Shown here in pieces: positions 1 through 64,000 of a stretch of DNA of 64,000 nt. Where the stretch lies: NCBI RefSeq assembly GCF_000332195.1, contig NZ_KB235922.1, forward strand, positions 1 to 64,000. Reading direction: 5' to 3'. The notes under the pieces are model-generated. The model saw only the letters and a program-made list of their open reading frames with translations. It did not search any database and was not told the origin of the DNA. The position numbers and the translations under genes are program-made. Origin of the DNA: Pleurocapsa sp. PCC 7319 (lineage in GTDB: Bacteria > Cyanobacteriota > Cyanobacteriia > Cyanobacteriales > Xenococcaceae). Position 1 is the stretch's first letter, and every line of letters starts with the position of its first letter.

Positions 1-251
1 CTGTATTTTGTAGTTGTATGTAAGATTAAGCATTTCGACCAAGATGCTATATTGTTTAGTCATTTTACAATATACTTGTCCGTTTTGTAAAACAAAGTAA
101 GATTAACTTACAACTAACCCGTGATTCATCCCTGCGCGGGACGCGAGGGTCTTCTCACGTAGAATGATAAAAGAGACAATATGCACAAGGCTAATTCACA
201 CCAAGGTATTAATTACATTTCTCGATATAGATATTATTGGCAACTAAACAA
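1..251. other. intergenic region upstream of tilS
   Basis: No open reading frame or RNA gene is recognisable. The stretch around 130-158 is GC-rich (gcgcgggacgcgagggtc) and resembles the short GC-rich dispersed repeats common between cyanobacterial genes; a comparable stretch occurs near 49888. The tilS promoter presumably lies here but no clear -10/-35 pair can be assigned. Confidence 0.4.
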
Positions 252-1232
252 ATGTCCCAAATTTATTGGACTCAACTGCACTCCAGATTACATCAAACCT
301 TACGCCAGCGATCGCTTTTACCGAAAAAAGCCAGAGTTTTAATTGCGGTATCTGGTGGACAAGACTCTCTATGTTTGGGGAAGTTATTACTCGATCTGCG
401 TTCTAAGTGGGATTGGCAACTGGCGATCGCCCATTGCGATCATCAATGGTCCACGGATATGGGAATTGCCGCCAGAGTCAGTGAAGTGGCAGAAACTTGG
501 CAACTGCCTTTTTTTCTCAAAATCGCTAATGTAGTTAGAGAAACAGAAGCAGCAGCCAGAAAATGGCGTTATCAGGCTTTAATCGAAATTGCTGAGGAAA
601 AAGACTTTCAATATATTGTTACAGGACATACCAAAAGTGATCGTGCAGAAACTCTGTTATATAATCTCATTCGAGGTGCTGGAGCAGATGGATTAGCTGC
701 TTTAGACTGGAAACGTCCCTTAACTAAAAAAATCAAGTTAGTGCGTCCAATTCTAAATGTATACCGTCGTGAAACTTTAGAATTTTGCCATCAGTTCGAC
801 TTACCCATCTGGTTTGATGTAGTAAACGAAAATCATAAATATGCTCGTAATCGGATTCGCCAAAATTTGATTCCCTATCTGCAAAATAACTTTAATCCTC
901 AGGTCGAAAACTCTTTAGCCCAAACAGCAGAAATATTAAGGGCAGATGTGGAATATTTAGAAGCTACGGCCCAGCAATTGTTACAAAAGGTGCGAGTAGA
1001 CAAAAGCGATCGATTAAATCGCTTAGAGTTAAGTAAATCTCCTCTAGCTATCCAACGTCGGGTAATTCGTCAGTTTCTGCCGCTTGTAATTTCCCAACAA
1101 CCCAATTTTGAGCAAATAGAGGCAGTAGTAAACTTAATTCCCGCACCCAACAAAAGCCGTACCTCTACTTTGCCAGGAGGAGCGATCGCTGAAGTAGCTG
1201 GAGAATGGATTATGTTTACTAATGGACATTGA
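252..1232 (+). CDS. tilS: tRNA(Ile)-lysidine synthetase TilS
   Basis: Ligates lysine to C34 of the CAU anticodon of tRNA-Ile2, so that AUA is read as isoleucine; a cytoplasmic, ATP-dependent enzyme. The N-terminal PP-loop ATP-binding motif (AVSGGQDSLCL) is plain, followed by the family sequences around VTGHTKSDRAET and RNRIRQNLIPYL. The protein has about 326 residues, the usual length of the compact cyanobacterial form that lacks the long C-terminal domains of the E. coli enzyme. The frame also opens with TTG at 237; the ATG at 252 is preferred because it begins a normal TilS N-terminus. It stands alone, 110 bases before the cyclophilin gene. Confidence 0.93.
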   Translation: MSQIYWTQLHSRLHQTLRQRSLLPKKARVLIAVSGGQDSLCLGKLLLDLRSKWDWQLAIAHCDHQWSTDMGIAARVSEVAETWQLPFFLKIANVVRETEAAARKWRYQALIEIAEEKDFQYIVTGHTKSDRAETLLYNLIRGAGADGLAALDWKRPLTKKIKLVRPILNVYRRETLEFCHQFDLPIWFDVVNENHKYARNRIRQNLIPYLQNNFNPQVENSLAQTAEILRADVEYLEATAQQLLQKVRVDKSDRLNRLELSKSPLAIQRRVIRQFLPLVISQQPNFEQIEAVVNLIPAPNKSRTSTLPGGAIAEVAGEWIMFTNGH

Positions 1233-1342
1233 CATCTTCCCATTAAGCCACCTGAAATATACTTGTTATACCCATTTTGTAAATTACTGGTCTAAATTGG
1301 TATCAATACAACACAATTATCATTTTCGCACGCAATATCTTC

Positions 1343-2230
1343 ATGACTACTTTACCGATAATTACTCAACCCATTGATGATCTAGTCGTCTCGGAGAATG
1401 GAGCGAATACTACAATTGATTTATTCCAACATTTTGACGATCCCCAGACAACTGGTCAAATAGCACGTTTTGAACTTGCTGATAGTTCTCTGGGAGGGGG
1501 AGTAACTAATGTCTTGTTATTCGACCAAGCTGGTGCAGGTGCCCCGGCAACAGTAGCCAACTTCCTCAATTATGTTAATGACGGTGATTATGTAAACTCA
1601 ATTATTCATCGGTCAATTCCCGGCTTTGTGGTTCAAGGAGGAGGATTTACATTCGAGGAATTGATTGTAGAATCAATTTCCGCCGATCCACCTGTAGTTA
1701 ATGAATTTAGTGCGGATAGATCTAACCTCAGAGGTACGATCGCCATGGCCAAGTTAGGCGAAGATCCTAACAGTGCTACGAACCAGTGGTTTTTTAACTT
1801 AGCTGACAATTCAGCTAACCTTGATAGCCAGAATGGTGGATTTACAGTTTTCGGTGAATTACTCAGTGAAGAAGATCTCGCTCCCCTAGATGCGATCGCT
1901 AATTTACCTGTATATAATGCTAGCAATGTTCAGCCTGCTTTCACTGACTTACCTTTGATTGTTGAAGATCCTACTAATCCAATTGTAAATAATGATGATA
2001 ATCTGGTTCGCTACAGTGATATTTCGGTAATACAACTAGATGAGCTGGAGTTTGAAATCCTGAGTAACTCTAATCCCGATTTAGTTAATGTAACCATCAA
2101 CGAAGGAGAACTTGTACTTGATTATGCTCCTAATCAAAGCGGTACAGCAGAGATTACACTCCAGGCTACCGATCTACTTGGTGATGCGGTAGAAGATACA
2201 TTTTTGGTAACAGTTGAAGAGATTATTTAA
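1343..2230 (+). CDS. cyclophilin-type peptidyl-prolyl isomerase with added Ig/cadherin-like domain
   Basis: A 295-residue protein. Residues about 40-190 are a cyclophilin domain: IIHRSIPGFVVQGG carries the catalytic Arg and the Phe/Gln of the active site, NQWFFNLADNS matches the conserved QFFI region, and FTVFGELL the C-terminal strand. A short segment of the type that starts cadherin-like domains (ITQPIDDLVVSENG) precedes it, and residues about 230-295 form a beta-rich domain ending in LQATDLLGDAVEDTF, typical of cadherin/VCBS-like repeats. There is no obvious Sec signal peptide, so export, if it occurs, would be by another route such as type I secretion. Peptidyl-prolyl isomerase activity is likely because the key residues are kept; the role of the added domain is inference. 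Confidence 0.85.
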   Translation: MTTLPIITQPIDDLVVSENGANTTIDLFQHFDDPQTTGQIARFELADSSLGGGVTNVLLFDQAGAGAPATVANFLNYVNDGDYVNSIIHRSIPGFVVQGGGFTFEELIVESISADPPVVNEFSADRSNLRGTIAMAKLGEDPNSATNQWFFNLADNSANLDSQNGGFTVFGELLSEEDLAPLDAIANLPVYNASNVQPAFTDLPLIVEDPTNPIVNNDDNLVRYSDISVIQLDELEFEILSNSNPDLVNVTINEGELVLDYAPNQSGTAEITLQATDLLGDAVEDTFLVTVEEII

Positions 2231-2240
2231 TAATTTAAAA

Positions 2241-3518
2241 TTAGCATGGGAGCTTTTTCAGAGCAGAAAGTGCATGAAGTTGAACTTTACGATCTTCATC
2301 CTGTGCTAGTTGTGCTAAAGTCTGTTGAGCACATTGGCAGCCTAATTCCCCTAAGGATGTAGCTATTGCTTGCCTGATTTGAGGTGGGAATACTTGATGG
2401 TTTTTATCTTGCCAAAAATTTATTAACACTTGAGTCGCTTGGTGCTTTAATTTTTGGGAATTAATTCTACCTAAAACAGTAATAATTTCTTGGGTCACTA
2501 ATTCGCTAGAGTTAACTAGTTTTTGCTCTAAATAATCAATCGCCAAACTAATTTCACTCCAACCTAAAGCTTTTACTAAATCTAGCTTCAGACTTACAGG
2601 AGTTGGATCTGCTTGTAGTGCTGCAAATAAGGCAGTGGTTGCTGCTTTTTGCTTCATTCTCCCCAATGACACTGCTGCTTGACGGCATACTTCCAGGTTT
2701 AAATCGTAGAGCAAAGGTTGTAGATGAGTAATTAAGTTTAAATCATGGCAGAGATCGGGGCGAAATCCTAAGGCGATCGCTGCTTCTTTTCTGACATTAC
2801 TAGAAGTATCTTGAAGTGCTGCAATCAATATGGGAGGGACACGGGGATCGTGAAAACTTCCCAAAGCTCTAATCGCAATACTGCGTAGTTCTGATTCTGG
2901 AGCAGTGGCAACTTTGAGTAAAGGTTCTATAGTTTCAGAGGTGCGAATATAAGATAGGGATTGAACCGCTAAGAAACGATATTCTGGTTGAGCCAATAAC
3001 TTTACCAGAGCATCAATGGCACTATTACCAATTCTGCTGAGGGTTTTACCTGCCATGACGATTAGTTCTTCATCAGAGGTTTGCTGGAGCAGTTCGACCA
3101 AAGTAAGAACCACAGTTTCACTTTTAAATTGTCCTAAGATCTGACAAATAAACCAGCGTACCTCAGCTTCAACATTTTCGTCTTTTACTAAAGTAGTTAG
3201 AGGTGGAATGATATTTTCCCCAAACAGTGGTAGGAACTTAGTAATCTCCCATTTGTGCTGAAAGTCGGCTTGGATTAGCATAGTTACTGCTAGATCGAAT
3301 GCTACTTGCCAGTTTTTCCAATTCAGAACCAACAATTTGACCTGATCGTCAGTTTTAGTCTGAGGCAACAGCCTCAGGGAATTAATAACTTGCAACCAAT
3401 CTTTCTGTTTTACTGCCGTCAATCCTAGATTGAGGATCTCTTTGATCGAAGATGGTAATTGATCCGGTACTGTTTCTGGTTTAATATAGGTCACGCGATC
3501 GCTACTCTCATATTTCAA
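2241..3518 (-). CDS. HEAT-repeat (PBS lyase-like) protein
   Basis: A 425-residue alpha-helical repeat protein. From about residue 120 onward there are successive HEAT/PBS-lyase-type repeats, for example RSIAIRALGSFHDPRVPPIL and VRKEAAIALGFRPD. In cyanobacteria such repeats occur in phycobilin lyases (CpcE/F) and in many scaffold proteins. Nothing here marks it as a lyase and the neighbours give no phycobilisome context, so only a protein-binding scaffold role can be suggested. It converges on the cyclophilin gene with a 10-base gap. Confidence 0.75.
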   Translation of the reverse strand: MKYESSDRVTYIKPETVPDQLPSSIKEILNLGLTAVKQKDWLQVINSLRLLPQTKTDDQVKLLVLNWKNWQVAFDLAVTMLIQADFQHKWEITKFLPLFGENIIPPLTTLVKDENVEAEVRWFICQILGQFKSETVVLTLVELLQQTSDEELIVMAGKTLSRIGNSAIDALVKLLAQPEYRFLAVQSLSYIRTSETIEPLLKVATAPESELRSIAIRALGSFHDPRVPPILIAALQDTSSNVRKEAAIALGFRPDLCHDLNLITHLQPLLYDLNLEVCRQAAVSLGRMKQKAATTALFAALQADPTPVSLKLDLVKALGWSEISLAIDYLEQKLVNSSELVTQEIITVLGRINSQKLKHQATQVLINFWQDKNHQVFPPQIRQAIATSLGELGCQCAQQTLAQLAQDEDRKVQLHALSALKKLPC

Positions 3519-3831
3519 TTAATCTTTAATAACTGATGTTACGCACTAATTAATTTGTTGAGGATGGTTGAGGGTTAAGAGTTAAAGGGAACATTGTTCT
3601 GTTTTTATCGATAATTCAAATCATTGATTTCTCGTTGTACTGCGTAACGTCAGTTAATAATTAGCCTAGGTAACTAGAACCCAAATTGCCTGATTTATTA
3701 TTATTTTATTATTCGCCCATATTATGTAGTGTAAACGACTAATAACCAGTTCCATATGTATCAAAAGCATTAAGTAAATGTATTTTTATCATCTAGTTCA
3801 TTTTTCTTGTGGGGTGGAGTAATTATTAGTC
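3519..3831. other. intergenic region between HEAT-repeat gene and proB
   Basis: Contains the MITE-like element at 3532-3654 listed separately. The remaining 180 bases before proB are AT-rich and show no open frame. The divergent promoters of the HEAT-repeat gene and proB must lie in or around it. Confidence 0.4.
3532..3654. repeat. MITE-like element, 123 bp, 5-bp flanking duplication
   Basis: Terminal inverted repeats actgatgttacgca (3532-3545) and tgcgtaacgtcagt (3641-3654) pair at 13 of 14 positions. The same 5 bases, taata, flank both ends (3527-3531 and 3655-3659), as a target-site duplication would. There is no coding capacity, so it would need a transposase supplied from elsewhere. Confidence 0.7.
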
Positions 3832-4950
3832 ATGACCAATAAGCCTCAGACAATAGTGGTTAAAATTGGTACTTCCAGTCTAACAACAGGGACAGGTCAA
3901 ATTGCGATCGCTACCATTGCCTCGTTAGTAGAAACTTTGAGCCATCTGCGTTCTCAGGGTCATCGGATTGTCCTAGTTTCTTCAGGTGCTGTGGGGGTAG
4001 GATGTGCCAGACTAAATTTAACTGAGAGACCACGTAAAATGGCATTAAAGCAGGCTGTCGCTGCCGTTGGACAAGGACGTTTGATGCGGATTTATGACGA
4101 TCTGTTTAGTAGTTTGCAACAGGCGATCGCTCAAGTTCTTTTGACCCGTCGGGAGTTAATGGAACGCAATACCTATGTTAATGCTTCCAATACTTTTAAA
4201 GAATTACTAAGTTTAGGGGTCATCCCTATTGTCAACGAAAACGATACGATTGCAGTAGATGAATTAAAGTTTGGTGACAATGATACTTTATCTGCTTTGG
4301 TAGCTAGCTTAGTTCATGCCGATTGGCTATTTTTATTAACCGATGTAGACCGAATGTATTCTGCCGATCCCAGAACAGTCCCCGATGCTCAACCAATTAA
4401 ATTAGTCAGTAGCGAGGAATTCCATCAACTACGGGTGGAGGCAAGTTCTACTGGTTCTCAATGGGGGACTGGTGGCATGGCAACCAAACTAGCTGCTGCT
4501 CGGATTGCCACTAGTACTGGTGTCAGGACTGTGATTACCCAGGGAAAATATCCGCCAAATATTCCCAAAATTTTACAGGGAGAAGACCTGGGAACCCAAT
4601 TTGAACCCCAACCCCAATCTGAGAATGCTCGCAAACGCTGGATCAGCTATGGTTTAATTCCCATGGGAAAATTATATTTAGATGCGGGTGCAGTCAAAGC
4701 AGTTACCAACCAAGGAAAATCATTACTACCGGCAGGAATTACCTCGGTAGAAGGAGAATTTTCCGCTGCCGATGCAGTACAACTATGTAATACAGAAGGA
4801 CTGGAATTAGGAAGAGGCTTAGTTAACTACAGCAGTAGTGAAATTGAGCTCATCAAAGGGAATCATTCAGCTAAAATTGCTTCAATTTTGGGTTATGACA
4901 GCGCAGATACGGTAGTGCATCGCAATAATTTAGTCATGAAAGATTCTTAG
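3832..4950 (+). CDS. proB: glutamate 5-kinase
   Basis: Catalyses the first step of proline synthesis, ATP-dependent phosphorylation of glutamate to gamma-glutamyl phosphate. At 372 residues it is the two-domain form: an amino-acid kinase domain with [12 protein letters not shown] at the start, VSSGAVGVG, and the substrate loop [20 protein letters not shown] near residue 140, then a PUA domain from about residue 280 ([21 protein letters not shown]). In this family the kinase is feedback-inhibited by proline. The proline iminopeptidase gene follows within about 30 bases, so co-transcription is plausible, although that pairing may only reflect shared orientation. Confidence 0.95.
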
Positions 4951-4978
4951 TAACTTGGTAGAAATCCAAAGAAATACA

Positions 4979-5926
4979 ATGAGAGATTTATATCCGCCAA
5001 TAGAACCGTACAATCAAGGAAAGCTCAAAGTTTCCAAGTTACATACTATTCATTATGAAGAATCTGGAAATCCTCAGGGACAGCCAGTGATATTTTTGCA
5101 TGGAGGACCTGGTGGTGGCATTACTCCAATGTATCGACAGTACTTTGACCCGCAAAAATGGCGGATAATTATTTTTGATCAACGAGGTTGTGGACAAAGT
5201 ACTCCTTATGCTGAGCTAAGAGAAAATACGACCTGGGATTTGGTCAGCGATATTGAAAAGTTACGAGAACATTTAAATATAGAACAGTGGGTGGTTTTTG
5301 GTGGGAGCTGGGGGAGTACTTTGGCTTTAGCCTATAGCCAAACCCATCCAGACAGCTGTAAAGGGTTGATTTTGCGGGGAATATTTATGTTGCGCTCCTC
5401 GGAAATTCGTTGGTTCTATCAAGAAGGTGCAAGCAATATTTATCCTGACGCTTGGCAAGAATATCTAAAACCGATTCCCCCTGAAGAGCATGAGGATCTA
5501 CTCTCAGCTTTTTATAAAAGGTTGACCAGTGAAGATCGGGATATACGTTTAGAAGCAGCTCGCGCCTGGTCTGTCTGGGAAGCAAGTACTAGTAAACTGA
5601 TTCCCTCAGCAGCTAGTAAAGAAAGTTTTGCCATGGCAGAATTTGCCGAAGCGTTTGCCCGCATTGAATGCCATTATTTTGTCAACCAAGGCTTTTTTAG
5701 CAGCGAAAATCAATTATTAGACAATGTTGATCGCATTCGCCATTTACCGGGAGTCATTGTTCAAGGAAGATATGATGTAGTCTGCCCGATGATTACCGCT
5801 TGGGAGCTACATCAGGCTTGGCCAGAAGCAGACTTTATCATTATTCCTGATGCCGGACATTCGGTATCTGAACCAGGGATCAAAGATGCTTTGATTAAGG
5901 CAAGCGATCGCTTTGCTGCGTTATAG
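4979..5926 (+). CDS. pip: proline iminopeptidase (alpha/beta hydrolase, family S33)
   Basis: Removes N-terminal proline from peptides. The oxyanion-hole motif HGGPGGG and the nucleophile elbow GGSWGS (Ser) near residue 105 are clear; the acid (GRYDVVCP) and the catalytic His (PDAGHSV) follow near the C-terminus. The frame opens at a TTG at 4955, but the family start MRDLYPPIEPYNQGKLKVS corresponds to the ATG at 4979, giving 315 residues. The last base of its TAG stop belongs to a MITE-like element. The final 150 bases are duplicated at 8073-8223. Confidence 0.93.
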   Translation: MRDLYPPIEPYNQGKLKVSKLHTIHYEESGNPQGQPVIFLHGGPGGGITPMYRQYFDPQKWRIIIFDQRGCGQSTPYAELRENTTWDLVSDIEKLREHLNIEQWVVFGGSWGSTLALAYSQTHPDSCKGLILRGIFMLRSSEIRWFYQEGASNIYPDAWQEYLKPIPPEEHEDLLSAFYKRLTSEDRDIRLEAARAWSVWEASTSKLIPSAASKESFAMAEFAEAFARIECHYFVNQGFFSSENQLLDNVDRIRHLPGVIVQGRYDVVCPMITAWELHQAWPEADFIIIPDAGHSVSEPGIKDALIKASDRFAAL

Positions 5927-6089
5927 AACCCATTTGAGATCTCTGTCTGTAACCATAAGCATCCTGAAAACACTGTCACATTAAATGTTTCAAAATAGCT
6001 GGTTTAAACCTTATTTTATCGTTCAATAAATCAAAACAAGGAACTCTGAAATAACTGATTTTTCGTAGAAAAAGATCCCAAATGGGTTC
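5926..6089. repeat. MITE-like element, 164 bp, inserted at the pip stop codon
   Basis: The ends gaacccatttgagatc and gatcccaaatgggttc are inverted repeats with one mismatch. Both are flanked by tata (5922-5925 and 6090-6093). The second copy of the pip 3' end at 8073-8223 continues directly from tata into actaag, which shows the empty site; removing the element and one tata here restores the same junction. Before insertion the stop would have been TAA; it is now TAG. Confidence 0.85.
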
Positions 6090-6220
6090 TATAACTAAGA
6101 GACAATAGGTCATCATGTTTCAGAATTCTGAAGCTTTTAATTATTAATTTCAAAGGGGAGTTCAGGGTATACTGTTAAACCCCTGCTACAAATGCATTGC
6201 CATTGCTATTGGTTAGGTAG

Positions 6221-6305
6221 CAATACTGTTCGGTTAGTACTTCAAGTTATTTTGTTCGCCCCCTAAATCCCCCAAATTTGGGGGAGGCTTGGCCGAACGG
6301 TATTG
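6221..6305. repeat. MITE-like palindromic element, 85 bp, 10-bp target duplication
   Basis: Terminal inverted repeats caatactgttcgg (6221-6233) and ccgaacggtattg (6293-6305) match at 12 of 13 positions. A perfect 16-base palindrome, cccccaaatttggggg, lies at its centre (6269-6284). The identical 10-mer ggttaggtag flanks it on both sides (6211-6220 and 6306-6315). No coding capacity. Confidence 0.8.
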
Positions 6306-6315
6306 GGTTAGGTAG

Positions 6316-6446
6316 TCCCTACAAACATTGGAGAGCGAGAAATAGCCTACCATGCAGGCAGGCAGAGAAATAAGTAATTTAGGCAAATTTGCTTAAGCGC
6401 GTTCGCTTTCTAACGAATAAAAATCGATCAGCATCATAAAAGCTAT
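6316..6446. other. intergenic remainder before the metallo-beta-lactamase gene end
   Basis: Together with the two repeat elements this completes a gap of about 520 bases after pip. It has no recognisable gene; a GC-rich stretch near 6394-6410 (taagcgcgttcgctt) is a short imperfect palindrome. Confidence 0.3.
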
Positions 6447-7868
6447 TCACTTATAAGGTAAAGGTAGATAGTTCTTATAAATAAATTCTTTTCCTCTTAA
6501 TTTATTACCAATAATGCTGAAGTACAGCAGAATTTCCCGCCATCGTTTTATGTAGCCACTCATATATCTAGGAGTAAATATATAACGACTTTGTAAAGAG
6601 CCAGCTTCTAGAGAATTATTCAGCAGATTAAATACTTCGTAGTACTTAGTCTCTTGCCGTCTGGTTTTGATTTTTAGGCGTTTGCTGACTCCCAAACTAT
6701 TCCAATGTCTCTGCGCCCAAACGTCATTAATTACTGCATTATTGACGTAAACTTGAATGGGATTATTATTCATGTCCCACTCTTCAATAATTTCGTAGAT
6801 CTTCTTATACAAATCTAGATGAAGACCTTTCTGTTCTACTTCGCTATATCCAATAATAGTTATGGGATGATCTTTGAAAAATCTACGAATAAACCAGGGA
6901 GTTTCAGCAATCATCCTCTCAGCATATTTTTTAGCCAAGTTCTCCTTAAATTTAGCCCGATTTTCTCTTTCAGTTACTTTGTTAAGAGTTTTTGCTTTTA
7001 CTTGCTGATAGCTACTGATTTTTGCAGTTGCATCAGTGTACCATTCGGTATTATTTTCTAAGCAAAATCCAGTTTCAGAGTTCCAGCTATCTCCAGGAGC
7101 CATAACCACGCATTTTGGATTAGTTATTTGGTACTTTTGAAAATATTTTTCAACTTTATGAGCGTAGTTATTGTATTGGTTATAATCAATAGTCTCAGGA
7201 TGCAAACAACATTGATTGCTAGCAAAAGGTATAGCATATTTAGCATTTACCGCTTGGGCAAAATAGGCAAACTCTTGACTGTATTTACCTAGATCGTCAG
7301 TATGACCACCAGCTTCGTCAATCAACTCATAGCAAACTCTAGAATTCGCTGAACTATGGCTTCTGAATACAAAATCAATTTTGGGATGAAGCTCAAGAAC
7401 TTGCTGTAAAGGTAATCCCATTATTTTAGCATCATTGCTATTAAATAATACTTGGTCTTCGGCTTCAATAATAACTACTGAATCAGCAAATACAGGTCCA
7501 AATTGATAGCTAGTTAAACGAAAATCTTCTGCCAATTGAATAGATTCACCGTGTTCGACTTCAATAATGTTTTTAAAACCAATATTTTTGATATCCTTAA
7601 GCAATCTTAATTCAGGTGTTTTAGGGATAATAATTTTCTTATCAGTACCCAATTTTCTTAATGTAGGACCATGAAAATGATCCCAATGAATATGAGTCAC
7701 ATAGATATAGTCAGGATTTATTTCTTCTAAAACATTTGGTTTGAGAGGTGGGTAATTCCACCAAGAACGCCAGTATGCGCTACCAACTAACCAAGGATCA
7801 CAAATAATTGACTTGCCAGAAGCAATGACTTCTAAACAAGCATGACCGTGTACTTTGAATTCCACCAT
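6447..7868 (-). CDS. metallo-beta-lactamase-fold hydrolase, UlaG/Cmah-like
   Basis: A 473-residue protein. The N-terminal half is a metallo-beta-lactamase fold: HGHACLEV at the start, then the metal motif THIHWDHFH near residue 60, and further ligand candidates in FNSNDAK and FRSHSS. The start resembles UlaG-like and CMP-sialic-acid-hydroxylase-like (Cmah) hydrolase domains. The C-terminal 170 residues are not recognised and carry no transmembrane segment. The substrate is unknown. The gene is opposite in orientation to both neighbours and lies between two copies of the pip 3' end, which suggests it arrived by insertion. Confidence 0.7.
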   Translation of the reverse strand: MVEFKVHGHACLEVIASGKSIICDPWLVGSAYWRSWWNYPPLKPNVLEEINPDYIYVTHIHWDHFHGPTLRKLGTDKKIIIPKTPELRLLKDIKNIGFKNIIEVEHGESIQLAEDFRLTSYQFGPVFADSVVIIEAEDQVLFNSNDAKIMGLPLQQVLELHPKIDFVFRSHSSANSRVCYELIDEAGGHTDDLGKYSQEFAYFAQAVNAKYAIPFASNQCCLHPETIDYNQYNNYAHKVEKYFQKYQITNPKCVVMAPGDSWNSETGFCLENNTEWYTDATAKISSYQQVKAKTLNKVTERENRAKFKENLAKKYAERMIAETPWFIRRFFKDHPITIIGYSEVEQKGLHLDLYKKIYEIIEEWDMNNNPIQVYVNNAVINDVWAQRHWNSLGVSKRLKIKTRRQETKYYEVFNLLNNSLEAGSLQSRYIFTPRYMSGYIKRWREILLYFSIIGNKLRGKEFIYKNYLPLPYK

Positions 7869-8257
7869 TTCCTAAATATTGAAAAATACTAGTTTTTTAA
7901 AATTAAACGCTTTTGCAAGGTATCTCAGTTGATAGTATCTAGGATTCTACAAGGTAGCACGAGAAGATGCAAAACTGTGCTCTATTTAACCAAGTATATA
8001 GATATAGCGAAACAGATAAGCAACATCCCTGACTGCCTTACTACAATAAATGTGTCAGGCAGTCAGGATACAATGTAGTCTGCCCGATGATTACCGCTTG
8101 GAAGCTACATCAGGCTTGACCAGAAGTAGACTTTATCGTTATTCCTGATGCCGGACATTTGGTATCTGAACCAGGGATCAAAGTATCTTTGATTAAAGCA
8201 AGCGATCGCTTTACTGCGTTATAACTAAGAAAAATAGGCTATCTATTTTAGATATAA
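7869..8257. other. intergenic region with hairpin and pip remnant
   Basis: Upstream of the metallo-beta-lactamase gene. It contains a 10-bp-stem hairpin at 8030-8066 (ctgactgcct / aggcagtcag) and, 6 bases beyond it, the duplicated pip 3' end listed separately. Nothing else is recognised in the first 160 bases. Confidence 0.4.
8073..8223 (+). pseudogene. duplicated 3' end of pip (remnant)
   Basis: This 151-base stretch aligns without gaps to 5775-5925, the last 50 codons of pip, with about 10 mismatches, mostly transitions. The frame has a TGA where pip encodes Trp in HQAWPE, and there is no start codon, so it cannot make protein. Similarity appears to continue a further 20 bases (actaag...aatagg) on the far side of the MITE in the intact copy. 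It ends just upstream of the ABC1 kinase gene. Confidence 0.9.
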
Positions 8258-9907
8258 ATGTTTGCTCTAACTAAAAACACTTCTCGCCAGAGAGAGATTG
8301 CTGAAGTAGTATTTCGTAACGGTTGGGATTATGCGCGAGGGTTATTAACTGGTGACAAGGCAGATGAACCCCGTTTACCCTCTCCAGAAGTTTTACGCAA
8401 CATTCTGATTGAATTAGGACCCGTATACGTCAAGTTAGGACAATTACTTTCGACTCGCCCCGATATTTTACCAGGACGTTATGTAGACACCCTAACAGCT
8501 CTTCAAGCAAAAGTGCCTCCTGCTCCCTGGGAACAGGTCGAAGCTCTAATTAGACAAGAATTATCTCAACCCTTGGAAGAGGTTTTTCGTGATATTGATC
8601 GTAATGCCGTTGCCGCAGGGTCTATTGGACAGGTTTATTGTGCAGTTTTAATCAATGGGCAAAAGGTAGCTCTCAAGGTGCAACGCCCTGGCATAGAAGT
8701 GGTAGTTGCGCAAGATATTTCCTTAATTAAAAGTTTGGCGGAATTAGTTTCCTTGACTGAATTTGGCAAAAATTTTGATATTGTGGGTCTAGCTGATGAA
8801 TTTAGTAATGCTCTGCAAGCTGAACTAGACTTCACAACAGAAGCTGAATACACTGAACAGTTACGCTGCAATCTTGCAGAGAGTAAGTGGTTTAATACTC
8901 AACAATTGTTAATTCCTCAGATATATAACAATCTCACTACCGCCAAGTTACTAACTATTGAGTGGTTAGAAGGAGAACCCATTCTAGACGCGAATTTACC
9001 TCAGGTTAGAAATCATCAAGACGAAGCTACTCAACGTAGCGAAATGACAACAATTTTATTTCGAGCTTTTTTCCAGCAAATATATATTGATGGTTTTTTT
9101 CATGCCGATCCCCATCCAGGAAATATTTTTTATTTAGAGGATGGTCGAGTAGCTCTTCTTGATTGCGGTATGGTTGGTCGTTTAGATCCTCGTACTCAGC
9201 AAATCTTGACAGAAATGTTGTTAGCTATTGTCGATCTTGATGCTCGTCGCTGTAGTCAGTTAACTCTAGAGCTAGCCGAAGGCGGTCAAGAAGTTAATTT
9301 AAATCGTTTGACCCATGATTATGACCGCATGCTCAGGAAGTATTACAATCGCACTATTTCTCAGATGAACTTTAGCGAGGTGATTTATGAAATATTACAG
9401 GTGTCTCGTAATAATAAAATTCGACTTCCTAGTAATATGGGATTGTATGCAAAAACCCTCGCTAACTTAGAAGGGGTGGCTAGAGGCTTTTATCCCCAAA
9501 TTAATCTTCTAGATCAAATTAGACCTTTAATGGTGGATTTATTTCGCCGTCAATTTCTAGGGGAAAGACCTGCGGAGACACTATTACGGATTGGTCTGGA
9601 TCTTAAAAGTCTGTCATTGCGATCGCCTCGCCTAGTAGAGTTACTGCTAGATCGGATTACTGCCGAAACCCTCAAATGGAACATCAGTATTCGCCAGCTA
9701 GATATTCTAGCCTTGAGTCTTGAAGATTCAGCCAATCGACTTTCGTTTAGTATTTTGGTTGGCTCTTTAATCATGGGGGCAGCGATTATCTCTACAGGTT
9801 CTGCTACCACTCAAGTTTCTATTTTGAGTAATGTCCTCTTTACTGTAGCTAGCCTTTTAAGTATCTGGTTAATTGTCAGTATTTTACGCTCGGGCAAACT
9901 CAAGTAA
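8258..9907 (+). CDS. ABC1/AarF/UbiB family atypical kinase
   Basis: A 549-residue member of the ABC1 (ADCK/UbiB) family, which supports quinone and prenyl-lipid metabolism. Family signatures are all present: KLGQLLSTRPDILP (KxGQ), the Ala-rich loop AAGSIGQVY, the Lys in VALKVQRPG, the catalytic HADPHPGN, and LLDCGMVGRL in place of the canonical DFG. Two transmembrane segments close the protein (residues about 490-510 and 520-543), giving membrane anchoring. Cyanobacteria carry several paralogues, so the exact orthologue cannot be named. Confidence 0.9.
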   Translation: MFALTKNTSRQREIAEVVFRNGWDYARGLLTGDKADEPRLPSPEVLRNILIELGPVYVKLGQLLSTRPDILPGRYVDTLTALQAKVPPAPWEQVEALIRQELSQPLEEVFRDIDRNAVAAGSIGQVYCAVLINGQKVALKVQRPGIEVVVAQDISLIKSLAELVSLTEFGKNFDIVGLADEFSNALQAELDFTTEAEYTEQLRCNLAESKWFNTQQLLIPQIYNNLTTAKLLTIEWLEGEPILDANLPQVRNHQDEATQRSEMTTILFRAFFQQIYIDGFFHADPHPGNIFYLEDGRVALLDCGMVGRLDPRTQQILTEMLLAIVDLDARRCSQLTLELAEGGQEVNLNRLTHDYDRMLRKYYNRTISQMNFSEVIYEILQVSRNNKIRLPSNMGLYAKTLANLEGVARGFYPQINLLDQIRPLMVDLFRRQFLGERPAETLLRIGLDLKSLSLRSPRLVELLLDRITAETLKWNISIRQLDILALSLEDSANRLSFSILVGSLIMGAAIISTGSATTQVSILSNVLFTVASLLSIWLIVSILRSGKLK

Positions 9908-10396
9908 ATTTTGTGTTCTGTCTTACGTTCTGTTGGCGCTTTACAAAAAATTTATATATACATCTTAAATGTAAATTAGCTCTTTTGTTGATTTGGATAT
10001 CTGAACCACAAATGCTTTTAAATCAATGAATATAAGTCACCAATGAAGGGCTATGTTTTGATACAGATCAATAGCTTTATTAAGAATTACTTTTGATAAG
10101 TAGACACTTTACATAAACTCTACATACGAATATATACTTACAAATGCCTAAGTAGTATTATGATTGTTACAACCTAAATCAATATCTTGATTCTTGTCTA
10201 AAATGTATCAATAGTTATGATTAGGGGAGTATCTGCATTTGTAATCTATTAATAGTGATCAGCTAATTTACTTAAGCTGTGTCTCAACGAATTTACGTAA
10301 GTTTTTTTGTTTATTGCATAACTAGTGGTATTTGACGGTCAAGATTTTAAATACACCTTATAAAAATAATCATAAAAGCTTAGTAAGGAATCAAAA
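9908..10396. other. long AT-rich leader region before the polysaccharide island
   Basis: About 490 bases with no open frame. It must hold the promoter for the first gene of the island. A cyclic di-GMP riboswitch (GEMM) was looked for because the following gene has an EAL domain; no match was seen. Confidence 0.4.
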
Positions 10397-13285
10397 ATGA
10401 GGCTGAAAAAGCTGAATAAAAAGCTGATAAAGCTAGATAAAAAGCTACTTAATCTCAATAATCGTCATTTTTTAATCTTAGATACGATTATTTTCTCTCT
10501 AACCCCATTGTTAGGGATTATTCTACGTTTAGATGACTTTGTTGCCCTGGAAGAATATCGTAACGGTCTGATCGTGGCAACAATTATTTTTTCACTGATT
10601 AAGTTAGTTGTTTTTACATCTTGTGGATTTTATAAGCGATATTGGAAATACGCTAGTATCGAGGAATTAACTGAAATCGCAGCTTTAATTGCAGTAGCAG
10701 TAATTTCAGAAATAATTGTTCTGGGCTTTTTAGAATATTTACTAGGAAACAGTGTCGAAAAGTATTTAGTTCCTCGTTCTCTACCTTTACTCGATGGTAT
10801 TCTCACCTTCATTTTAGTTGGGGGAATTCGCTTCAGTATCAGAGCTTCAGAAAGAGCTAATCTGAAGAAGAAAAATTTCTATCGGCGCGATCGCGTGTTA
10901 ATTGTGGGGGCAGGGGATGCAGGAGTATCAATTCTCCAGGAAATGCGACGCAATCCCAAATTAGGTTTTAATCCTGTTGCTTTTATAGATGATGACCCTC
11001 AGAAATTAGGTCTTAATATCAGAGGAGTTTCAGTATTGGGAAATCGTTACCAAATTCCTGAAATTGTTGCCTCCTATAGCATTCGTCAGGTGGTAATTGC
11101 CATGCCCTCTGCCTCGGGGAAAACAATCAGAGAAATTGTGGATGTCAGTCAGGCGATCGGAATTAAGGTCAACACAATGCCCTCTACTAACGAGATTCTC
11201 GATAATAGCAATAGAGCTAATATCCTAAGGGAAGTTAAAATCGAAGATTTGTTGAGACGTGAACCGATCCAGACCGATGCTCAAAGCGTCTTTTCGCTTT
11301 TAGAAGGTAAAACAGTTTTAATTTCAGGAGCTGGTGGTTCAATTGGGAGTGAACTGTGTCGCCAAATTTTCCGTTGCCGTCCATCTCAAATGATTTTGCT
11401 GGGACACGGCGAAAACTCAGTATTTAACATACGCGAAGAATTAGAACAAGTTCTACAGATTTTAAAACAGGAAACAAAGCCAGATAAAGAATTAACCGAG
11501 TTAACTCCTTTTATTGCCGATTTAAGGATTAAAGCTCGACTTGAAGATGCTTTTCGCCTTTACCAGCCAGATATTGTTTTTCACGCAGCAGCTCATAAAC
11601 ATGTTCCCCTGATGGAGCTAAATCCTCCAGAAGCAATTACCAATAATGTTTTAGGCACAAAAAATTTGTTGGATTTTTCCATTAAGTACCATGTTAATAA
11701 CTTTGTGATGATCTCGACAGACAAAGCTGTCAACCCAACTAATGTTATGGGAGCAAGCAAACGTACTGCCGAAATGCTGGTACTACAAGCGGCTAAAACT
11801 AGTGGTAGACCTTATGCTGTAGTTCGCTTTGGTAATGTTTTAGGTAGTCGAGGCAGTGTGGTTCCTACTTTTAAGCGACAGATTGCGAAGGGAGGTCCTG
11901 TGACAATTACCCATCCCGAAATTTGCCGCTACTTTATGACTATTCCAGAAGCGGTTCAATTAGTATTACAAGCTTCTGTTTTGAGTAACAAAAATAGCCA
12001 GGGTCAAATCTTCATGTTAAATATGGGTCAACCCGTCAAGATTGTTGACTTAGCTAAAGATTTAATCCATCTTTCTGGATACGAAGTGGGTAAAGATATC
12101 GAAATTGTCTTTACTGGATTACGCCCTGGAGAAAAGCTATATGAAGAGCTGCTGGTCGCTGGAGAAGAATATCAACCTACTGCTCATGAAAAAGTTTTGG
12201 TAGTGAAAAATGCTAGTCATATTATTCCCGAAAATCTAGATTTAACTATAGAAATACTTGGTGAGGCGGCAGAAAGGAACGATATTAATCTAATTGTCTT
12301 TTTGTTAGATCGATTAGTAGTCGGATACGCCACTAAGTATCAGCAAATCGATGTTGAGCGAGCCCAAGAAAGCTTTGAAAAAATAATCAGCGAAGCTTGC
12401 GAGCTTAACCCACTTACAACTGATTTAAATATAGATTTCAATTCTCAAGTAAAATTACCGACTCTCAACTCTTTAACTCGATTAACAGTTGGAGAAATAG
12501 AAAGAGGATTAAGACAAGCGTTGGAAAACGAAGAGTTTTGTCTTTATTATCAACCAGTGATGGACTTAAAAACTGGTGCGATCAAGGAATTTGAGGCGTT
12601 ATTACGTTGGAATCATCCTAAATTCGGATTAATTATGCCTCAGAAATTCATGGCAACGGCAGAAGAATCGGGAATGTTGATCCCTATTCAACGCTGGATT
12701 ATTGAAGCAATCTGTATACAGCTAAAGACATGGCAACAAGAAGCTAGTTTTGACTCAAATATTTCTATCAGTATCAATATTTCTAGTCAGCAACTCCTGC
12801 AAACAAGTTTAGTCAAGCATTTAAAATACAATCTGGAAACCCATCAGATTAACCCTCAACTTTTATCTTTAGAAATATCCGAATATCTAATTACAGAAAA
12901 TCCACGGGCAGCAATGACTGTTTTACCTCAATTAAAAAGGTTGGGTATTCGATTGCAGATTGATAACTTCGGTAAGGTAGCCTCAATTTATGGTCGGGTT
13001 CAACCCAATTTGTTATACAGAGAATTTGATCGAGTTAAGATTGACCGCTATCTAGTAAATAGTATTGATCGAGATCAGCAAATGGGGGATGTTTTCCAAA
13101 ATATTGTGATTGAGCTTGAGAACTATGGACTAGAAATAACCGCAACTGGAATTGAAAATATAGCTCAATTAAACAAAGTAAGAGAAGTTGCTTGTGACTA
13201 TGGACAAGGTTATTTTTTAGCTCAACCTTTAAGTAGTAATAATGTGGCTAGATCCAAAAGTATCGAAAGCCAAAACATTTTGTAA
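10397..13285 (+). CDS. PglF/CapD-type nucleotide-sugar 4,6-dehydratase fused to a degenerate EAL domain
   Basis: A 962-residue fusion. Residues about 28-150 hold four membrane segments. Residues about 168-290 are the CoA-binding-like domain of FlaA1/PglF proteins (LIVGAGDAGVSIL). Residues about 300-600 are a short-chain dehydrogenase fold with SGAGGSIGSELC for NAD(P), STDKAVNPTN, and MGASK with Met at the usual Tyr position, as in UDP-GlcNAc 4,6-dehydratases. Residues about 698-955 are an EAL domain. EALLRW (731), LEISEY (821), KIDRYL (880) and GQGYF are kept, but the DDFG motif reads DNFG (854) and the AEG Glu reads ATG (914). These losses suggest it binds c-di-GMP without efficient hydrolysis. 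It heads the island; the fusion is unusual. Confidence 0.9.
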   Translation: MRLKKLNKKLIKLDKKLLNLNNRHFLILDTIIFSLTPLLGIILRLDDFVALEEYRNGLIVATIIFSLIKLVVFTSCGFYKRYWKYASIEELTEIAALIAVAVISEIIVLGFLEYLLGNSVEKYLVPRSLPLLDGILTFILVGGIRFSIRASERANLKKKNFYRRDRVLIVGAGDAGVSILQEMRRNPKLGFNPVAFIDDDPQKLGLNIRGVSVLGNRYQIPEIVASYSIRQVVIAMPSASGKTIREIVDVSQAIGIKVNTMPSTNEILDNSNRANILREVKIEDLLRREPIQTDAQSVFSLLEGKTVLISGAGGSIGSELCRQIFRCRPSQMILLGHGENSVFNIREELEQVLQILKQETKPDKELTELTPFIADLRIKARLEDAFRLYQPDIVFHAAAHKHVPLMELNPPEAITNNVLGTKNLLDFSIKYHVNNFVMISTDKAVNPTNVMGASKRTAEMLVLQAAKTSGRPYAVVRFGNVLGSRGSVVPTFKRQIAKGGPVTITHPEICRYFMTIPEAVQLVLQASVLSNKNSQGQIFMLNMGQPVKIVDLAKDLIHLSGYEVGKDIEIVFTGLRPGEKLYEELLVAGEEYQPTAHEKVLVVKNASHIIPENLDLTIEILGEAAERNDINLIVFLLDRLVVGYATKYQQIDVERAQESFEKIISEACELNPLTTDLNIDFNSQVKLPTLNSLTRLTVGEIERGLRQALENEEFCLYYQPVMDLKTGAIKEFEALLRWNHPKFGLIMPQKFMATAEESGMLIPIQRWIIEAICIQLKTWQQEASFDSNISISINISSQQLLQTSLVKHLKYNLETHQINPQLLSLEISEYLITENPRAAMTVLPQLKRLGIRLQIDNFGKVASIYGRVQPNLLYREFDRVKIDRYLVNSIDRDQQMGDVFQNIVIELENYGLEITATGIENIAQLNKVREVACDYGQGYFLAQPLSSNNVARSKSIESQNIL

Positions 13286-13452
13286 AAAAGCAATTAAAAT
13301 TCACTTTTTTACTGTAAACTACCAATTGCAAAGTATTTATACTTAGTTGATTACAAACTAAACATTCGCTCCTGGAATTTTCTCAGTGTTGGCATCAATA
13401 GAAATACCAAAACTCTGGTCATAAATAGTATTAGAAAATACAAAATTATAAG

Positions 13453-14565
13453 ATGAAAATTACTTTAGTCATCTCATCCCTTGGTTGTGGAGGAGGAGAA
13501 AGAGCTATCGTTTTGCTTGCTGAAGGTCTTGCTAATCTCAAACATCAGGTTACTTTAATTACTCTGGCAGATAAAAGTACTGATTTTTATCAATTATCTT
13601 CAAAAGTTTCTCGCCTAGATTTAGGAATTATGGGCAAGTCATCTAGCATAGTAGAAGCTCTAGCCAACAACATTAGAAGGCTTTCTACGCTAAGAAAAGC
13701 AATTGAGTCTACTAAACCTGATGTTGTTGTTTCTTCTTTAAGAATAACCAACGTTTCCGTAATTTTAGCTCTACTAGGCAAAAAATATCCTGTTATCGTT
13801 ACCGAACAAAATGACGTTAAAGTTTTTTCCTATGGATTAGTTTGGGAGACTTTGCGTCGTTTAACTTATCCACTTTGTTCTAAGGTTGTTAGCGTAAGTC
13901 AAGGAGTTGATTTGGGTATAGATTTATTACCGTCTAACAAAAGAGCGGTAATTTATAATCCTATAACCATTAAAGACGATCAAACTACTCCTCCTCTACC
14001 TCCAGAAGTTGATTCAAATAAGAATTGGATTGCTAGTATGGGCAGATTAACAGACCAGAAAGGACATGATCTGTTACTACAAGCTTTTCATAAAATTGCT
14101 GACAAACATTCCAACTGGCAGCTACTAATCTTAGGTCGAGGGGAACTGGGAGAACAGCTAGAAAAAATGAGAGACGAGTTGGGCTTATCAGGTCAAGTTA
14201 TTTTCACTGATGCCCTTAGTAATCCTTTTGCTGTTTTGAAAAAAGCCAAACTATTTGTCATGGCTTCACGTAACGAAGGTTTTCCCTTAGCTCATGGAGA
14301 AGCTTTAGCTTGTGGTTTACCCGTAATTGCTACTGATTGCCCTAGCGGACCAAGGGAGATGATTCGCCACGAAATAGATGGTCTCTTAGTTGATAACTAT
14401 GACATAGATGGATTAGCTGCTGCAATGAATTATCTAATGTCTGATGAACAGGAACGAAAACGACTTGCTGCCAAAGCTTCAGAGGTAGTTGAAAGATTTG
14501 GTCAGGACAAAATAGTAGCCGAGTGGGAAACTCTCATACAAAAAGTTGTTGGAGGAAAAAACTAA
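13453..14565 (+). CDS. glycosyltransferase family 4
   Basis: A 370-residue GT-B retaining glycosyltransferase that adds a sugar from a nucleotide-sugar donor to the growing repeat unit at the cytoplasmic face. The acceptor-side Gly-rich loop SSLGCGGGERA is at the N-terminus; the second Rossmann domain starts at MGRLTDQKGHDLL, and the donor-binding EX7E motif is in SRNEGFPLAHGEAL. Donor and acceptor cannot be read from sequence. The next GT4 gene begins 6 bases after its stop, so the two are co-transcribed. Confidence 0.92.
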   Translation: MKITLVISSLGCGGGERAIVLLAEGLANLKHQVTLITLADKSTDFYQLSSKVSRLDLGIMGKSSSIVEALANNIRRLSTLRKAIESTKPDVVVSSLRITNVSVILALLGKKYPVIVTEQNDVKVFSYGLVWETLRRLTYPLCSKVVSVSQGVDLGIDLLPSNKRAVIYNPITIKDDQTTPPLPPEVDSNKNWIASMGRLTDQKGHDLLLQAFHKIADKHSNWQLLILGRGELGEQLEKMRDELGLSGQVIFTDALSNPFAVLKKAKLFVMASRNEGFPLAHGEALACGLPVIATDCPSGPREMIRHEIDGLLVDNYDIDGLAAAMNYLMSDEQERKRLAAKASEVVERFGQDKIVAEWETLIQKVVGGKN

Positions 14566-14571
14566 ATAACC

Positions 14572-15669
14572 GTGAAAAAACGTATCACCTTTTTTATGGA
14601 CGCACTACATGGTGGTGGCGCAGAAAAAGCTGTAGTTAATCTCCTTAAAGGTTTAGCCAAAAGAGATGAGTTTGACCTGGATTTAGTTTTATCAGCACTA
14701 GAAGGTCCTTATTTAGACCAAGTACCCAAGAAAGTGCGCATTGTTAATTTAAATAACGGTAGAGTCATAACTTCTATCTTGCCATTAGCTAATTATCTTA
14801 GGAAAAATCGTCCTTGGGCTTTAATTGCCAATATGAGTCATGTCAATGTGGTAGCATCGATGGCTAGGGAATTAGCTCAAATCAAAACTCGATTAGTTTT
14901 AGTCGAACATAACAATTTATCAGCTAACAAAAGTGATTTGAGACGGGCCAAATTGGTGCCACCTTTAATGAGATGGCTTTATCCTCGTGCAGATGCAGTT
15001 GTGGCAGTTTCTGCTGGTGTTGCCCTGGACTTAGAACATCAATTGGGTCTGAGGGCAGAAACTGTTAAAGTACTGTACAATCCCGTCGTCGATGAAGATT
15101 TAGTTACTCACAGCCAAGATACTTTGACTCATCCTTGGTTTGCCGGAAATTCACCTCCAGTATTTCTAGCAGTGGGCAGATTAAAGCAGCAAAAAGATTT
15201 TTCCAATCTATTACATGCTTTTGCCCTAGTGAGAAAACAAAAGTTGGCTCATCTAATCATTTTGGGAGAAGGTCAAGAGCGTCAAAAACTGGAGAACATC
15301 ATTGATACCTTAGGTATCAGTAAGGATGTCTTATTACCTGGCTTTGTTAAAAATCCCTATATCTATATGAAACGAGCTAGTTGTTTTGTTTTATCTTCCA
15401 GACATGAAGGATTACCCACTGTATTAATTGAAGCTATGGCTTGCGGTTGTCCTGTTGTCGCTACTAATTGCCCCAGTGGACCAGATGAAATTCTTGATCG
15501 TGGAGCTTATGGTTCTTTAGTTCCGATTGAAAATTCTGAAGCTTTAGCTGAGGCGATGCTTAAAACATTAGAAAATCCTCTTCCCAAAGAGATTCTGGTA
15601 GAACGAGCTAATGAATATTCCACAGAAAAAGTAGTAGACACTTATCTGTCATTAGTTAATGTCCTTTAA
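14572..15669 (+). CDS. glycosyltransferase family 4
   Basis: A 365-residue GT4 enzyme with the same layout as its upstream neighbour: DALHGGGAEKAVVNLL at the N-terminus, VGRLKQQKDFSNLLHAF at the start of the donor domain, and EX7E in SSRHEGLPTVLIEAMACG. It starts with GTG at 14572, 6 bases after the previous stop. The two proteins are diverged paralogues and probably add consecutive sugars. Confidence 0.92.
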   Translation: MKKRITFFMDALHGGGAEKAVVNLLKGLAKRDEFDLDLVLSALEGPYLDQVPKKVRIVNLNNGRVITSILPLANYLRKNRPWALIANMSHVNVVASMARELAQIKTRLVLVEHNNLSANKSDLRRAKLVPPLMRWLYPRADAVVAVSAGVALDLEHQLGLRAETVKVLYNPVVDEDLVTHSQDTLTHPWFAGNSPPVFLAVGRLKQQKDFSNLLHAFALVRKQKLAHLIILGEGQERQKLENIIDTLGISKDVLLPGFVKNPYIYMKRASCFVLSSRHEGLPTVLIEAMACGCPVVATNCPSGPDEILDRGAYGSLVPIENSEALAEAMLKTLENPLPKEILVERANEYSTEKVVDTYLSLVNVL

Positions 15670-15708
15670 ATCAATAAGAATAAATTTAGTTATTAATCAG
15701 GAAAATAT

Positions 15709-15834
15709 ATGTCTAACAAATCAAAATTTTGCATAATAACCAGCCAGAGAAGTAGTTCAACTTGGCTAACTAGATTGTTATCTCATCATCGTTTAAAGAT
15801 TCTCTTTTTTACCTTTGTTATCAGGAGACTTTGA
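15709..15834 (+). pseudogene. sulfotransferase N-terminal fragment
   Basis: An ATG opens a 41-codon frame whose first half, FCIITSQRSSSTWL, is the 5'-phosphosulfate-binding loop of a PAPS sulfotransferase (compare PKxGTT/QRSGST loops). The frame loses similarity after about residue 28 and stops at a TGA; no continuation is seen in the other frames before the next gene. It is a deletion remnant of a sixth sulfotransferase in this island. Confidence 0.75.
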
Positions 15835-15842
15835 AAATAGTC

Positions 15843-15868
15843 ACTGAAGAAGTGTTCTCTTCTTCAGT
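15843..15868. other. perfect 10-bp hairpin
   Basis: actgaagaag and cttcttcagt pair perfectly around a 6-base loop. It lies between the sulfotransferase fragment and the flippase gene. There is no run of T after it on the + strand, so terminator function is not established; it may be an RNA-stabilising or deletion-scar structure. Confidence 0.5.
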
Positions 15869-15921
15869 AAAAATAATGCTCGTCGTATTCTTGTTAGTAA
15901 CTTTGGTGTAGTAAAAATTAA

Positions 15922-17280
15922 ATGTTAAAAACAATTACCCAAAAAATTCAGCCAATATTGATATCGACTGAAAAAAGTAATCACAGTCTCAAAAATAGAT
16001 TGATTAAAGGTGCAGCCGGATCTTTTGGACTTAAGATTGCTGGTACTGGTCTTGCTTTTGTTATGAGTATTATATTTGCACGTTTTTTGGGAACAGTCGG
16101 TCTTGGAACTTACTCCTATGCTACTACTTGGGCAAATCTATTAAGTATTCCTGCAACTTTGGGTCTCGATCAACTTATGGTTAGGGAAATAGCTATCTAT
16201 CGCGCCAAATCTCGATGGGATTTAATATCAGGTTTATTGCGTTGGTCTAATTTAGTAGTTTTAGCTTCTTCTATAACCTTAACTCTAGTTGCCATAGCTG
16301 TGATTTGGGAGATGAAAGGAGAGTCAAATACCAGCATAGTTATAGCAGTGGCACTGGCTATGGTAACTGTTCCTATTATCTCCCTAAGAAAACTTAAATT
16401 GGGAACGATGCAGGGGCTTCATCGAATCGTCTTAGGACAGATGCCTGATGGGCTGTTTGCGCCAATTATAGTTATTTCTTTAACTAGTATTGTTTATTCA
16501 GTCTTTCCGAAGAATTTTAATGTGTTTTGGGTGTTGGCAATCAAAATTGTAGCCATCACAATTACCTTTTTTATTGGAGCTTCATGGCTCTTAAGATCGC
16601 TTCCTCCAGAAGTAATGCAAGTTAAACCTCAGTACGAAAGGAAACAATGGTTAATTGCGGCATTACCCTTTATGTTTTTGGGGACAACACATCTCATAAA
16701 CTCACGGATAGACATCATTATGTTAGGTGGAATCAAAGGTGTTGAAACAGTAGGTATTTATACCATAATCGTAGCCATTACCAAACTAACTATTTTTATT
16801 AATCAAGCGGCTAATAATGTTCTAGGCCCCACAATCGCCTCTCTTTATTCAGAGGGTCAACTCAAACAGCTAGAGCGGCTCATTCATAAGAGCGTACTAT
16901 CTGTATTTTTATTATCCTTGATAATTGGCATAACCATGATGGGAGTAGGAAAATACTTGCTGCTGATCTTCGGTTCAGATTTTATTTCTGGACGCACTGC
17001 GATGAACATCCTAATTGTAGGCCAAATTTTCAATGCTTTTACGGGACCAGTTGGTTTAGTACTTACTATGACAGGACATCAAAACTATACAGCTACCAGT
17101 CTAGGGTTAACTGCGGTTTTAAACATTATACTCAACGCTTTAATGATTCCTAAATGGGGCATTAATGGCGCAGCAATAGCAACCACAACAAGTCTAATTG
17201 TGATTAATATTATCAATGTTATTTTCATGCAGAGAACACTAAACATTTCACTATATTCCCTAAGGCAGAAAAAAACATAA
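15922..17280 (+). CDS. Wzx-type polysaccharide flippase
   Basis: A 452-residue integral membrane protein of the MVF/MOP (polysaccharide exporter, Wzx/RfbX) superfamily, with 12-14 hydrophobic segments. The N-terminal sequence KGAAGSFGLKIAGTGLAF and the segment FARFLGTVGLGTYSYATTW are typical of the family. It would move lipid-linked repeat units across the inner membrane for polymerisation by a Wzy-type enzyme; the candidate polymerase gene lies 3 kb downstream and is interrupted. Substrate specificity cannot be read. Confidence 0.9.
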   Translation: MLKTITQKIQPILISTEKSNHSLKNRLIKGAAGSFGLKIAGTGLAFVMSIIFARFLGTVGLGTYSYATTWANLLSIPATLGLDQLMVREIAIYRAKSRWDLISGLLRWSNLVVLASSITLTLVAIAVIWEMKGESNTSIVIAVALAMVTVPIISLRKLKLGTMQGLHRIVLGQMPDGLFAPIIVISLTSIVYSVFPKNFNVFWVLAIKIVAITITFFIGASWLLRSLPPEVMQVKPQYERKQWLIAALPFMFLGTTHLINSRIDIIMLGGIKGVETVGIYTIIVAITKLTIFINQAANNVLGPTIASLYSEGQLKQLERLIHKSVLSVFLLSLIIGITMMGVGKYLLLIFGSDFISGRTAMNILIVGQIFNAFTGPVGLVLTMTGHQNYTATSLGLTAVLNIILNALMIPKWGINGAAIATTTSLIVINIINVIFMQRTLNISLYSLRQKKT

Positions 17281-17357
17281 GCCAGAAAAATCAATCTAAT
17301 AAAATCATCGATTTTGTATATACTATCTGCATATTAAACAATAGTTAAAAAATAAAT

Positions 17358-18122
17358 ATGATTGTAGCCGATCAAAAAAAAATCATTTATGTACATATTT
17401 ACAAAACAGGTGGGAGCAGTATCACTAAGCTTTTACTTCCTCACATAACAGAAAAATATAGAAGTAAAAATCCCAAAACAGCAGGTATTAATTGGCAGAA
17501 AACTTGGCATATCGATAATAGAATGCATTCTAAATTTTCTGATGCCTTACCATTTGTTGACGAATTAAATATTGATTTAGAGGAATATTTTAAATTTACT
17601 TTTGTACGTAATCCTTATAGTTGGGTTTTATCAGTGTGGAATAGCTTTTTTTGTTCACCTATGGGAAATGGTTCAATGACTTTTAAGAAATATTTAATTA
17701 CTCAGTTTGCCAAAATAACAAATAGTACTAAGTATGGACCACCTGCACGATATTTTTATAAAATGTATCCTGATGGTGGCTTTAAGAATTTTGTAATATT
17801 TATCGAGCATATGGCCTCTAGTAATCCACAATTAGCTCGAAATTTTTGGGGCTGTAACGATCAGTATAGTTTCATTGAAAATAATCGCAATATTCAATTT
17901 GACTTTATTGGAAAATTCGAAAACCTTGAAAAAGATCTAAACACAATTTTTAAAATAGTTGATGGAAATAATATCTTGGATATTCCCCATGTAACTCATG
18001 GTAGTAGTCATAATCAAAAAGATAGACAAAACTATCTTAAATATTACGACGAAGAGTCAATTAAAATAATTAATAAAGTTTTCGCTAGAGACTTTGAAGC
18101 TTTTGATTATCAACCTATCTAG
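17358..18122 (+). CDS. sulfotransferase (Sulfotransfer_2-like)
   Basis: A 254-residue soluble protein with both PAPS-binding motifs: the 5'-phosphosulfate loop HIYKTGGSSI near residue 15 and the 3'-phosphate motif TFVRNPYSWVLSVW near residue 83. This pattern is that of the carbohydrate sulfotransferases related to heparan 2-O- and chondroitin sulfotransferases. It would transfer sulfate from PAPS to a sugar hydroxyl. The first of three consecutive sulfotransferase genes. Confidence 0.88.
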   Translation: MIVADQKKIIYVHIYKTGGSSITKLLLPHITEKYRSKNPKTAGINWQKTWHIDNRMHSKFSDALPFVDELNIDLEEYFKFTFVRNPYSWVLSVWNSFFCSPMGNGSMTFKKYLITQFAKITNSTKYGPPARYFYKMYPDGGFKNFVIFIEHMASSNPQLARNFWGCNDQYSFIENNRNIQFDFIGKFENLEKDLNTIFKIVDGNNILDIPHVTHGSSHNQKDRQNYLKYYDEESIKIINKVFARDFEAFDYQPI

Positions 18123-18218
18123 AATTCATTATATTTTTGGAGATATAAAATAGCTAAAAAGAAAAAAGCTAATTATAAAATCTAGTATTTGATATATTTT
18201 TAGGAAAAGAATAATCGC

Positions 18219-19130
18219 ATGAAATTACCAAACTTAATCGTTGCTGGACTTCCAAAAGCGGGAAGTAGCTCTTTGTTTCATTGGCTTGCAGCTCATCCCG
18301 AAGTCTATGGTGCTCCCTCTAAAGAGACATTTTATTTTATTGATCGCGATAGCCCATTGTTAAGATTAGAAGCCAATTACAATTTCCACGGTTTAGACTT
18401 ATATGAATCTTTTTTTTCTAATTGCCCTGATGATGCCAAGATTGTTTTAGAAGCGACTCCTCACTACATTTATCAAAAAACCGCATTGGATTTTTTTGCT
18501 AGTTGCAATCCTCAGCCTCACGTTGTTTTTTTATTGCGTAAACCATCTAAGCGAATTTTTTCTGCATTTAGTTTTATGCAAAATAACCTGGCTCGTTTAG
18601 ACAGCAATCTAACTTTTGAACAGATCACAGATTTGCTTTTAGATCAAACAGGTAATCTTGTCCAAAAGCTAGATTATCCTCAAGATAGTATTTTTTATGA
18701 ATGGTTAAACGATCAGCTACCACATAATCGTTATTATGACTTTCTTACTTGCTGGTCAGAGCGTTTCTCTAATGACAAAATTCACATCATACTCTTTGAG
18801 GAAATGATAGCTAATCCTCAAGCTACGCTAATTAAGTTAGCTGAAAGTTTGGGTATTGACGCTAACTTTTATAAAGAGTTTTATTTCGAACAAAGAACTA
18901 AAACTATCGTAATAAAAAATAGATTTGCTCATGAGATGTTACTTAAGCTTGCTCCATATATTGCTACTAGCAAAATTAGAGGTCTATTAAAATCTTTATA
19001 CATTCAGCTGAATAGCTCTGCTCCGAAGCCTGCTACATCTGAATCTCTAACACGCTTAGATAATTATTTTCAACCTTATAATCAAAAACTGGCGGAAGAA
19101 TTTAATTTAAATCTTGAAAGTTGGAAGTAA
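18219..19130 (+). CDS. sulfotransferase
   Basis: A 303-residue PAPS-dependent sulfotransferase. The N-terminal loop is GLPKAGSSSLFHWL, followed by KETFYF, and the 3'-phosphate motif is FLLRKPSKRIFSAF near residue 110. The form is closer to the heparan N-/O-sulfotransferase group than the previous gene, so the two probably act on different positions or sugars. It lies 96 bases after that gene on the same strand. Confidence 0.88.
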   Translation: MKLPNLIVAGLPKAGSSSLFHWLAAHPEVYGAPSKETFYFIDRDSPLLRLEANYNFHGLDLYESFFSNCPDDAKIVLEATPHYIYQKTALDFFASCNPQPHVVFLLRKPSKRIFSAFSFMQNNLARLDSNLTFEQITDLLLDQTGNLVQKLDYPQDSIFYEWLNDQLPHNRYYDFLTCWSERFSNDKIHIILFEEMIANPQATLIKLAESLGIDANFYKEFYFEQRTKTIVIKNRFAHEMLLKLAPYIATSKIRGLLKSLYIQLNSSAPKPATSESLTRLDNYFQPYNQKLAEEFNLNLESWK

Positions 19131-19296
19131 AAAAAGAGTACTCAAACTAATTAAAAAAAGTTAATTCAGGTTCATACTAAGAAAAATAGTTAATTAAGAT
19201 CAAGTACTAGAAACTTTAGAAGCAGCTAAGTATACTCTATTTCGTATGAGCGAGGCTAATGCGAAATCATAAAAATTTCAATAAGATTATATAGAT

Positions 19297-20223
19297 ATGG
19301 TCAAACCTAATTTCTTTATTGTCGGTGCGCCTAAATGTGGCACAACAGCCCTTAGCGAATATTTACGAGAACATCCTAATATCTATATGTGTGACCCAAA
19401 AGAACCTCACTTTTTTAACTATGATTTTGAGCAGTATCGAGTAGTTAAGACACTGGAAGAATATCTGAGTTTATTTGAAGCTAGCACTTCAGAACATTTT
19501 GCTATTGGGGAGGCTTCGGCTCTATATTTATATTCTTCGGTGGCTCTTGAAAAGATACAACAGTTCGACCCTCAAGCAAAGATCATCGTTATGCTTCGTA
19601 ATCCAGTAGATTTAGCATATTCTTACCATTCTCAGTTATTGTATGCATCCGATGAGAACGAACAAGACTTCGAGCAGGCTTGGCGATTACAGAGTATTAG
19701 AAGGAAAGGTAAAAAAATACCTAAACATTGTAGAAATTCTGCTATTCTGCAATATGCTGCTGTAGCCAGGCTAGGGGAGCAAATAGAACGATTATTAGGT
19801 ATATTTCCTCGTAAACAAGTAGAGATTATTTTTTTTGATGACTTTACCAACTCTACAAAGCAAGTTTACGAAAAAGTTTTGAAATTTCTCGAAGTGCCTG
19901 GGGATAATCGCACAGATTTTAGGCGGATAAATCAAAATAAAAGTCATAAACTGAGGGTAATCGGTAATTTTTCCGAAAGACCTCCTGAATTCCTCAACGA
20001 TCATGTTATGCGAGCCAAAAAAATCTTGGGACTTGAAAGACTTTATATTTTGGATGCTGTCCGTTACTTCAATAACAAAGTTACGACTCGTCAACCTCTT
20101 TCTGCTAGTTTTCGTGCTGAGTTAGTAGCCGAATTTGAATCCGATATCAAAAAATTATCTCAATTACTAGATAAAGATTTAAGTCACTGGCTGTTAGAAA
20201 AAAGCCCCAAATTAAAAAAATAA
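19297..20223 (+). CDS. sulfotransferase (heparan-sulfotransferase-like)
   Basis: A 308-residue protein with FIVGAPKCGTTALSEYLREH at the N-terminus, the KEPHFF motif that often supplies the catalytic residues, and VMLRNPVDLAYSYH as the 3'-phosphate site. This is the best family match of the five intact sulfotransferases in the window. It precedes the interrupted polymerase gene. Confidence 0.9.
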   Translation: MVKPNFFIVGAPKCGTTALSEYLREHPNIYMCDPKEPHFFNYDFEQYRVVKTLEEYLSLFEASTSEHFAIGEASALYLYSSVALEKIQQFDPQAKIIVMLRNPVDLAYSYHSQLLYASDENEQDFEQAWRLQSIRRKGKKIPKHCRNSAILQYAAVARLGEQIERLLGIFPRKQVEIIFFDDFTNSTKQVYEKVLKFLEVPGDNRTDFRRINQNKSHKLRVIGNFSERPPEFLNDHVMRAKKILGLERLYILDAVRYFNNKVTTRQPLSASFRAELVAEFESDIKKLSQLLDKDLSHWLLEKSPKLKK

Positions 20224-20279
20224 AAAATAAATTATAAGTAGAGAGTTTAAGAATTCGGATTTTACTTACGAATGAAAGA

Positions 20280-20317
20280 AATCCTTATAGAACAAAAACT
20301 CATTTTTATAAGGGTTT
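20280..20317. other. hairpin before the interrupted polymerase gene
   Basis: aaatccttata and tataagggttt pair at 10 of 11 positions around a 16-base loop, followed on the + strand by a short T-rich stretch. It could be a weak terminator for the sulfotransferase upstream or an RNA processing site. Confidence 0.45.
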
Positions 20318-20423
20318 TAGCGAGTATTTCTTCAGAAAGATTATCAGAAAGATTATTTATATGACTAGTTTTACCCAGCACAAAAATCAGCAAAAAAATA
20401 CTTTGATGGTTTACTATCAAGGG

Positions 20424-21570
20424 CAGGGCTATTTCATTCTAGGTGATATTGTAATTGTGGTAGTGTAAATAAACTAGAAAAGTGAGTGAAATAGCGATAA
20501 TAGAAGCATTCTCTCGAATGCCAGATCGTAGAAGAAAACAGGGAACAAGGCATTCATTACAATTATGTTTGGCTCTGTTTACACTGGGGGTGACAGCAGG
20601 CAACCAAGGCTTTCTTGCGCTCGGAGATTGGCTAAAATCGTACAGTGAAGAATTAAAAGAGTTATTTGAAGTCAGAAGAATCCCTTCTTACAGCACAATT
20701 AGGAGAGCATTATTAAATTTGGATTACGAGGAGTATTCAGCTAGATTAGCAAGTTTTTTTGAAATCAAACCGTTAGCAGGTGAGACTTTGGCATTGGACG
20801 GAAAAGTGTTAAAAGGCTCATACTTACTTTCGTCAGACAACCCTCATTGTGAGCCACACAAGGCAATCACATTAGTTACGGCTTACCTAGTTGAAAGAGG
20901 ACTAATCCTAAGACCAGAAAAAGTTAAAAACAAGAGTAATGAAATTACCGCAATACCCAAATTTATTGAGGCTTTAGCCGTTGAAGGGGTAGTTTTTGCA
21001 TTTGATGCAATCAATACACAAAAAAACTATTGAAACAATTATCAATAGCGGAAATCACTATCTTGCTGCTGTCAAAGGAAATCAACCCAAACTAGATCAA
21101 GCTGTAAAAACGAAATTTGTCGAACATGACAGTTTTTACAATATTTTTAAAGGTCACGGAAGAATCGAAAAACGCAGAGTTAGTACTGCTTACTTAGATT
21201 TGAAGTTGCCTAAATGGTCGAGTATTAAAACGCTCATTAAAGTAGAATCAGAACGCCAACTCAAGTATAAAACGGAGTTTAGTACCAGATACTATATCTC
21301 TGATTTGACCGAATCAGCCTTCGAGTTTTATCAAAGAATTCGTGGTTATTGGGGTGTAGAAAATAAAGTTCACTATGTTCGCGATGTTACTCAAGGAGAA
21401 GACAAATCTAGAATTCGTACCTTACCATTACCTCAGATTTTAGCGATCGCACGTAACTTAGCTCTCAATTTATATCGAGATTCTGGATTTGACAATATGG
21501 CTCAGGCACAACGTAAATGCCAATTCAGTTTAAAACAGATTGCTTCTCTTTTTAGAATGAAATAGCCCTG
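20424..21570 (+). mobile_element. ISAs1-family insertion sequence, 1147 bp
   Basis: Perfect 17-bp terminal inverted repeats: cagggctatttcattct (20424-20440) and its reverse complement (21554-21570). The 10-mer ctatcaaggg is duplicated on both sides (20414-20423 and 21571-21580). The transposase is of the ISAs1 (H-repeat) type. The identical ends and target copies point to a recent insertion. Confidence 0.95.
20482..21565 (+). pseudogene. ISAs1-family transposase, frameshifted
   Basis: The DDE transposase is encoded in two frames: 20482-21033 and a continuation overlapping from 20996 to 21565. The N-terminal DDE_Tnp_1-associated domain (FSRMPDRRRKQGTRHSL) and first Asp (LALDGKVLKGS) are in the first part, the second Asp in FDAINTQK at the junction, and the Glu region GYWGVENKVHYVRDV in the second. 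The frames part at a run of seven A (about 21020); six A would join them as DAINTQKTIETI. It starts at GTG 20482. Either a slip mutation or a programmed frameshift could explain this. Confidence 0.88.
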
Positions 21571-22973
21571 CTATCAAGGGTTGCTGGCAGTGATAGCCGT
21601 ATTAGTTTTTTTTACAAAGTTGAGTATTTATTTGCAATATATTGGTATCGGAATACCCTTATTATGGCTGATTGGTTTTCTATTTATTTCTATTCCAGTA
21701 TTAATAACAATTCCTAATAGGTTAAAGTACATACCTATTTCTATTGTGGTTTGGTGTGCAGCATATTTGGCAATCCCTTTGATTTCAATTTTGATCTTTC
21801 CACATATTACCAATTTGCAATTTATGGAAGATCGAATTAGGTCAATCGTAGTGTTGCTCCTAATGTCAGTGATTTTTTCTCAACATTTGTTAGTTTTAAG
21901 ATGGACTAAACTAACAATTTTATTAGTAACGCTCAGCAATGTTTGTATGTTCATTTATGAATTCTTCAATCCTTTAGCTTTCTATCGAGAAGAGGATGTT
22001 ATAGGAAGAGCTTCAGGACTTTACATGGATGCTAATGAAGCTAGCTGTGCCATAATTTTGGGGATGATTTTTACTATTGATTTTATCAAACCCAAATATC
22101 GCTTATTCTATGCTTTATTCGTGGTTTTGGGAATTGCTGTGGCTTTTTCTCGTAGTGGTATGATTGGTTGGCTAATAGTTGTATTATCATTTGTAGCAAC
22201 TAAAGTGATTCCTCGATATCAACTACCTATTTTTGTTCTGTCGCTCTTGGTCTCTATTACCATTTTGTCAAGTCAATTAAACAATTTGATCTATATGAAA
22301 AATGCTGATGGTATAGATCTATTTAGTCCGGGAACTATCGCCAGAATTGAATTTTTAACTAATCCTCTAGGGCAAGAAGACGATTCTAGTGGGAGCCGTA
22401 TATCTCATGTAGATGAAGCTTGGCAAAAATTCGCTAGAAAACCTTTTGTTGGGAATGGCTTAGGTTCTGGAGGAAGTGAAACTAAAGTTGCTAACTTTAA
22501 CCAAGATACAGGACAAAGAAGTCACAATATATATTTAGATCTGATGGTGGAATTTGGATTTTCAGGGGCTTTAATTTATCCTTTGTTACTTATAGCCTCT
22601 GTATGGAAAGCACGTGGGGAACTGACAAAATACACATTCCCTTTTATAATGTTCCTGCTCATGTGGGGATTTTTCAGTCATACAACCTTGAATTCACCGT
22701 TTTTATTGATATCTTACGCCATAATGGCAAACTTTACCCATCAAAGCCGTTTAAGAAATCTTTAATTTTATTTACTCATCAAAAAAATTCTAGGATGGAA
22801 AAATTGACTAGACTAATAATTTGGACTGTTTAAATCTAGTAAATCTGTTATCGCTTGAAAATTATCCCTACAGATTTAAGACTTTTCAAATAATATAAAT
22901 AACTTCTTATGAATCATTAGCACTTTATTTCTATTAAAAAACTTTTTGTCAACCTGCTCACCAAAAAAAATCA

Positions 22974-24644
22974 TTGTTTAAATCATTGACTAGAAACATT
23001 TTTTTAATGTTTATAACTCTAGTAACTATAATGTTTACCTATCATGTAGCTAAAGGTACTAACGTTGCTAGTCCTTTTAGAGTATGGGCAGCACCAGCCT
23101 TAGAGAGTATTAGTAGAGAAGCTAATAATCAATGGCTTAACAACTTTCCTGTGAACCAAAACAGCAATGCCAATAGCTTTCAAGGAGAAGGGATTCAATT
23201 ATTGGCAGCTCGAGGTGAATATGAATCCTTTCAGATAGTAATTCAAGCACCAAAAAATAAGCAACTTAGCAATATCGATGTTGTTGTTTCTGATTTGCAT
23301 AATGCTGACCAAGGAGTGATCGAACGCGAAAACATTACCTTATATCGGGAACACTATGTATACGTCGATAGACCTAGCCGTAAAAATTCAATTTTAGGAA
23401 AGGGTTGGTATCCAGATGCTTTGATTCCCTTTATCGATCCTGCTACAAGTCAAGATCTTGAAGGAGCGACCTTTGATGCCGTCCCCTTCGAGCTGGCAAA
23501 GAGTGAAAACCAATCTATCTGGGCAGATATATATGTACCGAGAAACACACCTCCAGGAAAATATCAGGGTTCATATACCGTTACGAGCGACCAGGGCAAA
23601 AACGCGGGTACAATCAACCTCACGATCTGGGATTTTGAGTTACCCTTGAAGCCAACAATGCATTCTTCCTTTCCTGCTTGGCAAGAGCGTGGAGAAAATT
23701 TGGCAGAGGAATTACTCAAGCATAAAGTCATGCCAGTAACACGCGTTAAACCTCACCAACAAGAAGAATTGATTAACAAATGGGGCTTAAACACTATTCG
23801 CCTACCTTTCTGGAGTGGGGCCGATTATCATACTTGCAAGTTGCGTCCTGCGCCTTCTATTGAAGAAATCCAACAAGCATCTGCTCTATATGATGAAAGC
23901 CTTTTAAAATTTATCAAGTCCTCGGACGAGGTTGATAAATGTCCTAACATCGAACAGGCTATCAAGCAGTGGGGTAAGAATATTCATCAGGCTGGTGGAA
24001 TAAAGCATCTAGTAACAATGTCTCCTAGGCCAGAACTATATGATGATATAGATATTTGGGTGGTAAACGCCCAAAGGTATCAGAATTCTCAAGCTGAAAT
24101 TGCTGAAGTCATGGACCAAGGAAATGAAGTCTGGTTCTATCCATCATATCAGACTGATTCTGCTCCCCAATGGAAAATTGATATGCCGCCAATTAATTTC
24201 CGTATTGCCCAAGGATTTATTGCTCCAAGTCTGGGTTTAACAGGGGTTTCGTATGCTCGTATTGACGGCTGGGCTGATGATGCCACTCAACTGCCTTTGT
24301 GGTCTGATGATCCCTGGCGTAAACCTTCAGTTTATCAGCTAGGGAAAAAGCAAAATTTCTTCTCTGGGGAAGGGATGTTAATATATCCTGGTGCAGAAGT
24401 TGGTGTTGAGGGAATTGTTCCCTCGCTGCGCTTAAAACGGATTAGAGATGGCATCGAAGATTACGAATATATATCCATACTTAAACGCTTAGGGGATGAA
24501 GATTGGGCATTAAAAACGAGTCGTAGAGTTGCTCGGGATTGGTACAATTGGACAAAAGATCCCCAGGTATTGGAAAAAGTTAGAGTCAAGTTGGGAAATC
24601 GGATTCAGCAATTAATGCAGAATAAACAAGTATCAACCTTTTGA
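22974..24644 (+). CDS. DUF4091 (glycoside-hydrolase-like) secreted protein
   Basis: A 556-residue protein. Residues 9-27 form a signal peptide or anchor after a short basic N-terminus. The middle contains a beta-sandwich region (VPRNTPPGKYQGSYTV) and a TIM-barrel-like part starting near LPLKPTMHSSFPAW, and the end carries the DUF4091 signature LRLKRIRDGIEDYEYI. DUF4091 proteins are related to glycoside hydrolases; activity is not demonstrated here. Position inside the island suggests processing or trimming of the exported glycan. The start is TTG 22974, which gives the best signal sequence; the first ATG is at 23007. Confidence 0.8.
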   Translation: MFKSLTRNIFLMFITLVTIMFTYHVAKGTNVASPFRVWAAPALESISREANNQWLNNFPVNQNSNANSFQGEGIQLLAARGEYESFQIVIQAPKNKQLSNIDVVVSDLHNADQGVIERENITLYREHYVYVDRPSRKNSILGKGWYPDALIPFIDPATSQDLEGATFDAVPFELAKSENQSIWADIYVPRNTPPGKYQGSYTVTSDQGKNAGTINLTIWDFELPLKPTMHSSFPAWQERGENLAEELLKHKVMPVTRVKPHQQEELINKWGLNTIRLPFWSGADYHTCKLRPAPSIEEIQQASALYDESLLKFIKSSDEVDKCPNIEQAIKQWGKNIHQAGGIKHLVTMSPRPELYDDIDIWVVNAQRYQNSQAEIAEVMDQGNEVWFYPSYQTDSAPQWKIDMPPINFRIAQGFIAPSLGLTGVSYARIDGWADDATQLPLWSDDPWRKPSVYQLGKKQNFFSGEGMLIYPGAEVGVEGIVPSLRLKRIRDGIEDYEYISILKRLGDEDWALKTSRRVARDWYNWTKDPQVLEKVRVKLGNRIQQLMQNKQVSTF

Positions 24645-24805
24645 CTCGTAACTTATAGAAACGCTTTGCGTGAATTAGCTTCGTTGAGATTTAATGCATT
24701 TTAGCTTTTAGCTACTACATAAAGAGAAAGTCAGTTTGAAAGCAATTTTTAATTCACAGTAGACGTAAATAATAAATTAAGTAGTTATTTTTAGTAATTA
24801 AGTTG

Positions 24806-25990
24806 ATGAAATTAGATCCAAATCAAACAAACGCTCAAAGTAAGAAGATCAAAGTCTTATTTTTGATTACTGCTTTAAGAACTGGCGGAGCAGAAATGAT
24901 GCTTTACAAATTATTATCTAAAATTGATCGGAGCAAGTTTTCCCCAACAGTAATTTCGATGATTGAAGGAGGTGTATTTGTCGACCGTATACAAGCTTTA
25001 AATATTCCCATATACTTTCTGGGTATGCAGCAAGGAATACCTAATCCTCAGGCATTGGTCAGGTTAAATAAACTATTAAATAAAATTCAACCAGATTTGA
25101 TTCAAGGTTGGATGTATCACGCTAATTTGATCGCTCATTTGGCTAATGTCTTATCCAGAAGCAAAGTCCCTGTTTTTTGGAGTATCCATCACTCAGTTGA
25201 TTCTTTATGGGCAGAAAAAATAACTGTGGCAACGACAATCAAGCTGACTGCGATACTTTCTCATCAGATTGACCAAGTGATTTTTTCTGCTGAAAAAAGC
25301 CAAAGACAGCATCTTAAGTTGGGGTATCGCTCTAATAACGCGATGACAATTAGCGATAACTTTGATATTTCCAAGTACAAACCTGCTTCGGAACCTCAAG
25401 AGAATTTACGTCATTCTTTAAATTTACCAGAAAGCTCTATTTTGATAGGTTCTATCGCTCGATATCATCCAATGAAAGACCATGCCTGTTTAATTGAAGC
25501 AGCAGCAAAAATTGTTGATGATTATCCTGAAGTACATTTTATTTTAGTAGGGCCAAACGTAGATGATAAAAATACTGTTTTGACAGAGCAGATTCAAAAA
25601 TTAGGTATTGTAGATCGAATTCATTTATTAGGAGAACGTCAGGATATTCCTACTCTAATGACTTCACTAGATATTTTCACCTCTAGTTCGGCCTATGGCG
25701 AATCTTTTCCCAATGTGCTTGGAGAAGCAATGTCTTGTCAAATTCCTTGCGTTACTACCGACATAGGTGATTCTCAAACTATTGTTGGTGATACTGGTGT
25801 GGTAATTCCACCCAAAGACCCCGAAGCATTAGCTGAAGCTTGGCGGAAACTAATTTTTATGGGTATAGATGAGCGACAAAATTTGGGGAAAAAAGCCAGA
25901 AAACGTGTTGAAATACATTTCGATTTGGATGGGGCAAATTCTTTTGTCAAAAAATATGAAAGTATCTATAAATCTGCGCTTTATCTTTAA
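24806..25990 (+). CDS. glycosyltransferase family 4
   Basis: A 394-residue GT-B glycosyltransferase. The N-terminus has LFLITALRTGGAEMMLYKLL, the donor domain begins at GSIARYHPMKDHACLIEAA, and the EX7E region is YGESFPNVLGEAMSCQIPCV. It is the third GT4 of the island. A TTG directly precedes the ATG chosen here. Specificity cannot be assigned. Confidence 0.92.
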   Translation: MKLDPNQTNAQSKKIKVLFLITALRTGGAEMMLYKLLSKIDRSKFSPTVISMIEGGVFVDRIQALNIPIYFLGMQQGIPNPQALVRLNKLLNKIQPDLIQGWMYHANLIAHLANVLSRSKVPVFWSIHHSVDSLWAEKITVATTIKLTAILSHQIDQVIFSAEKSQRQHLKLGYRSNNAMTISDNFDISKYKPASEPQENLRHSLNLPESSILIGSIARYHPMKDHACLIEAAAKIVDDYPEVHFILVGPNVDDKNTVLTEQIQKLGIVDRIHLLGERQDIPTLMTSLDIFTSSSAYGESFPNVLGEAMSCQIPCVTTDIGDSQTIVGDTGVVIPPKDPEALAEAWRKLIFMGIDERQNLGKKARKRVEIHFDLDGANSFVKKYESIYKSALYL

Positions 25991-26058
25991 TATTCTGCTT
26001 TAGCTTCTAGTTGATTAAATTACCAAAAAATATTCTGACTTAAAAAAATATAAAAATA

Positions 26059-26925
26059 ATGCCTAAAACCCAATTAGATTTTGTAGCTGTAGGACCATTT
26101 AAGACAGGAACTTCTTGGATCTATAATTATCTACTTAACTATCAACAAATAGCTTTACCAACCAAAGTAAAAGAAACCTTTTTTTTTGATAAAAAGTTTA
26201 GTCGAGGTATAGATTGGTATTATGCACACTTTAGTCGACTTGAGTCCAATCAAAAGATTGCTGAAATAGCGCCTAGTTATTTCCATTCTATTGAAGCTTC
26301 TGAAAGAATATATAAGCTAAATCCTAAATGTAAAATAATTGTCACATTACGAGAGCCTGTTTCGCGCTTAGTTTCTTTTTATCTTCACATGAAACAAAGG
26401 GGAGAAATTAAGCCTGATGTATCTTTTTCTGAAGCAATATCCCAGAAAAAAATTTTACAAGATACTTCTCTCTACTATTTTCATCTATCTAGATGGATAA
26501 AAACTTTTGGTGCGGATAATGTTCAGGTTATTTTCTTTGAAAGACTTAAAAAATCTCCCGAAGATTTTGCGCAAGATCTATGTAATAAACTTGATATTAG
26601 GTTAGAAAATCGATCTAAAAACCTGTCAAAAAAAGTCAATCCTAGCCAAACTCCCGTTAATCATGAACTTGCTAAGGTGATCTATTCAAGTGTTAGGTTG
26701 TTACATAATCTTGGATTACATAAGATTGTTGACTATGGTAAGAATCTGGGAGTCAAGCAGTTACTTTTTAGTAAGAAAGAAGAAAAACTCCAACTCAGTA
26801 AAGACGAATTCATTTCTATTTTTAACTTGTTTAAACGAGACATTCTCATGCTTGAAACTGTTTTTAAATTTGATTTGTCTGATTGGAAAGAAATCTGGAG
26901 AGAACAAGGAATTACAATTAATTGA
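26059..26925 (+). CDS. sulfotransferase
   Basis: A 288-residue PAPS-dependent sulfotransferase: AVGPFKTGTSWIYNYLLNY is the 5'-phosphosulfate loop, KVKETFFFD follows as in heparan-type enzymes, and IVTLREPVSRLVSFYLHM is the 3'-phosphate motif. It lies 68 bases after a GT4 gene on the same strand. Confidence 0.88.
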   Translation: MPKTQLDFVAVGPFKTGTSWIYNYLLNYQQIALPTKVKETFFFDKKFSRGIDWYYAHFSRLESNQKIAEIAPSYFHSIEASERIYKLNPKCKIIVTLREPVSRLVSFYLHMKQRGEIKPDVSFSEAISQKKILQDTSLYYFHLSRWIKTFGADNVQVIFFERLKKSPEDFAQDLCNKLDIRLENRSKNLSKKVNPSQTPVNHELAKVIYSSVRLLHNLGLHKIVDYGKNLGVKQLLFSKKEEKLQLSKDEFISIFNLFKRDILMLETVFKFDLSDWKEIWREQGITIN

Positions 26926-27088
26926 TTCTATTTCTTGACGACATAACCAGATGATTTTTTAGAAGTAGACAAAGATGTGCATAGTAGTATATCAAAAACT
27001 TTTAGCGAAAATGTTCAAGTTTAATTTTTTGTCCAGTATTCACTAAATTACCTAATATAAATAATAATTTCCAAAAGAGGTTTTTAAA

Positions 27089-27790
27089 ATGCATATTTCA
27101 TACGCAGATAATTTTTTATTCATTCATACCCCTAAATGTGCTGGCTCTAGCATACAACAAGCCTTAAAAATCACAATTTTCAAGTCAGTTTTTAAATTTA
27201 AAAAAAGTGCTTATGAATTATTAATTCATGAAATAGATCAGGGCTTTTTCATAAATGCACTTAGAAATCCATTTACATATGACAACGTTACCAACAAAGT
27301 TGGAAGACATGCGTGGGCAAAGAGGTTAAAGAGAGAGCTTGGAGATGAAAAATACAGCAAGCTTTTTAAATTTGCTTTTGTTCGAAACCCTTGGGACTGG
27401 GAAGTATCTTGGTACAAATATATTAGTAAATCTCATGCACCAATATACCAGAATCATCCTATCAAATCAATGAGTTTTGAGGAATATATTGAGTGGATAA
27501 CAAATGACACAACAAAATCTTCTAGAAAATACTTAAGGTCACAAAAAAATATAATTACAGACGAAAAAGGCAAGATAATCGTTGATTTTGTGGGTAGATT
27601 TGAAAATCTACAATCAGACTATAATAAAATCTGTCAAATAATTGATTTGCCTACAACCAAATTGCCAGGAAGAAATAAATCTCAGAAAAAGAAAACAAAG
27701 ACCTATAAAGATTACTACAATGATAAAACCAAAGATCTTATTTATAATTATCATCGCGAAGATATAGACCTTTTTGGATACTCTTTCTGA
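27089..27790 (+). CDS. sulfotransferase (Sulfotransfer_2-like)
   Basis: A 233-residue protein with FIHTPKCAGSSIQQAL at the N-terminus and FAFVRNPWDWEVSWYKYI near residue 100, the two PAPS contacts. It resembles the sulfotransferase at 17358 more than the three longer ones, so the island carries two structural types. The C-terminus is Lys-rich (SQKKKTKTYKDYY). AAGAGG at 27075-27080 is a good ribosome binding site. Confidence 0.85.
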   Translation: MHISYADNFLFIHTPKCAGSSIQQALKITIFKSVFKFKKSAYELLIHEIDQGFFINALRNPFTYDNVTNKVGRHAWAKRLKRELGDEKYSKLFKFAFVRNPWDWEVSWYKYISKSHAPIYQNHPIKSMSFEEYIEWITNDTTKSSRKYLRSQKNIITDEKGKIIVDFVGRFENLQSDYNKICQIIDLPTTKLPGRNKSQKKKTKTYKDYYNDKTKDLIYNYHREDIDLFGYSF

Positions 27791-27862
27791 ACTTGATGAA
27801 TTTATTCTATAAAATTTACTTATACATACAGTAATATATCTGATCGGGTCTTTTAGTAAAAA

Positions 27863-28477
27863 ATGAGTAGACTTATAAAAAATATTGCTGATCGCCTGGC
27901 AGCAGCGATCGCCCTGTTAATATTTTCACCATTGATTTTAATCGTGGCACTATTAATTCGTTTCAAATTAGGTAGCCCGATATTTTTCACCCAACTTCGC
28001 CCTGGTAAAGACGGAAAGATTTTCACTTTCTATAAGTTTCGTACCATGACCGACGCGAAGGATGAGGACGGTAATTTATTGCCCGATGGCGATCGCATAA
28101 CACCTTTGGGAGCTTGGTTACGTAAAACTAGCTTGGATGAGCTACCTCAAGTATTGAATGTTCTTAAAGGAGATATGAGCTTTGTCGGACCTCGTCCTTT
28201 ATTGGTACGCTATCTTGAGCTTTACAATGATGAGCAAGCTCGTCGCCATGATGTTTTACCAGGTATTACTGGTTGGGCGCAGGTCAATGGTCGTCGCAAT
28301 TTAGATGGAGATTTCCTCAAAAAGTTTCAACTGGATGTTTGGTATATCAATAACTGGAGCCTCTGGCTCGATTTCAAAATTATTTGGCTAACCGTATTGG
28401 CTGTAATTGTCCAAAAAGATATCGATCAGGATGGTTATACCACAGGTGGAGGAGAGTTTCTCGGAAACGATCAATAA
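27863..28477 (+). CDS. small phosphoglycosyl transferase (PglC/WcaJ C-terminal type)
   Basis: Transfers a sugar 1-phosphate from a nucleotide sugar to undecaprenyl phosphate, the first membrane step of repeat-unit assembly. At 204 residues it is the monotopic PglC-like form, with one N-terminal re-entrant hydrophobic helix (LAAAIALLIFSPLILIVALL), FYKFRTM, the catalytic Asp-Glu pair in SLDELPQ, and VGPRPLL. It is closely similar to the gene at 28913. Its natural partner is the dehydratase at 10397. Confidence 0.93.
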   Translation: MSRLIKNIADRLAAAIALLIFSPLILIVALLIRFKLGSPIFFTQLRPGKDGKIFTFYKFRTMTDAKDEDGNLLPDGDRITPLGAWLRKTSLDELPQVLNVLKGDMSFVGPRPLLVRYLELYNDEQARRHDVLPGITGWAQVNGRRNLDGDFLKKFQLDVWYINNWSLWLDFKIIWLTVLAVIVQKDIDQDGYTTGGGEFLGNDQ

Positions 28478-28647
28478 CTCATCAGAATAACTCTAAAATC
28501 GCCATATTTTTTCAAGGCATATAAAACATATAGAATAATCCTTATAAAATTTCGCTTTAAGAAACAGGCTTATAAACACGACTTGGCAATTTTTGGTCTT
28601 TCATAACGAGAAATCGTCATTTTAGCCTTCTCCAAAATCTCTGAAAG

Positions 28648-28805
28648 CGAATTATTTCGTTATTATCTTATCTCCCTTTATTGGTATTTTGGCGATCGCT
28701 ATTTACTTCAATATGGGTAATCCGATAATTTTTTTCCGACCTAGAGGAGGTAAAAACAACTCGACTTTTACCTTTTACAAATTCCGCACCATGACCGATG
28801 AATGA
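28648..28805 (+). pseudogene. remnant of a third phosphoglycosyl transferase
   Basis: The frame ILSPFIGILAIAIYFNMGNP, followed by FFRPRGG and FTFYKFRTMTDE, then TGA, matches residues about 18-70 of the two flanking sugar transferases. There is no start codon and the catalytic SLDELPQ region is missing. It lies exactly between the two intact copies, so it records a former triplication or a decayed older copy. Confidence 0.85.
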
Positions 28806-28912
28806 GATCGCATTATGAAACTGTACGCAGATATATACGATCGCATTTTAACCAATTGAACTAATTTACGTGAATTTCTAATTTAGAGCAAAATCGGATT
28901 TTAATACAAAGC

Positions 28913-29530
28913 ATGAGTAAATTTATCAAACATTTAGCAGATCGTCTGGTAGCTGCAATCGCCCTTTTAATATTTTCACCGATACTTGTATTCGTAGCAT
29001 TGCTAATTCGGGTGAAACTTAGCAGTCCCATATTTTTCACTCAACTTCGCCCTGGTAAAGACGGCAATATTTTTACTTTTTATAAGTTTCGTACCATGAC
29101 AGATGCTAAGAATGCAGAAGGTAATCTTTTACCTGATGGCGATCGCCTAACTACTTTAGGAGAATGGCTGAGAAAAACCAGTCTCGACGAACTACCACAG
29201 CTTTGGAACGTATTAAAAGGAGATATGAGTATAGTAGGTCCCCGTCCTCTGTTGATACAATACCTTGATCGTTATACTCCCGAACAAGCTCGTCGCCATG
29301 AAGTTCTACCTGGAATTACAGGCTGGGCGCAGGTGAATGGTCGTCGTCAATTAGATGGAGATTGGGAAAAAAAATTTCAACTCGATGTTTGGTATATCAA
29401 TAACTGGAGCCTCTGGCTCGACTGGAAAATTCTTTGGTTGACTGTATTTGCCGTGATCGGGCAAAAAGATATTAGTCAGGAAGGTCACACTACAGGAGAA
29501 GAATTTTTCAACAACAAAGAATCTCTTTAG
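28913..29530 (+). CDS. small phosphoglycosyl transferase (PglC/WcaJ C-terminal type)
   Basis: A 205-residue paralogue of the protein at 27863, with most residues shared, including FTQLRPGKDG, FYKFRTMTDA, the catalytic SLDELPQ and GITGWAQVNGRR. Differences lie mainly in the C-terminal third and between residues 130 and 165, which could alter the sugar accepted. Two functional initiating enzymes in one cluster would let two lipid-linked sugars start chains, or one may be redundant. Confidence 0.93.
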   Translation: MSKFIKHLADRLVAAIALLIFSPILVFVALLIRVKLSSPIFFTQLRPGKDGNIFTFYKFRTMTDAKNAEGNLLPDGDRLTTLGEWLRKTSLDELPQLWNVLKGDMSIVGPRPLLIQYLDRYTPEQARRHEVLPGITGWAQVNGRRQLDGDWEKKFQLDVWYINNWSLWLDWKILWLTVFAVIGQKDISQEGHTTGEEFFNNKESL

Positions 29531-29584
29531 CGTTTCTCAATTTTTCAATACAAATTTTAAGATCATATTTATTGGTAAATAATC

Positions 29585-30658
29585 ATGAATAGATGGGAAG
29601 TTGGTTCCGAATTTGAGTGGTCTAACCGATTTTTAAAGTCCACAGTAGACTCTACTTGGTTGCCTGATACTTATGAATTGTATTCTACAGGAACTGCCTC
29701 TATTTTGGCGGTTTACCACCTATTCGTGCAGCAACAGAAACGACCTGCAAGAATTCATTTGCCCTCATTTTACTGTATGAGCGTTGCCGCCAAATTGAGA
29801 AAATTTTTGCAGGTTTTTTGGTATCAGGACATTCCTACCCAACCAGCTCCTAATTTTAAATCTTTGCAAACTCAACCAGGAGATTTAGTAGTTGCCTTTA
29901 ATATCTTTGGCATTAGAAGTAATCAACCCTGGTTAGAATGGAGTGCTGCTCATCCAGAAGTAACTCTAATTGAAGACCATAGCCACGATCCTTTTTCCGA
30001 CTGGGCAAAACAGAGCAAAGCTGATTATGCCATATCTTCCTTGCGTAAAACATTACCCATTCCTGATGGTGGGATTTTATGGTCGCCCCAGAATTTACCT
30101 TTGTTCACCGCTTGGGGTCAAGAATCATTAGGAGCATACAAAAGACTTACTGCAATGCTACTCAAACGAGCTTACTTAAAGAATAATAATGTGGCAAAAG
30201 ATGCTTATCGGCAATTAGAACTTGAAAGCCATGGTGAAATGGGTTTTATTGAAGATACAGTGGTTTCTAGCTTTACCGCCAAGATTTTACCTTGTCTAGA
30301 TGTGGTCAACATGCGATCGCGCCGAGCCGAAAATATCAATAAATTTATTCATCTCAGCTTAAACAATCCCAGTGACGATTGGGAACTACTATTTGATAGC
30401 TGGGGACCAGGGAATGTTCCTCTAAACAGCGTAATTGTTTGCCACACTGGTGAAATTAGAAATGCCCTTAGAAAGTATCTGATCGAACATAATATTTATA
30501 CCGCTGTACATTGGAAACAGCCAGATGAAGGAATTTCTTCAGAAGATCCCTTGACTCTCGATCTAGCTCAACGCATTCTTACTATTCCTAACGACCACAG
30601 GTACGACACAGAAGATATTGTAAGAATGTTCAACACGATCTCCGCTTTTACTATTTAA
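29585..30658 (+). CDS. DegT/DnrJ/EryC1-like PLP-fold protein
   Basis: A 357-residue protein with the fold of nucleotide-sugar aminotransferases. YSTGTASILAVYHLF fits the start of the PLP domain, LIEDHSHDPF the Asp that binds the PLP nitrogen, and SSLRKTLPIPDGGIL the Schiff-base Lys. It is shorter and more diverged than standard members. It may aminate a keto-sugar made by the dehydratase at 10397; this is inference from context. Confidence 0.7.
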   Translation: MNRWEVGSEFEWSNRFLKSTVDSTWLPDTYELYSTGTASILAVYHLFVQQQKRPARIHLPSFYCMSVAAKLRKFLQVFWYQDIPTQPAPNFKSLQTQPGDLVVAFNIFGIRSNQPWLEWSAAHPEVTLIEDHSHDPFSDWAKQSKADYAISSLRKTLPIPDGGILWSPQNLPLFTAWGQESLGAYKRLTAMLLKRAYLKNNNVAKDAYRQLELESHGEMGFIEDTVVSSFTAKILPCLDVVNMRSRRAENINKFIHLSLNNPSDDWELLFDSWGPGNVPLNSVIVCHTGEIRNALRKYLIEHNIYTAVHWKQPDEGISSEDPLTLDLAQRILTIPNDHRYDTEDIVRMFNTISAFTI

Positions 30659-30689
30659 AATTTAAATCAATTTTTAACAGTGTGAGTGA

Positions 30690-30725
30690 GAACTCCCCCA
30701 CTTAGCGCTAGCAAGTGGCGGGATG
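30690..30725. repeat. possible IS200/IS605-type end remnant
   Basis: ccactt and aagtgg enclose agcgctagc, in a context (aactcccccacttagcgcta) like the hairpin ends of cyanobacterial IS200/IS605 elements. No TnpA or TnpB frame is adjacent. It may be a solo end left after excision. Confidence 0.35.
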
Positions 30726-30887
30726 AGATACGAACTTAGCAACTTAGCTAAATGAATATAAGTGGTTAGATTAATCTTACCGAAAGCTTTATCTAACATG
30801 AGTTTTAGTCGTTATATAATTGTTATTTTTAGATAATATGACCTGCTTGGCGAGGTCATAGCAGTTCATTCACGATTTTCCAAAAAT

Positions 30888-31772
30888 ATGTCAACCGAAA
30901 GTTTAGTTTCTAGTTTATCTCCCAAACAAATGGCTTTCTTACCTACCGAAGTCGATATTGCTTTTTACGAGGAGCATGGTTGGTATACTACTCCGCCCAT
31001 TCTCTCCAAAGCAATAATCGATACAGCAATTGTAGGAAGCCAGAGATATTATGCTGGCGAACGGGATTTTACTTTGCCTCATCAAACAGGATTTGTCGAT
31101 TGGAAATCTGAAGAAAGTACTGTTTTACGGAACAATGAATTTGTTTGCTTGCAAAATCGAGAATTACAACAGTTAGGATTCGAGTCAATTATTGCTGCGA
31201 TCGCGGCTCGTTTGGCAAGAACAAAACAGATTCGGATGTTTGCTGATTCTTTACTGTGCAAGCTTCCTTCTCAGAAACAAAATCGAGGAGTGGTAGGCTG
31301 GCATACCGATAAATCTTATTGGCCGACCTGTAGTTCCAATCGATTATTAACTGCTTGGATACCTTTTCAAGATTGTGATAAATCTCTCGGTCCATTAGTA
31401 ATGATTGATCGCAGTCATAAATGGTCCGAAAGCAAAAATCTCAAAAATTTTTATGAAAATAATTTACAGGAATTAGAAGCTTATATGCGATCTCAAGGAA
31501 GAGATTTTGTTAAAGTTCCTATGACACTTAAAAAAGGACAAGTTAGCTTCCACAATTGCAACACTATTCATGGCAGTTATCTTAACTCTAGCAATTCTAA
31601 ACGCTTGGCTTTAGCCGTACATATGCAAGACTACGATAATTGCTACCAAGAGGTATTAGACTGTCAAGGAAAGCCAATTCACATTGGTTATGATCGCCTT
31701 TGTCGCCAATTACCTAACGGCAATCCTGACTATAGCGATCCCCAATTTTTTCCTCTACTGTGGACTGAATAA
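30888..31772 (+). CDS. phytanoyl-CoA dioxygenase (PhyH)-like Fe(II)/2-oxoglutarate oxygenase
   Basis: A 294-residue protein. The iron-binding facial triad is visible: His and Asp in VGWHTDKSYWP (about residue 140) and the distal His in NCNTIHGSYLNSS (about residue 225), followed by the Arg in SKRLALAVHM that would bind 2-oxoglutarate. Members hydroxylate very varied small molecules. Its place between a DegT-like and a FemAB-like protein suggests tailoring of a sugar or substituent of the polymer; the substrate is unknown. Confidence 0.8.
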   Translation: MSTESLVSSLSPKQMAFLPTEVDIAFYEEHGWYTTPPILSKAIIDTAIVGSQRYYAGERDFTLPHQTGFVDWKSEESTVLRNNEFVCLQNRELQQLGFESIIAAIAARLARTKQIRMFADSLLCKLPSQKQNRGVVGWHTDKSYWPTCSSNRLLTAWIPFQDCDKSLGPLVMIDRSHKWSESKNLKNFYENNLQELEAYMRSQGRDFVKVPMTLKKGQVSFHNCNTIHGSYLNSSNSKRLALAVHMQDYDNCYQEVLDCQGKPIHIGYDRLCRQLPNGNPDYSDPQFFPLLWTE

Positions 31773-32071
31773 AGCGGTTCTTTAAGCGATAAGGTACATT
31801 AGGCAAATTTTTAAAATCAAAGTAAACTTTTTTCCCTTGGGAGCACATCAAACATATCGATACAAATGAACTATACTATTGCTAACTGCTAGTTACAACT
31901 GAGGAATTATCTACTCGGTTCAAACTTTCTGACAAAACTGACATGCTCCTTCTCCCTTTAAACCTTTTCCCAATTTAAAAGATTACTGTACTTCGCCAAA
32001 TCGAGAATCGCTGTAATCATTAAAACTATTTCAAATTTCAAGACATAACATTAATCTTAACTTTATAATCG
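31773..32071. other. intergenic region
   Basis: About 300 bases between the dioxygenase and FemAB-like genes, AT-rich and without an open frame, repeat or RNA that could be recognised. Confidence 0.3.
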
Positions 32072-33139
32072 ATGCTTAGAAAAATTCTCGATTTAGATAA
32101 ACCTTTGTGGCGAGAAACGCTACAGCAAATACGTCACGATGTTTATCATTTACCCGAATACGTAGCCTTAGAAGCTAAACGAACTAACACCTCACCACAA
32201 GCGATTGTTATAACCGAAAATGATAGTATTTTCTTCGTTCCTTACTTACTTCGTTCCTGTGAAGACATTGTTTCTTCAACAAATGTACAACCCGTGTTTG
32301 ATGTAATTTCTCCCTATGGCTATCCTGGTATTTTATTAAATGAAGCTGCCAAACACAATTCTGATTTTCCCGATCTAGCCTTCAAAGAATTTAAGCAAGT
32401 TTTAAAATCCCAAGGAGTATGTTCGGCTTTTTTAAGATTACATCCTATCTTGGGAGAAAATTTTGCTAATATTTTTCCCCAAAATACTTTTCAAGAAAAT
32501 GGAAAAACTGTCTCGGTCAACTTAACTTTAGATGAAGAGAAGATTTGGGCAAAAACTCGTAAAGGTCATCAAAGCACCATCAATAAGTGTATTAGATTAG
32601 GGTTAACCGCCAGAATAGTTTCATTTGCAGATTACATAGATGAATTTATTTCTATCTACGAAGAAACAATGGATCGGGTTAAAGCCAAAGGAGTCTACTA
32701 TTTTAGCCGTGACTACTTTCAAGGTTTACTCAAACTAGGAGATAAACTACACTTGGGAATTGTAGAATCTGAAGGAAATATAGTTTGTGCTAGTTTATTT
32801 TTTGAATCATGTGGAATCGTTCAAGCCCATCTAGGTGGGACAAAGACCGAATTTCTCAAGCAATCTCCCTTTAACTTGTTGCTACATCATATGCGTTTGT
32901 GGGCGAAAGCAAGGGGCAACCAATATTTACATATAGGTGGTGGTGTAGGTGGTAAGAAAGATAATTTATATACCTTTAAATCGGGCTTTTCTAAACAAAG
33001 ACATGAATTTTTGACCTTAAGATCGGTAATTGATAATAATAACTACAACAATCTGATTGAATTTAGAGCCCAATCGATTAATAAATCTGTAGAAGATTTA
33101 AAGAAATCTCAGTTTTTTCCTGCTTATCGTGCAAGCTAA
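32072..33139 (+). CDS. FemAB-like GNAT acyltransferase
   Basis: A 355-residue protein of the double-GNAT (FemAB / Acetyltransf_6) type. Typical regions are the chain WAKTRKGHQSTINKCIRLGL near residue 165 and, in the second GNAT half, GIVESEGNIVCASLFFE and HIGGGVGGKKDNLYTFKSGF. FemAB-like proteins near polysaccharide loci attach acyl or aminoacyl groups. It is the last + strand gene of the island and converges with the epimerase gene 51 bases away. Confidence 0.8.
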   Translation: MLRKILDLDKPLWRETLQQIRHDVYHLPEYVALEAKRTNTSPQAIVITENDSIFFVPYLLRSCEDIVSSTNVQPVFDVISPYGYPGILLNEAAKHNSDFPDLAFKEFKQVLKSQGVCSAFLRLHPILGENFANIFPQNTFQENGKTVSVNLTLDEEKIWAKTRKGHQSTINKCIRLGLTARIVSFADYIDEFISIYEETMDRVKAKGVYYFSRDYFQGLLKLGDKLHLGIVESEGNIVCASLFFESCGIVQAHLGGTKTEFLKQSPFNLLLHHMRLWAKARGNQYLHIGGGVGGKKDNLYTFKSGFSKQRHEFLTLRSVIDNNNYNNLIEFRAQSINKSVEDLKKSQFFPAYRAS

Positions 33140-33190
33140 ATTTTTCTAGCTTACTGATTATTTAAAGTATTAAAATCAGTACTTGATAAC

Positions 33191-34144
33191 TTAGGAGGTG
33201 TATATACTTTGAATCCACTCCCATTCTTTAGTTAAACCTTCTGTTAAAGACACTTGGGGAGAATAACCCAAAATCTGCTTGGCTTTAGAAATATCAGCAC
33301 TGGTATGACGGGCATCTCCTACTGCTCGCTCAACGTAATTTTTACGAATTGGTCGCCCAATAACTTGCTCCATAATAGTTAAGAGCTCAATTAGAGTAAC
33401 TCTGCTACCGCCACCAATATTAAAAGCTTCGCCAATAGCTTCTGGTATTTCTCCCGCAGCTAGATTAGCTGCTACGGCATCACTAACAAAAGTATAGTCT
33501 CTGGTTTGCTTTCCATCTCCATAGATAGAGATCGGTTCATCATTAATAGCTGCTTTAAAAAACTTGTGAAAAGCCATGTCAGGACGTTGACGATGTCCAT
33601 AAACCGTAAAATATCGTAATGCTGTGGCAGGTACACCAAAATTTTGCTGGTATAGCCAGCATAAACGTTCACCAGCTAATTTGGTAATGCCATAGGGGGA
33701 AACTGGTTGAGGACATAAAGTTTCGGGAGTAGGCATAGTTGCCGCGTTGCCATAAATTGAGGAACTAGAAGCATAGACAATTCTCTGTAATGACTTCACT
33801 TGTTTAGCTGCTTCTAAAATGACTTGGGTAGCATTAAGATTCCTGGCTGTATAGTTAAAAAAATTCTTCCCCCAACTAGCTCGAACTCCTGCCTGTGCAG
33901 CCTGATGATATACAACATCCACCGTCTGTAAAAGCTCTTGCCAATTTAACTCCTGAATATCAGCTTGAATTAACTTAAAGTTGGGATATTGTTGAAGATT
34001 AACAATATTTTGGTGTTTGAGTTTAGGATCGTAGTAATCATTAAACTGATCGATACCTATTATGCCATCCCCTTGTTTTAGTATAGTTTCAGCTAAGTGA
34101 GAGCCAATGAATCCCGCAACACCTGTAACAATATGAGTATTCAT
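33191..34144 (-). CDS. NAD-dependent sugar epimerase/dehydratase (extended SDR)
   Basis: A 317-residue extended short-chain dehydrogenase acting on a nucleotide sugar. VTGVAGFIGSHL binds NAD, ASSSSIYG and YGITK supply the Ser/Tyr/Lys active site, and ALRYFTVYGHRQRPDMA is the substrate loop found in UDP-glucose and UDP-glucuronate 4-epimerases. It closes the island on the opposite strand and probably supplies a donor sugar. The exact substrate cannot be fixed from sequence. Confidence 0.88.
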   Translation of the reverse strand: MNTHIVTGVAGFIGSHLAETILKQGDGIIGIDQFNDYYDPKLKHQNIVNLQQYPNFKLIQADIQELNWQELLQTVDVVYHQAAQAGVRASWGKNFFNYTARNLNATQVILEAAKQVKSLQRIVYASSSSIYGNAATMPTPETLCPQPVSPYGITKLAGERLCWLYQQNFGVPATALRYFTVYGHRQRPDMAFHKFFKAAINDEPISIYGDGKQTRDYTFVSDAVAANLAAGEIPEAIGEAFNIGGGSRVTLIELLTIMEQVIGRPIRKNYVERAVGDARHTSADISKAKQILGYSPQVSLTEGLTKEWEWIQSIYTS

Positions 34145-34672
34145 GACGATCAGTTTGAGATTAATAAAGCTCTTGAATGCTAGATTAGACCAATTTACAT
34201 TATTGTCATTATTGTCATTGTCAAGAACTCTAATTTGTGATTTATATCCTACTCTAGATGTTGATTTGCTGTGTTGATATTAATTAATTTCTAACTATCA
34301 AATTCTTTTGCCATTAAAAATTTGAAACTAGATTAATCCTAGAGTAAAGTAAAACACAAAGTTAACCTTTATGGATATTTAAAAGTATTAATAATAAACT
34401 ATGTCAAACTATGTGCCAACTGATCAATTAAATTTGAATTAATTGGGACTGCAGGTATCGTTTAATTAGTGTTTCGCTTCTGCAATTATAACGATACCTA
34501 TACATTTACATTCATTTCCCAAACCTATTAAGCTTTTATTTTTATTCTCATAAATCAATAATTATGACTAAACTATGTGTAGTATTCACATGTGTTACTT
34601 GGGAAAAGTATAAACACTTATCTTTTAGCCAGGTTTTTTTAGAGCAATAGAAAGAATTGTTATAAATTTGAC
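34145..34672. other. intergenic region between epimerase and rpmB
   Basis: About 530 AT-rich bases. A short repeat tattgtcattattgtcattgtc occurs at 34200-34221. There is no open frame of note and no RNA gene that I recognise. It marks the boundary between the polysaccharide island and the core genes. Confidence 0.4.
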
Positions 34673-34909
34673 TTAATACTTATTTAAATTGATACCTGCT
34701 TCTTTTGCCATGGCATTAATTCCTCTTTTCTCTAAAGTTTTGATTGCCTTAGTAGATAAACGCAATCTAACCCAACGATTACCCTCTGACCACCAGACTC
34801 GTTTCCATTGTAAATTAACACCTTGCAATTTCTTTGTACGACGGTGGGAGTGGGAAACCGCCATGGCGTTATTTGCTTTTTTTCCTGTTATTTGACATTT
34901 ACGAGCCAT
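34673..34909 (-). CDS. rpmB: 50S ribosomal protein L28
   Basis: A 78-residue ribosomal protein of the large subunit. [13 protein letters not shown] and [20 protein letters not shown] are L28 signatures, and the basic end ([17 protein letters not shown]) is normal for cyanobacteria. The frame extends upstream to 34942, but the family start is the Met at 34909. It lies downstream of htpG on the same strand, separated by a terminator. Confidence 0.95.
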
Positions 34910-34972
34910 GATTAACCTCAGACTAAAGACCACAATTTCCAATTATACATAACTTTTACCTAAAATTTGACT

Positions 34973-35007
34973 AAAAAAAGGGACAAACAAAATTATCTCT
35001 GTCCCTT
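34973..35007 (-). terminator. intrinsic terminator of htpG
   Basis: On the - strand an 8-bp perfect stem, aagggaca / tgtccctt, is followed by a run of seven T. It lies 27 bases after the htpG stop and before rpmB, so rpmB probably has its own promoter in the remaining gap. Confidence 0.85.
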
Positions 35008-35033
35008 ACTTAGATTGTTTTAGCAACTTATAC

Positions 35034-37004
35034 TTATTTTTTAGTCAAATTAGTTAATACTTGATTGGAACGCTGCACAAAAGACTTCATTCCTTCTGCA
35101 TCAAAAGCTTTCTGAGACATTAATGCCAGATCATAGATATGATTGCACATTAAGTTGACCATAGAATTGGATTCATCGCCACTTTGAATAATAGTGCTTT
35201 TATTTAAATCCAATAGATTTTGAATTAAGGGGTGAGAAGTATTAATCATCAAAATATGATCTTCAGGGAACGCCATCGTTTTTTCCTGCATTAAAGCTGC
35301 CATTTCCTGCATTCTGCGCATGGCTTCAGGTAGTAAGACCATTGCTGGAGGAGTACCCTGAGGATCTTCTGATTTGATAGCTTGGGTTTTTATGTTGACT
35401 CGGGGTTTATTAATCGCTTTCTCAAACAACTCTTTAATTATTTCGTTGCGAGTTTTATTGGTGGTAGGGTCAACAATTTCTTGAGCTTTATCTTCTTCTA
35501 CTAAGGTCTCATCTAATTCGGAATCAACACGAGCAAATTTCACTTCAGAATATTCTCTTTCGAGGAAAGGTATAAAGTAGTTAGCATCTATAAATGAATC
35601 GAGGAATAATACTTCTAAACCTTGATTCTTATATAGTTCGACGTAAGTATTTTGAGTACTAGGATCACTACAGTAGATAACGCGATTTTCTTGTTTCTCT
35701 TTATTACGTTCGAGATACTCATTGAGAGTAGTATAAGGTTCAATTGATGCAGAATCTTGGTTATCAGAAATATCGGACCAGGCATCGTCACCAGCTGACT
35801 GTACTTCTACTTTAGGAGCTTCTTCTTTGGTAACAGTATCAGCCTGATAGGTAGTACGGTAAATAATCAAGTCTTCTACCTGCTTTTTAAATTTCTCGTC
35901 TCTAATAGCCCCATATTTGACAAAAGTACCAACATCAGACCAAGAACTAATATATTTTTTGCGGTCTTCGTTGTAAAGAGACTTGAGACGATTGCCAATT
36001 TTCTTGGTGATAAAGTCTGCAATACGACGGACAGTGCGATCGTTGGTTAAAGCACTACGAGAAACGTTTAGGGGTATGTCAGGACTATCAATTACACCCT
36101 GTAATGGCATCAAAAATTCAGGAATAATTTCTTCGCAATGCTTGCTAACAAATACCTGATTACAAAATAGTTGTATTTGTCCTTTGGAAAAGTCTACATC
36201 TGGTTTTAGTTTGGGGAAATAGAGAATTCCATTCAGCAAGAAAGGATAATCAGTATTTAAATGAACCCACAGTAAAGGATCTTCTTGGAAAGGATATAAG
36301 TATCGATAAAATTCTAAATAGTCTTCGTCGGTCAATTCTTGGGGAGATTTTTTCCAGAGTGCATCCTGCTTATTGATTTGTTCATTGTCGAGCACAATCT
36401 TGACCGGCATGAAGTCACAGTAGGTTTTGACTAACTGTCTAACTCTTTGGGGTTCTGCGTACTCCAATTCTTCATCTTGCAGCGTGAGGGTGATAGTTGT
36501 ACCCACAGTAGTGCGATCGCTTTCGACTAGTTCAAATTCAGGAGAACCATCACAAGACCAGTGAACCGCAGTTGCACCCTCTTGATAAGAAAGAGTATCG
36601 ATTTCTACTTTTTGTGCCACCATAAATGCGGAATAGAAACCTAAACCAAAATGACCAATGAGTTCATTGGCATTTTTCTCGTATTTTTTAATAAAATCTT
36701 CGGCGCTGGAAAAAGCGACTTGATTAATATATTTTTTGATTTCATCGGCAGTCATGCCAATGCCATTATCAGAAACCGAGATGGTTTTGTTGGTTTTGTC
36801 TACGGCAATCTTAACTTGCGGTTCGGCAATATCTCCCTTCACTTCTCCTGCCAGAGATGCCATTTTTAGTTTTGAGATTGCATCAACGGAGTTAGAGATT
36901 AATTCCCGCAAGAAGATTTCGTGATCTGTATAGAGAGACTTCTTGATAATGGGGAAGATATTCTCGGTATGGATTGTAATGTTGCCTTTTTCAAGTACAG
37001 CCAT
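35034..37004 (-). CDS. htpG: molecular chaperone HtpG (Hsp90)
   Basis: ATP-dependent chaperone; in cyanobacteria it supports heat, light and oxidative stress survival. The GHKL ATP-binding site is complete: ELISNSVDAISKLKM, DNGIGMTADE and GHFGLGFYSAFMVA. The middle domain (NVSRSALTNDRTVRRI) and C-terminal dimerisation domain follow. The frame reaches 37097; the start at 37004 (MAVLEKGNITIHTENIFP) fits the family and gives 656 residues, while a start at 37046 cannot be excluded. The terminator listed at 34973 ends its transcript. Confidence 0.94.
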   Translation of the reverse strand: MAVLEKGNITIHTENIFPIIKKSLYTDHEIFLRELISNSVDAISKLKMASLAGEVKGDIAEPQVKIAVDKTNKTISVSDNGIGMTADEIKKYINQVAFSSAEDFIKKYEKNANELIGHFGLGFYSAFMVAQKVEIDTLSYQEGATAVHWSCDGSPEFELVESDRTTVGTTITLTLQDEELEYAEPQRVRQLVKTYCDFMPVKIVLDNEQINKQDALWKKSPQELTDEDYLEFYRYLYPFQEDPLLWVHLNTDYPFLLNGILYFPKLKPDVDFSKGQIQLFCNQVFVSKHCEEIIPEFLMPLQGVIDSPDIPLNVSRSALTNDRTVRRIADFITKKIGNRLKSLYNEDRKKYISSWSDVGTFVKYGAIRDEKFKKQVEDLIIYRTTYQADTVTKEEAPKVEVQSAGDDAWSDISDNQDSASIEPYTTLNEYLERNKEKQENRVIYCSDPSTQNTYVELYKNQGLEVLFLDSFIDANYFIPFLEREYSEVKFARVDSELDETLVEEDKAQEIVDPTTNKTRNEIIKELFEKAINKPRVNIKTQAIKSEDPQGTPPAMVLLPEAMRRMQEMAALMQEKTMAFPEDHILMINTSHPLIQNLLDLNKSTIIQSGDESNSMVNLMCNHIYDLALMSQKAFDAEGMKSFVQRSNQVLTNLTKK

Positions 37005-37124
37005 ATTTGCTACTACACTATCAGTCATAAATTGCTTTGTACTCATAATTATTGTCTGATTCCCTCTGATCAAAGGTTCAAGAATACCCACCCACAATCA
37101 TGCGGATTACCCTACCTTAGTCAA

Positions 37125-37304
37125 CTACTCAACGCTTTTGCTTCGCAATTGATAGTTAGTCAATCCTGGAATCAATTTTTCTTGTTGAAGTAGAGTACAG
37201 CATCTTTGAACCATAATTTCTTCTAATTGATTGAGATCGTCAAAAGTTCTAGGGGCGATCGCTTCGTTAGTTAGAGACCATCATCTTTCTGCGGGCTGTA
37301 ACTG
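37125..37304 (-). pseudogene. C-terminal remnant of an IS630-type transposase
   Basis: Read on the - strand, the frame gives QLQPAER, one TGA, then W and TNEAIAPRTFDDLNQLEE, followed by RCCTLLQQEKLIPGLTNY and a TAG. This matches the end of IS630-family transposases, where LQPAERLW, a RTF/LEE segment and a RC...LI..LT.YHWW tail follow the catalytic Glu. The rest of the element is gone and the frame has an internal stop. It fills most of the gap between the BI-1 gene and htpG. Confidence 0.7.
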
Positions 37305-37394
37305 ATTAATTACAAATAAACCGCTCCAAAATTAACTAGAAGCGGCAAAATAATAATTTAATTATGAGGTTTGTTAACTGTTAGTTAACCGTAA

Positions 37395-38123
37395 TTAATC
37401 ATTACTGTTTATAGCAATCAACAAACGCAGAATAAACACGAAGAGGTTGATATAGGTAAGGTACATCGAAAGAGCTGCCGGTAAATACTGCTCATCTTCG
37501 TAGGTACGGGGGAGGATATAAAAATCTACTACTGCAACCCCGGCAAATAAAGCAACACCAATACCAGAAATAGCAATTTCTAACCAACCAGGAGTATACA
37601 CTCCAAAGAAAGAGAGCAGTAATTGTCCCACTAAGACAACCAACAAGGCCATAACGCCGAGTTGCACTGTCTGAGTTAGCGCTAAACCATCTTCGTCAGA
37701 CAGGTTAGAACCAATGTTACGTCCTAAAATGAAGGTGACACCGCAACCAAGAGCAGCAATACCCACTCCCTGAATTCCTACTCCTGAATTACTAAGAGCG
37801 AGGAAAACAATACCACTAAGGGTATAACCAGACAAAAGACTATAAAGTGCTAATAACGGCAAAGCGGTGCTATTATTTCCCTGCTGAGCAACTCCCCGTG
37901 CCACAAAGAAGAGCACTAATTCTGCTATTAATGCTCCAAAAAAAGTGGGCATAAACAAATCTGGACGAGAAGCAATCACTCCTAAACCACCATAAGTTCC
38001 TAAGGCAGTTAAGACGAGACCACCACCTAAATAAGGAAGCGCATTAGGAATAACATTAGGACCAAGGATCGCCTGTCCTTGCGCCTCCTGCATTGCTTTT
38101 CTAAAGTTACTAGTATTACTCAT
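37395..38123 (-). CDS. Bax inhibitor-1 (BI-1/YccA) family membrane protein
   Basis: A 242-residue protein with seven hydrophobic segments, of the TMBIM/BI-1 family (calcium-leak channels in characterised members). The last segments contain GVALFAGVAVVDFYILPRTY and YLTYINLFVFILRLLIAI, which are typical of the family. The usual aspartate pair near the end is represented by VVDFY and the following acidic residues. Its role in cyanobacteria is not known. Confidence 0.85.
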   Translation of the reverse strand: MSNTSNFRKAMQEAQGQAILGPNVIPNALPYLGGGLVLTALGTYGGLGVIASRPDLFMPTFFGALIAELVLFFVARGVAQQGNNSTALPLLALYSLLSGYTLSGIVFLALSNSGVGIQGVGIAALGCGVTFILGRNIGSNLSDEDGLALTQTVQLGVMALLVVLVGQLLLSFFGVYTPGWLEIAISGIGVALFAGVAVVDFYILPRTYEDEQYLPAALSMYLTYINLFVFILRLLIAINSND

Positions 38124-38295
38124 GAATTTCTTGATTGAACTCTATTATTGATACTCTAAACTTGCTTATTTACTAAGATCATAATTCAACTAGCAATTTT
38201 AAGGTGCATGAGGATTACCGAATCATTATCACTACCCTTGGTTTAAGTTCTAAAATATAAACATTGGGAGAGGTGCAGGTCTGCTTCCAAATAAT

Positions 38296-38323
38296 CCTCA
38301 TCCCCATCCTTCATCCCTCATCC
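38296..38323. repeat. heptamer-type tandem repeat over the hemF stop
   Basis: Near-tandem copies of a 7-base unit related to ctcatcc. The hemF stop codon (38311-38313) lies inside the tract, so the last residues of HemF are encoded by the repeat. Confidence 0.7.
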
Positions 38324-39369
38324 TTTTGTTGACTCTGGGAAGTCTGCCAATTTACCCAATCTTGAGGTTTTAGAAAAGTTTCATATAGTTCTGCCTCAGG
38401 AGTATTGGGTTCTGGTTGATAGTTATATTGCCAACGAACTAAAGGTGGTAAAGACATCAGGATTGACTCTGTACGTCCATTGGTCTGTAAGCCAAAAATA
38501 GTACCCCGATCATATACTAAGTTGAATTCGACATAACGTCCGCGACGATATAGCTGGAAGTTACGCTGCTGTTCTCCATACTCAATATCCTTGCGTCGTT
38601 CAATAATCGGCAAGTAAGCCGGTAAAAAAGTTTTACCGCAATCTTGAATAAACCCAAACAAATCTGACCAATTACGATGTTCAATCTCCCCTAGCTGCTT
38701 GCTATATTCTGCTGCTGCTTTATTCGGGTGAGGACCTTTATATAATTCTCCTGTACCATCTTGATAATCGAAGAATAAGCCTCCCACTCCTCTAGTTTCC
38801 TCACGATGCTTGAGATAGAAATATTCATCGCACCAACGCTTAAATACAGGATGGTATTCCGGATTATGGCGATCGCATGCAGCTTTAAAACTACGATGAA
38901 AATGAGCTGCATCTTCGGCGAAAGGATAGTAAGGAGTTAAATCTGCACCACCGCCAAACCACCAAACGGGACCAGCCTCAAAATAACGATAATTGAGATG
39001 AACTGTTGGAATATAAGGGCTATAGGGATGCAACACCATCGAAGTTCCCGTAGCATAAAAACCATGTCCCTCTGCTTCGGGACGTTGTTTAAGGATAGAG
39101 GGAGGTAAATGACTGCCCCAAACTTCCGAGAAATTGACTCCGCCTTGTTCTAAAATCCCTCCATCTGATAGAACGCGAGAACGTCCGCCACCGCCTTCTT
39201 CTCTTTCCCAACTGTCTTCCCTAAACTTGCCACCTCCATCAACTTGTTCTAAGCCAGCGCAAATTTCATCCTGTAGCTGTTTCATGAACTGACTCACTCT
39301 TTCTTTAGAGTCAGCAGGAGGGGTTGAAGGTTGAGATTTCTTGGTTGAGTTAGTATCTATAGCGGTCAT
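38311..39369 (-). CDS. hemF: oxygen-dependent coproporphyrinogen III oxidase
   Basis: Converts coproporphyrinogen III to protoporphyrinogen IX with O2, for heme and chlorophyll. Signature segments are [18 protein letters not shown] and [14 protein letters not shown], with AAHFHRSFK and [20 protein letters not shown] further on. The frame extends to 39432; the start [15 protein letters not shown] at 39369 is preferred, giving 352 residues. The C-terminus (SQQKDEG) is encoded by a heptamer repeat tract. Confidence 0.95.
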
Positions 39370-39664
39370 TAGGTGATAAAAAAATAAAATTAAAACTGCT
39401 TCACTCAGACTATCTTGATTAGGTGTTATCACACCACTACTGAGACAAGGTAACGATAATATCTTTATGAATTTGCAAAGTTTCTTAATGAATATTTGGA
39501 TTTAGAGAATATTTGGATTTAGAAATTGAAAATCAAGGGTAACGATCAAAATTAACTCAAGATCACAATCTTTTGGTAATTAGATTGCCTGCTACCACAA
39601 TAAAACACTTTTAAAATACAAGACAACTACTTTTAATAGCTGAGTATTTTAAAAATCTAAATTC

Positions 39665-40096
39665 ATGATCACCGCAAAAATGAAAGCCAAGTCACTACTA
39701 GGAATAGCTTTATTAACTGGTATGACTAATATAGGTTGGCAATCTACTGCTAGAGCAGAACAAAAAAATATTTCCGAACTCTTGGTTCAGACTGCCAACA
39801 TGATGAATAAAAACTTACCGATGATGATCGATCAAGATACTCAGTGGGATTCTTCTTTTGCCGGACCAGGAAAAATGTTGAGTTATAACTATACTCTGAT
39901 TAACTATTCTGCGACTCAAATTGACGGCACAGAATTTGCTAGAAATATTCGTACACCTTTAGCTAACACCATTTGTACCAATCCCGCTACACAAATTTTT
40001 CCTCAAGAGGGAGTACTGCTGAATTTTAATTATTACGACAACACTCGTAACTTAATTGCCAGAGTAAAAGTTGAGCCTTCTGATTGTGGTTATTAG
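39665..40096 (+). CDS. small secreted protein of unknown function
   Basis: A 143-residue protein with a clear signal peptide: basic start, hydrophobic core LLGIALLTGMTNIGW, and a cleavage site after ARA (residue about 31). The mature part is rich in Asn and Tyr and has a Cys pair (TICTNPA and SDCGY) that could form a disulfide. A second ATG at 39680 is also possible. I do not recognise the family. It converges with the amidase gene 12 bases away. Confidence 0.75.
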   Translation: MITAKMKAKSLLGIALLTGMTNIGWQSTARAEQKNISELLVQTANMMNKNLPMMIDQDTQWDSSFAGPGKMLSYNYTLINYSATQIDGTEFARNIRTPLANTICTNPATQIFPQEGVLLNFNYYDNTRNLIARVKVEPSDCGY

Positions 40097-40108
40097 GATG
40101 CAACATCA

Positions 40109-40927
40109 TTAAGCAAACACTCGGTGCTGCAAAGAAGGCATCTGCTGGCGTACCTGTCGTATACGATTCGGATTAATTTCCGCTACTGCCACTCCTGGTG
40201 AGTTGCCAGCGTCAGCTAAAATTACTCCCCAAGGGTCAATAACCATAGCATGACCATGAGTGTAGCGACGTTCATAGTGATTCCCTGTTTGAGCAGGAGC
40301 AATCACATAACAAGTGTTTTCGATCGCTCTTGCCTGTAACAAGACTTGCCAATGATCTTTACCGGTAAAAGCAGTAAAAGCTGCCGGAATGAACAAGACA
40401 TCAGCACCTTGGCGAGATAAATAGCGGTAAAATTCGGGAAATCGCACATCGTAACAGATCGACAGTCCTAATTTACCAAGACGTTCCGAATTATAGATTG
40501 TGGGTATTTTCTTACCAGCCATTACCGTACTAGATTCTTGGTAGGTATTACCATCGGGGACATCGACATCGAATAAATGAACCTTTTGATAGTGAGCTAC
40601 TTCTTGACCATCAGGGGTAACTAAAACTGCTGTATTGTACGCTTTGTTGGGGTTGCCTGATACTGGTACTGGAAAGCCACCACCTAAAATCGTAATTTGA
40701 AATCTCTGCGCCATTTTTTTGAGAAATTGCTGAGTTTTTACAGCAATTTCTTTTGCTTGTGCTACTTTATCGACTTCTTTCCCCAAAAAAGCAAAATTTT
40801 CTGGCAAACTGACTAATTCTGCCCCTTGGCGTACTGCTAGTTCAATTAATTCTTCGGCTTCAACCAAGTTTTTAACAAGGTCGGGCTTGCTGGTCATTTG
40901 AATGGCGGCGGCTAGATATGACTTCAT
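40109..40927 (-). CDS. carbon-nitrogen hydrolase (nitrilase superfamily, Nit1/Nit2-like)
   Basis: A 272-residue amidase with the three catalytic residues of the superfamily: Glu in SLPENFAF, Lys in YQKVHLFDVD and Cys in GLSICYDVRFPEFYR. The short form and these segments fit the Nit-like branch that repairs deaminated glutathione or hydrolyses omega-amides. The cytidine deaminase gene is 68 bases upstream on the same strand. Confidence 0.9.
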   Translation of the reverse strand: MKSYLAAAIQMTSKPDLVKNLVEAEELIELAVRQGAELVSLPENFAFLGKEVDKVAQAKEIAVKTQQFLKKMAQRFQITILGGGFPVPVSGNPNKAYNTAVLVTPDGQEVAHYQKVHLFDVDVPDGNTYQESSTVMAGKKIPTIYNSERLGKLGLSICYDVRFPEFYRYLSRQGADVLFIPAAFTAFTGKDHWQVLLQARAIENTCYVIAPAQTGNHYERRYTHGHAMVIDPWGVILADAGNSPGVAVAEINPNRIRQVRQQMPSLQHRVFA

Positions 40928-40995
40928 TACAGACTTGATTTGTTGATAATTAGCTTCTCTAGAATATAGCTAAGAGATAAGTTTACAATGCTTAT

Positions 40996-41406
40996 TTACA
41001 GAGAAAATCCTTCAGGTAGCAATTCCTCTATAGTTGAATCTTGCCACCCTTGTTTTCCCAAAAAAATAACTTGAGCTTCTTGACCAAATTCCCAGATTAC
41101 TTGCCTGCAAGCACCACAAGGTGAACAGGGGACATTCTGGCTATTAACTATAGCGATCGCTCTAACCCTTATTGTATCGCTTCTTTCTCCCATTATGGCA
41201 TTGGCAATCGCATTTCTTTCAGCACACATACTTAGACCATAGGAAGCATTTTCGACATTACAACCAGCAAAAATTTTTCCTGTTTCGGTTAAGACCGCAG
41301 CACCAACGCGAAATTGGGAATAGGGAGCATAAGCCTTAGATACAGCTTGAGTTGCAACTTGGATCAGCTTTTGTCGCTCTGATTCGGTTACTGTGGATAG
41401 ATTCAT
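40996..41406 (-). CDS. cdd: cytidine deaminase
   Basis: Deaminates cytidine and deoxycytidine to uridine in pyrimidine salvage. Zinc ligands and catalytic Glu are seen in CAERNAI and PCSPCGACRQ, and YAPYSQFRVGAAV and NVENASYGLSMC are family segments. The frame reaches back to 41472 but overlaps the upstream gene; the Met at 41406 (MNLSTVTESERQKLI) gives a normal 136 residues. It starts 10 bases after the DAHP synthase stop, so the two are probably one transcript. Confidence 0.93.
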   Translation of the reverse strand: MNLSTVTESERQKLIQVATQAVSKAYAPYSQFRVGAAVLTETGKIFAGCNVENASYGLSMCAERNAIANAIMGERSDTIRVRAIAIVNSQNVPCSPCGACRQVIWEFGQEAQVIFLGKQGWQDSTIEELLPEGFSL

Positions 41407-41416
41407 CGAAAATTGC

Positions 41417-42508
41417 TTATTTTCCGGCAACAGAAACCATATTTTGCTTAATTCCAGGTCTACCTTTAGCAACCGAAGCCGCTAGAGAATGAAGCATAGT
41501 TTCTGTAGTTTCCCAACTAACACAAGCATCAGTAATACTCTGACCATAGACTAATGATTTGCCATTTTGCGATATTGATTGATTGCCAGCAACTAAATGA
41601 CTTTCAATCATTACGCCCATAATACTAGAAGAACCAGCTTCAATCTGTTGAACAACACTATCCAAAACCAAAGATTGTTTGTTATAGTCTTTGCTACTGT
41701 TCCCATGACTACAATCAACCATTAGGCTAGAATTTATCGCTTTTTGTTTGAGAGCATTAGTGGCGGCTGCGATATCGGCAGGCTCATAATTAGGTTTAGT
41801 TGAGCCACCTCTTAAGACCAAGTGTCCGTCAGGATTCCCTGTAGTTTTAACGATACTTGCCAGCCCATGTTGGTTGATGCCCAAAAAATGGTGGGATGTC
41901 TTGGCAGCGAGCATAGCATTAATAGCAGCAGTAACACTGCCATCAGTACCATTTTTATAACCTACTGGCATCGATAGACCAGAAGCCATTTGGCGGTGAA
42001 TTTGGCTTTCTGTAGTTCTGGCTCCAATGGCGGTCCAACAGATCAGATCCGCAATATATTGGGGCGTAATCGGGTCGAGTAATTCTGTAGCCGCAGGCAA
42101 ACCGATATTGGCTAAATCCAATAGTAATTCTCTTGCTGTTCTCAGACCTGTATTAATGTCGTAGCTATTATCTAGATGAGGATCATTGATTAATCCTTTC
42201 CAACCTATAGTAGTACGAGGTTTTTCAAAGTAGACTCGCATCACAATTTCTAGCTGCTCCTTAAATTGCGATCGCAATTTAACCAATCTTTGACCATATT
42301 CTTTCGCTGCGGCAACATCGTGAATAGAACAGGGTCCAACAACAGCTAAAATTCTGGAATCTTCGCCTGCGAGGATATGACGAATGGAGTCACGAGTCTG
42401 AGTGACTAATTTAGCCACCTTTTCTGGCAAAGGAAATTCGCTTTTAATAAATGCTGGGCTTAATAAAGGTCTGGTTTCAACAACGTGTAAGTCGCTGGTA
42501 ATATCCAT
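41417..42508 (-). CDS. 3-deoxy-7-phosphoheptulonate (DAHP) synthase, AroF/G/H type
   Basis: Condenses phosphoenolpyruvate and erythrose 4-phosphate at the entry of the shikimate pathway. Key segments are GPCSIHDVAAAKEYG, RVYFEKPRTTIGWKGLINDP, and the metal-site DCSHGNSSKDY. It is the type I class, usually feedback-inhibited by tyrosine or phenylalanine. The frame extends to 42562; MDITSDLHVVETRPLL at 42508 is the preferred start, giving 363 residues. Confidence 0.93.
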   Translation of the reverse strand: MDITSDLHVVETRPLLSPAFIKSEFPLPEKVAKLVTQTRDSIRHILAGEDSRILAVVGPCSIHDVAAAKEYGQRLVKLRSQFKEQLEIVMRVYFEKPRTTIGWKGLINDPHLDNSYDINTGLRTARELLLDLANIGLPAATELLDPITPQYIADLICWTAIGARTTESQIHRQMASGLSMPVGYKNGTDGSVTAAINAMLAAKTSHHFLGINQHGLASIVKTTGNPDGHLVLRGGSTKPNYEPADIAAATNALKQKAINSSLMVDCSHGNSSKDYNKQSLVLDSVVQQIEAGSSSIMGVMIESHLVAGNQSISQNGKSLVYGQSITDACVSWETTETMLHSLAASVAKGRPGIKQNMVSVAGK

Positions 42509-42756
42509 ATAACTAATATTATTTTTTGTAGAATTTTCACTATGAGAACAGATATAGGGCATTAATACCCAGTAATAACTGCTTAAATATTATTTTATTT
42601 TGATAACTTTAAATTCGTTACTACTCCTGAATAGTTTACAGTTTTTTGCGGTAGTAACCTCTATCTAGATAGATAAACTGATAAACTCTGTAAAAAATAA
42701 GTTAAGTTTCGCCGCCACAGGTCAAATATAGCAATACAGACTGACATTAGGACACT

Positions 42757-42791
42757 TATTACTCATTACTCATTACTCGTTACTCATTACT
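42757..42791. repeat. heptamer tandem repeat, unit about ttactca
   Basis: Four to five near-perfect 7-base units (attactc/attactc/gttactc types) in direct tandem. It lies in the gap between a TPR gene and the DAHP synthase gene. Confidence 0.8.
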
Positions 42792-42835
42792 TACGAGCAA
42801 TCAAATAAACTTTTCCTAATACAACTTTGTACGAC
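42791..42835. repeat. dispersed 45-bp repeat, copy 1
   Basis: The sequence from 42791 to 42835 matches the reverse complement of 54081-54125 at 41 of 45 positions. Both copies lie in gene-free DNA 11 kb apart and in opposite orientation. It contains tcctaatacaac. Confidence 0.75.
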
Positions 42836-42869
42836 TGTAAATATTACAGCTACCCTGGTCAAGTTAATT

Positions 42870-43355
42870 CTAGTTAGCAATAAAGTAATTCTCAACCACC
42901 TCTTGAAATAGTTTGTTCCCTCTAATATTGTCAAAATCAGAGTCTTGTCGACTCATTTCTCGATACTTATTGCGGTCTAAGGTCAATGCCTGTTGTAGAT
43001 AAGCGATCGCCCGATCAATATTTCCCTGTAGTGCCTGAAAACAAGCTTGATTGTAGCAGGTACTAGCAATACTTGCTCCAGGAATCGGAATTTGTTGCTG
43101 ATGCTCGGCGAAATTCGCTATTTTTTCATCTTTGCCATCAAATTTTCCTAAAGCCCGATCAAAGCAATTTTCTGCTGCTTCCAAGCATCCTACTAGTTCG
43201 AGCATGAAATCTATTTCACTCCAAGCTTTGTAGTATTTGGGCTTAATTTTCATAGCTTGCTCATAACAAGTTAAAGCTGCTTTGTGTTTGCCTAAATTCG
43301 CTAAGATTTTACCTCTGCTTAACCATCCTTGGCGATCGCAATCTAGAATTTCCAT
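42870..43355 (-). CDS. TPR-repeat protein
   Basis: A 161-residue tetratricopeptide protein. About three TPRs can be seen: GKILANLGKHKAALTCYEQA, the next with AENCFDRAL, and YNQACFQALQGNIDRAIAYL, followed by the RQDSDFDNIRGNKLFQEVV end common in cyanobacterial TPR proteins. There is no signal peptide. TPR proteins bind other proteins; the partner is unknown. Confidence 0.75.
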   Translation of the reverse strand: MEILDCDRQGWLSRGKILANLGKHKAALTCYEQAMKIKPKYYKAWSEIDFMLELVGCLEAAENCFDRALGKFDGKDEKIANFAEHQQQIPIPGASIASTCYNQACFQALQGNIDRAIAYLQQALTLDRNKYREMSRQDSDFDNIRGNKLFQEVVENYFIAN

Positions 43356-43522
43356 GGGTTAATTGGTACAGCTTAAATATTGTGCAATTTATAGAAGGTC
43401 AACTTTTACTTATTACGCTCGATTTAAATACTTTATGCTACATAAAATATTTTTTTGCTACAAAACTATAACAATCTTGACATCACTTCAACTAACTCAA
43501 CATCTATCCCTAGAAGCAGCAA

Positions 43523-44527
43523 TTAAGTATATAAATCCCCTACATATTCTCCATAACCGTTATAGGGCAGAGTTTCCTTAATTTCCCAAGATATCCCAGG
43601 ACCAGAACTAATAAACTTTTCTGTCGCTTGAGACCATCTAGGATGAGGCACATCAGGATTGACATTAGCTTCAAAAGCATATTCATTAGAATCGATAGTA
43701 TTCCAGTAAGTAGCAGGTTGATTCTCCACAAATTCAATTTTGACAATCGATTTTGCGCCCTTAAAGCCATATTTCCAGGGAGTAACCATGCGAAGCGGTG
43801 CGCCATGCTGCTTTGGTAAATCATGACCATAAATGCCCACGGCAAAGAAGGCTAAGTCATTAGCCATTTCTTCAATTCTTAATCCCTCCGTGTAAGGCCA
43901 AGGTAAGGAACCAATGTGAAAACCCGGACCTTTAGTAATCTCAGGGTCATAAAAAGAAGTAAAGCGCACGAACTTAGCCTTTGGCGTCGGTTCAACATCT
44001 TCCAATAAAGCCTTCATGGGAAAACCCAGCCAAGGCAAGACCATTGACCAAGCTTCTACACAACGAAAACGGTATATTCTTTCTTCTAACGGAAATTTTT
44101 GTTTTAAAGTATCAATATCATAGGTACGGGGATTCTTAACTAGGCCAGCTACTTCAACTTTCCAGTTTTCGGTTGGCAACTTTTGAGCGTCAAGCCAGAT
44201 TTTTTTCGTACCACCAAACTCATAAAAGTTGTTATATTGTGCTGCAACTTTTTCATCGGCAATGGGTCGATCTACTTTGAGAAAGTCAGGATTTTTGGTA
44301 AATGACTCGATCTTCGGTAAATTAATGCTTTTTTCCAAAGCCGTCTCAGAGGCAGATTTGCCAATTCCTGAAGTTCCTGATTGACAACCAGCTAGGGGTA
44401 AAAGGCTAGCTCCTATACCTGCACCAACAAGAGTTTTAATAAAGCTACGGCGATTGTAATAAAGTCTGGGTGGAGTGATCTGATTTTCTGATATTTCCCA
44501 CGATTCTGGGACGCGAATTAAAGTCAT
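43523..44527 (-). CDS. msrP: MsrP/YedY-type molybdopterin protein-methionine-sulfoxide reductase
   Basis: Periplasmic molybdoenzyme that reduces oxidised methionines in envelope proteins. A Tat signal, NRRSFIKTLVGAGIGASL, precedes a sulfite-oxidase-fold domain with the Mo-binding Cys in YRFRCVEAWSMVLPWLGFPM. Unlike the E. coli enzyme, the signal ends in LLPLAGC, a lipobox, so the protein may be a Tat-exported lipoprotein. Its usual membrane partner MsrQ is not adjacent. The start at 44527 (MTLIRVPES) is preferred over the frame's first codon at 44605. Confidence 0.9.
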   Translation of the reverse strand: MTLIRVPESWEISENQITPPRLYYNRRSFIKTLVGAGIGASLLPLAGCQSGTSGIGKSASETALEKSINLPKIESFTKNPDFLKVDRPIADEKVAAQYNNFYEFGGTKKIWLDAQKLPTENWKVEVAGLVKNPRTYDIDTLKQKFPLEERIYRFRCVEAWSMVLPWLGFPMKALLEDVEPTPKAKFVRFTSFYDPEITKGPGFHIGSLPWPYTEGLRIEEMANDLAFFAVGIYGHDLPKQHGAPLRMVTPWKYGFKGAKSIVKIEFVENQPATYWNTIDSNEYAFEANVNPDVPHPRWSQATEKFISSGPGISWEIKETLPYNGYGEYVGDLYT

Positions 44528-44625
44528 TACAGAACTAATTAATGAATATATGAGTAATCTATATTGCTGAGAATTAAGATCGGCGGCGTTGCTGATTTGA
44601 AACATGAATTTTCTAATGTTACTGT

Positions 44626-44660
44626 TTTTAGCTATTAGCTTTTAGCCGTTAGCTCTTAGC
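44626..44660. repeat. heptamer tandem repeat, consensus nnttagc
   Basis: Five direct 7-base units, each ending in ttagc, in phase from 44626 to 44660. It lies upstream of msrP and shares its core with the tracts at 48035, 53869 and 59245. Confidence 0.85.
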
Positions 44661-44772
44661 TTTCAAGAAATTCAATAAGCCACAAATTTAATGATTCATA
44701 TCTCTATTTAGCAACGCCAGATCGGCAAACACCTTAATTCTAAACAAATATCGTCCAAATCTATTGTTAAAA

Positions 44773-45609
44773 ATGCTATTCAATTCAGAGGAGTTAAACT
44801 CAGCCCGTAAATGTTTAGTTGACAAAGTTGTTGAGTATTTTCTGGCACAGGGCGGTGTTGAAGCTATATATATTCAAGGTTCTGTTGCAGCAGGTTCAGC
44901 AGACGAATTTTCAGATATTGATTTTCGGATTGTAATTCAGCAAGAAGTTTATGAGCAGTTCATCTTAGAGCGTTTTTCTGCTCCTAAACATTGGGGAGAA
45001 TGGCTTTTCAACGAATGGGCAAGTAGATCTTGGGTTTGTGTCTCTCACTTTAAACCATTTAACAAAGTTGACGTGCTTTATTTCAAGCCAGAGGAACTTA
45101 AGCCTTCACCTTGGTTTTTGCTACCAACTCAAGTAATTTACGATCCTAAAAAATTAGTACAGCAAGTTATTCAACTTTCTCAAGAATCGAAGTTTACTCT
45201 GCTGAATATTGAAGACGTTGATAGACTAATAAGCAAAGGTTTAGCCTATGCAGAAGAAGTATACCGTCGAGTTATGCGTGGGGAGCTTTTTTATGCCCAA
45301 TCTCAATTAGATAGTTTTCGATGGATTCTAATTCAATTCGATGATTACTTGCATCACAGCCTTCCATCATCAGGCTTCGGTTCCCCATCTCACTTCGAAC
45401 AACGTGGGAGCGAAATGTTGATTGAGGTTATGCAGCTTTCATATACTCTTCTAGAGCAAAAATCCATACTTAAGGCTTTAGGCTTATTACTACAGGCTTA
45501 TCAAACTCAGGTTGTCGAGCTTCATCAAATATTAATTTTAAAAAGAGATCGAGATCGAGATTTATATTGGATCGATACTATCTTAGAACTATGCAATTCT
45601 AATTACTAG
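44773..45609 (+). CDS. nucleotidyltransferase-domain protein
   Basis: A 278-residue protein with a DNA polymerase beta-like nucleotidyltransferase motif, YIQGSVAAGSADEFSDIDFR, which supplies the GS and the two metal-binding Asp. The helical C-terminal half resembles aminoglycoside nucleotidyltransferase-like proteins. A TTG at 44764 is an upstream alternative start. Substrate unknown; resistance should not be assumed. Confidence 0.75.
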   Translation: MLFNSEELNSARKCLVDKVVEYFLAQGGVEAIYIQGSVAAGSADEFSDIDFRIVIQQEVYEQFILERFSAPKHWGEWLFNEWASRSWVCVSHFKPFNKVDVLYFKPEELKPSPWFLLPTQVIYDPKKLVQQVIQLSQESKFTLLNIEDVDRLISKGLAYAEEVYRRVMRGELFYAQSQLDSFRWILIQFDDYLHHSLPSSGFGSPSHFEQRGSEMLIEVMQLSYTLLEQKSILKALGLLLQAYQTQVVELHQILILKRDRDRDLYWIDTILELCNSNY

Positions 45610-45728
45610 GTATTTTTTATTTGTTCGCTTGGAGTGGAATTAATTTTATGTATAATTTTGAATTTTTATGTGCTACGTTGTGATTATGATTATCTTAGGT
45701 ATTAAACCTTAAAATCAAGATAATCATA

Positions 45729-46550
45729 ATGAACCGTTGGTTAATAAGTTTATTTTTAATTGTTTCTTTCTGGATATTTAGTGCTGCCGAATCTAGTATT
45801 GCCCTCACCAATCCAGTTTCTGACCTTACCGAACAACAAATTACTCAAGGGGAAGAAATCGCCAAAAAAGCATTTCGTGCTGCCGAGCAAGGTGATTTTG
45901 CCAAGTCAGAATCCTATTGGACAGAACTAGTTGATAAATTTCCCGAAAATCCTGCTGTCTGGAGTAATCGAGGTAATGTTCGTATTGGTCAATACAAATT
46001 AACAGAAGCGATCGCTGATTTTGATCGTTCTATTGAAATTGCCCCAGAATACCCTGATGCTTATCTGAATCGTGGTATAGCCTATGAAGGAAAAAAACTT
46101 TGGGAGCAGGCGATCGCAGATTACAATCAAGTATTAGAAATTAGCCCTCAAGATCCAGTTGCTTTGAACAATCGGGGAAATGCCAAAGCAGGACAACAAA
46201 AGTGGCAGGAAGCTCTGGAAGATTATAGTCAAGCAGGAAACATTGCCCCTAATTTTGCGATCGCACGGGGGAATGCTTCTTTAATGATGTATCAAATCGG
46301 CGATCGCCCTGAAGCCATTCGTCAGATGCGTAATCTAGTCCGAAAATATCCCATGTATTCTGATATGCGGGCAGCATTAGCAGCAGCTTTATGGGTAGAG
46401 GGACAGCAAGGAGAAGCAGAGAGCAATTGGGTCGCAGCAGTAGGATTAGATAATCGCTATCAGGATTTAGACTGGATTGAAAATATTCGTCGTTGGCCGC
46501 CCACAATGGTTCAAGCGCTAGAAAAATTTTTGCATCTAGTAACAAAATAG
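45729..46550 (+). CDS. exported TPR-repeat protein
   Basis: A 273-residue protein with a signal peptide (LISLFLIVSFWIFSAAESSIA) followed by at least four TPRs, for example WSNRGNVRIGQYKLTEAIAD and AYLNRGIAYEGKKLWEQAIA, then ALNNRGNAKAGQQKWQEAL. The export signal indicates periplasm or thylakoid lumen. Such proteins often assist assembly of photosynthetic or envelope complexes; this one is not identified. Confidence 0.82.
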   Translation: MNRWLISLFLIVSFWIFSAAESSIALTNPVSDLTEQQITQGEEIAKKAFRAAEQGDFAKSESYWTELVDKFPENPAVWSNRGNVRIGQYKLTEAIADFDRSIEIAPEYPDAYLNRGIAYEGKKLWEQAIADYNQVLEISPQDPVALNNRGNAKAGQQKWQEALEDYSQAGNIAPNFAIARGNASLMMYQIGDRPEAIRQMRNLVRKYPMYSDMRAALAAALWVEGQQGEAESNWVAAVGLDNRYQDLDWIENIRRWPPTMVQALEKFLHLVTK

Positions 46551-46663
46551 CTTCATAGAAAATTTCATCTAAGACTTACAGAAAAATTAAGCTGACGTAA
46601 ATAAAATAGCTACCTCATCATTTTGCTTGCTAATGTGTTCAGAAACAATGATCGGGGAACACT

Positions 46664-48025
46664 ATGTTGGGAAGTCTTGGTAAAATCCAAAATCCTCTAC
46701 TCAGAATTATCACTGCTGCGAGTACATCATTCGCGATGGCGACTTTAATAGCAGCAGTGGCAATTGGTTTGAATAATCCTAAAGATAAATCAGCTAACCA
46801 AGTTGGTGTCTACGCATCTTTGTTGGCATTTATTGCTGGTGCAGGTATTGGTTTAGTAGTTAGAGATAATTCCCAGTCTAGTGTTACCTCAACCAAAAGC
46901 CAATCTTCAAGCCAAGATACTGCTCAAAATACTTGGAAAGACTGGCGCGACTTCAAGATTGTCAAAAAAGAGCCAGAGAGTAAAGAAATTACTTCTTTTT
47001 ATTTTCAGCCAGTAAATGGAGGTGAATTTGCTGATTTTAAGCCTGGTCAATTTTTAACCATTAAGCTTGATATTCCAGAACAAAAACGCCCCATAATTCG
47101 TACTTATTCTCTCTCAGACTACCCTCAGCCTACGGACTATTATCGCCTATCGATCAAGCGTGAAAGTTCTCCCAAAGGTTTAGATGTTCCTCCAGGTGTG
47201 GCTTCTAACTTTATGCACGATCGCATTAGTGAAGGCTCGATTATTCCTTGTAAACCGCCGAGTGGTAAATTCTACATTGACGTTGATAGCTCTGTTCCTG
47301 CGGTACTAATTAGTAATGGCGTGGGAATTACCCCCATGATCAGCATGGCAAAAGCTTCTGCCAGACTAAATCCTGAGCGTCATATTTGGTTCGTTCACGG
47401 AGCGCGTAATGGAGAATACCATGCTTGCCGTGAGGAAGTGAATGCAATTACCGAATCTTATCCCAATCTCCATATTCATTATCGCTATAGTCGTCCTCGT
47501 CCAGAAGATGAAGGACAATATCATTCACAGGGTTACGCCAATAAGCAATTGTTAGAAGATACCATCATTCCAGAAATTCGTGAGACACATAACGGTTCAG
47601 CTAACGCCGTTTATTTCTTATGTGGTTCTCCTGCTTTCATGGAATCTCTGCAAGAAGGATTAGAGGAATTAAATGTACCCGATGACAATGTCTTTACTGA
47701 GTCTTTTGGTGGTGGTAAGACTAAAGGCAAATCTCAACCGAAAAGCCAGGAACAGCAAACAGTAACTAGCTCGGAAGTGGTTTTTGCTGATTCAAATAAA
47801 ACTGCCTCCTGGACACCAGATAACGGTACTTTATTAGAATTTGCCGAAGCCAACGGACTCGATCCTGACTATAGCTGTCGCCAGGGAGTCTGTCAGACTT
47901 GTATGTGTCAGTTACAAGAAGGAGAAGTGGAATATATTGAATCCCCCGCTAGTGAACCCGATGAAGGTTCGGTATTAATTTGTATTTCTAAACCTAAGAC
48001 AGACAAAGTTGTGTTGGATTTGTGA
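46664..48025 (+). CDS. membrane-anchored FAD/NAD(P) oxidoreductase with C-terminal [2Fe-2S] ferredoxin domain
   Basis: A 453-residue electron-transfer protein. Two hydrophobic segments occupy residues 10-66. A ferredoxin-reductase FAD domain follows (RPIIRTYSLSDYP, about residue 145), then the NAD domain (ISNGVGITPMISMA, YFLCGSPAFMESL), and a plant-type ferredoxin at the end with the four Cys in DYSCRQGVCQTCMC and LICISKP. The core layout matches flavohemoglobin-like and HCP reductases; the added membrane anchor is less usual. Its electron acceptor is unknown. Confidence 0.85.
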   Translation: MLGSLGKIQNPLLRIITAASTSFAMATLIAAVAIGLNNPKDKSANQVGVYASLLAFIAGAGIGLVVRDNSQSSVTSTKSQSSSQDTAQNTWKDWRDFKIVKKEPESKEITSFYFQPVNGGEFADFKPGQFLTIKLDIPEQKRPIIRTYSLSDYPQPTDYYRLSIKRESSPKGLDVPPGVASNFMHDRISEGSIIPCKPPSGKFYIDVDSSVPAVLISNGVGITPMISMAKASARLNPERHIWFVHGARNGEYHACREEVNAITESYPNLHIHYRYSRPRPEDEGQYHSQGYANKQLLEDTIIPEIRETHNGSANAVYFLCGSPAFMESLQEGLEELNVPDDNVFTESFGGGKTKGKSQPKSQEQQTVTSSEVVFADSNKTASWTPDNGTLLEFAEANGLDPDYSCRQGVCQTCMCQLQEGEVEYIESPASEPDEGSVLICISKPKTDKVVLDL

Positions 48026-48034
48026 AATACCACA

Positions 48035-48062
48035 AATAGCAAATAGCAATTAGCAATTAGCA
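48035..48062. repeat. heptamer tandem repeat over the miaA stop
   Basis: Four 7-base units, two aatagca then two attagca, in the gap between two converging genes. The miaA stop (48050-48052) lies inside the tract, so MiaA's last residues come from repeat sequence. Confidence 0.85.
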
Positions 48063-48943
48063 AATTCTTGTACTTTTTGCCAAACTTCTGCAACTAAATT
48101 GGGACTAGTGTTATCAAACCAGTTTATTTTCTGGTTTTTTCTAAACCAAGTTCGTTGACGTTTAGCAAATTGGCGAGTGTGAGTAACGGTTAAAGCGATC
48201 GCCTGTTGTAAATTAAGATCGCCCGCCAAATATTGTTTAATTTCTGAATAACCTAGAGTATTTAACAAAGGTAAATCGGCACCATATTTATGGCAAAGAT
48301 AATCCACTTCTTTAACCAGTCCCATCTCAAGCATCTGGTTGGTACGAGTAGCTATTCTTTGATCTAATGCTGCTACATCACAATCTAAACCAATTTGTAA
48401 AATAGGATAATTAGGCGGATTTTCGCCCTGTTGTGCGGAAATAGGGATTCCTGTGACATAAAATACTTCTAAGGCTCTTAAAGTTCTAAACTGATCGTTT
48501 AAATGAATTTTTTGGGCTGCTGCTGAGTCAACTTGAGATAACCAAGCATGGAGCTGAGTTTGTCCGATAGCCGATAATTGCGATCGCAATTCTGGTTGTG
48601 GCGATACTCGGGGAATTTTTAAGCCCTTAGTAATTGAATCTAAATATAACCCTGTGCCACCAACGAGAAGAGGGGGAAAATCTGTTGAAAAATTCTCAAT
48701 GATTTTTTGAGTTTGCTGTTGATACTCAGCAAGAGTCAAGATCTCAGTCGGCTCGCAGATATCTATCTGATAGTGAGGTACTAACTGTTGTTCCGTTAGG
48801 GACGGTTTAGCAGTACCAATATCAAACTCGCGGTATATCTGGCGAGAATCAGCACTAATAATAATTGAATTTAGACGTTGTGCTATTTCTAAAGCCAAAC
48901 CAGATTTACCGCTAGCAGTCGCACCACAGATAACAATCAGCAT
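48050..48943 (-). CDS. miaA: tRNA dimethylallyltransferase
   Basis: Adds a dimethylallyl group to A37 of tRNAs that read UNN codons. The P-loop ICGATASGKSGLALEIA, SADSRQIYREFDIGTAKP and LVGGTGLYLDSI are diagnostic. It is 297 residues, full length. The C-terminus (FANC) runs into a heptamer repeat. It converges with the oxidoreductase gene, with 24 bases between stops. Confidence 0.95.
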   Translation of the reverse strand: MLIVICGATASGKSGLALEIAQRLNSIIISADSRQIYREFDIGTAKPSLTEQQLVPHYQIDICEPTEILTLAEYQQQTQKIIENFSTDFPPLLVGGTGLYLDSITKGLKIPRVSPQPELRSQLSAIGQTQLHAWLSQVDSAAAQKIHLNDQFRTLRALEVFYVTGIPISAQQGENPPNYPILQIGLDCDVAALDQRIATRTNQMLEMGLVKEVDYLCHKYGADLPLLNTLGYSEIKQYLAGDLNLQQAIALTVTHTRQFAKRQRTWFRKNQKINWFDNTSPNLVAEVWQKVQEFANC

Positions 48944-49144
48944 ATATTTGATAGTTTTAAAAAAGCCACTGTTAAGACTAAAACATTTTGCAGACTTTAG
49001 GCTTATAACTACCTGATCGGTGGAATTCCTCTTGCTTTTAGGGAGAAGATTATTAGCCCTAAGCAGCCTCCATAATTACAGATTACTCTTTCTTGGGTCT
49101 TGGAGCAGTATCAAAGCTAAGCCAATATTTAGCACCTGAATCCT

Positions 49145-49179
49145 AGTAATCAGTAATCAGTAATCAGTAATCAGTAATC
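49145..49179. repeat. perfect heptamer tandem repeat, (agtaatc)5
   Basis: Five identical copies of the 7-mer agtaatc, without spacers. It lies just downstream of the Spy-like gene stop. Perfect identity suggests recent slippage. Confidence 0.95.
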
Positions 49180-49186
49180 AAGAAAT

Positions 49187-49690
49187 TTACTGCCAATGAC
49201 GACCCATTTTACCTTGATGTTGCTCCATCAATTCTGCCATTTGTGTACGTTGTTCAGGAGTAAGTACTTCTCGAACTTGGAGCATAGTTTCAAAGCGATT
49301 ATTACCTAATTGCTGATGTAGATCTTGAACCTGCTGATGTTGTGCTCTTAATTGCTCGGATGTAGCATCACTAGCCATAAGCGATCGCATTTCTTGATGC
49401 TGTGTTTGCATTTGTTGACGCAAAGTTTCGTTGTCGGTTTTGAATTGTTCTTGTATGGCTTCAATTTGCTGAGATTGTTCTGAGGTGAGATCCAATTGTT
49501 GGAATAATTTTTTCATTCCAGCACCTCTTCCCCATTTTCTCCCGTGCTTACCATGGTTATGAGCCAGTTGCACACTATTTGTTCTAAATTCTTGAGTACT
49601 ATTGACCTCTGGATTTGGTTGAGCAGCATAAGTACCTAGAGGTAAGATGACCAAAGTTGCTGTAAGTACTGAAAAAGTTTGCCAGTTCAT
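49187..49690 (-). CDS. Spy/CpxP-like periplasmic protein (LTxxQ motifs)
   Basis: A 167-residue protein with a signal peptide (FSVLTATLVILPLGTYAA) and the two LTxxQ-type motifs of Spy/CpxP proteins, LDLTSEQSQQIEAIQEQF and VLTPEQRTQMAELMEQ. A His-rich stretch (AHNHGKHGRKWGRG) precedes the first motif and could bind metal. Such proteins act as ATP-independent periplasmic chaperones or metal-stress sensors. Confidence 0.85.
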   Translation of the reverse strand: MNWQTFSVLTATLVILPLGTYAAQPNPEVNSTQEFRTNSVQLAHNHGKHGRKWGRGAGMKKLFQQLDLTSEQSQQIEAIQEQFKTDNETLRQQMQTQHQEMRSLMASDATSEQLRAQHQQVQDLHQQLGNNRFETMLQVREVLTPEQRTQMAELMEQHQGKMGRHWQ

Positions 49691-50199
49691 TGATTAAGGT
49701 CTCCTGAGAATTGTCTAAAAGCTCTAATACTCATATGTTAGAAATTTAAAGTATTAAACCACCTCGATCTAAACTCCCAAATTTTTCTGGTACTTAAGGA
49801 CTAGTACTCTAACAAGTTTGAATTGAGGGGTAAATCTTTTGACTCTGGATTAACCTATAACCTATAACTTCTAATTCCGAATTCCGTTGCGCGACGCGAC
49901 AGCTAGTCCTTTAGGGTAGCTTCTCGCTTAGCGAGTACTCTGAACTTTTTTAGCATCTATCATTTCAAAATTGGCAGACTACTAGTACTAGAACGATTTA
50001 ATTTTGCTTCGAGAGACAATTCAGTTTGGAGAGTATCTTGAAGGAATTCGTAATCAGCAAAAAAATCGATGAACAATATAAGGCTAAAAGCTAATAAATA
50101 ATAGCTCTTAGCTTTTAGATAGATACTTATCTAAATTTAGAAAATAGCTCAAAACAGATAAAATTCTTGAGCCTGTTCTACCTCTAGTCTGACCATCAA
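49691..50199. other. intergenic region with repeats
   Basis: About 510 bases. It contains a GC-rich cyanobacterial-type repeat at about 49888-49937, with hairpins such as ctcgcttagcgag, and the heptamer-type inverted tract at 50080-50118. No gene was recognised. Confidence 0.5.
50080..50118. repeat. heptamer-type tract with inverted arms
   Basis: ctaaaagctaa (50084-50094) and ttagcttttag (50108-50118) are exact inverted copies. They carry the same ttagc core as the other heptamer tracts. It is downstream of thf1 and could act as its 3' hairpin. Confidence 0.7.
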
Positions 50200-50916
50200 T
50201 TATTCTGCCGTTGCTTCTTTTACTTCATCGGCTTCTTTAGCTTCTTTAGCTTGTTTCTCTTCTGCTCTTTTGGCTCTTTTTTTGCGACTAGCCTCGAGAA
50301 CATCTTCAATCACTTTCAGCAACTCACCCATTTTTTCTAGGTTGCTACGATATAGCTCTAAATCTTTTTTCATTTTTTCGCCGGATATACCAAAGTTTTC
50401 GGCAATAGTATCTAAAACTTGGTTCCGCTTTTCCTGATCTTGAACTAGCTCATGATCGCATTCTTCTAAAAGAGTGTAAATGCCAATAGCAAAGGGACGG
50501 CTATATTTAAAATTATCATTAGTGGCGATCGCCTTAATTGGCTCAACGATATGACTACTATCGTTTTCTGCTGTGGGGTTACTCAGCCAATCTACTAGTT
50601 CATCTGTCGATTTATCTTTTGCTATAGAGAGCAAAGCTCCTGCTTGGGATTTATAAGTTTCTGGATCGCTATCTGTAGAAGTGCACAAAGCATTAAAAAT
50701 TTGCTCCTTATCACTTTCTGGTTGATATCCCTGCATCAAACGCTCAAAAGAAGTAACAATTCCCAAATAATAAATAGGATCTAACTTAAAATCTGCGTTA
50801 ACTGATAGTAGATGCATCTCTACTAACAATTCTTCGATCACTCGGCGATAAACAGAGTTAATGGGTCGAGGATAAGAAGCATAAAAAGCCCTTTTACTAT
50901 CGGAAACAGTTTTCAT
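50200..50916 (-). CDS. thf1: thylakoid formation protein Thf1/Psb29
   Basis: A 238-residue protein of photosystem II biogenesis and FtsH protease support. The N-terminus (TVSDSKRAFYASYPRPINSV) and the central segments are typical. The C-terminal third is a charged coiled coil ending in an Ala/Glu/Lys-rich tail. It has no signal peptide, as expected for the cyanobacterial protein. Confidence 0.95.
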   Translation of the reverse strand: MKTVSDSKRAFYASYPRPINSVYRRVIEELLVEMHLLSVNADFKLDPIYYLGIVTSFERLMQGYQPESDKEQIFNALCTSTDSDPETYKSQAGALLSIAKDKSTDELVDWLSNPTAENDSSHIVEPIKAIATNDNFKYSRPFAIGIYTLLEECDHELVQDQEKRNQVLDTIAENFGISGEKMKKDLELYRSNLEKMGELLKVIEDVLEASRKKRAKRAEEKQAKEAKEADEVKEATAE

Positions 50917-51129
50917 AATGAGTATTAATTTGTTCTATCTAGGAATTTATTTATCCTATGAGTCTTGAGGTGTTACTATCTTTTTGAGCGATTTATCCCC
51001 ACAAAACTCTTAGCATATCTTTATATTATGCAATGATTCTGCCCCAGTATCTGAGATTTATGATCTCAGACCAGGAAAGAAAGTGTGAAAATGGGTTGGT
51101 AAAGTTATTTTGATGTCAAAATCCATTTT

Positions 51130-51432
51130 ATGCAGTCGTCAAGTATTGAACAACAGAACCAACAACAGCAACTTACTTGTCTTAACTTACCTCTAGCAGT
51201 ATACCGAGAAGTCGCAGCTCATCTACGACAAGTCGAGGGAGTTAATGCGAGTTTAATTCTTCGCTCTACAAATCATAATCCAGCAGAAAAGTTCGACTAT
51301 TATCAAAGCCAAGTGGCAGCTCTACAAATTAATTATGCAAAAAACATCGAGGAAAACGCCCAGCAAAAAGTTACAGCCATTTTAGATTACTATGGACAAC
51401 GTTATCACCCCTGGGAAAAATATAATATCTAA
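51130..51432 (+). CDS. small conserved-looking protein of unknown function
   Basis: A 100-residue soluble protein with a Gln-rich N-terminus followed by LPLAVYREVAAHLRQVEGV and an end in LDYYGQRYHPWEKYNI. It looks like a genuine gene: compact, hydrophilic, its own intergenic spacing. No family is recognised. Confidence 0.6.
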   Translation: MQSSSIEQQNQQQQLTCLNLPLAVYREVAAHLRQVEGVNASLILRSTNHNPAEKFDYYQSQVAALQINYAKNIEENAQQKVTAILDYYGQRYHPWEKYNI

Positions 51433-51498
51433 AATTTTTGCCTAAATATTTTAGTAATCTGAGATCGAGTCAAACTTAATCAAGACATCATAGTGATT

Positions 51499-51768
51499 CT
51501 AATTTAGTATAGTCAGTCCTTCTCCTTCATTATCGGGTCGAGCTTCAAGATTATCTTGACGAGGAGCGCAATTATGAAAAATTAAACGTTCGGCAGGACC
51601 AGGATTAAGACCGAGTTGGGCAATCCAAAATCCGGTTGCTAGAGTACTGAATGGAGGAACGCTTAAACAATGGATTTTAGCAGAAGGAAGCTTTTGGTAT
51701 AAGCGTTGGCTAACTTCAGAGAATGCAGGGTCGCCAATACCGTAATCAGCAATAAGATTAATAAACAT
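51499..51768 (-). pseudogene. truncated SAM hydrolase / DUF62-like gene
   Basis: The 89 codons match only the N-terminal domain of SAM-hydroxide adenosyltransferase/chlorinase-like (DUF62) proteins: FINLIADYGIGDPAFSEVSQ, PFSTLATGFWIAQLGLNP and APRQDNLEARPDNEGEGL. Full-length members run past 250 residues and need the C-terminal domain to bind SAM. The frame stops right after this point and no continuation lies before the next gene, so the gene is probably decayed. Confidence 0.7.
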
Positions 51769-51863
51769 TAAAATATTATTGGTTTGATTGAAGCAGTATT
51801 CTATTCAATAGTATTCCTTCTATGTTCTGGAGAAAAATAGTCTCATCAAAGCTGATTAACTGA

Positions 51864-52439
51864 TTAACTAACATGACTTTGAGCCATTTTTTTAAGTTCA
51901 TCGGTTGAGACACAACGACGTTCGGAACAATAAGCCATCAGGCTAACGCCGTTGAGCATTTGCACAGTACTAACTCGAACTCGAAAGTCATCTGTTAAAA
52001 ACCAACAGCGTTCCTGTCCCTGATTATTATCGTAGTCCGTGTTGATAGTGAGAATGCCATCTTCCCCAAACCAATAGCGACTAATTACCGGTAAGCCATC
52101 AACATAACCTTTATCTCGGATTAGTTTGCCACTGCGTCCTATCTCATCATCGGGAACATCAATTAAAATTGCCGCATAGTTAGGATTGGGTTCTTTTTCT
52201 TCTAAGTTATCTTGCCAGCTAAAGCTACCACCTCCTTTCGCTTTTGTAGGGTCAATACCCTGCAACTCGCAAACCTGCTTAACTTTGGGATCATCGGGTT
52301 CCACAACTTTCACAATCAAGTTGGACTCTCCAGATTCATCAGCTACTACATCAAAGTGATGAACACTTCTTTCGGTGTACCATTTACCTGCACTTTTACG
52401 AAAAAACTCCATCATGGTCATCGGTACAGTCAGACGCAT
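51864..52439 (-). CDS. CpcS/CpeS-type phycobiliprotein lyase
   Basis: A 191-residue beta-barrel lyase that attaches a bilin to a cysteine of phycobiliproteins. The N-terminus MEFFRKSAGKWYTERSVHHF is the family hallmark and RCWFLTDDFRVRVSTVQ is the conserved C-terminal segment. CpcS, CpcU and CpeS subtypes cannot be separated safely here. No phycobiliprotein gene is nearby. Confidence 0.88.
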   Translation of the reverse strand: MRLTVPMTMMEFFRKSAGKWYTERSVHHFDVVADESGESNLIVKVVEPDDPKVKQVCELQGIDPTKAKGGGSFSWQDNLEEKEPNPNYAAILIDVPDDEIGRSGKLIRDKGYVDGLPVISRYWFGEDGILTINTDYDNNQGQERCWFLTDDFRVRVSTVQMLNGVSLMAYCSERRCVSTDELKKMAQSHVS

Positions 52440-52548
52440 AGAAAATCTTACTCCTAGAAAAATCGTTATCTTGAAACTAGTTTAATATCATGCAGATTAT
52501 TTTTATCAGCTTGAAAGATAAATAGGAATCGTCATCTTTAACGCAGTA

Positions 52549-52661
52549 ATACTAATTTCCAAAAATACTGCTACACATCAATTCTCTGAATCTGTTGCCT
52601 ATTGCCTGTTGCCTGTTCCCTTTCCTAAATGAAGTGTAGCAATCTTAAACGAAATTGGTAT
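52549..52661. repeat. MITE-like inverted-repeat element upstream of ruvB
   Basis: Outer arms atactaatttc (52549-52559) and gaaattggtat (52651-52661) pair at 10 of 11 positions; inner arms gctacac (52570-52576) and gtgtagc (52634-52640) pair perfectly. The loop carries a three-unit heptamer repeat (ttgcctr, 52595-52615). No target duplication is clear. Confidence 0.65.
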
Positions 52662-52730
52662 AAGGAAGGTTAATGTAACAATAACAGTACAATCTAGACT
52701 GAGAAAGTAATAGCCACACTAAAAGCTGCA

Positions 52731-53828
52731 ATGGCAATTAAAAGATCCTCTGACTCCTCTAATCCCAAGCCTCAACTGCCACGTCAACTTCCCAAACGAC
52801 AATCAGATCCTAACTTGATGTCTGCCCAGGCTAACACGCAGGAAACTGAACAGAACGAGGATAAAATTCGTCCTCAGCGACTAGAAGACTATATTGGACA
52901 AAAGGATTTAAAAGGTATTCTCAATATTGCGATCGCTGCAGCCAAAGGTAGAAAAGATCCTCTGGATCATTTGTTACTCTATGGACCTCCTGGCTTGGGT
53001 AAAACGACGATGTCGTTGATTTTGGCAGCCGAGATGGAAGTTAACTGCAAAATAACTTCGGCACCCGCTTTAGAGCGTCCCAGAGATATTACGGGATTAC
53101 TAGTCAATCTTAAACCCGGAGATATTCTGTTTATTGATGAAATTCACCGCTTGAATCGCATGACAGAAGAATTGCTTTATCCAGCAATGGAGGATTTTCG
53201 CCTGGATGTAACTATCGGAAAAGGTCAGACAGCTAAAACTCGTAGTATTCCCTTACCTCCCTTTACCTTGGTGGGGGCAACTACTAAGGCGGGTTCCCTA
53301 TCTTCACCGTTACGCGATCGCTTTGGCATGATTCAGAGGCTGAGATTTTATGAATTAGATGAATTGACCTTAATTGTGAAGCGTACGGCAGAAATTATTA
53401 ACATCGCTATTAAAGAAGAAGGGGCAGAGGAAATTGCTCGTCGTTCTCGCGGAACCCCTCGGATTGCCAATCGTTTATTGCGACGAGTTAGGGATTATGT
53501 CGAAGTGCACAAAGCAGAAATCATTACCGAAGAACTGGCAGCAACTGCTATGGAGCTATTTGATGTGGATGCTCAAGGTTTAGATTGGACTGATCGTTTG
53601 GTGTTAAATACTATTATCGAGCAGTTTCATGGTGGACCTGTAGGCTTAGAAGCGATCGCTGCTGCTACTGGAGAAGACCGTAAAACTATTGAAGAAGTAT
53701 ATGAGCCATATTTATTACAAATTGGGTATTTAAGCCGAACCCATCGCGGCAGAATGGTCACAGAAAAAGCTTATCAACATTTGGGATTTAAAACTGATGA
53801 GCCAAGTCAAACAGAATTACAGTTTTAA
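52731..53828 (+). CDS. ruvB: Holliday junction branch migration ATPase RuvB
   Basis: Hexameric motor that drives branch migration with RuvA. The P-loop [17 protein letters not shown], Walker [11 protein letters not shown] and sensor segment [18 protein letters not shown] are present, and a winged-helix end ([16 protein letters not shown]). It is 365 residues, with the N-terminal extension of about 35 residues seen in cyanobacteria. Confidence 0.96.
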
Positions 53829-53868
53829 CGTCTTAATGGGAATTAAAAAATTTAGAGATGAACTTAAT

Positions 53869-53900
53869 AGCTATAAGCCATAAGCTACAAGCTATAAGCC
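53869..53900. repeat. heptamer tandem repeat, unit about agctata
   Basis: Four 7-base units (agctata, agccata, agctaca, agctata) and a partial fifth, in exact phase, 41 bases after ruvB. Confidence 0.85.
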
Positions 53901-54080
53901 TTTCAACGTGAATTCGATGAGTACAAAATTTAATGGTAAGAAGTAGGGAATCGGGAATAGGCAACAGGCAATAGGCTATATTTTTCGTTCCTATCAGCAT
54001 TGAAAATAGAGAATATTTTCGAGAATTGCTACCCAAATATCCTTTGTCGAACTGACGTCTTTCAGACAATCTTTACTATA

Positions 54081-54125
54081 GCCGTATAAAGTTGTATTAG
54101 GACAAGTTTATTTGATTGCTTGTAA
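54081..54125. repeat. dispersed 45-bp repeat, copy 2 (inverted)
   Basis: The reverse complement matches 42791-42835 at 41 of 45 positions. Some similarity may extend a few bases beyond. Both copies neighbour heptamer tracts. Confidence 0.75.
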
Positions 54126-54427
54126 TACTAAATCTGAAGTGTTAGTAGCAAAGATTTGGCGATCGCGAATCTCATGTGTATATTTGCCCGATTAATTAGT
54201 TCGTAATCTCAATACATTCAAAATTATCACAGTAATAACAGTTAGATTTTTACCAAATCTAATTTGAGAAAGAGGTCGCTTTTACTCGCTTTCTACTGAT
54301 GACGCTGCTGTTGTCACCAGCTTATAACGGACAAGAGGTCGTGAACACGAATTACAGCAATATCATCGGCTAGTTTTGTGATCGCATTTATTTCTAATTT
54401 TTTATCAACAATTATTAAATAAAAATT

Positions 54428-57028
54428 ATGTCACTGTCAGATTTATACGGCATATTTTACCCAGGATTTGGAGCAGAATATTTAGAAAATTTTCCAAATT
54501 TTATTTTGTACAAGGGTGAATCATTTGAGGGAAATCTATCTATTGGTAACGGTGGTACGGAATCAGTAGAAGACTTTGATGTAGATTTATATATTTCTAC
54601 CGATTCAACTATTGATACTAGCGATTATTTCCTTGGTCAATACAATTTTGCGGACGGCATCGATGGAAAAAGCGAAGACAGTACCGACATTAAATATGTC
54701 AGAGACAGTTTTACACGAATGCGAATTTCTGTAACTTTGCCTAATCCAGATAGTACTTTTTGGTCAGACCAAGATATATATTATTTTGGAGCAATTATAG
54801 ATCCGGACAATAAGATAGTTGAATCTGAAGAAAATAACAATTCTGAAAGTCCAGATGCAGTTCACGATCCAGATAAAATATATGATTCTTATTCCAGTGC
54901 TATTTATATTGAGGAATCCAATTTACCTGTAGTTAGCTTCACCCCGGATGAGAATACTCTAAATATAAACCTTTCTAAACCAGCACCAGAAAATGGATTT
55001 ATTATTAATTACAAGAATTTAACTAAAGAAAATTATTTAGATAGATCGGCTATTCCTGCTGAATATCAAGATCTTTACTCACATCGATACATTGGAAATA
55101 ATTTTTATGATCCTGAATCTAAACACTTATTTATTCAAAAAGAAAACTATTACGATCTAGCAGACTATAAATATTATGATGCAGATGGTGGATATTACGA
55201 TCCGGCTGAAGACAAATATTATAATGCTGATGGTAGCTTCTATGATGTCAGCGAAAAACTTTTTTATGACGTAGATGGAAATTCTACTGAGTTAACAGAC
55301 AACAGTGCTGAATATAATGATTCAAGTTCTTCACCCAGACATTATTTACCAACTGGAAGCTATATATCTCTAATTAGCGGAATTTTTTATGATGCTCGCG
55401 GAGGTTATATAGATGAAACTAAAGAAGAATATTTTTTTAGAGAAGGCGAAAATGGGTTAGGGAATTCTTCTGCCAGATTGGATATTTTAACCACAAGAGT
55501 TGGTAGTCTTGAATATGGCTTTGGTTTCTTACCGAAGATCGCAACTCCTAATTTAGATTACGAAATTATTCTAGGGGAAAATATTGCAAATATTACTGAC
55601 TCAACTATTACTATTGTACCAGGGGAAACCAATGCAACAATTGACTTCAATTTTCTGTCAGACTCTGTTTTCGATCCTAATGAAACAATAGAATTTGAGC
55701 TTGTAGAAGACGAACAAAAGTATATTGTTGGTCGATCTTCTTTGTATAGATATTTTGAACCCAAATTAGATGTAGATGATTTAAAAAATCCCCGTTCGGG
55801 AGATTTGAACTTTAGCATCGATAAAAATGCCACTCCCGGAACTATTGTTGGTCAGATTAACTTTAGTGATCCTCAGGGGGATGAGCTTAACTATTCCTTA
55901 ATTGCTGGCAAACCCAATCTAGATTCTACTCAAGATGATGATGATCCAAATTCTACTCAATACTATAACGATCTAGATTTAGATCCAAAGTTAATTGAAA
56001 CTAGCAATCAAGATTTAGATGGTGATGGCATACACCCTTTCAATATTGATTCCAATACTGGGACAATCACTCTAACGGATTTTGAGGATCTAGATCGAGA
56101 AGCAGCTAATAATTTTACCGAAGGAAAACAATCTCAATTATACAATTCTGGTTATTATCAATTGTTCGTTCGAGTTGCCGATAAGATACCCACAGCAAAT
56201 GACTTACGATATTCAACGGCTGATTTATACGACACCAGTGTTGTCAATGTCCAAGTTGTTGATCGTTCTCCCATTCCAGAAAGTGATAAAATACTAGGCT
56301 CTTTGAATGATGACATTCTCGATGGTTTGACTGGTAGCGATACCATCCAAGGTTTGGAAGGAGACGACACCCTCAATGGTGACGAGGGAAATGATTTTCT
56401 GCTGGGCGATTCAGGTAACGATATTCTCAATGGTGATGATGGGAAAGATTTTCTTAATAGTGGAAGTGGAGAAGATATTCTCAATGGTGGTAATGGCGAA
56501 GATTTGGCGATCGCAATGACAGGAAATGACACTCTTAATGGAGACGAAGGAGATGACTTTCTAGTCGGAATGACAGGAAATGATCATTTAAATGGTGATG
56601 ATGGGGAAGATTTTCTGAATGGTGGTCTGGGAGATGACATCCTCAGAGGCGGTGCCAATCCAGACATTTTATTAGGGCAAGATGGTAATGATACTCTTTA
56701 TGGAGACGCAGGAGATGATTTTCTTAAGGGTGGTGCGGGAATAAATTATCTCCATGGAAACGGCGGTGCAGATATTTTTGCTTTGAAACCAGGTTTAGGG
56801 CAAGATTTTATTGTTGATTTTGAAAACGGTATAGATTTAATCGGTATTACCGAAAGTATATCTTTTGAAGAGTTAAACATTGTCTATATGACCGAAGATG
56901 GGGCGACTACGATTCAAAACAAAAATAATAATCAAGTTTTAGCTGTTTTAGAGGGTATTGAGGCAGATTTGATTGGGGAGGAAGATTTTACAGTGCAATA
57001 TTCTCAAATTCAGATTAACTACTCCTGA
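54428..57028 (+). CDS. RTX-type secreted calcium-binding protein with CARDB, YYD-repeat and cadherin-like regions
   Basis: An 866-residue acidic protein. Residues about 15-150 are CARDB-like (NGGTESVEDFDVDLYISTDS). Residues about 227-337 carry irregular repeats around YYDADGG and YYDPAEDKYY. A Calx-beta-like stretch follows (about 375-435), then a cadherin-like region (ATPGTIVGQINFSDPQGDEL, about 445-620). Residues about 625-790 hold RTX nonapeptides such as LNGDEGNDFL and LRGGANPDIL, which bind Ca2+, and the end (ADIFALKPGLGQDF) is typical of type I secretion substrates. No signal peptide is present. Likely an adhesin or surface-layer protein. No transporter gene is adjacent. Confidence 0.88.
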   Translation: MSLSDLYGIFYPGFGAEYLENFPNFILYKGESFEGNLSIGNGGTESVEDFDVDLYISTDSTIDTSDYFLGQYNFADGIDGKSEDSTDIKYVRDSFTRMRISVTLPNPDSTFWSDQDIYYFGAIIDPDNKIVESEENNNSESPDAVHDPDKIYDSYSSAIYIEESNLPVVSFTPDENTLNINLSKPAPENGFIINYKNLTKENYLDRSAIPAEYQDLYSHRYIGNNFYDPESKHLFIQKENYYDLADYKYYDADGGYYDPAEDKYYNADGSFYDVSEKLFYDVDGNSTELTDNSAEYNDSSSSPRHYLPTGSYISLISGIFYDARGGYIDETKEEYFFREGENGLGNSSARLDILTTRVGSLEYGFGFLPKIATPNLDYEIILGENIANITDSTITIVPGETNATIDFNFLSDSVFDPNETIEFELVEDEQKYIVGRSSLYRYFEPKLDVDDLKNPRSGDLNFSIDKNATPGTIVGQINFSDPQGDELNYSLIAGKPNLDSTQDDDDPNSTQYYNDLDLDPKLIETSNQDLDGDGIHPFNIDSNTGTITLTDFEDLDREAANNFTEGKQSQLYNSGYYQLFVRVADKIPTANDLRYSTADLYDTSVVNVQVVDRSPIPESDKILGSLNDDILDGLTGSDTIQGLEGDDTLNGDEGNDFLLGDSGNDILNGDDGKDFLNSGSGEDILNGGNGEDLAIAMTGNDTLNGDEGDDFLVGMTGNDHLNGDDGEDFLNGGLGDDILRGGANPDILLGQDGNDTLYGDAGDDFLKGGAGINYLHGNGGADIFALKPGLGQDFIVDFENGIDLIGITESISFEELNIVYMTEDGATTIQNKNNNQVLAVLEGIEADLIGEEDFTVQYSQIQINYS

Positions 57029-57045
57029 CCCCTGACCCCTGACCC
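57024..57045. repeat. heptamer repeat over the RTX gene stop
   Basis: Three perfect 7-base units of cctgacc. The TGA stop of the RTX gene at 57026-57028 lies inside the first unit. Confidence 0.85.
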
Positions 57046-57112
57046 AATTAATTCAGTTTTCTAGTTGATTATAAGCAGCATAGACTTCCTATAGATTTTA
57101 CCATTAGCTTTT

Positions 57113-59078
57113 TTAAGCGGAACTTTCAGCATACAAATGAACTAAAACATACTCAAAGCTATATATAAAAGTAGATTGGAGGATTGAGTTTCCCGGTTTG
57201 TAGCCATGTAATTTTAGCATTTTTTAATTGTTGTGGTGGGACATTTTTCGGCATAATGTAGTCATGTATATAGAAAAAGTTCCTAACAGAAATTCTCCTC
57301 CTGCCGTTCTTCTCAGAGAGTCCTATCGAGAAGGAAAAAAAGTCAAGAAAAGAACCTTAGCCAACCTCTCTAAATTGCCAGATGAAGTAGTAGATAATTT
57401 ACGTCTGTCTCTCAAGGGTTCATCTGTCGTTAATCAAGAGGAATTGCCTGAGTTATGTACAGTACTGAGGAGTTTACCTCATGGTCATGTAGCGTGCGTA
57501 TTAGGAACAATCAATAAATTAGGAATTCCCCAATTAATTGAATCAAAAAGAACTCGTTCACGGGATTTAGCCGTAGCAATGATTGTCTCCAGAATTATCA
57601 ACCCAACTTCAAAACTAGGAACAGTTAGAGGCATCAGAGCCGAAACAGCTAGTTCCAGTTTAGGGGAATTATTAGGATTATCTCATGGGGACAGAAATGA
57701 ATATTATGAAGCTCTAGATTGGTTACTATCAAAACAGCTCGATCTTGAAAATGCTTTAGCATCAAGACATCTGCAAAACGGGTCATTAATTCTCTATGAC
57801 TTAACTTCAACCTATGTAGAAGGAACGGAATGCTCTTTGGCAGCTTATGGCTATAGTCGAGACAAGAAAAAAGGAAAACTTCAGATAGTTTTTGGGATTT
57901 TATGTAATCAAGAAGGTTGTCCAATTGCCGTAGAGGTATTTGAAGGGAATCGTTTAGACCGTCAAACTTTAGCACAACAAATTTCTAAAGTACAGAAACG
58001 TTTTGCCATCTCTCAAGTAGTGTGGGTAGGAGATAGAGGGACGATTACCAACGCTAATATTTTAGATGAGCTAAAAGCCAAAGATGGATTAGATTGGATT
58101 ACAGCCTTAACCAAGAGTCAAATTAGAAAACTGGCAGGAGTTGACCAGATTCAATTGGGATTATTTGATGAAAGAGATGTCATAGAAATAGAAAGTAATG
58201 ATTACCCAGGAGAAAGATTAATTGCTTGTCGTAACCCTTTGATTGCTGAGAAAAATGCTCAAGTTAGAGAAGAATTATTACTCGCAACAGAAAAAGAGCT
58301 AGACAAAATAGAACAAGCTATGACTAGAGAAAAGAGAGCATTAAAGGGAGCAGATAAAATTGGCTTAAGAGTAGGAAAAGTTTTAAATAAATTTAAAGTA
58401 GGAAAGCTATTTGAGATTGAGATCTCAGATTCTCATTTTGCTTATCGCAGAAAATCAGAAGTAATCGAAAGAGACAAAATCTTAGATGGAGTCTATATTA
58501 TTCGTACTTCTGTTGAGTTGGAAAAAATGGATGTAGCAACCACAGTAAGAGCATATAAAGGACTATCAAAAGTCGAACAAGCTTTTCGATGTCTGAAAAC
58601 AATTGATTTAAAAGTACGTCCCATTTATCACTATCTAGACCATCGAGTCAAAGGGCATATTTTTCTCTGTTTTCTAGCTTATTATGTCGAATGGCATATG
58701 AGAAAAGTTCTTGCTCCCATTTTATTTGAAGAAGAAGACATCGAACAGATTTCCTCCTCAGACAGAGAGGAATTATTGAGATATCAACCCTCACCAATTG
58801 CCAAGCAAAAAGCTGGTAATAAGCGAAATCAAGAGAACTTGCCTGTTCACAGTTTTTCTACTTTATTGAATGATTTAGCCACAATTGCCCAAAATAAAAT
58901 TCAAATCAATTTACAGGGAGAGAGAGTGACATTTGAGAAGATAACTCAACCTACAACACTACAACAATCATGCTTAGATTTACTGGGTGTTTCCCTGATT
59001 TGTACCCAGTAAATGACTGGCTCAACAGGGCTGTATCCCTCACGATGCATAGCTTTTGCTGTTTTGTCAATCTGAAAG
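57113..59078 (+). mobile_element. IS1634-like insertion sequence
   Basis: Terminal inverted repeats ttaagcggaactttcag (57113-57129) and ctgaaagttccgtttaa (59062-59078) match at 16 of 17 positions and enclose one DDE transposase. No clear target duplication flanks the ends. Confidence 0.8.
57264..59012 (+). CDS. IS1634-family DDE transposase
   Basis: A 582-residue transposase. MYIEKVPNRNSPPAVLL at the N-terminus and the DDE segments LYDLTSTYVEG, VWVGDRGTITNANIL and LSKVEQAFRCLKT identify the family. The frame opens with TTG at 57228, but the ATG at 57264 starts the conserved N-terminus. The frame is intact, so the element may still be active. Confidence 0.9.
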   Translation: MYIEKVPNRNSPPAVLLRESYREGKKVKKRTLANLSKLPDEVVDNLRLSLKGSSVVNQEELPELCTVLRSLPHGHVACVLGTINKLGIPQLIESKRTRSRDLAVAMIVSRIINPTSKLGTVRGIRAETASSSLGELLGLSHGDRNEYYEALDWLLSKQLDLENALASRHLQNGSLILYDLTSTYVEGTECSLAAYGYSRDKKKGKLQIVFGILCNQEGCPIAVEVFEGNRLDRQTLAQQISKVQKRFAISQVVWVGDRGTITNANILDELKAKDGLDWITALTKSQIRKLAGVDQIQLGLFDERDVIEIESNDYPGERLIACRNPLIAEKNAQVREELLLATEKELDKIEQAMTREKRALKGADKIGLRVGKVLNKFKVGKLFEIEISDSHFAYRRKSEVIERDKILDGVYIIRTSVELEKMDVATTVRAYKGLSKVEQAFRCLKTIDLKVRPIYHYLDHRVKGHIFLCFLAYYVEWHMRKVLAPILFEEEDIEQISSSDREELLRYQPSPIAKQKAGNKRNQENLPVHSFSTLLNDLATIAQNKIQINLQGERVTFEKITQPTTLQQSCLDLLGVSLICTQ

Positions 59079-59244
59079 TTCCGTTTAAGCGTACTCCTAA
59101 CTCTAAATCTTCTCAACCATGGAGTTGAAACCCCGTGTCGGATAAACCAGCTTCCTCTAACCATTTACGAGCGATCGCTACATTTCCTGTCGCGAAATAG
59201 GCGGAGGATTTTGAATAAATAGCCCTATGGTGAAGTAGATTAAA
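59079..59244. other. gene-free stretch with a possible decayed frame
   Basis: Between the IS1634-like element and the repeat next to uppS. On the - strand a stretch reading ATGNVAIARKWLEEAGL and a few more residues looks protein-like before a TGA near 59112, but I cannot assign it to a family. It may be the end of a gene lost when the IS inserted. Confidence 0.25.
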
Positions 59245-59279
59245 AGCTAAAAGCTCAGAGCTAAAAGCTCAGAGCTTTT
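59245..59279 (-). terminator. heptamer repeat forming a terminator-like hairpin after uppS
   Basis: Five 7-base units (agctaaa, agctcag, agctaaa, agctcag, agctttt) in exact phase. The agctcagagct units are self-complementary; a hairpin here starts 2 bases after the uppS stop and is T-rich after the stem, so the repeat may serve as its terminator. Confidence 0.6.
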
Positions 59280-59281
59280 TA

Positions 59282-60031
59282 TCAAACTTTACCGAATCGT
59301 CTATCTCGCTGTTGATAAGTCGCCAGAGCTTTATGAAATTCTACTCGATCAAAATCTGGCCACAGGGTTGGGGTAACATAAATTTCGGAGTAAGCCATCT
59401 GCCATAGTAAAAAATTACTAATTCGCATTTCCCCGCTAGTGCGAATTAATAGATCGGGATTAGGAATTCCGTGGGTATATAAATGCTGCTCAAACAACTC
59501 TTCATTAATTTGCTCTGGTTCAATATCTCCTTGCTTTACTTGTGCAGCGATCGCCTTACAAGCCTGAATAATTTCTTGTCTGCCACCGTAATTAGTAGCA
59601 ACGGTAAACTGAATCCCTAAATTATTTTTAGTATCTTCCATAGAACGATCAATTTCCTGGCGGAGAGAATCAGGTAAACCAGCCAAATTACCTACAAAAC
59701 GGATTTTGACATTCTCCTCTTTCATTTCCTCCAACTCGCGCCGAAGTACACGCTCAAATAAGGTCATCAGAAACTGCACCTCTGTTGAAGGTCTGCCCCA
59801 GTTTTCGGTAGAGAAGGCATAAGCAGTTAGAGCAGGAACCCCCCAATCTTTACAGCAACGCAACAAATCTTTAAGAGCATCGACGCCTTTTTGATGACCG
59901 ATAATGCGTGGTTTTCCTTGGTTTTTAGCCCAACGACCGTTACCATCCATGATTACCGCTACGTGTTTGGGTAGACGGTTCACGCTTAAATCCGTGGGTA
60001 ATTTTTGTAAAGTAACTGGCTCAACGCTCAT
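59282..60031 (-). CDS. uppS: isoprenyl transferase (undecaprenyl diphosphate synthase)
   Basis: Makes the C55 lipid carrier used for peptidoglycan and for Wzx/Wzy polysaccharides such as the island here. [17 protein letters not shown] holds the catalytic Asp and RNA-like binding loop, FSTENWGRP and [20 protein letters not shown] are further signatures. It is 249 residues, full length. It lies 54 bases downstream of cdaA on the same strand. Confidence 0.95.
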
Positions 60032-60085
60032 TGTTAAATAGAACTAAAAATTGCTGAATTGAGAACACAAACAAAAGAATCAATA

Positions 60086-61006
60086 CTAGTGATTTTTTTT
60101 ACGAGAACCTGATGGTCGTAGACGCAAAATACGTTCTAGCAAAATTTTTCCCTGAAAGCCAATTTTACGACTCAGACGAACCGCATCTCGTTCCACTATA
60201 GGAGTAAATCGAGCTTGTAATAGCTCTTTCAGTTTACTACTGGTTAGGGGTCTATTTAACGTTCCTTTTTCTGCTAAAGAAATTGAACCAGTTTCTTCTG
60301 AAACAACAATACACAGGCATTTTTCTACTCTTTCAGTGATTCCCATCGCCGCACGATGACGAGTTCCTAGCTGCCGAGAAGCTGTACGCTCCGATAGAGG
60401 AAGAATCACTGCTGCTGCTAAAATACGCGAACCACTAATTAAGACCGCACCATCATGTAACAAAGTTGTGGTTTGAAAAATAGTTTGTAAAAGCTCTTTA
60501 GAAACCTCCGCATTAAGCGCTACTCCACCCGACACAAAGTCTTCCTCTTCTAACGAGCCAGTAGTTTCTATTAGCACCAACGCCCCTGTCCGATTTTGAG
60601 ATAGTTCTTTAACCGCATCGACAATGCGATCGATAACGCTATCTGGTTGGGTCTTAGGTCTACCTGACCCCTGAAATAATTGGATAATTTCTCCTCTGCC
60701 AATTTGTTCCAGGAAACGACGAAATTGTGATTGGAAAATAACTGCCATTGCCACAGCAGAACCCAAAACTAATTTTTCTAATAGAAATTTCAGTAGCTGT
60801 AACTTAAATTGTTCGCTGACTACGGTTGCCAACATGAGGACGATAAATCCTCTGACCATCCACAAACTACGCCGTTCTCCCTCGCCAATGATGAGGAGAA
60901 GAGCATAACTCAAAGCTAAAACTAGGCCCAAATCAATGATATTAACTGGATCGGGCAACCAGGAAGAAATCCAACTGAAGTCAGGAACAAAACCCGACAA
61001 TGACAT
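60086..61006 (-). CDS. cdaA: diadenylate cyclase CdaA
   Basis: Makes cyclic di-AMP from two ATP. Three membrane segments occupy residues about 20-100, followed by the DisA_N domain with the catalytic DGAVLISGSRI and TRHRAAMG motifs. At 306 residues it is typical of the CdaA (DacA) class. In cyanobacteria c-di-AMP is linked to potassium, osmotic and night-time control. It is followed by uppS and preceded by lysA. Confidence 0.93.
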   Translation of the reverse strand: MSLSGFVPDFSWISSWLPDPVNIIDLGLVLALSYALLLIIGEGERRSLWMVRGFIVLMLATVVSEQFKLQLLKFLLEKLVLGSAVAMAVIFQSQFRRFLEQIGRGEIIQLFQGSGRPKTQPDSVIDRIVDAVKELSQNRTGALVLIETTGSLEEEDFVSGGVALNAEVSKELLQTIFQTTTLLHDGAVLISGSRILAAAVILPLSERTASRQLGTRHRAAMGITERVEKCLCIVVSEETGSISLAEKGTLNRPLTSSKLKELLQARFTPIVERDAVRLSRKIGFQGKILLERILRLRPSGSRKKNH

Positions 61007-61128
61007 TATTTTAATTACTCGACTACTTATGGTTGGCGGGACAAAAACCTTGAAATTTAAGGTGTTAGATCTAGTCTAGAAAACTAGACTAGTGACTCTC
61101 GCATATTATGCTGGCTACTATACTAAAT

Positions 61129-62538
61129 CTACTCTTGGTGTTTTACCAGTCTTTCAGGTAAGCGATCTTGCTCAATTAAATCATGATAAGTTTCGCGTTC
61201 AATGATTAAGTTTGCTTCCCCTTCGTAAACCACTATTGCTGCGGGTCTACCAATACGATTATAGTTCGATGCCATACTATAATTGTATGCCCCTGTATCC
61301 ATTACCGCCAATATGTCACCCGGTTCAGTTTTGGGCAAAGCAGCATTTTTAATCACAACATCTCCCGATTCACAGTGTTTTCCTGCCAGAGTAACCTCCT
61401 CAGTTATGGGAGCAGACATCCGATTAGCAACTACTGCACGATATACGGACTGATAGGTAATGGGGCGAGGATTATCAGACATTCCGCCATCTACCGCTAT
61501 ATAAGTATTAAACTCCGGAATTTCTTTGCGACTACCCACTGTATAGGCAGTGACACAAGCAGAACCAATGAGCGATCGCCCAGGTTCAGCAATTAACTTA
61601 GGCAAAGGTACCGCAGCTTGATTACAAGCATTTTCTACTGCCTTACTTACCGCACTAACCCATTCTGATATACTTGGTGGATCGTCAGACTCGATATATT
61701 TAATACCCAAGCCGCCACCAACATTAAGAGTTGTTACAGGCAAGCCATAACCCTGAGCTTTTTTCATCCAGTCAACTAGCACGGATGCTAAGTCTTGATG
61801 GGGCTGACGTTCAAAAATCTGCGAACCGATATGGGCATGTAAGCCGATACAACTTAAGCTTTCCTGCTGACTAAGATAGGTAAATACTTCATCTAGCTGA
61901 TTAGGATCAAAACCAAACTTGCTGTCTAAGTGTCCCGTACGAATGTATTCATGGGTATGACATTCAATCCCAGGAGTAAGACGAATCATAATCGGCACTG
62001 GTTGCTCGCTTTTAGCAGAGGCAATTTGCACTAAGTTTTTCAACTCCAGCCAATTATCTACCATAATCGTACAGCCTACCTCTACCGCAAACTCTAATTC
62101 GGTAACGGACTTGTTATTCCCATGAAAATAGATTTTATCTTTATCGACCCCAGCTTCCAGAGTAGTGTAGAGTTCTCCTCCCGATACCACATCAAAACCT
62201 AAGTTCTCGCTGTCGATGATACGGCAGACTGCTAGGCAACTCCAGGCTTTAGAAGCGTAAATCACTTGGGATTCACCACTGTAATAGGTAGTAAAACTAT
62301 CGCGATACTGACTACAAGCTGTTCTCAGGGTAAATTCATCTAAGATATATAGAGGAGAGCCATATTGCTCAACTAGTTTTCTGAGTTCACAGCCACCAAT
62401 TTCTAGATTATCGCTGCTGTTGACCTTAGCAGTTAGAGGAAGTAACTCTTGATTAGGAGAAGGAGGAATGTCTAAACTTGTAATTTGGGGAACATAGCGA
62501 TGTCCAGTATTTGGTAAACTGCGATCGGTCGAAAGCAT
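61129..62538 (-). CDS. lysA: diaminopimelate decarboxylase
   Basis: PLP enzyme that makes lysine from meso-diaminopimelate. The PLP Lys lies in VIYASKAWSCLA; LHAHIGSQIF, NVGGGLGIKY, AEPGRSLIG, CESGDV and the end DTGAYNYSMASNYN complete the active site. It is 469 residues, with the longer N-terminus seen in cyanobacteria. It is divergent from rimI, 101 bases away. Confidence 0.95.
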   Translation of the reverse strand: MLSTDRSLPNTGHRYVPQITSLDIPPSPNQELLPLTAKVNSSDNLEIGGCELRKLVEQYGSPLYILDEFTLRTACSQYRDSFTTYYSGESQVIYASKAWSCLAVCRIIDSENLGFDVVSGGELYTTLEAGVDKDKIYFHGNNKSVTELEFAVEVGCTIMVDNWLELKNLVQIASAKSEQPVPIMIRLTPGIECHTHEYIRTGHLDSKFGFDPNQLDEVFTYLSQQESLSCIGLHAHIGSQIFERQPHQDLASVLVDWMKKAQGYGLPVTTLNVGGGLGIKYIESDDPPSISEWVSAVSKAVENACNQAAVPLPKLIAEPGRSLIGSACVTAYTVGSRKEIPEFNTYIAVDGGMSDNPRPITYQSVYRAVVANRMSAPITEEVTLAGKHCESGDVVIKNAALPKTEPGDILAVMDTGAYNYSMASNYNRIGRPAAIVVYEGEANLIIERETYHDLIEQDRLPERLVKHQE

Positions 62539-62639
62539 AATCTATAATTTTTTGGTTAATTGGTGAAGTTTTGTAATTACCTATTGTCTAGTTTACAGTT
62601 AGGGACTGTCAAAAAATAGAAAATTATTCATCCTATTTC

Positions 62640-63194
62640 GTGAAAATTTTAGAGATCGAGCCTTTAATTGCCTCTCAAGTGAGGGAAGTCGTAGCTTTAG
62701 ACCAAGTTTGTTTAGATGGCTTATGGACTGCTGAAGGCTATCTTCGAGAGCTTGATAGTCCTAACAGTAGTTTATTAACTTTATCTCTAGCTGACACTGC
62801 ATCTGAAAGTTTTTCCGCTAAGATAATTGGGTTTGCTTGTTTATGGTCAATTGTTGAAGAAGCTCACATTACCTTGCTGGCAATTCATCCTGACTATCGT
62901 CGACAAGGATTAGGACAATTACTTCTATTGACTTTACTACGAGATGCGATCGCTCGAAAATTAGAATGGGTCACATTAGAAGTTAATAATAATAACTCTA
63001 ATGCTATTAGCTTATATAAAAAATTTGGTTTTCAAGTTATAGGTACCAGAAAAGGATACTATCAAAAGACAGAAGAAGATGCTTTGATCCTCTGGCTAAA
63101 AGATATCCAAAAACCTGATTTTCAGCTCAATTTATCTCGGTGGCAGCAGAACACAGACAAGAACCTACGCAGTCAGTATTATTACTTAAAATGA
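62640..63194 (+). CDS. rimI: ribosomal-protein-alanine N-acetyltransferase RimI
   Basis: A 184-residue GNAT acetyltransferase. LLAIHPDYRRQGLGQLLL is the acetyl-CoA loop and LEVNNNNSNAISLYKKFGF the following family motif. It starts with GTG. A C-terminal extension of about 30 residues is seen in cyanobacterial forms. It precedes clpC by 117 bases. Confidence 0.9.
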   Translation: MKILEIEPLIASQVREVVALDQVCLDGLWTAEGYLRELDSPNSSLLTLSLADTASESFSAKIIGFACLWSIVEEAHITLLAIHPDYRRQGLGQLLLLTLLRDAIARKLEWVTLEVNNNNSNAISLYKKFGFQVIGTRKGYYQKTEEDALILWLKDIQKPDFQLNLSRWQQNTDKNLRSQYYYLK

Positions 63195-63311
63195 TGTAAA
63201 AATTGTCAATTTTAATACCGTATTTCTACCACCTATAAGCGTAGTCAGCAAACTATTAGGCTGTGCTAGAATCACCATACAAGGGCAAGCAGCAGGTGGA
63301 TGGAATAAGAC

Positions 63312-64000
63312 ATGTTTGAACGCTTCACAGAGAAGGCAATAAAAGTAATTATGTTAGCCCAGGAGGAAGCACGCCGCCTGGGTCATAACTTCGTAGGAAC
63401 AGAGCAAATCCTCTTGGGTTTAATCGGAGAGGGTACAGGAGTCGCCGCCAAAGTTCTCAAATCGATGGGAGTCAATCTTAAAGATGCTCGCATTGAAGTA
63501 GAGAAAATCATCGGGCGCGGTTCTGGTTTTGTGGCAGTAGAAATTCCCTTTACCCCCAGAGCCAAAAGAGTTCTGGAATTATCTTTAGAGGAAGCACGCC
63601 AATTAGGTCATAACTATATTGGTACAGAACACCTTCTTTTAGGGTTAATTAGAGAAGGAGAAGGGGTTGCTGCCAGAGTCCTCGAAAACCTGGGCGTAGA
63701 CTTGTCGAAAGTCCGTACTCAAGTAATTAGAATGTTAGGTGAAACTGCGGAAGTAGCCGCAGGTTCTGGTGGCGGTCAAGGGAGAAATAAAACTCCTACC
63801 CTAGATGAATTCGGTTCTAACTTAACTCAGATGGCAGGAGAAGGAAAACTCGATCCTGTAGTTGGTAGACAAAAGGAAATTGAGCGTGTAATTCAGATTC
63901 TAGGTAGACGCACCAAAAATAACCCTGTTTTGATTGGTGAACCTGGAGTTGGTAAAACAGCGATCGCTGAAGGATTAGCTCAACGCATTGCCAATAAAGA
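63312..64000 (+). CDS. clpC: ATP-dependent Clp protease ATPase subunit ClpC (5' part)
   Basis: The first 229 codons of ClpC, cut by the window end. Two Clp N-domain repeats are visible ([20 protein letters not shown] and [20 protein letters not shown]) and the first AAA+ domain begins with [20 protein letters not shown] and [16 protein letters not shown]. ClpC feeds substrates to ClpP in cyanobacteria and is essential in several. The ATG at 63312 is the normal start. Confidence 0.96.

Follow-up and report, generated by a model that had tools for sequence, protein, structure and literature searches.

We found that one gene in the window (the whole 64,000-nucleotide stretch of Pleurocapsa sp. 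PCC 7319 DNA that was analysed) joins a nucleotide-sugar dehydratase to a C-terminal EAL domain in which two catalytic residues are replaced, the second DDFG Asp and the first EGxE Glu. This joint loss occurred in 40/40 complete fusions versus 5/109 other EALs and, being fixed throughout the complete fusions, characterises the family rather than reflecting noise in a single sequence. We consider it probable that the product is a hydrolysis-dead c-di-GMP receptor EAL joined to a PglF/CapD-type sugar-nucleotide dehydratase, with c-di-GMP binding controlling the enzyme. Dehydratase activity, c-di-GMP binding, and the lack of hydrolysis are predicted from homology, while the control of the dehydratase by binding is something we purely infer. 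No description of a dehydratase-EAL fusion was found in the literature covered (titles and abstract openings, few subscription journals), and a record elsewhere is possible.

Architecture and setting of the fusion gene

The reading frame starts with ATG and continues unbroken to its end (Table 1), exactly at the coordinates, length, and frame given in the preliminary description. That description had also raised a frame break between the domains as a possibility, but stop-to-stop frames of 906-982 aa span both domains in 38 further genomes. Because these genomes and a plasmid carry the same in-frame fusion, we rejected a chance joining or an assembly artefact.

The assignment of the first half to the PglF/CapD type, proposed earlier, was borne out by its best PDB match, Campylobacter PglF/WlaL (5bju, E 3e-80), which shares the STDK...M...K stretch with the window protein. 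Polysacc_synt_2 scored 381.7 bits (cut-off 20.2) and CoA_binding_3 54.4 (cut-off 25), residues 164-296 matched 3nkl (9.6e-16), and the N-terminal region with its hydrophobic segments was modeled as helices at residues 2-44, 55-75, 88-123, and 129-161. The NAD-binding glycine motif and STDK...M...K, whose positions we take to have catalytic roles, were invariant in 40/40 complete fusions, and judged by its sequence the dehydratase half looks catalytically intact. Among the 25 listed of 39 NCBIfam models matched, none reached its cut-off (PseB, 187 versus 408). Polysacc_synt_2 with STDK...M...K is common to the window protein, PglF/WlaL (the Campylobacter UDP-GlcNAc 4,6-dehydratase), and WbpM/CapD. 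Full-length PglF has a membrane and CoA_binding_3 layout and its chain ends after the dehydratase, whereas the window protein carries an extra 100-residue linker and the EAL domain; the first part of this linker is also present in unfused relatives.

The fusion gene is the sole strong PF02719 gene of its genome and the first gene of a flippase/polymerase/sulfotransferase cluster. None of the scanned cluster ORFs was a PglE-type aminotransferase, and two strong DegT-family genes are located in other parts of the same genome. As the host genome contains 23 GGDEF matches (22 strong) and 16 EAL matches, c-di-GMP is probably made in the host.

Table 1. Features of the fusion gene and its downstream cluster, in window coordinates (residue roles and TBD1265 equivalents as assumed in the text).
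Feature	Coordinates	Strand	Basis
Fusion gene, membrane PglF-type nucleotide-sugar dehydratase and C-terminal EAL, 962 aa	10397..13285	+	ORF and Pfam; frame intact in the 39 other complete fusions
Predicted membrane anchor (hydrophobic segments at residues 24-49, 54-79, 90-118, 130-148)	10466..10840	+	Kyte-Doolittle scan
CoA_binding_3, residues 90-256	10664..11164	+	Pfam 2.1e-14
Polysacc_synt_2 dehydratase domain, residues 307-604; glycine motif, STDK, M451, K455 intact	11315..12208	+	Pfam 2.8e-114
Dehydratase-EAL linker, residues 605-704, part helical, variable length	12209..12508	+	Sequence comparison and model
EAL domain with predicted TIM-barrel fold, residues 705-944	12509..13228	+	Pfam 4e-60
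EALLRW, 733-738; keeps the Glu of metal 1 and the Arg contacting the ligand	12593..12610	+	E733, R737 each 40/40
LEISEY, 825-830; metal ligand E826 retained	12869..12886	+	E826 40/40; E829 39/40
DNFG, 856-859, replacing DDFG; D856 kept, second Asp lost (TBD1265 D647 equivalent)	12962..12973	+	Alignment to 2r6o
Altered loop 6, residues 860-880; no GYSS, 4 residues longer than ordinary EALs	12974..13036	+	Sequence comparison
KIDR, 881-884 (in KIDRYL, 881-886); catalytic-water Lys retained	13037..13048	+	K 37, S 3 of 40
ATG, 916-918, replacing AEG; catalytic Glu lost (TBD1265 E703 / RocR E352 equivalent)	13142..13150	+	Alignment to 2r6o
GQG, 936-938, retained	13202..13210	+	Q937 40/40, G936 38/40
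Two GT4-type glycosyltransferases (13453-14565, 14572-15669)	13453..15669	+	Pfam
Wzx-type flippase	15922..17280	+	Pfam Polysacc_synt/MatE
Three sulfotransferases	17358..20223	+	Pfam
Wzy_C O-antigen ligase/polymerase-type protein	21581..22765	+	Pfam
Glycosyltransferase and two more sulfotransferases	24803..27790	+	Pfam
Pair of small initiating sugar-phosphate transferases (Bac_transf; 204 and 205 aa, with 78% identity)	27863..29530	+	

Residues and loop 6 of the EAL domain

Upon counting residues over 40 complete fusions, with 109-110 rows of other EALs as controls, we located every motif named in the preliminary description and recovered its pattern of lost catalytic and kept ligand-contact residues in 40/40. 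Invariant throughout were E733, R737, N794, E826, D856, E920, Q937, Q719, and P720. Position 857, next to D856, was N25 H11 R2 Q1 K1 and never D; position 917 was T35 A3 S1 V1 and never E. The window protein and all 40 fusions lacked both features expected of an active EAL phosphodiesterase, a complete two-metal site (both DDFG Asp residues) and the first EGxE Glu. The contacts expected of an EAL-type c-di-GMP receptor (YQP, ExLxR, metal-1 ligands, GQG Gln), roles that we partly assume, were all present in the window protein and in 40/40 save Y718 and L735 (39 each). In alignment with 2r6o, the lost Asp and Glu presumably correspond to D647 and E703 of TBD1265. In BlrP1, paired Asp residues are described as coordinating metal (PMC3989770).

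The regulatory loop 6 was altered as well. The DFG(T/A)GYSS motif given for loop 6 of EAL phosphodiesterases (PMC12943098) is absent from the window protein, and GYSS occurred in 0/40 fusions versus 88/110 controls. The distance between the first Asp and the KID Lys was 25-28 residues in 40/40 fusions versus 21 in 109/110 controls, with loop 6 extended by 4-7 residues in 40/40 fusions and 0/110 controls. GxGYSF is kept in L036 and L077.

The domain has the EAL fold by Pfam score (203.5 versus a cut-off of 31.3) and by its predicted TIM barrel. An AlphaFold2 model of the EAL domain reached a pLDDT of 90.6, with loop 6 as the lowest inner block (pLDDT 64). Against the six top-ranking EAL structures its TM-score was 0.82-0.85, the best Foldseek matches being the c-di-GMP-bound EALs 5m1t and 3n3t. 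In the full-chain model (pLDDT 77.5, pTM 0.56), the EAL half was badly modeled and no EAL-dehydratase interface was obtained. Of solved EALs, TBD1265 (2r6o/3n3t) is nearest to the window EAL in sequence and one of the nearest in structure, but the window EAL is without its D647 and E703 equivalents and its GYSS loop.

Members of the LapD family have a periplasmic sensor, HAMP, and degenerate GGDEF and EAL domains. Neither GGDEF nor HAMP matched the window protein at E 0.001, and NCBIfam LapD scored 43 bits versus 1020. In LapD and FimX, a GGDEF stands beside the EAL and the proteins act on protein partners, whereas the window protein has no GGDEF and its putative output is an enzyme in the same chain. 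Like the window EAL, those of LapD and FimX are described as having lost catalytic residues, and LapD also shares the lost loop-6 consensus and the membrane link; LapD, however, has lost the first EAL Glu (KVL), while the window protein keeps it and loses the second metal site (PMC3032553). LapD/FimX-like receptors are an established kind, of which the window protein would be a variant joined to a dehydratase.

Some observations speak against a receptor. K881S (loss of the catalytic Lys) and loss of the DFG Gly each occurred in 3/40 fusions, which might mean drift; an unrelated EAL of the same genome (L022) carries the same double loss; and the gene is patchily distributed. Many close relatives have a reduced EAL or none. 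The higher dN of the EAL than of the dehydratase and the absence of an interface in the full-chain model count against it too.

Distribution and descent of the fusion

Complete in-frame fusions were found in 39/388 genomes sampled in the host's order (window included) and in 4/386 genomes phylum-wide; among 12 other genomes of the same genus, the fusion was complete in 5, broken in 1, and unmatched in 6. A 950-aa protein encoded on a plasmid of Pseudanabaena sp. ABRG5-3 (WP_126391687.1) is the same fusion with the same two residues lost; its gene adjoins tyrosine autokinase and PKS/NRPS genes, and its annotation, 'polysaccharide biosynthesis protein', leaves the EAL unmentioned. Three further copies had frame breaks: one split over three frames (G003), one broken near residue 280, ahead of the dehydratase domain (G441), and one with the EAL in a separate overlapping frame (G543). 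Only EAL fragments were present in G424 and G497.

A contig scan with one pattern, EALLRWxHP, gave at least 80 EAL loci that served as controls, a set biased to canonical EALs by the single pattern; among the matches listed, none had a dehydratase in the EAL reading frame. In the phylum of a Pseudomonas genome, 174/299 genomes had a PglF-like match at 1e-80, and no EAL was found in eight long PglF-like frames (765-1369 aa) among the matches listed, nor in a 1210-aa PglF-like frame of a more distant cyanobacterium. The 46 dehydratase loci on viral contigs lay in frames of only 270-710 aa, so that none is a full fusion.

In an EAL tree of 16 of the 40 fusions and 67 others, which took in only 45 of the world control EALs, the fusion EALs formed one clade (SH-aLRT 99.1). 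By contrast, a single clade of fused proteins was rejected in the dehydratase tree (16 versus 32 rows; delta lnL 227.5, p-AU 7.65e-92). Together, these trees agree with a single ancient fusion and several later EAL losses, and make independent fusions in several lineages unlikely. The fusion state required 7 changes with remnants scored as fused, or 9 strictly. The trees were quick and without bootstrap, and long branches, including the basal Pseudanabaena copy, may be misplaced; L039 and L044 were left out of one tree, and L040, L236, L253, and L258 additionally of the change-count tree. Several cyanobacterial families have conserved the fusion, and the EAL has been lost several times. With a dN/dS of 0.08-0.23 in 8/15 pairs (those with an EAL dS between 0.3 and 2), the EAL is, by this measure, under purifying selection; in the same number of pairs (8), its dN was 1.5-5 times that of the dehydratase. 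Since the EAL was repeatedly lost in sister lineages, the dehydratase does not seem to need it, which suggests that the enzyme works without the EAL and that control would be an optional layer.

Proposed control of the dehydratase and its alternatives

We propose that a membrane-anchored UDP-sugar 4,6-dehydratase would produce a 4-keto-6-deoxy sugar nucleotide, feeding the sulfated Wzx/Wzy-type polysaccharide putatively encoded downstream. The EAL would keep the c-di-GMP pocket and the first metal site and, as the second metal site and the catalytic Glu appear gone, would bind c-di-GMP without turnover. Binding may then alter the EAL (its longer loop 6 and its dimer state) and thereby change how active the dehydratase is or how it assembles; as to sign, we would guess activation at high c-di-GMP.

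Instead of changing the dehydratase rate, the inactive EAL could bind c-di-GMP and recruit a partner (an initiating transferase, a co-polymerase kinase, a flippase, or another EAL/GGDEF protein), placing precursor synthesis at the assembly site. The long and variable linker and the adjoining assembly genes agree with this, as does FimX, which is thought to signal via partner proteins with no large binding-induced change (PMC3032553). Yet the surroundings of the fusions did not point to any one conserved partner gene, the downstream neighbours being generic GT4s and flippases and the upstream ones variable, and we regard such docking as unlikely. It is less probable still that the EAL lost catalysis after the fusion and is now decaying: the repeated losses, the remnants and split copy described above, and its faster evolution point that way, but its dN/dS is well under 1, and a ligand pocket that stays invariant over such depth, alongside uniform loss of the catalytic residues, disfavours random decay.

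We see little chance that the EAL is a slow phosphodiesterase, or one with an unusual metal site, that lowers c-di-GMP locally at the polysaccharide machinery. It does keep the metal-1 ligands, GQG, and mostly the Lys, and FimX, with its odd motif, was reported active in one study (PMC3527489), but the Glu missing from all 40 fusions is retained in 102/110 rows of other EALs, and the TBD1265 variant E703A is reported to be without activity (PMC12943098). Feedback control by pGpG, another dinucleotide, or a pathway UDP-sugar in the pocket is very improbable, as the residues taken to contact c-di-GMP in known EALs (roles partly assumed) are unchanged, and the unusual loop 6 is not direct support.

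Returning to control of the dehydratase by c-di-GMP binding, we tentatively suggest, with slightly less than even confidence, that a hydrolysis-dead EAL with a longer loop 6 was wired in cis in a single cyanobacterial origin, that c-di-GMP gates precursor synthesis and not polymerisation, export, or transcription, and that in lineages which lost the EAL this polysaccharide has become unhooked from c-di-GMP. The PilZ domain of cellulose synthase acts on polymerisation, not on sugar-precursor synthesis. It is likewise a c-di-GMP receptor domain within a polysaccharide enzyme (present in CelA; PMC7063779), but is PilZ and not EAL. The control point suggested here, sugar-nucleotide supply, is unlike the usual ones. 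To our knowledge, little has been mapped of any direct control of cyanobacterial exopolysaccharide by c-di-GMP. CdgR, a named cyanobacterial c-di-GMP receptor, is described as a separate protein (PMC13075795). The fusion family offers a single-chain candidate with a residue-level prediction, namely that it binds c-di-GMP and does not cut it, and because relatives have a full, fragmentary, or absent EAL, the idea is testable with few constructs. If true, the family would provide a natural before/after series for the gain and loss of a second-messenger input.

A dehydratase-EAL fusion in a polysaccharide cluster

The fusion of a nucleotide-sugar dehydratase to an EAL domain is real and old. The preliminary description placed both parts in one gene, which was borne out by an unbroken 962-residue frame in the initial 64 kb of the main contig and by in-frame copies in other genomes. 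The genome (7.39 Mb) is cyanobacterial, as its named relatives indicate. The fusion gene is the sole strong Polysacc_synt_2 gene of the genome (385 bits versus 66 for the next, among 19 matches), PglF (5bju) was the top PDB match of the dehydratase part, and the dehydratase glycine motif, STDK, M451, K455, R477 and N480 were unchanged in all 40 complete fusions.

Features of the fusion, its surroundings and a second EAL
Feature	Location	Strand	Remarks
Fusion ORF	10397-13285	+	962 residues, no internal stop
N-terminal hydrophobic segments	residues 24-49 (two overlapping stretches), 54-79, 90-118, 130-148		hydropathy
CoA_binding_3	residues 90-256		Pfam, far above cut-off
Polysacc_synt_2	residues 307-604		Pfam, far above cut-off
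EAL	residues 705-944		Pfam, far above cut-off
549-aa upstream gene	8258-9907
Five sulfotransferase genes	17358-27790		one cluster
DDE-type transposase	20482-21565		two overlapping ORFs; second half slightly below Pfam cut-off
Glycoside-hydrolase-123-like protein	22974-24644		inside cluster
Tandem initiating sugar transferases	27863-29530		204 and 205 aa, 78% identical
357-aa ORF	29585-30658		in cluster
EAL of locus L022 (outside window)	G000:C7:2063633-2064358		in 642-aa GGDEF-EAL frame

We queried 40 genomes, own genome counted, with the full-length protein. Among the 12 other genomes of the genus, five have a frame open across the two domains, one (G003) a broken copy and six no long match; among the 12 other genomes of the family, five have such a frame and two more an unfused relative. 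One further family also has the open frame. An order-wide sample of 388 genomes yielded 79 matches at E <= 1e-200, 39 of them complete in-frame fusions (window counted), which fall in coded families f1, f2, f15, f16, f17 and f58. Phylum-wide, the fusion is rare (4 of 386 genomes, including G043). Further copies lie in Tychonema sp. BBK16 and on a plasmid of Pseudanabaena sp. ABRG5-3, the latter annotated as 'polysaccharide biosynthesis protein'.

The gene setting is surface-polysaccharide synthesis. Within the window, the fusion is followed by five sulfotransferases, three GT4s, a Wzx-type flippase, a Wzy_C protein and a pair of small initiating transferases. At other fused loci, 56 of 58 downstream proteins (from 14 loci of other genomes plus the 3'-terminal 500 codons of a plasmid neighbour, with two long plasmid proteins omitted and one protein shortened) included 19 GT4s, 13 MatE-type flippase matches, 4 Wzy_C proteins and 4 sulfotransferases, while 28 upstream proteins included 3 of Wzc/Wzz type and 4 ABC1 kinases.

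The upstream neighbour recurs as 549-aa ORFs directly 5' of the fusion in four other genomes of the genus. Because five sulfotransferase genes share one cluster, they point to a sulfated polysaccharide. The tandem initiating transferases look like a duplication, a transposase lies inside the cluster, and the 357-aa ORF had no match at E 0.001 in either Pfam or NCBIfam.

Gain, loss and constraint of the EAL

Near relatives without the EAL are frames of 662-722 aa; every match in f18 was unfused, and unfused relatives also occur in f1, f10, f27 and f58. No EAL trace was found at E 1e-3 in 22 unfused genes examined together with ~1.4 kb 3' of each, nor with the three unfused f58 genes. In trees of the dehydratase part, which took in 16 (first tree) and 39 fusions (second tree), all fusions tested and the near unfused relatives formed one clade on a long stem (SH-aLRT 100 and 99), from which the Pseudanabaena fusion split off first (97 and 98). 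Unfused proteins sit in several places within this clade. A constraint test rejected the fusions as a clade of their own in the dehydratase tree. The EAL parts of the fusions, set against 67 other EALs, grouped together in one clade (99.1), and parsimony on the dehydratase tree counted seven changes if remnants are scored as fused and nine strictly. The trees are best read as one gain of the EAL, apparently followed by several losses.

Family f58 displays staged loss, the EAL being complete in three genomes (G487, G435 and G477), fragmentary in two (G424, locus L241; G497, L242) and absent in three (G506, G456 and G515). Both fragments, still attached to the dehydratase, have lost the start of the domain including the EAL motif, as well as its end, and are EALs part-way through decay. 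Of 15 pairs, 8 had an EAL dS of 0.3 to 2; in these, dN/dS was 0.08-0.23 for the EAL versus 0.04-0.08 for the dehydratase, so the EAL is constrained, but less than the enzyme. The seven remaining pairs, saturated or too close, reached at most 0.43 for the EAL, at dS 0.08.

Catalytic residues and loop 6

In a 42-row alignment, Q719, P720, E733, R737, N794, E826, D856, E920 and Q937 were unchanged in all 40 complete fusions, with E829 in 39 (Q in one), G859 in 37 and K881 in 37 (S in three). The loss noted in the earlier reading, DNFG for DDFG and ATG for AEG, recurs in every complete fusion, with varying substitutes: the second Asp (857) and the first EGxE Glu (917) are absent in 40/40, being replaced by N 25, H 11, R 2, Q 1 and K 1, and by T 35, A 3, S 1 and V 1. 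The controls were 109 EALs spanning the two sites: 13 from the genome itself, 10 from relatives and 86 worldwide among the matches listed. The worldwide part was retrieved by the string EALLRWxHP and is biased to canonical domains. Both sites were lost in five controls (one, none and four, the last among the matches listed) and at least one in eight. The loss is a fixed trait of the fusions. The first Asp and the KID Lys are 25-28 residues apart in 40/40 fusions; of 110 control rows, 109 have a distance of 21 and the remaining one is incomplete. GYSS occurs in 0/40 fusions versus 88/110 controls.

In the alignment to TBD1265 (2r6o), N857 and T917 correspond to what we take to be D647 and E703, and the retained E920 to E706. 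PMC12943098 reports that E703A abolished TBD1265 activity and that mutating E706 left it intact; for BlrP1, PMC3989770 describes the paired Asp residues as metal ligands and the Lys as water activator. Together, the residue, loop and literature comparisons give an EAL in which the pocket and metal 1 are kept, metal 2 and the catalytic Glu are lost, and loop 6 is rebuilt.

The AlphaFold2 model of the EAL (77 EAL relatives) reached pLDDT 90.6, its weakest inner block (residues 860-869, mean 64) directly following DNFG, and its two top Foldseek matches were c-di-GMP-bound MucR (5m1t, TM 0.82) and TBD1265 (3n3t, TM 0.84). In the whole-chain model, confidence was high over most of the stretch formed by the membrane segments, CoA_binding_3 and the dehydratase, and low for the EAL and its placement. 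Another EAL of the genome, at L022, shares DNFG and the replacement of the catalytic Glu by Thr, carries Asp for the first ExxE Glu, and is placed apart from the fused EALs in the tree.

A putative c-di-GMP relay

LapD and FimX are already known as EAL receptors without hydrolysis, and the fusion EAL would be of the same sort. Receptors for c-di-GMP within polysaccharide enzymes are also known, as with PilZ in cellulose synthase. Since both ingredients are known and, in the titles and abstract openings of the literature searched (dehydratase-EAL fusions, cyanobacterial c-di-GMP architectures), no EAL receptor joined to a nucleotide-sugar dehydratase was found, what is new would be confined to the joining of a seemingly hydrolysis-dead EAL to such an enzyme.

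Because the genome holds 23 GGDEF and 16 EAL matches, c-di-GMP is probably present in the cell. The dehydratase would feed the cluster with a 4-keto-6-deoxy sugar nucleotide, and the EAL, judging by its residues, would bind c-di-GMP without cutting it. For c-di-GMP-bound LapD, PMC3032553 describes a rearranged loop-6 region and EAL dimerisation; by analogy, the lengthened loop 6 of the fusion would be a natural relay, through which the c-di-GMP-bound EAL may alter how active the dehydratase is, how it assembles or how it docks.
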